Of a stretch of 32,971 nucleotides of DNA, positions 1 through 32,971 are shown piece by piece (the stretch's first letter is position 1; every line of letters starts with the position of its first letter). The position numbers were made by a program, and so were the translations under genes. The DNA comes from Parcubacteria group bacterium GW2011_GWA2_40_143 (GTDB lineage: Bacteria; Patescibacteriota; Minisyncoccia; UBA9983): positions 1 through 32,971 of the forward strand of contig LBYH01000008.1 of NCBI GenBank assembly GCA_000996035.1. The letters are read 5' to 3'. The notes below the pieces were generated by a model that had not been told where the DNA came from, did no database searches, and worked only from the letters and a program-made list of their open reading frames with translations.

Positions 1-598
1 TATATTTTGATGCTATATAGATAACTATATCCAATTATATACGAAAGCATCCCAATAAGTCAACTATTTACTATATCAATGTAGTGATATAGAGAACCAC
101 TGGAAGCAAATTATCCCTAAAATAAAGCACTTTTATGGGTATTTACTAAATAGACCATAGTCTCCCTTGGCGTTTCCGTAATATGACAAAAGTGTATTAT
201 TGCGGAAATGCGTACTGCAGGTCACCTTTAAGGTGCTTTCCAGTTTAAATATGCACAACACGCTCTGGCAACAAAGAGTATGTAAAGAGTCGCGCCTCGG
301 TCGCCGTGAGGGCGGAGAAAAGAGCAATCGAAATGTGATAAAATAATGATGCTCTTTTCGAAGACTGAAACGGCGAAGCAAAACCAAAAATTTTCCTTTC
401 CATTTCCTTTTCATTTCTTTTTCCGCTTCGCGGCGGGAGATCAGCTATGAGGAAAAGTCAAGCATTTCGGTAGATTGTTTTGTGCTTTAACATCATCCAG
501 ACAATGTTCACCATTTGCCTGCGTAAGCAGACGGGGAGCTTGCGAAAGTTTAGACAATTTTTGCCAGTTTTTAATACTTAAACCCGAGCGTAACAGAA

Positions 599-1270
599 TT
601 ATAATGACTTATTCAGAGCAAACCACTCACCCTCACTGACTACTTCTTCTTTCCCATCTACAACTTTCAGTGCAGACTGGTCGTCCATTGCGTAGATAAT
701 TGAGGCCATCTCTTTTGTGGCATTTTCTATAAAATTTCTTCGTAGGTTCGGAGACCATTCAGAATTTAAGTGAGGCAAAAAATAAAAATCAACATATTTT
801 AATCCCTCCATTTCTGCTGTTTTACCCAAGTCTTCTCCATAAACTATCTGTGATATTTTTAGAGCCAAGTCAGGGTTGGTAATCATGCTTCCTGCGCTTA
901 CGCCTACATAAACCTTATCTTTCAATAATTCTGGTAGTAAATCTACAAGTCCAGATTTTCTAACCCAATCCATGAGATGATATGTATTGCCACCTTCAAA
1001 AAATAAAACATCGGCATTTCTTAATTTAGGTTCCCAAATTTTTCTATCAACAGCTGATATGTCAGCAATATCTATTTCAGCAAAATTTCTTTTCTGTAGA
1101 TTTACCAAATCGTTTATGAACCAATCTTTGTCACCAACTTCAACATTAGAAGCGGTGGGAATAAAAACAATTTTAGTATCTTCTGGTTTCTTTCCAACTA
1201 ATTCGAACAAGGCATTTGCAATACTGTCGTTAGTTAGACCGCCTGATGTTAATAACAATTTCATAATCAC
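599..1270 (-). CDS. Peptidase S51 / type 1 glutamine amidotransferase-like (PepE-like)
   Basis: LLTSGGLTN N-terminus, FFEGGNTYHL and GVSAGSM nucleophile motif typical of the S51/PepE family. Confidence 0.85.
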   Translation of the reverse strand: MIMKLLLTSGGLTNDSIANALFELVGKKPEDTKIVFIPTASNVEVGDKDWFINDLVNLQKRNFAEIDIADISAVDRKIWEPKLRNADVLFFEGGNTYHLMDWVRKSGLVDLLPELLKDKVYVGVSAGSMITNPDLALKISQIVYGEDLGKTAEMEGLKYVDFYFLPHLNSEWSPNLRRNFIENATKEMASIIYAMDDQSALKVVDGKEEVVSEGEWFALNKSL

Positions 1271-1336
1271 ATTTTAGCATAATATCGTTATAATTTCCTC
1301 CGCTCTGGTACCGAGACGAGTTCGTATCTAGTTTCT

Positions 1337-1411
1337 TGGCTCCGCGACCAGGACTCGAACCTGGAACCAACTCCTTAACAGGGAGCTGCTCTACCATTGA
1401 GCTATCGCGGA
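1337..1411 (-). tRNA. tRNA-Asn (anticodon GTT), 3' CCA encoded
   Basis: Minus strand TCCGCGATAGCTCAATGGTAGAGCAGCTCCCTGTTAAGGAGTTGGTTCCAGGTTCGAGTCCTGGTCGCGGAGCCA: 7-bp acceptor stem, D-arm, anticodon loop CTGTTAA, T-arm GGTTCGAGTCC, discriminator G then CCA. Confidence 0.95.
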
Positions 1412-1496
1412 ATATATTTATTAAAAACACCTTATATGATACCGAAAATTGCCGAAAATGCAAACATCCACGGCTTGATATCCTCCCAAGCATTTT

Positions 1497-2252
1497 CTAT
1501 GTAGATAAGGCCGAGCTGCTTCTTTGGCGAGCGAACTTTCTTAGTTTTACTTCCTTAAGCGCCGGTTTTTCTTTAAGCTCATAGATGGTGTTCATTATTT
1601 TATCAGTGACTTCTTCCAAAGACATATTTTCAAAAAAATAAATCGGCTTGCCTATTATTACCTTTATTTTATTAAGTCCGAACAAGGTGCTTAATTTTGG
1701 CAAAAAAGGAACGGCTTTACTCATAACATTGTCGTTGCCGATTATTCTTACGGGTAATATGGGAGCGCCGGTTTGTTGGTGAAGAAAGGCTGCGCCAACT
1801 CTAGGTTTTTTTGGTGTTCCATTATTGTTAAAACCGCCTTCCGGATATATCCACACCCTACCTCCTTGCCTTAACAATCCTAAAGGTAAATCCAAAACAC
1901 TATTTAAGTGTTTATTATCCGCGTACTTCACTTTTGCCTTTGATATTTTTACCGCGCCCATTGCTTCCAGAAAAATCCTAATCGGAAATATTTTCCAACT
2001 GAAATATTTATCCATAACCAAAAATTTTACCGGCGCTATTTTTCTGAAGAAACTGCCATTGGTTAACAATACAGCCGCAGAAATACCGCTATCTATGTAG
2101 CTATTATGATTAGAGGTGAAGATAAAAGACTCATTGCCGATTTTTTTAAGATTTTCTTGACCTTTCACATCAAGGCTGTTAAAAATCTTTAATATAAAAT
2201 ATGAAAATATGCAGTAAGAAGTTTGTGATATTTTTATAAAAAATTTTATCAT
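1497..2252 (-). CDS. 1-acyl-sn-glycerol-3-phosphate acyltransferase (PlsC-like)
   Basis: SNHNSYIDS (HX4D-like) and WIYPEGG motifs; start at MIKFF with RBS AGGGGA (ORF track extends to 2291). Confidence 0.85.
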   Translation of the reverse strand: MIKFFIKISQTSYCIFSYFILKIFNSLDVKGQENLKKIGNESFIFTSNHNSYIDSGISAAVLLTNGSFFRKIAPVKFLVMDKYFSWKIFPIRIFLEAMGAVKISKAKVKYADNKHLNSVLDLPLGLLRQGGRVWIYPEGGFNNNGTPKKPRVGAAFLHQQTGAPILPVRIIGNDNVMSKAVPFLPKLSTLFGLNKIKVIIGKPIYFFENMSLEEVTDKIMNTIYELKEKPALKEVKLRKFARQRSSSALST

Positions 2253-2527
2253 ATTCCCCTTTTTACAAAAAAAGCGCCCAATAGGACGCATTTTCCGCTT
2301 TTTAAATTAATAAATTAAGACCGATAAAATTGAAAATTATTCCCGCCGGCATCTTCCCGAAACCGGTGAATAAGACTAAAATATCGTTGCTTTCAGTCAT
2401 TTTTTCTTTAAAATTGGCAAACATTGAATTTATCATATATTTGTTTTTGTAAGATAGCATATTTAGACAAAAAAGTCAAATTAAAATTTCCCATTGCTTT
2501 ACTACAAAAACACGCCATATTACAATT

Positions 2528-2806
2528 TTATACTCCCACTTTTTCTTCTAATATACCTACTCTACTTATTAAATCTGCTTCATTTATTTTTCTAAAATCG
2601 TACCTAATGTTGGTAACTTTATCATCAATAGTATCCAGCCGAACAAATACACGTTCAAATTTCATATCTATTTCCTCAAATTTTTTCTCCATTGTTTCAA
2701 AACGATTCTCCATTGTTTCAAATCTTTTCTCCACTCTTTCAAAACCCTTTGCTACCATTATGGCAAGATCTTCTAAAAGCTGCGACGTTGTTTTTTCATT
2801 TTCCAT
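2528..2806 (-). CDS. Small coiled-coil hypothetical protein
   Basis: Heptad-like repeats FERVEKRFETMENRFETMEKKFEEIDMKFERV. Confidence 0.6.
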   Translation of the reverse strand: MENEKTTSQLLEDLAIMVAKGFERVEKRFETMENRFETMEKKFEEIDMKFERVFVRLDTIDDKVTNIRYDFRKINEADLISRVGILEEKVGV

Positions 2807-2852
2807 ATTTTTATGATAACATACTAAATTATCTTGTAAACTCTCATCAACT

Positions 2853-4031
2853 TCACATCACTTTTATGAAATATCTTTTGCCTTTTTGAATTATATCGCC
2901 GTTTTTGACTTCTGTCTTTGGGTCGGTTATCACTTGACCGTTTATTTTAATGCCGTTTTGTTCCATATTTCTTCTGGCCTCGGCTTTTGACGTGGCTAAA
3001 CCGCTTTCCGTAAGAACTGAAATTATATCATAAGCGCTCGGCTTAAACTCCGGTATCTCGTCCGGAATTTCCTTCTTGCTGAAAGTTTTTATAAAATAAT
3101 CTTCCGCCTTTTTAGCATCCTCGTCTGAGTGATAGAATTTTACAATCTCGCTTGCCAATTTCATCTTAACATCTCTAGGGTTGGCTCCGTTTTCTATCTC
3201 TTTCCTGTAGCCTTCCACTTCTTCAAGACTGACTCTGGTGGCAAAGATAAAGTATTTGATTATAAGCTCATCGCCGAGAGACATGATTTTGCCGTACATA
3301 TCATTTGGCGTATCAAGCAAGTTTACCGTATTCCCCCAACTGGAACTCATCTTGCGGCCGTCCAAACCTTCTATAAGCGGGTTCATTATTATATCTTGCG
3401 GCTCTTGTCCGTATTGCCTTTGAAGCTCTCTGCCGGCTAAGATATTAAATCTCTGATCGGTGCCGCCTACTTCCACATCGGCCTTAACGTGCACGGAATC
3501 ATAACCTTGCATGAGCGGGTAAAGCACTTCTCTCAACGATACTCTCCTGCCTTCATCAAGTCTCTTTCTGATATTGTCTCTGGAAATAAATTCATTTACG
3601 GAAAAAGCATCCGCCTGCTTGCCTATCTCCTTAAAACCGAGCTGACCGAGCCAATGGCTGTTATAGAGCACTTCGCACTTCTCAATATCTATAATTTTGC
3701 CGGCTTGCTTAACATAATTTTTCATATTCTCTTCCACTTTTTCTTCCGAAAGCATCGGTCTCTCGCTGTCTTTATCCGAGGTGTCGCCGATTATACCGGT
3801 AAAGTCGCCGATTATAAAAACTATTTTATGTCCGAGTTCTTGAAAGTCGCGGAGCTTAAGAAGCGGCACCGTCCGTCCGAGATGGATGTTTGGGCTGGTG
3901 GGATCCACCCCGAATTTTACCCGCAGTTCTTTACCGCTCTCAAGCTTTTTCACGAGACTTTCTTTGTCTATTATCTCGCCGACTCCCCTTTCCAAAATCT
4001 CTTTTATTTTGTTTTTATCTGCCTTTAACAT
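2853..4031 (-). CDS. tyrS: Tyrosine--tRNA ligase
   Basis: GVDPTSPNIHLGRTVPLLKLRDFQELGHKIVFIIGDFTGIIGDTS (HIGH-like), KMSSSWGN, C-terminal S4 domain. Confidence 0.93.
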   Translation of the reverse strand: MLKADKNKIKEILERGVGEIIDKESLVKKLESGKELRVKFGVDPTSPNIHLGRTVPLLKLRDFQELGHKIVFIIGDFTGIIGDTSDKDSERPMLSEEKVEENMKNYVKQAGKIIDIEKCEVLYNSHWLGQLGFKEIGKQADAFSVNEFISRDNIRKRLDEGRRVSLREVLYPLMQGYDSVHVKADVEVGGTDQRFNILAGRELQRQYGQEPQDIIMNPLIEGLDGRKMSSSWGNTVNLLDTPNDMYGKIMSLGDELIIKYFIFATRVSLEEVEGYRKEIENGANPRDVKMKLASEIVKFYHSDEDAKKAEDYFIKTFSKKEIPDEIPEFKPSAYDIISVLTESGLATSKAEARRNMEQNGIKINGQVITDPKTEVKNGDIIQKGKRYFIKVM

Positions 4032-4063
4032 AATCAGATTTTAGCACTATTTCGTAATTCAAA

Positions 4064-7000
4064 CTAGAATTTAATTTCCTTCGTCCAATTAAACGTATCG
4101 GAGAAGTTATTTATAATGAGATCCAAAACGGTGGCCTTTTGCTTTGGCGTAAGCACGGTGAAAGTTTTGGATTGAGCTTCGTTGCCGAAAGCGTCAACGG
4201 ATACCGCCCTGAATTGATATATTACGCCTGGCTCCCATGAGGTGATTACGGCAATATGATTTAACGTAAGATCTTCATTTTCCATAGTACTCTTTGTGAA
4301 TTCGCCATTTTCTTTAATGTTAGCGCCTCTCTCATATACAACTTTGGTGGTAGAAGGCTCATCCGTTTTCCAATATATGATTGTTTGCACTTTATCGGTT
4401 GAGCCGGAAAGAATTGATGATTCCGCTCTCACTTGAACGATCTCCGGCGGAGCTTGATCTTTGGTGACTGAATAGGTGTCCAATTTTTTGGTGACTACAT
4501 TGTTAAAGTGATCAGTAGAACTTATCTCCAGAACGTACACGGTATCCGGCTGCATATTGGTAAGCATCACATTATGATCTTTGGAAAATTCCGGAAGTCC
4601 TTCGGTTTTAGCTTCTTTGGCATTTGGTTTGCCTCCTCTTATCGGCGTATAAATAACGGCGGAATTAGCGGGAATATTTGTCTTCCATGACACCGCTATA
4701 GATGTGTCTCCCACTCTTCTTACCTCTCCGCCAAAAATACTTGGCATTTCGGAATTGGTAGTGAAAGTAAAATCGGAAGAATATGCTTTGGCTCCCGCTT
4801 CCGATTCGGACATTAAGCGATAATGATATTTGGTGAAAGGCGTTAAACCTTTAAGGGTAATGCTGTGATTGATATTGTAATTGCTCGCGTTTTCCACACT
4901 GCCGGTATAAACATCGGGATCACTTGGGCTGTAATATTGGTCTTCAGAATAATAAACAGCGGCGGTGGACGGCTTATCAGTTTCCCATTTGACGGAAGCT
5001 TCGGTGGAAAGCGCGTCCACTCTCGGCTCCGTTTTAAGTTTGGGCGGCGGTATAAGTCTGGTGAGTTGCCTGAGTGAAGTAATGGCCGGCACAAGATCTT
5101 TCTCAAGAGCTGCTATTTGTTCCGGCGTTCTCTCGTTTGAGACAGTGGTTTCGGCATAAGATTCTGAGATATCGGTAAACTTGTTTATCACCATACTTAT
5201 TACATCTACCGGAGAAAAACTTCCGCCATCCGTCAAATCAATTCCTAAAATTTTATTTTTAAGGCTATCCATCTCTTCTTTCAAATCATCCCTTTCTTTT
5301 TTGATTACATCTCTTTCTCTTTTGACATTATTGTACATATCAAGACTAATACCGCCTCCGCTGCCACTGCCGCCTCCCCCGCCGGAAACAATAGTAGTGG
5401 TGTTTATGGTTTGTTGGGAAATATTTATTTGCTGTTCAAGGGTGGTAAATGAGCCTTCGCTGGAAGTAGCGGTATTGCTATTGCCGTCACTTGATACAAC
5501 CTGATAATAATAAGCAGTCTCATAAGATAAACCGCTAAGAGTAACGGAATGGTTTCTGGTAAGCGTTGAATCCGTATCCGTAGATGATGTAAGCGTTCCT
5601 GAAGTTGAGCCGTAATATACTTTGGAATTTGCCGGCTCGTCGGTAATCCATGTAATAACGGCTGTAGTATCGGCCACGGGCGAAGCGGCCACAGTAGAGA
5701 TTGCCGGCGCGGTGGCGTCTCCGGTGGTGAATTGGTAGATTTGCGAAGTGGTGTTGCTACCGATGGCATCTGTAGAACTGGCCCGATAATAATATGTGGT
5801 GCCTTCTGAGAGAGGTGACAATGTAATGGCGTGCGACGTGGCGGCGCTAGACGGTGTAGACGGAAAGAACGCACTGCTTGAAAGATCGGAAAAAGTGGAA
5901 TACTCCACTTGTGAAGTGGCGCTCTCGTTTGTATTCCAAGTAATACTCATGGAAGTATTGCTTACGGTAGAGGCGGTAACATCGGCAATATCAAACGATT
6001 CGGTGGCAAAAGTGTAATTGCTGGAAGTAGCCTGATTGCCGGAAGCGTCCGAAGATATAACCTTAAAGTTATAAGTAGAGGAAGGCAGCAGACTGCTTAA
6101 AGACACGGAATGGGTTCTGGTGAGTGTTGAGTTTAAGGTAGTAGTGGCGCCGTAGGCTGTGGTGGCGCCATAGATGACTTGAGAATCGGCCGTCTCATCG
6201 GTGATCCAAGTAATGGTTGCCGCGCTCCTACTAGTGGTGGAAGCCACGCCGGAAATGGTGGGTGGAGTTATATCAAGAGGCGTGGTTAAAGTATAATAAG
6301 TGGTGGTGCCGTTTGTAATGTTGTAATCGTATCCCCAATTATTATCGGCGTCTTGCGATTTTACGAAGAAATAATACTTCGTGCCGCCGGCTAGAGATGT
6401 CAAACTCACCGTTCTACTGGCGCTTAAAGTGGCCCAACCAGCTTCATTGTCTGACGCGGTAACCGGAGTGGTAGTGGAATAAAAAACATAACCGGAAGCG
6501 GCTTCGTTTGTATTCCATGCGATATCGGCTGATACATTTGAAACATTTATAACGGAAACATTGGATATGGTTGGTCCGTCATTGGTGCTGACAGTATAGC
6601 CGGAAGAAGAAGCGGTATTTGAAGACGCATCAGTGGAAAAAACTTTATAACTATAAGTGGTATTTGGCGTAAGGCCGGAAAGAGTGACGGAATGAGTCGT
6701 AACGTATGAATCTACCGTTGTTTGATTGGTGGTAAAGTCGGAACATGGCGCGACGCAATAACCCACAACTGAATTGGAGAGATTGTCCGTTGTCCATCTT
6801 ATTTCCGATGATTCTGTTTGAGTGCCATTTGACGATACGCTTGATATTACCGGCGGCACACTGCTTGAACCACCGCCTCCTTCTTCGCCGTCTTGAATGC
6901 CATTGGCCGTGCCGCTTACCGAAGAAGACATGTATGAATCATTACCATCGGCATCCACGGTTGCTATTTTATAATAATAAGTGGTGTCAGCTGACGCGGT

Positions 7001-9616
7001 GCTATCGGAGTAGTAATTCGTAGTTCTTGAGCCAATTGTGCTAAGAAGCGTCCACGAGGAATTATCAGTTGATCTGTAAACGTGATATGAACCGAAGCCG
7101 GGGCTCGAATCACTTACCGCTTCCCACGCGATAAAAAGTCTATATTCAGCCGGCGAAGTGCTGGTGTTTGTGGTATCTTGAATCATTACATTTGTGGGAG
7201 TGGCCGGAGTGGCAACGGAAACAATAGCTGATTCATTACCATAAGCATCTTTAAATTTGGCATAAACGGTATCGGGATCCGTACCCAAAGATATCGTTGA
7301 CGATGTATTGTATGACCCCCAGCTCGCTCCCGACAAATCGCTATTTAAAGAAATTTTCATTTGCAAAGAAGAATTATCCGAGGCGGCGAGAGTGAGAGTG
7401 GCAGGAGTAGTGGTGGCTTTTACTAAGATTGAAGTTGATGTGGGAATAGTGGTATCAATGACAAATTCCGCTGATTGTGCGTTTGCGCTGTTATTGGCGG
7501 CTTCGTTATCATTTGCCGTTACTCTGATTTTTGCCGCGCTGTAATACTGACTGCCAATAGTGGTGCTTGCCGTCCAAGTGGTGGAATATGAAGTAAAAGT
7601 GGATTGATTGACGGATTTGGTGGTAGTGGCAAGAGTAGCGAGTCCTGAATCTATCGCCGTCCAAGACGCGCCGTTCCAATATTCAAAAGACGGTGTAATA
7701 TATCCCGGGTTTGCCGTGCCGGAATTAGTATCGCTGTCTCTTGTTTCGTAAGAAATTGTTACCAAGCCGTCAGTCCCTTGGCTTGCTGTTACGGTTTGAA
7801 TCTCTGGCGCGGCATTGACGACATAGGTAAATGTAACATCGGAAAGCGTGGGGGTATTTAATCCCGTGCCCGTCATAAAAACTTTGTATTGAACCCATTG
7901 GTCATTGCCTCCGCTCGTAAAAGCGGACGGTATGGCTTCTCCTCCGGCTGGGTCGGTGAAGTAGGTGTCTGATGTACCATCCGGACCGAGCCATGATGTC
8001 CAAGTTCCGGGCGAACCGGAAGAGTCGGGGGCGGTTCTGAGTTGAAACTTAATATCCGTCGCCGACGGCAAATTTTCCGTCCAAGAAATAGATGCCAGAA
8101 CATTTGCCGCATCGCTGGAGTCATAAGGAGAAGAAGTGAGATCGGTGGAAGTGGCATATTGCTGGTAATTTATGGTGATGTCATCAAGGGAGGGGGTGAA
8201 AGCGCTATCGCTGGATAATAAATCAGCGGCAAAATCCAGAGTGCCGGGAGTAAAGCCACCGGAAGATTCCCATTGGGAAGTGGTGATCGCTTCCAAAGTG
8301 GTGCTGGACATGCCGTTTGTCTGCAAATCATCCAGAGTTGAAGTCGTCCATGCCGAACCATTCCAATACTTCCATGTGGAGCGATTGTCAAAAGATATTA
8401 AATATTTTATGGAAGTATCTGTTGGTGTGGTTTGAGTTATAGAAACGCTAGAAATATTAGCCCAGCCGGAAGTATCCAAATTAGAAGCATCAGCCGTGGT
8501 TACATAATAAGCTTGAGAGGAAGAATATGAACCATAAGGCTTTGACGGAACAGCAAAATTAGATATATGTCTTGCTATACCTTTACTAATTCTGACTTCA
8601 TCTAACCATCCACCGAAAGCTCTAAAACCCTCACCATCTGCGCCTATCTTCAGATTAGCATTAACATTCAACATCGCTGTACTTTGAGATTTTGGCGAGT
8701 CAACTGTAGAACCATTCACAAATAAATACCAATTACTGCCATTTCTATCAATTTCGACATGATACCATGTATTACCTGAAGGTACCCAATTCCAAGTAAT
8801 AATTTTCTCAGTGCCATTAACATACCTAAATATAAAACCAGTTCCAACTTGATTATGCATAAACCATTTAGGTTGCAACCCTCCGCCTTGAGATGTGCCC
8901 ATTATACTCTGAATTTCACTAGGCGTCCCATTCCATCTTATCCAAAAATCTATCGTAAAGTCTGAGTCAAAATACCAATCATTACTATCATTCAGTGAAA
9001 CGTATGAGGAAACTGAATTATTAAACAAAACGCTTGAGTTCCCAAATTTACTCTGAGATGTGCTTATTTGAGCAGCACCATTGGCAGTAACGGTTTTAGG
9101 AGTCATTTCGCTATCAATAAAACTAGTAGATCCATTGGAACCATTTGCGTGTAAAAGCAATTTAGTATATGAATCTATTGCTGTTCCGCTCTCCTCTTGC
9201 AAACTAACAATTCCACTTGCAAAACTTGTACCATTTGTGGCATCTTCTTGAATATAATCGCCTTCAGTATCAAAAGAGACATTGGCGCTTGAAGTACTAA
9301 AAACCATCTGCAAGTCAGCGCCGGAGTTTGCCGTGGTCATACCGGTGGTGCTGGCTGAAAACTGATCCCAACTTGTTTGATTGGTAGGGTGAGCGGCGTT
9401 GTTTGCCGTGGCACCTCCCGCCCAATTGGTCTGGCTGAAAGTATAAGTGGCGGCGGAGGCAGATTGATTATTATTGGTGAAAAACAAATTGCCGGCAAAA
9501 GCGATGATAAGCAAGATAGAAACAAATCTAAATGGCATGAGATAAACTCTCTTTTTTTTCAAAACAACAACCCTTTTTATTTTCCGGATTCGGATGTCTC
9601 TTTGCGTTTTTATCAT
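4064..9616 (-). CDS. Giant (1850 aa) exported surface protein: N-terminal signal/TM segment, LamG/concanavalin-like domain, multiple fibronectin type III-like repeats, Gly-linked coiled coil
   Basis: Hydrophobic N-terminus FVSILLIIAFAGNLFF; LamG-like LLHANGSNGSTSFIDS...FTIDFWIRW; repeated FnIII motifs (ITWITDE.A.S.V.YG...HSVTLSGL...T.Y.Y.V.S.D..GN). Confidence 0.85.
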   Translation of the reverse strand: MIKTQRDIRIRKIKRVVVLKKKRVYLMPFRFVSILLIIAFAGNLFFTNNNQSASAATYTFSQTNWAGGATANNAAHPTNQTSWDQFSASTTGMTTANSGADLQMVFSTSSANVSFDTEGDYIQEDATNGTSFASGIVSLQEESGTAIDSYTKLLLHANGSNGSTSFIDSEMTPKTVTANGAAQISTSQSKFGNSSVLFNNSVSSYVSLNDSNDWYFDSDFTIDFWIRWNGTPSEIQSIMGTSQGGGLQPKWFMHNQVGTGFIFRYVNGTEKIITWNWVPSGNTWYHVEIDRNGSNWYLFVNGSTVDSPKSQSTAMLNVNANLKIGADGEGFRAFGGWLDEVRISKGIARHISNFAVPSKPYGSYSSSQAYYVTTADASNLDTSGWANISSVSITQTTPTDTSIKYLISFDNRSTWKYWNGSAWTTSTLDDLQTNGMSSTTLEAITTSQWESSGGFTPGTLDFAADLLSSDSAFTPSLDDITINYQQYATSTDLTSSPYDSSDAANVLASISWTENLPSATDIKFQLRTAPDSSGSPGTWTSWLGPDGTSDTYFTDPAGGEAIPSAFTSGGNDQWVQYKVFMTGTGLNTPTLSDVTFTYVVNAAPEIQTVTASQGTDGLVTISYETRDSDTNSGTANPGYITPSFEYWNGASWTAIDSGLATLATTTKSVNQSTFTSYSTTWTASTTIGSQYYSAAKIRVTANDNEAANNSANAQSAEFVIDTTIPTSTSILVKATTTPATLTLAASDNSSLQMKISLNSDLSGASWGSYNTSSTISLGTDPDTVYAKFKDAYGNESAIVSVATPATPTNVMIQDTTNTSTSPAEYRLFIAWEAVSDSSPGFGSYHVYRSTDNSSWTLLSTIGSRTTNYYSDSTASADTTYYYKIATVDADGNDSYMSSSVSGTANGIQDGEEGGGGSSSVPPVISSVSSNGTQTESSEIRWTTDNLSNSVVGYCVAPCSDFTTNQTTVDSYVTTHSVTLSGLTPNTTYSYKVFSTDASSNTASSSGYTVSTNDGPTISNVSVINVSNVSADIAWNTNEAASGYVFYSTTTPVTASDNEAGWATLSASRTVSLTSLAGGTKYYFFVKSQDADNNWGYDYNITNGTTTYYTLTTPLDITPPTISGVASTTSRSAATITWITDETADSQVIYGATTAYGATTTLNSTLTRTHSVSLSSLLPSSTYNFKVISSDASGNQATSSNYTFATESFDIADVTASTVSNTSMSITWNTNESATSQVEYSTFSDLSSSAFFPSTPSSAATSHAITLSPLSEGTTYYYRASSTDAIGSNTTSQIYQFTTGDATAPAISTVAASPVADTTAVITWITDEPANSKVYYGSTSGTLTSSTDTDSTLTRNHSVTLSGLSYETAYYYQVVSSDGNSNTATSSEGSFTTLEQQINISQQTINTTTIVSGGGGGSGSGGGISLDMYNNVKRERDVIKKERDDLKEEMDSLKNKILGIDLTDGGSFSPVDVISMVINKFTDISESYAETTVSNERTPEQIAALEKDLVPAITSLRQLTRLIPPPKLKTEPRVDALSTEASVKWETDKPSTAAVYYSEDQYYSPSDPDVYTGSVENASNYNINHSITLKGLTPFTKYHYRLMSESEAGAKAYSSDFTFTTNSEMPSIFGGEVRRVGDTSIAVSWKTNIPANSAVIYTPIRGGKPNAKEAKTEGLPEFSKDHNVMLTNMQPDTVYVLEISSTDHFNNVVTKKLDTYSVTKDQAPPEIVQVRAESSILSGSTDKVQTIIYWKTDEPSTTKVVYERGANIKENGEFTKSTMENEDLTLNHIAVITSWEPGVIYQFRAVSVDAFGNEAQSKTFTVLTPKQKATVLDLIINNFSDTFNWTKEIKF

Positions 9617-9695
9617 TTTTATTTAGTTCTATTATATTCCTTCTAAAAAGAAATCCAAGTTTAAGTTATACACACCAAACAACACTCTTTTGTTT

Positions 9696-10937
9696 CTACA
9701 AAATAATTCCGATTTTTTGCGCGAGATTTCTGGCTGTGTTCCAATTCAAACCGACCCCGCCATCTTTAACAGGCAAATCCAATTGATTCTGAAATTGAAT
9801 CAAACTTGTTTCCCCTTTTATCTTCGCCAGCACCGCGTCTCTTATTTTTCCTTTTTGTTCGTCGCTCAAATTGCCTATATAATCATTTAACAGCCACCCC
9901 GTAAGAGCGGAAGTTTTTTCATTTAAATCTTTTTTATTGCTTACGTCTATATTGCCCAAAAATTTAAAGAGTCTTATCAATATGCTTATCTCTTCGGAAA
10001 GCCTCATCGCCTTTTGCTTATACATACCTAAACCGCCGGCCGTAAAAGGTTTATCAAGGAGCTCTTCAAATTTTTCTTTAGTGATTTTTGAACTTGCGTA
10101 TTCAGCTATGAGACTATCAAACTTAACCCTCTCTTCCACGTCAAGATTGAGATCAAGATACCCCACTAATCTTTCCGTGTTTATATACCAGCCGTGAGAA
10201 ACTTGATCATGCCCAACCACGTGAGAAACTTTATTTCTTTGCTGAGACACGTCTTTGATATTTTTGCCGTCTTTCATATAAATTATTCTGGAGGCATATG
10301 GTAAATATTGGGGCTCGTGAGTTACCAAAATAACGGTCTTCTTTGCATTTACATTTATTTCAGTAAAAATATCCATGGCGTTTATCGCCGATTTTGAGTC
10401 AAGATTGCCGGTTGGCTCGTCGGCTAAAACAATCTCCGTGTCATTTACCAAAGCGCGGGCAATGCCTACTCTTTGCTGTTGTCCGCCGGAAAGCTGACTG
10501 GGGAATTTGTCAGCCAGATCGCTTATGGAAAACCTTTCCATAAGTTCTTTGCCTTTTTTAATTCTATCAGCCTTGGACACACCCCTGAAGACGAGTGGCA
10601 GTGTGATGTTTTCAAAAACATTAACGGTAGGAATAAGATTATAAGCCTGAAAAACCATACCAACGCTTTCTCGGTGAAAGTCCGTGAGTTCTTGCTTATC
10701 CATGGCGCTAAGGTTTTTTCCTCTTATCCAGATGTCTCCGGCCTCTATCCTTCTCTCGGCGCCGCTTAAAGTGTAAAGCAACGTAGATTTGCCACAGCCG
10801 GACGGACCGAAAATTATAATGAACTCCCCCGAATATATCTCTAAATTTATACCTTTCAACGCCATCATTTCCGCCGGAGCGCCTTTATCATATATTACGG
10901 ATAAATTTCTTATTTTTATTAAAGGATTCTGTTGCAT
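9696..10937 (-). CDS. ABC transporter ATP-binding protein (LolD/MacB type) with ~170-aa C-terminal extension
   Basis: Walker [10 protein letters not shown], signature LSGGQQQR, Walker [10 protein letters not shown]; duplicated extension after residue ~235. Confidence 0.92.
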
Positions 10938-10938
10938 A

Positions 10939-12177
10939 TTATTTGTATCTTAAAGCGTTTAACGGATCCATCCTTGCCGCCTTTCGGGAAGGGAAAAAAC
11001 CAGTCCCAAGCCCTACCACCGAAGCGAAAAAGATTATAGCAATGATAAACCACGCCGGATAATAAAATAAATTTACCGATTTGCCTCCCAAGGCGTTCGC
11101 CAAAAAAGCAATGCTTAAATTAAAAAATTGAGAGAGAAGAAAACCCATAACGAGTCCGCTTACGCCGCCCAAAAATCCTATTATCGCGGATTCCAACATA
11201 AACAACCTCTGCACGTCTCTTTCCGTGATGCCAAAAATTTTCATGACTCCGATTTCATTTGTTCTCTCAAGCAAAGCTATCGTCATGGTATTTATCATGC
11301 CCACCACCGCCACCACCAGCGCGGCTATACCAAAAAAGGCTAAGATGATTTTAAAAATATTAAATATCTTATTCGCCTGATCTACGGTATCAGCGATAGT
11401 GGATACATTAAATCCCATATCAATCAATAAATCTTTTACTTCCTCCATATCTTTGTCGCTTCTTATAACCACTCTGGCCGAGCTGTATGGCAAACCGGTA
11501 TCGGACATGAAAGAAATAGGGAGATAGACAACGCTTTGATCGCCGTTATCCATTACGTCAATAATTTTAAAATCCCCCTCTTTCTGCATTATTTTGATAC
11601 TTTCCGTGCCGTCTATTATTTCCGGCACATAAAATATTATTTTTGTTTTTTTGTTTGCGAAGCTGCTGCCGACACTTTCCAAGATACGCCCCATGCCGGA
11701 AGATATGATAAGGCCGGCTTCACCTTGTTTTGGATAATTGCCTTTCTGCATAAGATTGACATTTGACTTAAAAAAACTTTCCGTAACGCCGGTAAACAAT
11801 ACTTCAAAAGCGGCATCGCCATCCTGAAAATCCAATTGACCGGGAACGGAAATGACCGAGTCAATTCTTTCCACTTTTTCATTTGCCGCTATTTTGCTTA
11901 TCACCTGATCATTTATGGGAAATATATCTTTGTTTGGCGAAGATATATCTATGGTAAGCAAAGCTTCTTTGGAAGAAATTTGTTTAAGCAGTATGTTTTG
12001 CAAACCATAGCCAAGAGATATGAGAAAAAAGATAGTGGCAAAACTGACTCCGATGCCAAGCACGGTAAGAAGAGTTCTTCCTGTCTTAACTTTAAAATTT
12101 CGGAGAGACAAGAATAGCAGATCTTTCAGTCTGATATTTTCAACTTTATGTTTTTTGTTTTTTGTTCCAAAAAGCAT
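10939..12177 (-). CDS. ABC transporter permease, MacB/FtsX family
   Basis: N-terminal TM, MacB-type periplasmic domain, C-terminal FtsX region (ALLERTNEIGVMKIFGITERDVQRLFMLES); adjacent to the ATPase. Confidence 0.9.
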   Translation of the reverse strand: MLFGTKNKKHKVENIRLKDLLFLSLRNFKVKTGRTLLTVLGIGVSFATIFFLISLGYGLQNILLKQISSKEALLTIDISSPNKDIFPINDQVISKIAANEKVERIDSVISVPGQLDFQDGDAAFEVLFTGVTESFFKSNVNLMQKGNYPKQGEAGLIISSGMGRILESVGSSFANKKTKIIFYVPEIIDGTESIKIMQKEGDFKIIDVMDNGDQSVVYLPISFMSDTGLPYSSARVVIRSDKDMEEVKDLLIDMGFNVSTIADTVDQANKIFNIFKIILAFFGIAALVVAVVGMINTMTIALLERTNEIGVMKIFGITERDVQRLFMLESAIIGFLGGVSGLVMGFLLSQFFNLSIAFLANALGGKSVNLFYYPAWFIIAIIFFASVVGLGTGFFPSRKAARMDPLNALRYK

Positions 12178-12216
12178 GACTTAAATTATTTTTAATTATA
12201 ACATACAGATCATGAT

Positions 12217-13890
12217 TTATTCAAAATATTCCGGCGCGTTTTTAGCTATCCAGTCCAAGAGACGGCTTGTGGCGTATGGCGCGCCGGTAGTGGTGCCGGC
12301 CGGACCATTCTCTAGTAGCATGGTAAAAATATACTTCGGGTTCTCATAAGGGAAAAAGCCCATAATCCAAGAGTGAATGAAGCGCTTGCCGGCGCCGGTT
12401 TCGGCCGTGCCGGTTTTGGCGGCAATCTTTACTTCCGGTCGGCTCAGCCCTTGGGCAGTGCCGCCAGTTACCGCCATTCTCATGCCTTCTTTTACTATTT
12501 TGAAATATTCATCCGGAATTTTTATTTTCTTACCGTCATATTCAGACAGGTTTTCGTCTTTTACAATTTTTGGCTTAAGCAAGATTCCATTGTTGGCTAT
12601 GGCGGCGGTGTAAACAGCTATCTCAAGAGGAGTGGAAAGAAAATAACCCTGTCCGATGCTTGATATATACGTGTCGCCTATTCGCCAAAGAGGATCGCCC
12701 GGATTATTTTGCTTTTTCACTTCTTGACTTGGCACCACACCAGAAGCTTCGCTTGGCAAATCTATGCCGGTGCCATCTCCAAGCCCAAACATTTTGGCAT
12801 ACTCCTCAAGTTTGTTTATGCCAAGACCTCTTATTTCCTCATAACCGCCACCTATCTCGTAGAAATACACATCGGATGAAACAGCGAGAGCTCTCTTCAT
12901 ATCCACCCAACCATGCGCTTTCCAATCTTTAAACACGCTTTTAATTTCCGGGTAAAAAGGATTTTGCACCGAGATACTGCCGGAGCTGAATATTTGCTTA
13001 TCCGGCGAAATTATTCCTTCGTTTAAAGCAGCGATGGCCACCATGGGTTTTACCACCGAGCCGGGCGCGTATAATCCGGAAATCGCTCTGTTTAAAAATG
13101 GCTTATGATCGTCTGTTAAAAAAGCATTGATCTTATCTGCCGGCTTGCCTCTGGACATAATTTGAGAATCATACTCCGGCCAGCTGGCCATAGAAATTAT
13201 TTCTCCCGTTCGCGCGTCCATAATAATGCCAACTCCACCGGAAAATTTATTGTTTTTAGCGGTATCTCCCAATATCTTATACATCTCGCTCTGAAGTTTG
13301 GCGTCTATGGAAAGATAAATATTGTCTCCGCTTTGAGGATGAGTCTGGACGCTTTCGGAAATAATATTTCCTTGGGAGTCTCTTTCCGCCAAAGCCGTGC
13401 CGACGATTCCTCTTAATTCTTTCTCAAAGTTTTTTTCTACGCCACTTTTACCGATCTCCATATTAAGCAAAATGTCTTTGTCTGATTCAATATCTTCTTT
13501 GGAAGGAAGTCCCACGTAACCCAAGGTATGACTAAGTCCGTCCATGTCGGTATAAAGTCTCTCCTTCTCTCCGTTCCAAGCAAGAATTATATTGTTTCGG
13601 TCATAAATTACTCCTCTCATGGGAGCAAGCGTTTCTTTTCTGAGTTTATTGTTTAAGCTTCTGTTTGCCAGTTCGTCTCCCCGCACAATTTGCAAGTAAA
13701 ACACTTTGGAAGTAAAGAACATGGCTATCAAAAAAAGAGCGGCGGAAAAATACAAAAAAGTTTTTTTGGATATGGCTCTCTCAAACCGGCCTTCAAATTG
13801 GCTGGTTTCAAAGTTTGGCATATTGCGAGAATCTATAAGAATCTCATCGGGAAAAATATTTTGTTTGAATTTTTTTTTCTTGAAAAACAT
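12217..13890 (-). CDS. mrdA: Penicillin-binding protein 2 (peptidoglycan transpeptidase)
   Basis: SxxK in YAPGSVVKPM, KTGTAE motif, RGVIYDRNNIILA dimer domain; in the mre cluster. Confidence 0.92.
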   Translation of the reverse strand: MFFKKKKFKQNIFPDEILIDSRNMPNFETSQFEGRFERAISKKTFLYFSAALFLIAMFFTSKVFYLQIVRGDELANRSLNNKLRKETLAPMRGVIYDRNNIILAWNGEKERLYTDMDGLSHTLGYVGLPSKEDIESDKDILLNMEIGKSGVEKNFEKELRGIVGTALAERDSQGNIISESVQTHPQSGDNIYLSIDAKLQSEMYKILGDTAKNNKFSGGVGIIMDARTGEIISMASWPEYDSQIMSRGKPADKINAFLTDDHKPFLNRAISGLYAPGSVVKPMVAIAALNEGIISPDKQIFSSGSISVQNPFYPEIKSVFKDWKAHGWVDMKRALAVSSDVYFYEIGGGYEEIRGLGINKLEEYAKMFGLGDGTGIDLPSEASGVVPSQEVKKQNNPGDPLWRIGDTYISSIGQGYFLSTPLEIAVYTAAIANNGILLKPKIVKDENLSEYDGKKIKIPDEYFKIVKEGMRMAVTGGTAQGLSRPEVKIAAKTGTAETGAGKRFIHSWIMGFFPYENPKYIFTMLLENGPAGTTTGAPYATSRLLDWIAKNAPEYFE

Positions 13891-13891
13891 T

Positions 13892-14191
13892 CTAATTTAA
13901 AACACCCAAGCCGCCCAGCCTGATTTTACTTTTTGCCAGTTTAACAAGAAGAAGCAATAAAACAGCCGAGAAAAAAAATATGCCGAAACGCAAATCAGGC
14001 GAGTTTGATGGCATATAATAAAAAGAATCTATGGCCAAAGCGGCAAAAACACCTTCCCAAAAATTATTAAAAAAGATTATGGAAAAAGCGATAACGGGAG
14101 CGGCGACATACCATGGCAACAGAAATATGAAAAGAAAAAAGATAATATCAAACAAAATCCTTATCGTGTTTTTTTTGGCGAAAAAAGACAT
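13892..14191 (-). CDS. Small membrane protein at the MreD position
   Basis: Several hydrophobic segments; sits between mreC and PBP2; only 99 aa. Confidence 0.5.
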   Translation of the reverse strand: MSFFAKKNTIRILFDIIFFLFIFLLPWYVAAPVIAFSIIFFNNFWEGVFAALAIDSFYYMPSNSPDLRFGIFFFSAVLLLLLVKLAKSKIRLGGLGVLN

Positions 14192-14192
14192 T

Positions 14193-14990
14193 TTACTCCG
14201 TTAAAATTACGCTCCTTAGATAATTAATATTTATTGGCAAGCGAAAAATAATTTTTTTAAAAGGATTATTCGTATCGGCTTCAATCTTCTCCGCGATACC
14301 GGCCGTATACGGGAATATGCCGGTCGTGATGATGCTTTCGCCAATCGCAACTTCTATTTGACCGGGAATCTGGAGCTCCATATTGCCGCCTCCAGTGCCA
14401 ACAGCTATAGCCGAAATACTGGCATTCTCAAGTATCACGCCAATCTCTTCTTTAGGAAAAGAAAGGAGCTTTACCTTGCTTGAAACTTCAGACACTTCCG
14501 TCACGTAACCTATTAAAATTTCTCCATGAGCAACCGCTTTCATGCCAAGCCTTACGCCTTCTTTCGCGCCGGCATCAAGAACAAGCATATCGTAAGGCGA
14601 TTGCGGCGGCCTCATTATCACCGAAGCAAGCACGACGTTCTTTTCCCTCTCTCTGCCAAACAAAGCTTTGAGTTCAATATTTTCTTCCTTCAGCCTGTCG
14701 GCGGAAAGAGCGACAACTTCAAGCGTTTCATTCTCTTCTGCCAGACGGTCAATTTCCAGATTCATCTTTTTTTTGTTTTTTAATATACCGGCAAAATTAT
14801 GCCATCTTTTGGAAATTATTTGTCCCGTTTTGGCAAACGGATAAAACACCGTTGAAACCGATTTTGCCACTATCTCTCTGGCGCCGCCGCTAAAGATAAC
14901 GAGCAAGAGAAAAACAAGCAAAACAGCCAACGTTGTTCTTTTTTTGAATCCCCTTTTTTTATTTTGGCGGTATTGCTTCCTCATGATCAA
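14193..14990 (-). CDS. mreC: Rod shape-determining protein MreC
   Basis: N-terminal TM, coiled coil, VIMRPPQSPYDMLVLDAGAKEGVRLGM and TTGIFPYTAGIAEKIE motifs; adjacent to mreB. Confidence 0.88.
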   Translation of the reverse strand: MIMRKQYRQNKKRGFKKRTTLAVLLVFLLLVIFSGGAREIVAKSVSTVFYPFAKTGQIISKRWHNFAGILKNKKKMNLEIDRLAEENETLEVVALSADRLKEENIELKALFGREREKNVVLASVIMRPPQSPYDMLVLDAGAKEGVRLGMKAVAHGEILIGYVTEVSEVSSKVKLLSFPKEEIGVILENASISAIAVGTGGGNMELQIPGQIEVAIGESIITTGIFPYTAGIAEKIEADTNNPFKKIIFRLPININYLRSVILTE

Positions 14991-16035
14991 GTAATATGTC
15001 TCCCAAATTTTCTATTTCTTCAAGAATAATGCCGGTGCCTCTCACCACGGCGGTAAGCGGATCTTCCGCCACATACACAGGTATGCCAAGTTCGCTTTCA
15101 AACATTTTAGACAAACCCCTCAAGAAGGCGCCGCCGCCGGCCATTATTATACCACGATGCATAATATCTGAAACAAGCTCCGGCGGTGTTTCTTCCAGCA
15201 CCTCTTTGGTGGCATCCACCAAAGACTCTATGGATTTTATGATAGCTTCTCTTACGTCCGAATCGGTAATCACCACTTCTCTGGGCAAACCAGTGATGAG
15301 ATCTCTCCCTCTTACAGCCGCCTCAAGACCCTCGCCTTTTTTTATAACAGACCCTACGGCAATCTTTAAGTCTTCCGCCGTTTTTTCACCCAAAAGAATT
15401 TTAAATTCGTCTCTTACATATTGGATAATATCCTGATTAAGCTTGTCTCCGGCCACGCGCATGTTTTTGGAAGACACTATGCCGCTTAAAGAAATTACGG
15501 CAATATCGGTGGTGCCGCCACCTATGTCTATGATCATATTGCCTACCGGTTCATGCACCGGCAGTCTTACTCCCACGGCTGCCGCCATCGGCTCTTCCAC
15601 AATCATCACTTCGCCGGCGCCGGCGCTCTTGGCGGCGTCTCTCACCGCCCTCACTTCCACGTTTGTAATGCCAGACGGAACGCCAATCACTACTCTCGGC
15701 CTGGCGAAAATACCTCTGCTGCTTTTCGTAACTTTTTTTATAAAATAAGCGAGCATCTCTTGAGTAACTTCGTAATCGGACACTACGCCGTCCACTAACG
15801 GTCTTATCGCTTTTATGTGAGCCGGTGTTCGGCCAAGCATTCTCTTGGCCTCATTGCCTATAGCCACCACCTGACCGGTTTTCTCGTTTATCGCCACCAC
15901 CGACGGCTCATTTATCACAATACCTTCGCCTTCCACGTACACCAGAGTATTGGCCGTACCAAGATCTATGCCGATTCCGCCCGAGAGAAGCATTCTTTTG
16001 AATTTCCCAAAAATTTTAAAGTTTTTGAATTTCAT
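14959..16035 (-). CDS. mreB: Rod shape-determining protein MreB
   Basis: GIDLGTANTLVYVEGEGIVINEPSVVA, IDIGGGTTDIAVIS. Confidence 0.97.
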   Translation of the reverse strand: MKFKNFKIFGKFKRMLLSGGIGIDLGTANTLVYVEGEGIVINEPSVVAINEKTGQVVAIGNEAKRMLGRTPAHIKAIRPLVDGVVSDYEVTQEMLAYFIKKVTKSSRGIFARPRVVIGVPSGITNVEVRAVRDAAKSAGAGEVMIVEEPMAAAVGVRLPVHEPVGNMIIDIGGGTTDIAVISLSGIVSSKNMRVAGDKLNQDIIQYVRDEFKILLGEKTAEDLKIAVGSVIKKGEGLEAAVRGRDLITGLPREVVITDSDVREAIIKSIESLVDATKEVLEETPPELVSDIMHRGIIMAGGGAFLRGLSKMFESELGIPVYVAEDPLTAVVRGTGIILEEIENLGDILLDHEEAIPPK

Positions 16036-17272
16036 TTAAGATTTCATTTGTTTTTATAATTTTTCCGGCCGTTTCGTTTCTCAACTTGAGTTCTACTCCA
16101 CCGGAGCTTAGAGTTTTATCGCTCACCACTATTCTATAAGGCAAGCCTATCAGATCGGCTTCGGCAAACTTCTCTCCTGCGCGGACATCGTCTCTGTCGT
16201 CATGCAATGTGTCTATGCCGGCTGCTTCAAACTTGACGCTCAATTCTTCCGCGGCTTTCTTCACGTCATCATTGGTCTTGCCTATCTCCAAAACATGAGC
16301 TTTAAACGGCGCCACTTCCGCCGGCCATCGCATGCCGTTTTCATCACTGAGAATTTCCGTTATCGCGCCCATCAGCCTGCCAAGTCCTATGCCGTAACAA
16401 CCCATAATCATCGGCTTATCCTCGCCCTTATCGTTTGTAAATTTAAGATTAAAAGGACTGGAATATTTGTCTTTAAGCTTAAAGATATTGCCTACTTCCA
16501 CCGACTTCTTCTCTTCCAAATTTTTATTGCCACATTCGGGACAAGCTTTGCCGTTATCATCCGCTATTTCTCTATTCAAAGCCACTGAGCACTTGGGACA
16601 TACGTAAATGATATCTTCTCCGGCTTCGGTGATTGCCTGATACTCGTGGGAATACTTTGAGAAGCTGCCGCCGGAAGCGAAAGTAAGATGTGTTACGTTT
16701 CCTATGCCGCACCGAGCAAAAATATTTTCATAATGCGTTTTCATATTCTCGTAATATTTATCCAAATCTTCTTCACTCGTGTGGAAAGAGTAATAGTCTT
16801 TCATCAAAAATTCTCTTCCTCGCAAAATACCGGACTTGGCGCGCTTTTCGTCTCTGAACTTATTTTGAAATTGGAAGAGGCCAAGCGGCAGATCTTTATA
16901 AGAGAGATTAAACTTTTTAACGAGCGGCGAAATAACTTCTTCGTGAGTGGGACCCAGCGCCAATTCCGTTTCCGAATAAAAGCTGGTAAATTTAAACAGA
17001 TCATCCAAGCTATCCCACCTGCCGGTTATCTGCCAATTCTCCTTTGGATGAAGAGACGGCATGAGCAGCTCCTGTCCGCCGGCCTTTGTCATCTCGTCTC
17101 TTATAACATTCTCTATCTTTTTAAGGGTTCTGAGACCAAGCGGCAAATAGGTATAAACACCGGCCATAAGCTTATCTATAAAGCCGGCGCGAATAAGAAG
17201 TTGAGCGTTTTTTGACACCTCGTCTTTAGGCGCTTCTTTTCTGGCTCGAGGAAAGAGTTTAGACTGTTTCAT
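16016..17272 (-). CDS. proS: Proline--tRNA ligase, short form lacking the INS editing domain
   Basis: LGPTHEEVISPL, FRDEKRAKSGILRGREFLMKDYYSFH, class II motif 3 GCYGIGLGRLMGA; 418 aa with CPKC...CPEC in the middle. Confidence 0.92.
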   Translation of the reverse strand: MKQSKLFPRARKEAPKDEVSKNAQLLIRAGFIDKLMAGVYTYLPLGLRTLKKIENVIRDEMTKAGGQELLMPSLHPKENWQITGRWDSLDDLFKFTSFYSETELALGPTHEEVISPLVKKFNLSYKDLPLGLFQFQNKFRDEKRAKSGILRGREFLMKDYYSFHTSEEDLDKYYENMKTHYENIFARCGIGNVTHLTFASGGSFSKYSHEYQAITEAGEDIIYVCPKCSVALNREIADDNGKACPECGNKNLEEKKSVEVGNIFKLKDKYSSPFNLKFTNDKGEDKPMIMGCYGIGLGRLMGAITEILSDENGMRWPAEVAPFKAHVLEIGKTNDDVKKAAEELSVKFEAAGIDTLHDDRDDVRAGEKFAEADLIGLPYRIVVSDKTLSSGGVELKLRNETAGKIIKTNEILNEIQKL

Positions 17273-17328
17273 TACTCAATAATAAAGCCAAAATCAACCG
17301 CGGTCAAATAGCAAAATTTAAATTTTTA

Positions 17329-17709
17329 TCACTTAATCTTATTTTTCTCCAAAAAATCTCTGACTTTTTTAACCACGTCAGGGGGCATTACGACGGTTTT
17401 TTCCCAAAAATATTCAGCTCCAAGTTCCAGCATTTGACTTTGGAATTTCCTTTTGTCCATATTGGTTAAAATGATAACTGGAATATTTTTTGTTTCGGGA
17501 TTTTTTTTAAGCCTTTTGATCACTTCCTCGCCGGACATTTCTTCCATATTCAAATCAAGAATAATCAAATCGGGGTGTTCATTTTTAGCCCTGTCCAAAC
17601 CGATTTTGCCGTCAATAGCGCTTATAATATTAAAACCGTTCATTTTAAAAACAGTATGATAAAGCAATATCTGATCGTTGTCGTCTTCAATTAGCAATAT
17701 TTTTGCCAT
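17329..17709 (-). CDS. Response regulator receiver protein
   Basis: IEDDNDQ, DLIILDLNM phospho-acceptor, VIILTNMDK; single REC domain. Confidence 0.92.
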   Translation of the reverse strand: MAKILLIEDDNDQILLYHTVFKMNGFNIISAIDGKIGLDRAKNEHPDLIILDLNMEEMSGEEVIKRLKKNPETKNIPVIILTNMDKRKFQSQMLELGAEYFWEKTVVMPPDVVKKVRDFLEKNKIK

Positions 17710-17713
17710 AAAA

Positions 17714-19270
17714 TTAAGTTTGAAAAGTTATAATAAATTCCGTTCCTTTATTTTCTTCGCTATTAAATTTTATACTTGCCTCGCTATGAGCGTCTATGAT
17801 TTCCTTTGATATGAAGAGTCCGAGTCCCGAGCCATCCGTATACATATCTCTAGCATTTCTCGCCCGTTCAAACTTTCCGAACATTCTGCTCTTGTCTTCG
17901 TTTGGTATGCCAACCCCCGTGTCTTTAACTTTAACGATAACCTCTTTCTCGTCTTCGTCCAACATAATATCAATCCTGCCAGCTTTCGTATATTTTATAG
18001 CATTATCCACAATGTTTGCAATCGCCTGCGTCAAATAAAATTCATCGGAAATAATCGGCGAAATCTTGGCTCTCGTTTTAATGAAGTTCAATTCCAACCC
18101 TTTCTCGTCGGCTTCTTCTTTGGAATCGTCTTTTATTTTTATGAGTAATTTCTCCAAATCAACCGGTTCCAACCTTCCTTCCGGTAAAGAAAATTTTTCC
18201 GTGTCAAATTCAGACGCCGACAATATATCGCGGACAATGCCGGAAAGCTTAACCGACTTGCGGTAAATGTTTTCCACGAATTTTTTCTGCTGTTCTTTGG
18301 GAAGTTTGCCAATGGATCCTTCCCTAAACATTGAAGCGGTGCCCATAATGACGGATATGGGCGTTTTAAGCTGATGCGACGCGATATCCAAAAATTCCGA
18401 TCTCATCTTCATCAATTTTTCAATATGCTCTCTTTGTCGCACCTCTTTAAAAACGCTTCTGATCAAAAAATAACCGATAAGAATCGCCACCAAAAAAATA
18501 ATTATCTTAAACCACAAGTTATTATCATTAAAGAAAATATTTACAAACAAAATGGAAAGCAATAATCCGACAAGAATTTCTGATGTTATTGTTTTAATAC
18601 CCATCAAATGATGTTTGGTTATGGCGTAAGTTATAGCCACAACCATTATTATTAACGAATATGGGCCAATCCAAACAAATTGATATGTGTAAAAAGGAAG
18701 GAATAAATTAAAAGCAAGAGCAAAAATACTGGCGGTAATTGTTCCAAAAACAATGAACTTTAATTGAGTTTTTTCAATACCGGACACATTTCTAAAACGT
18801 TTGATAATGGCGAAAATGGCATAACCCATATAACTGACAATATGCGTCACGTAGAAAAAATAAGCAGGTCCTAATTTAATACTTTTTCCCCATGGTTCTA
18901 GTGAATAATCTTTTATAAAATGAAAATTAGCAAGCAATATGATTATCGTGATTATGTTCGGCGAATGAATAAGCAAGTGATTTAAAAAATTTATTTTACC
19001 TATATTTTTATTGTCAAAAAATAACGCGAAATATAAAAAATAAGTGATACAAAAGGAAGCGCTTATGTAAAAAAGTGTCGCCCAATATATTCCATTTTCA
19101 AAACTGCTCATTCTGAACATACCAAGACCAAATATCCAAAAAAAGGTGGCAACAAGCGTTAAAAAGAAAAAGAAATTGGCTTTATTTTTTAAGCCACGAA
19201 AAAATATTAACGCCGCCAAACCGCCGTTAAGCAAAGAAATTAAAAGAAGAGTTAATGTTATCATATTCAT
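17714..19270 (-). CDS. Sensor histidine kinase with multi-TM N-terminus
   Basis: H-box DIASHQLKTPISV, N-box NIVDNAIKYT, G-boxes KDTGVGIP, DGSGLGLFISKEI. Confidence 0.93.
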   Translation of the reverse strand: MNMITLTLLLISLLNGGLAALIFFRGLKNKANFFFFLTLVATFFWIFGLGMFRMSSFENGIYWATLFYISASFCITYFLYFALFFDNKNIGKINFLNHLLIHSPNIITIIILLANFHFIKDYSLEPWGKSIKLGPAYFFYVTHIVSYMGYAIFAIIKRFRNVSGIEKTQLKFIVFGTITASIFALAFNLFLPFYTYQFVWIGPYSLIIMVVAITYAITKHHLMGIKTITSEILVGLLLSILFVNIFFNDNNLWFKIIIFLVAILIGYFLIRSVFKEVRQREHIEKLMKMRSEFLDIASHQLKTPISVIMGTASMFREGSIGKLPKEQQKKFVENIYRKSVKLSGIVRDILSASEFDTEKFSLPEGRLEPVDLEKLLIKIKDDSKEEADEKGLELNFIKTRAKISPIISDEFYLTQAIANIVDNAIKYTKAGRIDIMLDEDEKEVIVKVKDTGVGIPNEDKSRMFGKFERARNARDMYTDGSGLGLFISKEIIDAHSEASIKFNSEENKGTEFIITFQT

Positions 19271-19300
19271 ATTAATACATTAACATGGACTTAAAAAATT

Positions 19301-20647
19301 TTATATTGGCTTTGCGCATTTTATTATGTTTACTTGCTTGGCCATTGATACTTTATGCGTTATATTAACAAAACCTATCTCCGTAAGAATTTTATCAATT
19401 TCTTCTTTTGCCAAGAAATGATACACGCCTCTGCGTCCTCTCTTTTCTATCTTTAAAGCTTGATTAAGTATCATCGGGCTATAATATATGTTTTTTTTAT
19501 CTTTGAAATCAAAAATATTTTTCCGCGACGCAACAAAAACTTTCCAAAAGCGAACACCCTTTTTAGGACTTGACCAAACAAAACCGCCTCCGGGTTTAAG
19601 TATTTCAAAAATATTTTTTAAAACGTTCTTAAAAGCCGCCAAATTTAAAGCATCATTATGACAAACAATATAAGGCAAAACAAGATTAGCGGTTACGCCG
19701 TCAAAACTGTTTTTTTCAAAATTAATTTGATCTCCCAAATCCAAAAACTCAACTCGTATATTATTTTTTTCTTTAAACCGATTTTTTAACTCTTCTATAA
19801 AATTATGTTCAAAATCAGTCGCTATTATTTCCGCGTTATTACTCGCGCCTTTTTCGTTCAAAATATTGACAATGGCGCCTGAACCGCTTCCAAGATCAAT
19901 CCATCTGCCCTTTACATCGCCAATGCTATTTTTGAAATCTTCAACCAGCTCTTTGTGCGGGTCGGCTTTTTCCAAATAATTATAAAATTTGCTGTAATTG
20001 CCCCAAAATTTTTGTTCCTTTTTCTTTACTATCTCAATCATTCGCGCTCGCGCGTCGCCAAGGGAATCATAAAACACTTTTATCATTTCTTCTTCAGATA
20101 AATGGCCGTTAATATATAAAGGTTTGCCAAAAAAAACCATTACCTTTTTTTGAAATTTAAATATCTTTTTCCAGCTTAAATTTTCCGCTCCGTACAAAAA
20201 AACAGGCACTATCGGGCGCATACTTTCTTTACTGATTAAAGGTATCAACTTATCTACCCTGCGCGCCAAGATCTCTTGTTTGTAGCACCATTCAAAAAAA
20301 ATGATAACTGATTTGCCACCCCACAATAGTTCAAGAGTTTTTCTCATTCCAGAATCTATCCCCTTATTCAATTTTCCGGGAAAAGCGCCCCAAACCTTAG
20401 CAAGTTTTCCAATAGTTGTTTTAAATAAACTATCTTCGGAAAAATAATAAATCGGGTGAAATTTTGAAAACGAAGTAAGGCTCATACTGATAATGGGAGG
20501 GTCAAAATAACTTCCATGATTGCTTGAAAAAATAACCGGTTTTTTTACATTTTTTAAATTCTCTCTGCCGTATATTTCCAAGCCGGCAAAAATCTTAAAG
20601 ATAATTCTAAGCGCCGGCAATGAAATAATGTGCATTATCTTTAACAT
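19301..20647 (-). CDS. Fusion: N-terminal PlsC-type acyltransferase and C-terminal SAM-dependent methyltransferase
   Basis: SSNHGSYFDPP (HX4D) then WIDLGSGSGAIVNIL...IIATDF...GGFVWSSPKKG. Confidence 0.8.
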   Translation of the reverse strand: MLKIMHIISLPALRIIFKIFAGLEIYGRENLKNVKKPVIFSSNHGSYFDPPIISMSLTSFSKFHPIYYFSEDSLFKTTIGKLAKVWGAFPGKLNKGIDSGMRKTLELLWGGKSVIIFFEWCYKQEILARRVDKLIPLISKESMRPIVPVFLYGAENLSWKKIFKFQKKVMVFFGKPLYINGHLSEEEMIKVFYDSLGDARARMIEIVKKKEQKFWGNYSKFYNYLEKADPHKELVEDFKNSIGDVKGRWIDLGSGSGAIVNILNEKGASNNAEIIATDFEHNFIEELKNRFKEKNNIRVEFLDLGDQINFEKNSFDGVTANLVLPYIVCHNDALNLAAFKNVLKNIFEILKPGGGFVWSSPKKGVRFWKVFVASRKNIFDFKDKKNIYYSPMILNQALKIEKRGRRGVYHFLAKEEIDKILTEIGFVNITHKVSMAKQVNIIKCAKPI

Positions 20648-20724
20648 TTTTCAAACTTCAAAAAAACTTTAAAAATTGTCTTGGTGGTTAAAAAGGTTAT
20701 AAAGTGAACGAGTCTGGTCATAAT

Positions 20725-20892
20725 TTACTTACCCCTTTTATACAACAATTCATCTAAAAATGCAACGCATTGTGGTAATGTCCACGCACACGTGACGGTT
20801 TTTACTCCATAAGGTAAAAAAACGCCAAAATCGCCACTTTGGAGAAAAAAGAGAGAGAATTGTTGTTTCCTGCAATAGTAATTTTGCCGCAT
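20725..20892 (-). CDS. Putative 55-aa small protein (below the ORF-track cutoff)
   Basis: MRQNYYCRKQQFSLFFLQSGDFGVFLPYGVKTVTCAWTLPQCVAFLDELLYKRGK*; ATG lies 1 nt after the stop of the upstream gene, suggesting coupling. Confidence 0.4.
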   Translation of the reverse strand: MRQNYYCRKQQFSLFFLQSGDFGVFLPYGVKTVTCAWTLPQCVAFLDELLYKRGK

Positions 20893-20893
20893 T

Positions 20894-21616
20894 CTACTGC
20901 TCTATTATACCTTTGACACGCAAAAGAAAATCCTTAAAATCCTTTGTTGAAAAATATACTTCTTTTGTTTCATAAATATGAGTCGCTAGTTTAGGATAGT
21001 TTTGAAGACCGCCACGATCTATAAACCATGGCCAAAATTTTATAAAATCCTCATCATAACTCAGCATTACCCATGCAATAAGTTCAGATATCTCCCAGAG
21101 CTTGTGTTCGGTGTCATTTAAAAAAATATCTCTCAAGTGATTCCACAAATAGGCAATTAATATCTCATGCGCGGTTATTTTACGCATTGTAAAAGGATTT
21201 TCTCTCCACCCTCTAACAACGACATTATTACCCCAGCTCGCCAAGCCATGAAAAAAAGCTGTGACATGACAATCATAAACAGGAAAATGTGAACTAAGCT
21301 TTGTTTTTTTATTTATCAATTCAAAGAATTTATCATTTATTTCGTCCCATGAGTTTTGATACAACTTTGATGTTTTTTCGATAAAATGACCATAAGATTG
21401 ATAGAGCTTGCTTACATATAAATCAATATTTTTGTCGTTAATTTCTCCGTAGTTTTTTTCTATTTCCGGCCATATTGTATCAGCAAGATTTTTTTTATCC
21501 AGGTAGATGCTCTTAAGCAGCTCGGAATCACGCTGCTTATCCGAGAAGAAATTTAATTTAACATTTTTATTCATGTAATAATAATAAGCAAATGGAGCAT
21601 TTTTTGCAAATAACAA
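20894..21616 (-). CDS. Hypothetical protein with degenerate HExxH-like motif (AHEILIA), apparent paralogue of 28102..28767
   Basis: Shared pattern DC..., HE[IV], W[ED][IL]SE[LI], PK...IY in both ORFs. Confidence 0.55.
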   Translation of the reverse strand: MLFAKNAPFAYYYYMNKNVKLNFFSDKQRDSELLKSIYLDKKNLADTIWPEIEKNYGEINDKNIDLYVSKLYQSYGHFIEKTSKLYQNSWDEINDKFFELINKKTKLSSHFPVYDCHVTAFFHGLASWGNNVVVRGWRENPFTMRKITAHEILIAYLWNHLRDIFLNDTEHKLWEISELIAWVMLSYDEDFIKFWPWFIDRGGLQNYPKLATHIYETKEVYFSTKDFKDFLLRVKGIIEQ

Positions 21617-21628
21617 TATTATGTAAAT

Positions 21629-21670
21629 TAAAAAGAGGTGCGGGTTTTTTAAACCACACCTCTTTTTTTA
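21629..21670. terminator. Intrinsic terminator, likely bidirectional
   Basis: AAAAAGAGGTGCGGGTTTTTTAAACCACACCTCTTTTTTT: GC-containing stem flanked by A and T runs, just after the radical SAM stop. Confidence 0.85.
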
Positions 21671-21678
21671 AAATTATT

Positions 21679-23043
21679 TTAAACTAAAACAGGTTTCTGT
21701 GCCTTAGCTTTAATGCACAACCACAAATCTCTTATAATCCAATCTATTGTCATTTTGGCATGAACACAAAACCTCTCATCTAGTTCCCATATTGATCCTT
21801 TTGAAATTTCAGCGTCACAAGGACATCCACCACCGCACGTGCCAAGCGCGACGCAAGATTGACATTTTTCCATAGTGATAGGCGAACGTTTTTTCCATTC
21901 TTTGTATGTTGGGGTGTCCTCAACAATCAACTCATTGTCAAATACAGTCCCAACGAAATGCTTGCGCGATCCAATGTAACCATGGCAAATTCCGACTTGA
22001 CCATCTGGAGCAACAACTAATTGCCTACCGCCTCCGGCAGCACAATCGTATGGATGTATTTTCTGCTTTGAAAAAGAATTTATTTTCCGCATAATTCTAT
22101 CTTCATAGATTCCTTTTTCCCTGAAAATCTTATATGCGTTTATTATAAACTCAGCAGCTCTAGTCTCATAATCTTCTCTGAGTTTAATAGAATGTCCGCG
22201 AGCCAATATATTGAAACCTAAACCCTTGACCCCAATCTCATTAATCAAAAACTCGATAGTGCTTTTTTGATTTTTAATCGTTTCTTCGTTGATAGTGCAA
22301 GATATTCCAACAGGAATATCTTTACTTTTCAATAGTTTTATTTTTTTCATCACACGATCAAAAATCGGCTCTCCGTAAAAATCACGACGGTGTAGGTTGG
22401 TTGCAATTTTTTCACCATCAATAGATATTGAAACATTTACCTTTTTCTCGCGTATGAAATCCGCCAATTCAGATGTAAAGAATAGACCATTAGAAACCAT
22501 GTTAATGCTTAATGACTTTGGCAAGGATCCTTTTTCTTTAAGATGCGCAATATATTTTATGGCTTCCATAAAAACTTTTTTATTCATTAGTGGCTCGCCA
22601 CCATAAAATATAATTGTTTTTTTCTTCTCAAAGTAATCTGGATGTCGTTTTATGGCTTCAGCAAAAAAATCAATCGATTTTTTTGCCGTTTCGGTTGACA
22701 TAAAAATTCTACTTTGCTCTTCTGGTATTTGATTTTCTATAAAACAATAATCGCAAGCCAAATTACATGCATCTGTTAAAAGTAAGTACATAACAGAGAC
22801 TGGCGATGGTAAAGACATCAATGATTTTATTGTTTTGTCTAACAAGTTTTTATCTTCATCTTCTGATTTAACTACCATTCCAGCACTATATAACTTATCA
22901 CTATAAGCATCAAGTTTATTCAGTCCTTCTATTTGATTAATTAATTCTCTGGAAACAAATATGACTTTAATGTTTAGAGAATGATATAGTGCCACCATAT
23001 CTTTATCAACCGGTATTGTGTGAACAAATCTAGACAATTTCAT
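21679..23043 (-). CDS. Radical SAM/SPASM peptide maturase
   Basis: LTDACNLACDYCF (CX3CX2C), FYGGEPL, SPASM Cys cluster CQSCVALGTCGGGCPCDAE...FCVH; start with RBS AAGGAGG at 23043 (ORF track extends to 23148). Confidence 0.93.
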   Translation of the reverse strand: MKLSRFVHTIPVDKDMVALYHSLNIKVIFVSRELINQIEGLNKLDAYSDKLYSAGMVVKSEDEDKNLLDKTIKSLMSLPSPVSVMYLLLTDACNLACDYCFIENQIPEEQSRIFMSTETAKKSIDFFAEAIKRHPDYFEKKKTIIFYGGEPLMNKKVFMEAIKYIAHLKEKGSLPKSLSINMVSNGLFFTSELADFIREKKVNVSISIDGEKIATNLHRRDFYGEPIFDRVMKKIKLLKSKDIPVGISCTINEETIKNQKSTIEFLINEIGVKGLGFNILARGHSIKLREDYETRAAEFIINAYKIFREKGIYEDRIMRKINSFSKQKIHPYDCAAGGGRQLVVAPDGQVGICHGYIGSRKHFVGTVFDNELIVEDTPTYKEWKKRSPITMEKCQSCVALGTCGGGCPCDAEISKGSIWELDERFCVHAKMTIDWIIRDLWLCIKAKAQKPVLV

Positions 23044-23080
23044 TAGATCCTCCTTATTATCTTTAAAGTTTAAAGAATGT

Positions 23081-23112
23081 GCACGCAAACATAGTACTTC
23101 ATGTTTGCGTGC
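23081..23112 (-). promoter_or_regulatory. Perfect hairpin between RiPP precursor and maturase
   Basis: GCACGCAAACAT-(8 nt)-ATGTTTGCGTGC, 12-bp perfect stem, no strong U-tract. Confidence 0.7.
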
Positions 23113-23126
23113 ATTTCCCTGATGGC

Positions 23127-23276
23127 TCATGGATAACATGAACCGCAATCACAAGCACATTGACAATCGCAAGCCGTACAATTTAATCCATCAAATGATT
23201 CCATGTCTAAATTGCTCTTGATTTGAATTAAATCATTTTGATCCGGCTCGTAAAAAATTATCTCAATGTTCCCCAT
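23127..23276 (-). CDS. Cys-rich RiPP precursor peptide (49 aa), ranthipeptide/thioether-type candidate
   Basis: MGNIEIIFYEPDQNDLIQIKSNLDMESFDGLNCTACDCQCACDCGSCYP*; RBS AAAGGAGGT upstream of ATG; 7 Cys in the last 17 residues; directly upstream of the radical SAM/SPASM gene; absent from the ORF track (<60 aa). Confidence 0.88.
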   Translation of the reverse strand: MGNIEIIFYEPDQNDLIQIKSNLDMESFDGLNCTACDCQCACDCGSCYP

Positions 23277-23280
23277 TTTT

Positions 23281-23519
23281 AACCTCCTTTCTTTTTTCTA
23301 ACTTTCCAAAAATAAAATACGGTTTGTGTTTTTTCTTTGTCGGTCATACCTCCTTTCTTGATTTAATGGTTATTTTTATTAATTTTTTAAAGAATCAATC
23401 TATTTTAGAGGCTACCATAGGGGGGGGGTAAAAGTCAATCGTAAGAAAAATTCGCGCTTCTGTTTTTTTACACCTCCGGTAACTCCACGCCCAACGTCAA
23501 ACCCCAATGTCAAGGTTGA
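23281..23519 (-). repeat. Leader/promoter repeat copy R1
   Basis: 23429-23519 is identical to 30836-30926 (91 bp, or 99 bp counting the shared G8); the remainder is similar with small indels. Confidence 0.92.
23411..23438 (-). promoter_or_regulatory. Promoter: TTGACT / TTTA C9 TATGG / TAGCCT
   Basis: -35-like TTGACT and extended -10 TGGTAGCCT separated by 18 nt that include a C9 tract. Confidence 0.6.
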
Positions 23520-24556
23520 GTCTCATGCAAACTTTTTTTGCTCACCCATTCATTTGCTTTATGGGCATTAAACGGACCAGGTCCGAGAATAATCATCTTT
23601 GATGCCATTTTTCCAAGAAAAGAGCCGTCAGTAAAATAATTTACTGAACCACTCTTATTGCCGGTGATTTTTTCTATATCAGAAATAAAATTTTCATCAT
23701 CGCATTGTACCGGCAGAACTGAAAATTTTGTTTCCACCCTGGCATTATATTTTTTCGCGATTTTCAAAAAGTTTTCAATTATCTTCTTGTTTTGTTTTTC
23801 TGCAACAGTGCGACATTCCACTTCTAAAACACACTCGGCTGGCACTTTATTAACAGCATCTCCTCCTTTAATTTTTCCAAAATTAATAGTGGTATAATTA
23901 GGAGAAAAAATATCATTTTTATAATCCTTTACGCCAGCAAAATATTCTTGAATTTCTTTAATAAAATCGCAAGCAAGAATTATGGCGTTTAGTCCTTTTT
24001 CCGGTTCGCTTCCGTGACATTCTTTGCCATAAAAATTAATCACAAAAGAAAGAATTCCCTTGGATGCAATCATCGGCTCAAGATTTGTTGGCTCTCCGAC
24101 AATAACATATTCAGTATTTATTTTTTCAGTTTTCATAAAATCAGTTATTCCTTCAAAGTTTGTTTCTTCATCATACGTGAGTAACAGATTGAAACCATTT
24201 TTGCAATTTTTAAAATTTATTTGCGATACTGCCGACAATAAAGAAGCAATCCCGCCCTTCATATCAGAACTGCCAAGCCCATAAATTTTATCTCCATCAA
24301 TTTTCATTGCAAAAGGATCAATCGTCCAGTTTTCCCCAGCAGAAATAGTGTCCGTGTGTCCTAAAAAGGTTAGGGCCGGTTTACTTCCAATTGTGACAAA
24401 TAGGCTTGCTTTGTTTGATTCTTTATTTTCCACTAATTCAATCTTAAAACCTAAAAGACACAGGAAGTTGGCTATCCATTTTACTATTTCATTATTATCC
24501 TTATCCTCAACCGTATTAAATTTTATTAATCTTTCTAAGATCTTTTCAATATTCAT
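23510..24556 (-). CDS. M20 family metallopeptidase/deacylase (ArgE/DapE/CPG2-like), 3' end truncated at repeat R1
   Basis: LGHTDT, GLGSSDMKGG, DEETNFEG, GEPTNLEP, GPGPFNAHKANEWV; last codons and stop fall inside repeat R1. Confidence 0.85.
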   Translation of the reverse strand: MNIEKILERLIKFNTVEDKDNNEIVKWIANFLCLLGFKIELVENKESNKASLFVTIGSKPALTFLGHTDTISAGENWTIDPFAMKIDGDKIYGLGSSDMKGGIASLLSAVSQINFKNCKNGFNLLLTYDEETNFEGITDFMKTEKINTEYVIVGEPTNLEPMIASKGILSFVINFYGKECHGSEPEKGLNAIILACDFIKEIQEYFAGVKDYKNDIFSPNYTTINFGKIKGGDAVNKVPAECVLEVECRTVAEKQNKKIIENFLKIAKKYNARVETKFSVLPVQCDDENFISDIEKITGNKSGSVNYFTDGSFLGKMASKMIILGPGPFNAHKANEWVSKKSLHETQP

Positions 24557-24631
24557 ATATTTTTTCCTTCTTCTTTTTCACTTTTTTCTCAAAGCGGATC
24601 TTTTCATGCTTTCGGATTTTAGCGGAAAGGG

Positions 24632-25354
24632 CTAAGACAAAAATTTTTCTTCTATACTTATTATTTCTCCAGAAATAAAAATTTTATTGCTCTTAATAAA
24701 AACCTTAAAAATGGAATTGCTAGGTTGCTTAATCTGAAACTTTTCTATTTTATATTTTGAATACATAAAATATGCTAATGCCATTGTCCCTGAACCACAA
24801 GCAGTTTCTTCAATTAAAGTATCTATATCTTTAACCCATATTATTGGTTTTATTGAAAATATATTTTTATTTTTCTTATAAGAAATTACACCTGATGCAG
24901 GAAAATTATTATAATTTTTTACTAATAGTTTTTTTGCTTCACTTTTTATTATTTCTTTATTCGTTATAAAATACGCAATTCCAGTTAAAAAACATGAATT
25001 TTTTGAACATCTAAAGTTATTTAAAGATAGCTTAATTTCAGAAGTATTATCTTCCACGGTTGCCTCAATAAAATTATCTTGCCCAGAAGATTCAAGTCTG
25101 ATTTTTGTTTTACCCGTATCATTTTTAATTAACATAGCAAGACACCGTAGCGCATTCCCACAAAATTCTCCTCCTGCCATTTCTAATCTCCCGTCGTTAT
25201 TTTTATCTTTTGCGCGCACCCAAAAACCTACCTGCTCAATAGTAGGATCCTTTTTCATTATTATTTTTGATAATTTTATTTTTTCCTTTTGGCTATAATC
25301 GCTTTTAACAATAGCAGTTATATTTCCACCTGGATTTACCTTGTAGTATTTCAT
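24632..25354 (-). CDS. PLP-independent amino-acid racemase/epimerase, DapF superfamily, CntK-like (histidine racemase family)
   Basis: NPGGNIT N-terminus, EQVGF, MAGGEFCGNALRC and EETACGSGT (both catalytic Cys); N-terminus lacks the DapF HGxGNDF signature. Confidence 0.65.
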   Translation of the reverse strand: MKYYKVNPGGNITAIVKSDYSQKEKIKLSKIIMKKDPTIEQVGFWVRAKDKNNDGRLEMAGGEFCGNALRCLAMLIKNDTGKTKIRLESSGQDNFIEATVEDNTSEIKLSLNNFRCSKNSCFLTGIAYFITNKEIIKSEAKKLLVKNYNNFPASGVISYKKNKNIFSIKPIIWVKDIDTLIEETACGSGTMALAYFMYSKYKIEKFQIKQPSNSIFKVFIKSNKIFISGEIISIEEKFLS

Positions 25355-25362
25355 AATAATAA

Positions 25363-25390
25363 AATGGGGGTGTTTAAAAACACCCCCATT
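25363..25390 (-). terminator. Putative terminator hairpin
   Basis: AATGGGGGTGTTTAAAAACACCCCCATT, perfect 13-bp inverted repeat. Confidence 0.65.
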
Positions 25391-25405
25391 GATAAATTTG
25401 AAGCG

Positions 25406-26347
25406 TTATAATTCAGATATGAAATGCTTTAGTTTCTCATACCCTCGTTCAAGTACCTCCTTTGCAACCTCGTGTGGTAAAGAAAACTTTTCTACTCCCG
25501 CGAATTCTTGTAAAAGAATCTTGTAATCGCGGAGTATATTTTTTACCTTACCTTGGTTGCTGTCAAGCAATGAACTCAAGAGGCGAAACATTTCATCAAC
25601 ACTGTCTGGTAAATCACAACCAAACACTGGTTCATTTTCGTAACAGTAGTATGTGGGAGGATCGCCAATTTGCGTAAAGATTTGTGTTGATTTCCATTGC
25701 TCATGGAAACCCATCCTTTCAACCATTTGTTGCCGAAATCTATAGAATATTTTTTCTGCTGGACCACCGATCATGATTATGTGTTTATGATTTAAAGACA
25801 TTTCTTTGACCAGTAAACACTCTTTCATATTTGGAACATTGATCGGATCTCTCATGTAAAAAATATGTTCTATCATGTACTGAATTGCGTTCATTCCACC
25901 ACGCTTATCGGCAAATGCTTTAATCTGCTCATCTGATTGATATATTTTCAAAGCGGACGGCATTAGACTTTTAATAACGTTAGTAAACGCAGAGAATGTG
26001 CCACTATCAATTAAGACTTCAAGCTCAATCTGGTAAAAAGTTTTCACATATTTTTGTAAAGCTTTTTTTACTAAATCGCATGAGTTTTGATAGTTGTTAG
26101 AGTTTGCTCTTTCAACACCATGCTTTGCGATATATAGATTTATGGCTGGGTTGCCAAGCTGTGTAGAAAGTCGCATCACTGGTATGGGATAAGCAAGCAA
26201 TCGGATAGGAACTTTTTGATTAAGACCATATCCTTGAGCAAGACAGATTTCTTGATTTCTACTGGGTTTGATTTCTCGAAAGAATTTTCCAATTTTTCCG
26301 CCTTCGTTGTTTAAAAGGTTGGTGATAAGTTCGTCTCTGAATTTCAT
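25406..26347 (-). CDS. Orphan protein, ~314 aa (family not recognised)
   Basis: Start MKFRDEL with upstream GAGGGG; long uninterrupted ORF between HisRS and the racemase. Confidence 0.75.
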   Translation of the reverse strand: MKFRDELITNLLNNEGGKIGKFFREIKPSRNQEICLAQGYGLNQKVPIRLLAYPIPVMRLSTQLGNPAINLYIAKHGVERANSNNYQNSCDLVKKALQKYVKTFYQIELEVLIDSGTFSAFTNVIKSLMPSALKIYQSDEQIKAFADKRGGMNAIQYMIEHIFYMRDPINVPNMKECLLVKEMSLNHKHIIMIGGPAEKIFYRFRQQMVERMGFHEQWKSTQIFTQIGDPPTYYCYENEPVFGCDLPDSVDEMFRLLSSLLDSNQGKVKNILRDYKILLQEFAGVEKFSLPHEVAKEVLERGYEKLKHFISEL

Positions 26348-26375
26348 TTTTTCCCCTCTTTTTGTAAAAGTAAGC

Positions 26376-26409
26376 GTCGACACTACCAAGCAACCTTGGT
26401 AGTGTCGAC
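26376..26409 (-). promoter_or_regulatory. Perfect 15-bp hairpin with 4-nt loop between HisRS and the orphan gene
   Basis: GTCGACACTACCAAG-CAAC-CTTGGTAGTGTCGAC. Confidence 0.7.
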
Positions 26410-26422
26410 TTAGAAAATAATT

Positions 26423-27796
26423 TTACCTCACTTCAGCGCAAATATCATCCAAACCTGAAAAACGCTGTTCTCCCGTTTCAAGATTCTTAACCTGAACACC
26501 GTCATTGTTGACTTCATCATTCCCGGCAATAATAGCAAACTTAAATCCCTTCTTACTAGCGTATTTAAGTTGATCGCCTATTCGCTTTGAGTCAAAGAAA
26601 ACTTCTGTTTTAATGCCGCTGTTCCTCAATAAAGTGGCAATCTTGAAATAATAAGACATCAACGATTTATCCATTGAAGTGACTAACACCGGAGCTACAG
26701 TGGCCGGACCAGTTTTCAGTATTCCAGTTTTAAGCAATTGCGAAAAAAGTCTTGTTAATCCTATTGAGATTCCAACGCCTGGCATTTTTTTGTCACCAAA
26801 AAAACTCGTTAAATTGTCGTAGCGGCCGCCGGAACAAATACTTCCAATTTCAGGATAATCAACCAGCGTTGTTTCGTAAATCGTCCCAGTGTAATAATCC
26901 AAACCGCGAACAATACCAAGGTTAACTTTGTAGCTATCTTGAGGAATACCCAAGGTAGCCATGTGTCCAATCACTTGTTCGAGCTCGTCAACTCCTTGCA
27001 AAAACAATTCATTATCTATCTTGCAAGAACGAAGATATTCCATTATTTCATTGATTGGTTTGTTAATGCCGGCAAAATTAATTATGCCGTCAATAATGTC
27101 AGCGCCTATTCCTTTTTCCGCCATTGTTTCTCTTGTTTTGTCTACCCCGACTTTTTCAAGCTTGTCTATCGCATGCATAGCCTCGTTAATGCAATGGTTA
27201 GTTAATCCATAAAAGCTAAAATAGCCCTGAAGTATTTTCCTGTTATTCACTCCGATCATAAACTTCCCAATATTCATTTGTTTGAATATTTGGTAAATTA
27301 CACTCGGCATTTCAGCATCTACCAGAAGAGGCAAATCTTTATCTCCCACAACATCAATATCACATTGATAAAACTCGCGATACCGGCCGGACTGAGGCCT
27401 TTCACCTCTCCAAACTTTTTGAATCTGGTAGCGACGGAATGGAAAATTTAAAAGACTATAGTTTTGTGCGACATAGCGTGCCAACGGCACCGTTAAATCA
27501 AAATGAAGCGCCAAATTTTGGTCATTGTCACCAGAATAATTAGACAGACGCCCCAAAGTGTAGATTTCCCTGTCGTTAGATCCTTTAGCGATAAGCATGG
27601 CCGTTTTTTCAACAGCGCTTGTCTCTATCGGAGAAAATCCGTACTTTTCAAAATTGTCGCGTATGATGTCTAAAATTTTCTGCTCCAAAATTCTTTCTTC
27701 CGGCAACCATTCCGGGAAACATTTACATTGTAGCACATCCTTTCCATTCAATAAAAAGTTCGAAAAAACAGAATTGACAATTTTTGTCGGTTTCAC
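26423..27796 (-). CDS. hisS: Histidine--tRNA ligase (GTG start)
   Basis: FDLTVPLARYVA, RYQIQKVWRGERPQSGRYREFYQCDIDVVG, GLDYYTGTIYE, SGGRYDNL; AAGGAGGTG at the start. Confidence 0.9.
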   Translation of the reverse strand: MKPTKIVNSVFSNFLLNGKDVLQCKCFPEWLPEERILEQKILDIIRDNFEKYGFSPIETSAVEKTAMLIAKGSNDREIYTLGRLSNYSGDNDQNLALHFDLTVPLARYVAQNYSLLNFPFRRYQIQKVWRGERPQSGRYREFYQCDIDVVGDKDLPLLVDAEMPSVIYQIFKQMNIGKFMIGVNNRKILQGYFSFYGLTNHCINEAMHAIDKLEKVGVDKTRETMAEKGIGADIIDGIINFAGINKPINEIMEYLRSCKIDNELFLQGVDELEQVIGHMATLGIPQDSYKVNLGIVRGLDYYTGTIYETTLVDYPEIGSICSGGRYDNLTSFFGDKKMPGVGISIGLTRLFSQLLKTGILKTGPATVAPVLVTSMDKSLMSYYFKIATLLRNSGIKTEVFFDSKRIGDQLKYASKKGFKFAIIAGNDEVNNDGVQVKNLETGEQRFSGLDDICAEVR

Positions 27797-27880
27797 CTCC
27801 TTTCTTAGCTTTAGTTTCGGTTAATTTTTAAAGAACTTATTTAAGTTAAAGGCTACCATAGGGGGGGGGTAAAAAGTCAA
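27785..27880 (-). repeat. Leader/promoter copy R2 (shorter, diverged)
   Basis: TTGACTTTTTA-C9-TATGGTAGCCT, TTCTTTAAAAATTAA, AAAGGAGGTGAAACCGACAAA match R1/R3 elements. Confidence 0.75.
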
Positions 27881-27895
27881 GCAAAATTGGCTCTT

Positions 27896-28093
27896 TTAAA
27901 TTTTAAATAATTTTCTTGCGTTTTCCGTTGTCTGAGCGGCAATCTCGTCAAATGAAACGCCTCGCAAATCGGCAATTTTCTGAGCCGCGTATTTTACGTA
28001 CGCCCCCCACCAACCCCACGAAAAACCTGCTTCCCTTCTCCTTCTGATTCCGCCTAAATTAAATATTTTAATGAAAGATTTTGCCATTTCCAC
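27896..28093 (-). pseudogene. C-terminal remnant of a TatD-family hydrolase
   Basis: AYVKYAAQKIADLRGVSFDEIAAQTTENARKLFKI resembles the TatD C-terminus; only ~35 of ~260 residues recognisable. Confidence 0.65.
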
Positions 28094-28101
28094 GAGGATT
28101 T

Positions 28102-28767
28102 TTACGACAACGCAACCAGACTTTCTTTTATAAACTTTTCCATATTACCATCGCTTTCTTGCCATTTTTTTTCAATTATTGAATAAATTTCTTTATGTTT
28201 TGGATAAAATATTTTCTCTTGCTTTTTAATAATTTTTTGAAACGCCAATTGATTTAAAATAATAACATTGAATATTTCCGACAGATCCCAATATTTGCCT
28301 TGATTTTGATCCATGCCGTTTACTATACCGCCAAGATTAGCGCGACAATAATCAAAGAAAATAAAATGAATAACTTCATGAAAAATAACCCTCAATTTAT
28401 CTTGATTGCTTCTTTTGTAATATACTTGAAAAACATTTTTATCCAAATACCTTGGATTGCAATCAAAAATTGACAATGTTCCACAATATTCTTTGCTTGA
28501 AAAATCTTGTTTGAAAATATCTTTCACGGCGTTAAAAAAATCAACTTGCCTTTGTTGCGCTAGATCATTAATTTCCAATAACGATTTTGTTAATTCTTCT
28601 TTGTTTTTATCATAATAATCGTTTATATATTCTTGATAATTGTCTTTACTTACGGTTGGATGACTTTTAATTATTTTTTCACCAAAATCAACACCTCCCG
28701 CTTTTAATTCAAAGAAGTTCAGAAAGGTTTCTTTATCCAAATTTTTATCTAAAGTTATTTTTATCAT
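28102..28767 (-). CDS. HExxH metallopeptidase-like hypothetical protein
   Basis: VIFHEVIHFIFF (HExxH) and downstream YWDLSE acidic motif. Confidence 0.65.
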   Translation of the reverse strand: MIKITLDKNLDKETFLNFFELKAGGVDFGEKIIKSHPTVSKDNYQEYINDYYDKNKEELTKSLLEINDLAQQRQVDFFNAVKDIFKQDFSSKEYCGTLSIFDCNPRYLDKNVFQVYYKRSNQDKLRVIFHEVIHFIFFDYCRANLGGIVNGMDQNQGKYWDLSEIFNVIILNQLAFQKIIKKQEKIFYPKHKEIYSIIEKKWQESDGNMEKFIKESLVALS

Positions 28768-28781
28768 TATGTGTAAATAAT

Positions 28782-28815
28782 AAGAGCTCCTCTGTAAAAA
28801 TCAAGAGGAGCTCTT
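28782..28815 (-). terminator. Putative terminator/hairpin downstream of the ATP-grasp gene
   Basis: AAGAGCTCCTCT-(10 nt)-AGAGGAGCTCTT, perfect 12-bp stem. Confidence 0.65.
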
Positions 28816-28903
28816 TAAGATCTGTTTATAAAGATCCCATTCCCATACTAAGAAATCCATTATTTCTTTTAACTTCGAAATAGTGTCTTTATCAACATAA
28901 TTA

Positions 28904-29896
28904 TTAGAAATGATACTGCTCGGGTGCGACAAGAAGTTCAGCGATAGCTTCCCCAATCGGCAATCCCGTTAAACGTTCAATCCAAAGCCATTGTCCATTG
29001 GGGTTTATCTCGAGAAAAACGTAGTTATTTTGTGGCGTAACAATTACGTCAATGCATCCGAAAGCAAGGCCTAATTGACGTACGAGCGTCCGACATTTTT
29101 CTTCAATCTCTACTGGAAGCTCAAACGATTCATGTGGCGTATTAGCCAAGTCGTAATGTCGCCAATCTTCTCGCGTTCTTTCAGACTTCTGCGAAAAGAT
29201 TGCGCAGGCAAAAACCTTATCACCTACAACTGTAATTCTAATTTCAAACTTTTTCGGTACATATTCCTGTATGATAGTGGGACAATTTTGCAATTGTTTT
29301 AGCATACCTTGAAGATTATCTGCATCCATGCGTTTTGTATACATAATTAGTGAATCAACACCATTGTGTTCCTGAAACTCAATGCTAGGCATACATATAG
29401 TTTTAAGCGCTACTTCGTCAAGGTCGTCAAGAAACTTATATGCCGCCTGCGCTGAGTTTGTAATCAATGTCTTAGGAATATTAAAACCAATAGACTTGGC
29501 TACCAATAATTGATACGATTTTCTTGAAGCTACGCCAATTGCATCAGGGTCACTAAGCCAGAATACCGATGGCGAGAGGATTTGTGGCAATGAATCAAGA
29601 AAAAATTGGGATTCTCTAGTTATATATTCCCTTACATTTTGACTATTTACCCCAATTGGCGGAGAGGGAGCGCCTTTGCGGCGATTCCAAACGCTCTTTA
29701 CATCACGACAGTCAATCAAATTTTGTCCAACAGACAATCGAACAAAATTTGAATCCACAGAGACTTCAAAACTAATGCTACTTTTTTTTGGGTAAGTTGA
29801 AAAATCAAAGAGTAAATGGCACACGCCCTTTCTAGTTAAAATCTCACTCACATATTGGCAATGAGCGTCATCTGGATTTGACAATACAAAGATCAT
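28904..29896 (-). CDS. ATP-grasp RiPP ligase (MvdD/graspetide synthetase-like)
   Basis: N-terminal MIFVLSNPDDAHCQYV; IIQEYVPKKFEIRITVVGDKVFA; VFLEINPNGQWLWIERLTGLPIGEAIAELL; RBS AAAGGAGG. Confidence 0.88.
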   Translation of the reverse strand: MIFVLSNPDDAHCQYVSEILTRKGVCHLLFDFSTYPKKSSISFEVSVDSNFVRLSVGQNLIDCRDVKSVWNRRKGAPSPPIGVNSQNVREYITRESQFFLDSLPQILSPSVFWLSDPDAIGVASRKSYQLLVAKSIGFNIPKTLITNSAQAAYKFLDDLDEVALKTICMPSIEFQEHNGVDSLIMYTKRMDADNLQGMLKQLQNCPTIIQEYVPKKFEIRITVVGDKVFACAIFSQKSERTREDWRHYDLANTPHESFELPVEIEEKCRTLVRQLGLAFGCIDVIVTPQNNYVFLEINPNGQWLWIERLTGLPIGEAIAELLVAPEQYHF

Positions 29897-29897
29897 T

Positions 29898-30440
29898 TTA
29901 GACCTCCTTTATATTTTTTCTTTTGTTTTTTTTATTCAAACCAACATTCAATCTTAACCGTTTCATGTTGACAGTAAACGATTCAAGGCCAGCATTTTTT
30001 CTTCGTCTTGCTAAATTTTTTTTATCTCTAATAAGATAAGGTTTCAAAAGATTTTGTTCTGATTCATAACGAAACTGAGTGCCATAAATCTGCTTTTTCC
30101 TATTTTTAACAAGCATGCGATCAATCAAATAAGCAAGATTTTTTTTACTCGCTTCTCCTATTTTTACTGCTTTTTTTATAAGACACAAACATTTTTCTTG
30201 GAATTTAACATCATGATCAGCATGTTGGGCAATTAACCATGCGGCATCTGCCGCCTTTTCACCAACTAAACTTTTACCAGGCCAACCATATTTATTGATT
30301 ATCTTCTTGAGTTTTTCAGTATTTTTCATATCAACATTTGCATTCCAATTAGACCGTTTTTTCATAAAAAGTTTTCTCATTTTTTGGTCTCTTTCAATCA
30401 TCAACAACAGGGATTCTTTGATTTTTTTATTGGGGACCAT
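29898..30440 (-). CDS. DUF6624-like protein
   Basis: AAWLIAQHADHDVKFQEKCLCLIKKAVKIGEASKKNLAYLIDRMLVKNRKKQIYGTQF pattern; start codon in hairpin arm. Confidence 0.7.
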   Translation of the reverse strand: MVPNKKIKESLLLMIERDQKMRKLFMKKRSNWNANVDMKNTEKLKKIINKYGWPGKSLVGEKAADAAWLIAQHADHDVKFQEKCLCLIKKAVKIGEASKKNLAYLIDRMLVKNRKKQIYGTQFRYESEQNLLKPYLIRDKKNLARRRKNAGLESFTVNMKRLRLNVGLNKKNKRKNIKEV

Positions 30441-30489
30441 ATATACTAAATCATACTAGAGTTTGGTTTAGTAGTCTATGGTCCCCATT
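30429..30489 (-). promoter_or_regulatory. Long imperfect hairpin between graspetide precursor and DUF6624 gene
   Basis: GGGGACCATA...TACTAAA / TTTAGTA...TATGGTCCCC, ~17 bp paired; contains the ATG at 30440. Confidence 0.7.
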
Positions 30490-30506
30490 TTTTATGGATG
30501 ATTATT

Positions 30507-30689
30507 TCAATCCGTATCGTATGATCCAGGTCCATCCGGGTGAGACATGCTTTCTTCTCCCGCAAACCTCGTTCCCATATCAATATTATAATTTCCTCGC
30601 TTAGCTGGTTCCCCAAACAAAAACATCAATGGGATCATTTCTAAATTATCACCCGGAAAAAATTCCTTTAAATCATTCATTTTGTTCAT
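30507..30689 (-). CDS. Graspetide-like precursor peptide (60 aa)
   Basis: MNKMNDLKEFFPGDNLEMIPLMFLFGEPAKRGNYNIDMGTRFAGEESMSHPDGPGSYDTD*; RBS GGGAGGTG; Ser/Thr plus Asp/Glu-rich C-terminus; upstream of the ATP-grasp ligase. Confidence 0.75.
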   Translation of the reverse strand: MNKMNDLKEFFPGDNLEMIPLMFLFGEPAKRGNYNIDMGTRFAGEESMSHPDGPGSYDTD

Positions 30690-30699
30690 TGCTATCACC

Positions 30700-30926
30700 T
30701 CCCTTTTCTTCCTAAAATTTCCAGAAAATAAAATACGGTCTTTTCTTTGTCGGTCTCACCTCCTTTCTTGATTAATGGTTATTTTTATTAAATTTTCAAA
30801 GAATCAATCTGTCTTAGAGACTACCACGGGGGGGGTAAAAGTCAATCGTAAGAAAAATTCGCGCTTCTGTTTTTTTACACCTCCGGTAACTCCACGCCCA
30901 ACGTCAAACCCCAATGTCAAGGTTGA
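30700..30926 (-). repeat. Leader/promoter repeat copy R3
   Basis: 30836-30926 identical to 23429-23519; homologous leader elements downstream; TTGACT/C8/GTGGTAGTCT promoter. Confidence 0.92.
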
Positions 30927-31339
30927 CGGCTGGTCGCTCGGTAAATGAGAATTGTGTCAAAGACTTTGAGGCCGTTCTCGCCACCGTAAAATTCACGGAA
31001 TACAATGCTTCTACTCAGACCACAATGCACATACAACTTCTCGGTCTTACCTCGAAAAGTCAAACTGTATTGCCCGTTTTACAATATAGTGTTGACGGAA
31101 ATGTTAGCGGTAACAGCTACGTTAGTATCGTTAGCCAGAGTTCGGGAGCGACAATTTGGACCATGGAGCAAGAACCATCAGGTACGCACGACATTGACCT
31201 AAACACACTTACCGCAATTGGCGGTTCTCCAGTGAAAATTACTAATGGATATATTTCTTGCGAGTTCTGGACAAATTCGCTGATAACACAGGCGACGCTC
31301 TTCTGGAGTGCACCACTCCCAGCAAGTGTGTTGCAGTGA
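30914..31339 (+). CDS. Hypothetical protein, probably 5'-truncated at repeat R3
   Basis: Open frame whose ATG lies inside the repeat; beta-rich composition; no recognised family. Confidence 0.4.
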   Translation: MSRLTAGRSVNENCVKDFEAVLATVKFTEYNASTQTTMHIQLLGLTSKSQTVLPVLQYSVDGNVSGNSYVSIVSQSSGATIWTMEQEPSGTHDIDLNTLTAIGGSPVKITNGYISCEFWTNSLITQATLFWSAPLPASVLQ

Positions 31340-31450
31340 GCGCTGCGTTCTATGTCGCACATGGTGTAATGGGTAATTAGCATGAATTTGTAAAAGAGAA
31401 GTTGCGTGCATTTCGCGCATGCTCGAAAATATATTTCCTCGAGGGAGAGA

Positions 31451-32611
31451 TTAGAATAAATTGCGTTGTGAAAAATCTATATTGTAGAGTTTTTCAACAG
31501 CAGTTTTTACAGAATTATAAACTGGCGTATTGGGCTTGGCTTCCGTCGGGACAAGCGTTTCTAGCGGCGCTTGATAGACATTGAACGCCGTATATCCTCC
31601 GTCGCCGCTAAGACAAAACATATTCAACATTCCTTGCTCGACTGACACGATTAGCGGCGAACCAAAATCGCCGACAGTATGACAGAAGTTATCTTTATAT
31701 GTGCGAACAATTTTTTCATCTTTTCCAAACAGTACGATTGCTTGTGTTGCTTTGTTTGGGACTTGTCCGTTGTCAAAGTATCCCATTGTCGCCAACTTTG
31801 ACCCGTCCGGCGATTCACAGTAGGAACCCTGCGCGTAGATGAAAGGAATGGTCGGATTTGCCTTGCGATATTGCGTTCCCCAGTACAAAGTCATTAGTTC
31901 ATCAGAACCGACAATGCAACTGAACTCGCTGCTTGCAACGGCTCCAACTTTGATACTACTTGGTAGTTTTATGCGTTCGATTATCTCGCGAAAATCATCC
32001 TTTTTTGCTTTCGTGTTTTCATTTACGCCATTTTTTATGTATAGAACGGCTGTTCCTACCCGAATGAATGCGTCGTCGTATGATTGTGCATTTCCGAAAC
32101 TTGCGAGCACTTCAACGCCGTCCTTACGCTTGTAAGATTCGTATTTTTGAGAACGATATTGATGCTTGAAATAATCGTAGCTTTCCAACCAGCTCTGTAG
32201 ATTTTTATTCGCGGGAATAATATTTGCGGCAGAAACAAAAATACGCACAAGATCGCTAGTACTTTCCTCAAATTCAATATGTGCAATGGGCGCACTTTCG
32301 TTTGAAGTAACTTTTAGATAAGTCGGATACTCAACGACCAAACCCGACGACGCGGACGCGGGGACAGTTTTCCAACCGTTTTGTGGAGCCGCTGGACTTA
32401 TATTTTGACTTGTCTGTGTCGGCGCTGGATTTGCCGTCGTTCCAGTTGTCTGTGATGAAGTTGTTGGGAGAGTGTCCAAATTATTTTCAGAAGGAGTTGG
32501 CGAAAGTGAGTTCTGTTGCATGACAAAATACGCACCCCCACCGACGACAATCAGACCGAGCACTATCGCTATCAAAATTCCTACGCCGATGAATCCTCGT
32601 TGATTGTGCAT
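31451..32611 (-). CDS. Membrane-anchored hypothetical lipoprotein/pilin-like protein with Pro/Thr-rich stalk
   Basis: MHNQRGFIGVGILIAIVLGLIVVGGGAYFVMQQN anchor, P/T/S-rich linker, soluble domain. Confidence 0.6.
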   Translation of the reverse strand: MHNQRGFIGVGILIAIVLGLIVVGGGAYFVMQQNSLSPTPSENNLDTLPTTSSQTTGTTANPAPTQTSQNISPAAPQNGWKTVPASASSGLVVEYPTYLKVTSNESAPIAHIEFEESTSDLVRIFVSAANIIPANKNLQSWLESYDYFKHQYRSQKYESYKRKDGVEVLASFGNAQSYDDAFIRVGTAVLYIKNGVNENTKAKKDDFREIIERIKLPSSIKVGAVASSEFSCIVGSDELMTLYWGTQYRKANPTIPFIYAQGSYCESPDGSKLATMGYFDNGQVPNKATQAIVLFGKDEKIVRTYKDNFCHTVGDFGSPLIVSVEQGMLNMFCLSGDGGYTAFNVYQAPLETLVPTEAKPNTPVYNSVKTAVEKLYNIDFSQRNLF

Positions 32612-32823
32612 AAATAAAAAGTGGGGAAAACTTATCTTGTATATTTTCTGATCCAGATTTATTGCTATTGGTAATATTTTATCATAAAAATCTCTAAATG
32701 TCAAAAACAGAAGAACGAGAGTGGTCCCTGACTCTCACAAAATATCTTTTGCCTTTTTTGAATTAATTCGCCTCTTTTAATTTTCTTCCTTTTGTGGAAT
32801 TAAACTCCGCAAGTATATCTTTT

Positions 32824-32971
32824 CTATTTATCATAATCTTTAAAAGTCATATGTGGCTTGAAAGATAAACCCTTTGCCAGCCGCCATTCCATGAAAAGAG
32901 TATCAACCGGCTTAACTAAGGCGTTTTTTATGTCAAAGCCTAATTGTTTTGCCGCCTTTTCAATTTCTTCT
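32824..32971 (-). CDS. C-terminal part of a hypothetical protein running off the window
   Basis: Minus frame EEIEKAAKQLGFDIKNALVKPVDTLFMEWRLAKGLSFKPHMTFKDYDK*. Confidence 0.5.
   Translation of the reverse strand, partial: EEIEKAAKQLGFDIKNALVKPVDTLFMEWRLAKGLSFKPHMTFKDYDK

Follow-up and report, generated by a model that had tools for sequence, protein, structure and literature searches.

A putative FibroRumin-type RiPP precursor–maturase pair with a zincin-like partner and a candidate phase-variable promoter in a Parcubacteria group bacterium

Organization of the locus

We analyzed a stretch of 32,971 nucleotides (the window), positions 1–32,971 of contig LBYH01000008.1 of Parcubacteria group bacterium GW2011_GWA2_40_143, whose genome measures 729 kb. 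On the reverse strand lie, in order of transcription, a promoter-like sequence, an ORF for a 49-aa peptide, a hairpin, a gene for a 454-aa radical SAM/SPASM maturase and a gene for a 226-aa zincin-like protein. A preliminary description, made from the letters of the window alone, had singled out the small peptide, and the translation of 23127–23276 (−) reproduces the peptide it gave exactly. As described there, all seven Cys (positions 33, 36, 38, 40, 42, 44, and 47) are confined to the last 17 residues, five of them in i,i+2 alternation, and a ribosome-binding site, AAAGGAGG, stands ahead of the ATG. The peptide was divided into a putative leader (residues ~1–32) and a Cys-rich core (33–49), and it is the sole ORF of the window with seven Cys in 20 residues, the runner-up having five. 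No Pfam model and no NCBIfam model, TIGR04135 included, matched it, and searching the relatives with this peptide alone returned only itself and weak chance matches. A 22-aa ORF (MTDKEKTQ...) upstream of the precursor was judged spurious because its start is not kept in a repeat copy of the region at 30690–30940. The only Rfam match in the window was one tRNA.

The maturase gene occupies 21679–23043 (−), its start being the ATG at 23043 with its own AAGGAGG site, in correction of a mechanical call at TTG 23148. The enzyme carries both the CX3CX2C motif (C93/C97/C100) and the SPASM Cys cluster of the preliminary description, the latter comprising seven residues (C334, C353, C394, C397, C403, C407, and C426); these three SAM-cluster and seven SPASM Cys show no variation among 14 aligned sequences. 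The AF2 model (pLDDT 89.2) has a β-β-β-α-α-α N-terminus (residues ~7–76), which we read as a predicted RRE-like domain, followed by the radical SAM barrel and the SPASM region. In a Foldseek search against solved structures, the best match of the model was CteB (5wgg/5why; TM 0.71) and the second TigE (8vpo).

Family membership and phylogeny

The best NCBIfam match of the maturase was TIGR04136 (FibroRumin, 386.5 bits), followed by PapB (162.3 bits), and the SCIFF model TIGR03974 scored 121.6 bits. The last two values are below the curated cut-offs of 340 and 425 bits, respectively, and the core contains neither CX3D nor SCIFF motifs, which sets the pair apart from ranthipeptides of the PapB or SCIFF type. 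TIGR04135 is the NCBIfam model for the “FibroRumin family radical SAM-modified Cys-rich RiPP”, and the precursor resembles this family in its CxC-dense C-terminal core and in its position next to the maturase, although neither member of the pair reaches the curated cut-off (400 bits for TIGR04136; 45 bits for TIGR04135, which gave no match).

Relatives were gathered by a profile scan of named genomes and by searches of phylum and class genomes, giving 34 maturases; a single-sequence scan of genome contigs had returned nothing, whereas the profile scan succeeded. In the tree of these 34 rows, the FibroRumin maturases, including those of Bacillota, and the window maturase formed one clade with 97/97 support, inside which the window maturase had no defined position. 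The clade includes Berkelbacteria, Falkowbacteria and others among the Patescibacteria, and elsewhere Lachnospiraceae, Ruminococcus, [Eubacterium] yurii, Bacillus, Spirochaetaceae, Bacteroidales, Cloacimonadota, and a Proteobacteria MAG.

The preliminary description did not recognize the core spacing as that of a described class, a view that we do not retain: CX2CXCXCXCXC recurs in five loci (L010, L016, L017, L020, and L022), and the precursor pair of L016 scored 62.5 and 54.9 bits with TIGR04135, above the 45-bit cut-off. Judged by sequence, the window pair is a divergent branch of the named, uncharacterized FibroRumin family, divergent since its maturase and precursor both fall under the curated cut-offs. 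We found no mention of FibroRumin or TIGR04136 in open-access papers.

Conservation of the precursor and its core

A strict scan found a Cys-dense small ORF upstream of the maturase in 20 of 24 CPR loci, against 15 of 600 control tiles (2.5%), and in all 10 loci of other phyla, against 9 of 222 control tiles; combined, 30/34 loci had such an ORF as compared with 2.5–4% of control tiles. Absence of the short ORF ahead of maturase homologues had been named in the preliminary description as grounds for giving up its reading, and the ORF is conserved in both sets. Three CPR loci were added by eye to the strict count: in L123 the precursor lies ahead of the zincin gene on the opposite strand, and in L132 and L133 a precursor with three Cys lies upstream of the maturase. 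L135, which scored 196 bits and in which the scan detected no Cys-dense ORF, was excluded as belonging to another radical SAM family.

The leader motif [hydrophobic]xGx[hydrophobic] was present in 26 of 31 precursors, compared with 4.4 in shuffled sequences. The window leader carries QIKSNL, with Ser where the motif of the relatives has Gly. Scored against a profile of the other precursors, the window peptide exceeded 200/200 full shuffles, and its score was matched by 5/200 leader-only and 10/200 core-only shuffles, a modest signal. The proposal of a RiPP precursor–maturase pair is thus well supported by conserved co-occurrence, the leader motif in relatives, the RRE-like N-terminus, and a radical SAM/SPASM fold closest to CteB.

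Across the 31 precursors, Cys is the single constant feature of the core. Core length and spacing vary widely between loci, the residues between the Cys are variable (A, S, N, R, K, D, and T) with no constant acceptor, and Trp is the last residue of several precursors. CxC arrays are similar to the cores of metallothioneins, and freely varying intervening residues are what would be expected of ligands rather than acceptors; the run might therefore bind Zn, Cu or Fe, the SPASM enzyme only trimming or priming a metallothionein-like or cluster-carrying peptide. We regard this as quite improbable, given a leader motif and a constant SPASM maturase partner with an RRE, both typical of RiPPs, the lack of a Pfam match for the 49-aa peptide, and the wide change in core length and spacing between loci, which is unlike a conserved metal site. 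That the two genes form a RiPP precursor–maturase pair we consider nearly certain, and a cross-linked Cys core made by a FibroRumin-type pair is the explanation that we consider likely.

For the cross-links themselves, Cys-sulfur-to-carbon thioethers are the most likely form by analogy, because CteB, a thioether former, has the closest fold and Cys is the constant core feature. SPASM enzymes of one fold carry out many chemistries, and the second closest solved structure is TigE, so the maturase might instead introduce a C–C or C–N link, an epimerization or a TigE-like cyclopropane, the Cys serving another purpose. The same two observations, CteB as nearest structure and Cys as the one constant of the core, speak against such a non-thioether change, to which we assign a smaller but appreciable chance.

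The zincin-like partner

The zincin-like protein adjoining the maturase (20894–21574, −) has the sequence HEILI, in which HE and the downstream Glu are kept and the second His of HExxH is missing; it thus departs from the zincin signature of HExxH with a downstream Glu. Members of this 220–250-aa family lie near the maturase in 22 of 23 CPR loci and in none of the 10 other loci, mostly ≤85 nt downstream of it on the same strand or convergent; the gene is upstream in L116 and further off in L122 and L134. Most members have HExxH with the downstream Glu, and six, including 20894–21574, are without the second His. Of the three members encoded in the window genome, two lie in the window and the third on another contig (C11, 17280), adjoining another SPASM enzyme.

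The family occurs in 27 of 188 class genomes. Among 20 zincin loci without a FibroRumin maturase, some are near another radical SAM or an ATP-grasp gene and most have neither detected, so that a restriction of the family to maturase loci was rejected. No Pfam model matched 20894–21574, and a structure search gave a non-significant match to the M1/M4 peptidase fold (E 0.34). We give even chances to a peptidase role for the adjacent family, in leader removal or product handling; leader peptidase is a likely but unproved function because of the non-significant structure match and because most of those 20 other loci lie away from any detected maturase. Since 20894–21574 lacks one zinc ligand, the cutting may fall to its paralogue at 28102–28767 (−), which has an intact HEVIH with a downstream Glu and stands at the end of a sister cluster.

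Hairpin and C-tract promoter

A hairpin with a 14-bp stem (23080–23113, −; z −5.3) separates the precursor stop from the maturase start, and strong hairpins follow the precursor in most CPR loci. It may be a partial terminator or an mRNA stabilizer. Upstream of the precursor, the promoter-like sequence TTGACT–TTTAC9TATGG–TAGCCT (23409–23438, −), of the form TTGAC–C9–TATGGTAGCCT, holds a poly-C tract in the spacer between −35 and −10. G9 counterparts occupy the same position upstream of the precursor in L122, L022, and L019, giving with the window C9 four unrelated lineages, and no other C or G run of ≥8 occurs in the 219 kb that the remaining CPR loci span; all three lie in the promoter spacer, against 0.07 expected there, the placement looked for in a phase-variable promoter. 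The exact window promoter was absent from 36/36 relatives searched.

A tract of this kind in the promoter spacer of four unrelated loci suggests phase-variable production, and we propose tentatively, at somewhat less than even odds, that expression of the precursor cluster may vary in phase through the C9 tract. A class-wide pattern search returned 11 G-run promoters in 384 genomes. The idea that G- or C-run promoters mark RiPP genes only was rejected: most of these matches precede pilins or other, unrelated proteins, so the device is not RiPP-specific. As a further candidate for phase variation, two pilin-like genes of one genome (L176 and L177 in G329) have an identical TTGAC...G12...TAAAAT promoter.

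Nine copies of the C-tract promoter, with tract lengths of C6–C9, lie in the window genome and precede the precursor, a graspetide-like cluster, hisS, and further radical SAM operons. The 5′ region of the precursor (23277–23519, −) is repeated upstream of the graspetide-like cluster with 88.8% identity over 242 nt, 99 nt of which are identical. This module (30880–30940 and 23460–23519; L147 12235 and 15616) also has an inverted repeat resembling TGTCAAGGTTCAACCTTGACA, complete in the copies of L147, and an apparent histidine kinase gene tail, as if copied from downstream of such a gene. The hisS copy lies at 27850–27880 of the window; on another contig (L149, 722) the promoter precedes a hisS fragment, with a TatD-like tail upstream as at the former site. 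On contig C11 (L147), three SPASM-type radical SAM operons stand behind the promoter (4925–7405, 12235–15139, and 15616–17996), two of which open with a small ORF (46 and 32 aa); each has zincin-like or Peptidase_MA_2-like genes in its vicinity, and one operon carries a ThrRS with an N-terminus shorter than the family model.

The graspetide-like cluster is a second RiPP cluster (28102–30940, −), consisting of a 60-aa candidate precursor, a DUF6624 protein, an MvdD/SAV_5884-like ATP-grasp peptide ligase (28904–29896, −), and the zincin-like paralogue. The candidate precursor (30507–30689, −), under its own copy of the promoter, contains the motif PLMFLF; Phhx(1,2)h is a motif given in PMC8939145. 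A repeated C6–C9 promoter module may thus have come to stand ahead of a number of operons for RiPPs or radical SAM enzymes (FibroRumin-type, graspetide, and at least two further SPASM operons), a reading that we hold as possible though doubtful. Individual cells would then express different subsets of modified peptides, and with similar reserve we suggest that Patescibacteria with tiny genomes might carry phase-variable RiPP arsenals.

Proposed mechanism

In the scheme that we favor, the 49-aa peptide would be produced as leader plus core, and the maturase would hold the leader by an RRE-like domain at its N-terminus and would use its SAM cluster together with a pair of auxiliary Fe-S clusters to place cross-links on the CX2CXCXCXCXC core. 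The hairpin probably holds precursor transcripts above the level of those for the maturase. Leader removal or handling of the product would be the task of the adjacent zincin-like family, with the 28102–28767 paralogue perhaps cleaving in place of 20894–21574, and the C9 tract would make expression phase-variable.

We infer that the product is secreted and helps the bacterium cope with host or competitor cells. The precursor–maturase locus contains no dedicated exporter and the genome is small, and SCIFF-like systems may be of an intracellular, cofactor-like or signalling type, all of which would fit a conserved peptide that stays in the cell. Such a peptide would not be expected to be as patchily distributed as this maturase (found in 16 further genomes among the 384 of the class), to diversify its core as fast or to have a phase-variable-like promoter, and we consider it unlikely.

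Comparison with known systems

FibroRumin is a named family whose chemistry we found in no open-access paper. The Patescibacteria branch extends it by 20-odd divergent precursors, accompanied by a single maturase clade and well suited to finding what the CxC core becomes, and contributes a candidate partner peptidase to FibroRumin-type systems. It also raises the hypothesis, open to testing, that ultra-small bacteria living as parasites or symbionts toggle RiPP production by promoter slippage. New here are the partner gene and the candidate phase-variable promoter in the CPR branch of the family; neither these nor the hairpin figured in the preliminary description.

The window pair shares with FibroRumin (TIGR04135/TIGR04136) the maturase clade, the CX2CXCXCXCXC of type-A peptides, and a precursor directly upstream of the maturase, and differs in scoring below both curated cut-offs and in its C-tract promoter. 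Several Bacillota FibroRumin loci have two or more precursor types, whereas the window has one. In place of the zincin-like partner, L011, L012, L014, L016, L017, and L020 (Bacillota and a Spirochaete) have a UvrA-like ABC ATPase of ~711 aa downstream of the maturase; the analogy to self-resistance proteins of UvrA-like type suggests that the product of those loci may act on DNA. An RRE-like N-terminus and a SPASM Cys set for two auxiliary clusters are common to the window maturase, CteB (5wgg, SCIFF/thermocellin), and the PapB ranthipeptide system, from which the window core differs in having neither SCIFF spacing nor CX3D repeats. The CPR graspetide loci of PMC8939145 (branches 1 and 2) are likewise RiPP clusters with zincin-type peptidases nearby, and the second cluster of the window fits among them. 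SPASM maturases are noted in some of those loci; PMC8939145 centers on ATP-grasp loci, the portion used here has no CxC precursor or FibroRumin family, and in these two features the window pair stands apart from the graspetide systems.

Follow-up and report, generated by a model that had tools for sequence, protein, structure and literature searches.

A run of cytosines on the minus strand of the window, the 32,971-nt stretch that is the entire contig C8 of an uncultured ultra-small CPR bacterium, very probably forms the spacer of a shared promoter-leader module, of which the genome (729 kb, 24 contigs) carries nine copies. The best explanation, which we consider evenly poised, is that this module may be portable, and that its poly-C spacer would set a cassette-specific promoter strength and could drift in length. 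The whole-genome statistics given here rest on pattern searches.

Three copies lie in the window, all on the minus strand, with the common layout TTGACT-[TTT(T)A-C8/9-...]-TGGTAG(C/T)CT. The R1 promoter core (23438-23409) reads TTGACT TTTACCCCCCCCCTATGG TAGCCT, with TTGACT at 23438-23433, a C9 run at 23428-23420 and the extended -10 TGGTAGCCT at 23417-23409, which leaves a spacer of 18 nt. The R2 core (27880-27850) carries C9 plus an extra T and has a spacer of 19 nt, and the R3 core (30845-30818) carries C8, a spacer of 16 nt and TAGTCT as its -10. The original prediction had described the same -35-like and extended -10 elements at R1 and the same three spacers, all confirmed in the sequence, except that its R1 end coordinate of 23411 was 2 nt short of 23409, where the sequence it quoted ends. 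The only runs of C8 or longer in the window are those of R1, R2 and R3, and overlapping C8 matches numbered 5 versus 0.43 expected, a count that 1 of 100 shuffles reached.

Genome-wide, the pattern TTGACNTTTN{0,2}C5N{0,7}TGNTANNNT gave 9 matches, versus 0 for the reversed-pattern control, and TTGACTTTT(T)(A/G)C6-9 was found at nine places, three on contig C8, five on contig C11 and one on contig C4. R1, R2 and R3 are not independent, being members of a nine-strong paralogous family. On contig C11, the copy at 4925 has C8 and a spacer of 16 nt to the TAnnnT hexamer, that at 7735 C8 and 16 nt, that at 12235 C6 and 15 nt, and those at 15616 and 29943 each C6 and 14 nt; the contig C4 copy has C9, a 19-nt spacer and the hexamer TAAGAT. 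A homopolymer stands between the -35 and the -10 (elements assigned by sequence match only) in all nine copies, and each has TTGACTTTT, a pure C6-C9 run and TGRTAnnnT, the last being kept even in the contig C4 copy, where the -10 interior is changed (TAAGAT vs TAGCCT). No leader copy without a C-run was found: whether the query was the leader by itself or the -10 together with the beginning of the leader, the exact matches were module members only. Since searches that omit the C-run still recover only tract-bearing copies, the purity of the tract is not just ascertainment. The upstream contexts differ (one type at R1, R3 and contig C11, another at R2 and contig C4, and a third at C11:29943), and the homology common to all starts at TTGACT.

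As for the genes behind the module, eight of the nine copies head radical-SAM, ATP-grasp or aminoacyl-tRNA-synthetase cassettes (RiPP-like), and one heads a truncated HisRS copy. The module is therefore a common gateway to cassettes of RiPP-like and related kinds, most of which are predicted to make modified peptides. Behind R1, a Cys-rich short ORF of 49 aa (MGNIEIIFYEPDQNDLIQIKSNLDMESFDGLNCTACDCQCACDCGSCYP; 23127..23276, minus strand), below the 100-aa limit of the ORF list, is a candidate RiPP precursor by position and composition, and a radical SAM peptide maturase lies at 21679..23043 on the same strand (TIGR04136 FibroRumin-like, 386.5 bits, just under the cut-off of 400). The R2 cassette (23510..27796, minus strand) has four genes, encoding a HisRS (26423-27796) that passes the equivalog cut-off (389.8 vs 286.75 bits), an unknown protein of 327 aa (25406-26389), a CntK/HisR-like histidine racemase below cut-off (24632-25354) and an ArgE/DapE-like M20 hydrolase (23510-24556); a D-histidine-derived metallophore or peptide pathway is a possible role for this gene set. 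The three genes of the R3 cassette (28904..30689, minus strand) encode a candidate graspetide precursor of 60 aa (MNKMNDLKEFFPGDNLEMIPLMFLFGEPAKRGNYNIDMGTRFAGEESMSHPDGPGSYDTD; 30689-30507), also below the 100-aa limit, a DUF6624 protein (29898-30440) and an MvdC/MvdD-type ATP-grasp ligase (28904-29896). Its sequence PLMFL agrees, as judged by eye, with Phhx(1,2)h, the leader signature published for graspetides (PMC8939145). An inverted repeat, GGGGACCATA...TATGGTCCCC, was also seen between the R3 precursor and the DUF6624 gene (window 30430-30490, minus strand), and the listed start codon of the DUF6624 gene falls within its 3' arm.

On contig C11, the cassettes comprise a short ORF with a radical SAM/SPASM gene (4925), IGPS-like and B12-radical SAM genes (7735), a short ORF with radical SAM and ThrRS genes (12235), a radical SAM/SPASM gene (15616), and HemW/HutW-like radical SAM and TrpRS genes (29943). 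On contig C4, the module is followed by a copy of the R2 HisRS start that has suffered a deletion, a truncated duplicate of the beginning of the R2 cassette. Judged by ORF position and protein families, a maturase and a small precursor ORF are predicted directly behind the leader at R1, R3, C11:4925 and C11:12235, and enzymes with no clear precursor were found at R2, C11:7735, C11:15616 and C11:29943. Two TrpRS-like genes lie on contig C11 (L023:4860-5852 and 17630-18637), one of them inside the C11:29943 cassette, and the ThrRS gene (L022:13718-15139) sits in the C11:12235 cassette. Perhaps the synthetase genes travel with the cassettes, for self-resistance or peptide modification.

The comparison with relatives points to the module position as a promoter. 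Orthologues of the C11:15616 maturase have TTGACA-17-TAnnnT, without poly-C, at the module position in three of four relatives (G007, G247 and G029), the fourth (G167) being ambiguous there, and G007 retains a TTCTTTAAAAA leader at the orthologous gene. This positional evidence marks the module position as a promoter, and because the orthologous cassette gene in the relatives lacks poly-C, the poly-C spacer is derived in this lineage. A generic sigma-70 scan with at least 4/6 matches in each hexamer did not call R1-R3, since TAGCCT matches TATAAT at only 3/6 positions; the TG extension perhaps compensates for this weak -10. Searched as a -35/C7 pattern in 57 relatives, the module gave only unrelated single matches, and the full module pattern gave only two isolated unrelated matches outside this genome among 387 genomes of the class, family members included. 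Most of the 63 stretches returned by a collection-wide scan with the core pattern are ordinary promoter-like sites from Clostridia. The one Patescibacteria match (L041, Lake Baikal, TTGACTTTTACCCCCCCCATGGTAAGCT) lies ahead of an unrelated ORF whose beginning resembles a signal peptide, and is probably convergent. In viral contigs, phages and plasmids, the leader and a 191-nt module query had no match, and four core-pattern matches in viral contigs had unrelated flanks.

The tract length differs by 1-3 C among paralogues with near-identical leaders, a comparison within one genome. C11:7735 has C8 and C11:29943 has C6, and their leaders differ by 4 substitutions in 74 nt; C11:4925 has C8 and R1 has C9, with 5 substitutions in 75 nt. 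Outside the module, an unrelated duplicated segment of 621 bp (95% identical) on contigs C3 and C10 holds C9 (C3:57821-57829) versus C10 (C10:14271-14280), so the length of C-runs does change within this lineage. MutS (MutS1, TIGR01070) was found in 0 of 11 family genomes, with control genomes positive, so slippage should go largely uncorrected. C6 runs are short for frequent slippage. Five further sites of the genome, none of them in a promoter of this type, carry runs of C9-C10, so the growth of C-runs may reflect mutational bias and be partly a genome-wide habit. Across the nine copies the spacers measure 14, 14, 15, 16, 16, 16, 18, 19 and 19 nt; five copies stand at 14, 15 or 19, four at 16 or 18, and none at 17. 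By textbook sigma-70 behaviour the copies at 14, 15 or 19 would be weak unless the extended -10 suffices; this distribution may mean either that many copies are OFF or weakly active, or that spacing does not matter to the promoter.

The mechanism that we propose starts from a portable promoter-leader module, present in nine copies mostly ahead of RiPP-like cassettes, whose spacer would be the tract. RNA polymerase would use TTGACT as the -35 and TGRTAnnnT as the extended -10, and the number of C would fix the distance and the relative angle of the two elements and thereby the promoter strength of each cassette. With a slippage-prone C-run and MutS absent, the lengths would drift independently at each copy, and this could bring about cassette-by-cassette tuning and possibly reversible switching, as in a contingency locus. 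We infer, in this scheme, an active promoter, length-dependent expression, and change that is reversible and selected. An effect of spacer length on cassette expression is probable.

The strongest competing reading, which we regard as possible yet clearly less well placed, is an always-active extended -10 promoter in which TGRTAnnnT carries most of the activity and neither the -35 nor its distance counts for much; the C-run would be a slippage product copied with the module, its lengths being neutral noise. Such a promoter agrees with the extended -10 conserved in 9/9 copies, with spacers scattered over 14-19 nt without a cluster at 17, with long C-runs elsewhere in the genome, including the C9/C10 non-module duplicate, and with a likely important HisRS under one copy. 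Yet TTGACTTTT is invariant in 9/9 copies and the homology starts there, which would be unexpected of a dispensable -35, although this invariance is partly ascertainment; moreover, the nine C-runs carry no substitutions, whereas only 20 of 51 columns of the leader after the -10 are invariant.

It is rather unlikely that TTGACTTTTACCCCCC is instead the operator of a dedicated regulator that governs all nine cassettes together as a regulon, the C-run belonging to the sequence recognised and not being a spacer of variable length. An operator would fit the strongly conserved TTGACTTTT(A/G)C6 of the nine copies, the related functions of eight cassettes that share the module and the absence of the module from the other sampled genomes of the class, but the C6-C9 lengths and the extra T of R2 would shift half-sites, the block has no dyad, the TTGAC hexamer, like TGnTAnnnT, suits a core promoter, and no candidate regulator was identified. 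Least likely of all is that the similarity reflects only segmental duplication and gene conversion among the cassettes, ending at a genome-wide dyad, and that the tract has no regulatory meaning: the identity of R1 and R3 over 99 nt, the position of the outer edge of four copies at a dyad that recurs at about 16 places and the truncated contig C4 duplicate speak for it, but it accounts for the spread and not for every copy being a promoter-leader unit directly upstream of a cassette, and the three upstream contexts have in common only the unit from TTGACT onward.

Returning to the poly-C spacer as a strength-setting element, the original prediction had gone further and held that each cassette may be independently phase-variable. 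The promoter-like anatomy with poly-C between the -35 and -10 in nine copies, the length variation among paralogues, the failure to find MutS and the separate cassettes bear this out in part, so that the ingredients of a contingency promoter are present. Against switching itself stand the poor -10, the lack of any copy at the 17-nt spacing of the relatives, the long C-runs outside the promoter, and the fact that R2 heads a HisRS; this HisRS scores above the equivalog cut-off, and turning it OFF would come at a cost if the genome has no second one. True ON/OFF switching, or reversible phase variation in nature, is somewhat doubtful.

Phase variation is best known for pathogen surface genes. In Mycoplasma vlp-type systems, several paralogous promoters carry variable homopolymers, each able to change independently; there the tracts are poly-A ahead of lipoprotein genes, while here they are poly-C ahead of radical-SAM/ATP-grasp cassettes. 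In N. meningitidis, unstable homopolymers lie between the -10 and -35 of porA, fetA and opc (PMC2791445), lengthening of the opc tract from C11 to C12 increases Opc expression, and a mutS- strain showed poly-C variation that its parent did not (PMC3447861). The module resembles opc-type promoters in anatomy, in that a C-run lies in the spacer of a sigma-70-type promoter where one-base changes are possible. It differs from opc, porA and fetA in its shorter C6-C9 runs, in being one module ahead of nine cassettes, and in heading biosynthetic genes of a CPR bacterium instead of surface-protein genes. R3 resembles the CPR graspetide clusters already described, where, too, the gene of an ATP-grasp ligase stands with that of a small precursor; that paper (PMC8939145) makes no mention of phase variation and does not describe the promoter module.

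If the proposal is true, one portable slippage-prone promoter would extend phase variation to natural-product output in an episymbiont-type bacterium. A bolder form, in which the module ahead of eight functional peptide or metabolite cassettes makes up a combinatorial phase-variable arsenal, each cassette switching independently in a MutS-less, reduced CPR bacterium, is put forward only tentatively, and we think it improbable; if it held, cells of one population would show hosts or competitors different product mixtures. The module would also identify this genome's cassettes as a single regulon and aid in finding further cassettes.

The R1 5' leader (23347..23408, minus strand) contains a boxA-like TTCTTTAAAAAATTAA (23394-23379) and a strong Shine-Dalgarno AAGAAAGGAGGT, and homologous leaders are present at R2, R3 and on contigs C4 and C11. 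The conserved part 3' of the -10 consists of the boxA-like TTCTTTRAAAA and, in most copies, the long Shine-Dalgarno sequence; the boxA-like element is possibly an antitermination element or simply a conserved leader. TTCTTTRAAAA also occurs in two relatives (G007 C11:6607-6661 and G005 C36:7409-7459), in leaders of protein-coding cassettes. An rRNA-operon origin of the boxA-like leader was rejected, as the stretch examined upstream of the 16S gene on contig C1 has no poly-C module. The idea that a short upstream ORF of the leader (R1 MTDKEKTQTVFYFWKVRKKKGG, R3 MRPTKKRPYFIFWKF) encodes an attenuator peptide was rejected as well, since its frame and start codon differ between copies.

The R1 upstream block (23439..23519, minus strand) is identical to R3 30846-30926, which gives 99 identical nt including the module start, and its outer edge is half of the genome-wide dyad (CAACCTTGACATTGG). 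This dyad, CCAATGTCAAGGTT(G/C)AACCTTGACATTGG, was found at about 16 places in the genome, including window positions 23504-23518 and 30911-30925 and contig C11 positions 12142-12170 and 15523-15551, and also on contigs C2, C3, C5, C10, C12, C14 and C20. On their outer side, the modules of R1 and R3 end at the dyad centre, with one half retained, as if the dyad were a recombination or transposition endpoint. Finally, in the C11:7735 leader the Shine-Dalgarno is followed at once by another homopolymer, G8 (GGAGGTGAGGGGGGGGTGAGC; C11:7825-7832), the second of that copy.

Follow-up and report, generated by a model that had tools for sequence, protein, structure and literature searches.

A predicted graspetide operon with a DUF6624 gene in a Parcubacteria genome, and an upstream cassette shared with radical-SAM operons

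Introduction

The closest described systems are the graspetide loci of CPR bacteria treated by Makarova et al. (PMC8939145), which include a Yanofskybacteria locus and for which Phhx(1,2)h is given as the common graspetide leader signature. The linkage of graspetides to DUF6624 is likewise already in the literature: according to Carter et al. 2026 (PMC13097080), this family is highly frequent in graspetide groups 18, 20, 23 and 42, and the authors suggest an undiscovered enzyme class. No product is described for RODEO group 42 in the available part of that paper.

The DNA analyzed here (32,971 nucleotides, hereafter “the window”) is the entire contig C8 of a Parcubacteria genome assembled as 728,949 bases in 24 contigs. 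Bacteria of the candidate phyla carry very small genomes and probably live on other cells, and the present one is likewise probably host-dependent. The window carries a four-gene unit that is very probably a graspetide operon, its chemistry being predicted, and that is of a kind already known in relatives of this bacterium. What looks new is an upstream cassette that the unit shares with other peptide-making operons.

Results

Organization of the unit

All components lie on the minus strand in the order precursor, hairpin, DUF6624 gene, ATP-grasp gene and gene for a protein containing HEVIH (Table 1). A preliminary description had proposed a graspetide unit consisting of the first three of these genes. 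The genes are real and are located on the strand and at the coordinates given there, and the assignment is borne out by the ligase family, the conserved residues, the conserved precursor and the neighbourhood. The unit reaches past positions 28904-30689; a peptidase-like gene, the hairpin and the cassette shared with other operons had been overlooked. Gene order differs from that in relatives: the precursor comes first in the window, whereas the ligase comes first at loci L013, L014 and L015. The nearest named ligase matches were from Yanofskybacteria and Zambryskibacteria. Neither an exporter nor a double-glycine cleavage site was recognized within the unit, and an Rfam scan of positions 20000-32971 gave nothing near the gathering score of any family.

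Table 1. Features of the graspetide unit and cassette copies in the window
Feature	Position	Strand	Evidence
Upstream cassette: TTGACT, C8 tract, TAGTCT, A/T-rich leader, AAGAAAGGAGGTGA	30690..30930	-	Copies elsewhere in genome
Graspetide precursor, 60 aa, MNKMNDLKEFFPGDNLEMIPLMFLFGEPAKRGNYNIDMGTRFAGEESMSHPDGPGSYDTD	30507..30689	-	ORF with strong Shine-Dalgarno sequence; homologues adjoin ligase in L015, L013, L014
Leader recognition motif PLMFLFGE, residues 20-27	30609..30632	-	Invariant residues in four homologues; enriched beside related ligases
Predicted core TRFAGEESMSHPDGPGSYDTD, residues 40-60	30510..30572	-	Alignment of homologues
Stem-loop over DUF6624 start codon	30431..30487	-	RNA fold -30.7 kcal/mol, z -6.5
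DUF6624 protein, 180 aa, helical with one beta-hairpin	29898..30440	-	PF20329; model pLDDT 92.8
Graspetide synthetase, ATP-grasp, 330 aa	28904..29896	-	TIGR04187, TIGR04185, TIGR04184; PDB 5ig8
Predicted gluzincin-type zinc peptidase, candidate leader peptidase, 221 aa, HEVIH	28102..28767	-	Homologues; AF2 model
Third, diverged cassette copy, before second histidyl-tRNA synthetase gene	27783..27880	-	Sequence comparison
Second cassette copy, before Cys-rich precursor and radical-SAM gene	23282..23519	-	99 nt identical to graspetide copy

Precursor and leader motif

The precursor ORF starts at the ATG at 30689, seven bases past a GGAGGT Shine-Dalgarno sequence. Direct reading confirmed the previously noted length and a tail with five Ser/Thr and five Asp/Glu residues. 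Conserved precursors were sought near homologous ATP-grasp genes and were present, adjoining the ligase, at L015, L013 and L014 (55, 35 and 41% identity). The ligase of L015 is itself 55% identical to that of the window. These three loci also carry a DUF6624 gene, and two of them are labelled Yanofskybacteria and Zambryskibacteria. Because homologous precursor, ligase and DUF6624 genes occur in three other genomes, the precursor is real and not just one of many small ORFs. Note that when its sequence was searched against 383 genomes of the class, the window alone gave a convincing match; one weak match within a long frame was discarded.

In the alignment of the four homologues, P20, F23, F25, G26 and E27 of the leader and F42, G44, E45, E46, S47, G55, Y57 and D58 of the tail are invariant. 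Each of the four has T or S at positions 40 and 59, and three have D60. The core therefore has conserved hydroxyls (T40, S47, T59) and conserved acids (E45, E46, D58), that is, three candidate donors and three candidate acceptors. The leader motif PLMFLFGE had been called unfamiliar. It aligns without gaps to PFFARFLE (P, two hydrophobic residues, two variable positions, F, one variable position, E) and conforms to the Phhx(1,2)h signature in the literature (PMC8939145), so that it is a variant of the known leader and not a departure from it. The conserved precursor adjacent to the ligase thus combines a Phhx(1,2)h leader with a core containing both S/T and D/E. Small ORFs were counted when they matched the stricter leader pattern P[FLI]hxx[FL]xE and had three or more D/E among their final 20 residues. 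Such ORFs flank the ligase on the same strand in 12 of 29 related loci, compared to 1.3% of random placements drawn within the same loci.

Hairpin preceding the DUF6624 gene

Hairpins in the gap between the precursor and DUF6624 genes gave z values of -6.5 (window), -5.2 (L015), -3.7 (L014) and -3.2 (L013). Those of L014 and L015 are followed by short T-rich tails; no T-run follows the window hairpin on the coding strand. The window stem-loop is likely to be a partial terminator or attenuator.

DUF6624 protein

The protein matched PF20329 with 76.3 bits (cut-off 27, E 2.7e-21). No obvious role had been seen for it in the preliminary description, but the gene is not an accidental neighbour, being found repeatedly next to such ligases in many lineages. 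Among the 383 class genomes, 16 contain DUF6624, 26 contain the ligase and 11 contain both (P 5e-11, treating the genomes as independent). By our own profile, 15 of 30 distinct candidate-phyla loci have DUF6624 no more than 1 kb from the ligase, a count that includes the window and takes L013 and L153, which are the same locus, once. About half of the related ligase loci are without it, and none was found by profile or motif in the Bacteroidota loci examined. Copies were also found with no ligase nearby, and the DUF6624 tree interleaves linked and free copies, at least four changes being forced by well-supported branches; due to this pattern, the role of the family may not be specific to graspetides. 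L015, the locus nearest in both ligase and precursor, carries a distant DUF6624 subfamily. Since the same precursor family is served there by another subfamily, DUF6624 appears to provide a needed but replaceable activity, and not to be one co-evolved protein.

Searching the DUF6624 sequence against solved structures returned nothing significant. Assignment by fold was abandoned as uninformative, the matches being mixed helical proteins (Foldseek best E 1.4, VIA Z no higher than 7.4). Conserved residues are D18, R22, D37, Q72, H73, D107, R108, Q117, G120, T121, Q122 and R147. This polar set looks catalytic, and the protein is most likely a tailoring enzyme acting on the peptide or, failing that, a partner of the ligase.

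The latter possibility, a required partner or chaperone in place of a catalyst, like MirC for rosaritide, is one we consider unlikely but worth keeping in mind. DUF6624 repeatedly adjoins the ligase, MirC is an established case of graspetide biosynthesis that depends on a partner (PMC13097080), and the middling PDB matches of the all-helical model include TPR and 14-3-3 binding proteins. Those matches are, however, too weak for assignment, and the invariant His, Asp and Arg residues, together with a YGTQ loop, point to a site for catalysis or ligand binding. The distant subfamily at the closely related L015 and the existence of free-standing DUF6624 genes also argue against a partner.

Protection of the producer, by immunity or by turnover of the mature peptide, is improbable. 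Immunity genes are common in peptide operons, and copies of DUF6624 outside producers could protect non-producers. Such free copies nevertheless reside in unrelated gene contexts, the sequence of the window protein has no apparent signal peptide or other membrane or secretion signal, and no bioactivity is known for these peptides. Due to the conserved precursor family and the compact operon, the role of DUF6624 can be tested by simple co-expression.

ATP-grasp ligase

The best NCBIfam models matched the ligase strongly (TIGR04187, E 1.6e-67; TIGR04185, E 3e-64; TIGR04184, E 1e-58), each below its cut-off, which by sequence places the protein in the RiPP maturase superfamily but in none of these three subgroups. 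PF21068 scored over its cut-off, and the ligase is of the MvdC/MvdD/SAV_5884 kind with a pre-ATP-grasp domain. The closest solved structures were the ATP-grasp ligases 5ig8 (E 1.3e-43), 5ig9 and AMdnB. The motif EINPNGQWLWIERLTGLPI, already pointed out in the preliminary description, is present, and the ligase retains every residue that is invariant in an alignment of 14 sequences spanning several phyla, including K126, K165, K215, E218, R220, D244, R246, D283, E296 and N298; ATP-binding and acceptor-site positions are both intact. A RimK-like enzyme that adds amino acids to, or otherwise modifies, a target other than the precursor, with the small ORF incidental, was set aside as highly improbable: a RimK-type domain does match, but RiPP ATP-grasp maturases match far more strongly and precursors with conserved leader and core motifs lie beside related ligases.

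In the ligase tree the window groups with L013, L014 and L015. The exact fork is weak (95/31), and a set taking in a Vampirovibrio row is supported at 100/83. The ATP-grasp frame of one relative (L098 and L138, G020) contains one TAG interruption, reflecting either a decayed gene or a sequencing error.

Predicted downstream peptidase and a second RiPP-like set

The last gene of the unit encodes HExxH as HEVIH, with H130 and E131 invariant in the alignment, and a Glu within WDLSE lies 30 residues beyond. Its AF2 model (pLDDT 90.4) was compared using VIA, and the 50 chains listed are M1/M4-type zinc metallopeptidases or their close kin; the best Z was 7.4, below Z 8, and the lanthipeptide peptidase EryP was among the matches. 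The model is thus suggestive of a zinc peptidase of M1/M4 type, and weak SPX and Imm63 matches were set aside for this reading. Homologues occur near related ligase or DUF6624 loci (L160, L094, L172, L149 and others). HExxH is conserved except in one divergent zincin-like paralogue of the window, which has HEILI.

This divergent protein (20894-21616, second His absent) belongs to a second RiPP-like set on the minus strand at 20894-23276, together with a Cys-rich ORF of 49 residues (23127-23276) and a FibroRumin-like radical-SAM/SPASM protein (21679-23148), whose true start is probably close to 23043. At L160, a matching set of Cys-rich ORF, radical-SAM gene and zincin gene adjoins a DUF6624 gene. 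Between the two RiPP sets of the window, positions 23510-26389 (minus strand) encode M20-type peptidase, DapF-like and weakly DUF6938-like proteins, possibly a small-molecule pathway.

Upstream cassette

The cassette of approximately 230 nt recurs, whole or in part, five times on contig C11. Allowing one mismatch, its promoter-like core TTGACTTTTNCCCCC occurs 10 times in the genome and the reversed control does not occur; in each of ten further genomes from the same family, such matches number 0 to 3, which is close to their controls. Eight of the ten core copies precede the graspetide unit or radical-SAM operons. Those in the window are followed by the graspetide unit, the FibroRumin-like radical-SAM operon and the second HisS gene, and those on C11 by five radical-SAM operons, of which two have small precursor-like ORFs after the cassette, one has a downstream Cys-rich ORF, one has a TrpC-like gene and one is HemN-like. 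On C4, one copy precedes a radical-SAM gene that looks B12-dependent and the other a decayed HisS remnant. Altogether 7 of the 12 radical-SAM genes in the genome are cassette-linked.

Every core copy contains a C-rich tract, in nine cases an unbroken run of 6 to 9 C. Runs of at least six C or G number 10 in 66 kb, and 8 of these (6 to 9 long) are inside cassettes. The C4 copies have C9 in one case and an interrupted tract (CCCTCCCC) in the other. Promoter hexamers, including the -10 box, were read by eye, and tract length moves the distance from TTGACT to TAGNCT between 14 and 19. In Neisseria, slippage of tracts in promoter regions is a known cause of phase variation. Given a C-rich tract in each copy, expression from the cassette may be switchable by slippage.

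Because the graspetide operon starts from a cassette common to several radical-SAM operons, it is probably part of a common regulon of modified peptides, as judged from the sequence of one assembled genome. Such a regulon, if real, would provide a direct handle on the function of these peptides. A notable share of two contigs goes to modified-peptide operons with a common control sequence.

The second HisS gene (26423-27796, minus strand) is 28-30% identical to another on C7 and lies beside an apparent tatD 3' fragment (27896-28093). On C4 (L193, C4:1-1598), a full tatD-like gene is followed by the decayed hisS remnant, and from these arrangements a tatD-hisS segment appears to have been copied into the peptide region. 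Cassette copies on C11 (L191, C11:1-18000) lie near apparent histidine-kinase 3' fragments, and one C11 operon has a ThrS paralogue after its radical-SAM gene at 13718-15139.

Discussion

Proposed mechanism

Transcription of the operon would start from the cassette common to several radical-SAM operons. The precursor would be made in excess, as its gene, the first of the operon, lies behind a strong ribosome site, and the hairpin after it would cut read-through into the enzyme genes. Judging by its register, PLMFLFGE would dock on the ATP-grasp ligase in the way that PFFARFLE docks in microviridin systems. The ligase would then activate acidic side chains with ATP and join them to Ser/Thr of the core, giving two or three predicted ester cross-links among T40, S47, T59 and E45, E46, D58. 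Steric constraints make links between neighbours (S47 with E45 or E46, T59 with D58) unlikely; a pattern that connects the GEES block to the YDTD block, with one further link from T40, would therefore be likelier. DUF6624 would most likely tailor the peptide as an enzyme or else assist the ligase as a partner, and the downstream zincin would remove the leader.

A wider scheme is offered as speculation that we ourselves hold doubtful as a whole. In it, copies of one promoter cassette, with a C tract between -35 and -10 that can slip, would drive a multi-peptide regulon in a reduced candidate-phyla genome. This regulon would comprise the graspetide operon, two or more radical-SAM operons that encode Cys-rich precursors, and several further radical-SAM operons. 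Single cells would switch products on and off, the spare HisS and ThrS would perhaps be resistance copies, and DUF6624 would be a new class of tailoring enzyme.

Comparison with known systems

The CPR graspetide loci of branches 1 and 2 in Makarova et al. 2022 (PMC8939145) also have an ATP-grasp ligase, a small precursor whose leader follows Phhx(1,2)h, a recurrent uncharacterized “cluster 23” protein and zincin peptidases; many of them include SPASM radical-SAM enzymes as well. The cluster 23 protein is probably the DUF6624 family; that paper does not name DUF6624, and in its available portions neither a shared upstream cassette nor the hairpin is mentioned. RODEO group 42 of Carter et al. 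2026 (PMC13097080) likewise consists of candidate-phylum clusters with frequent DUF6624. Rosaritide (MirABC), a partner-dependent graspetide, resembles the window unit in that a non-ligase protein is encoded with the ligase, but MirC is PpiC-like and DUF6624 is another family. Microviridin systems (MdnC/MdnB, MvdC/MvdD) share the ligase family and residues and the leader register (PFFARFLE to PLMFLFGE). Membership among them was rejected because the TxKxPSD-type core is absent and the MvdC/MvdD equivalog scores are 217/425 bits and 199/475 bits; unlike them, the window unit has a single ligase and includes DUF6624 and a zincin.
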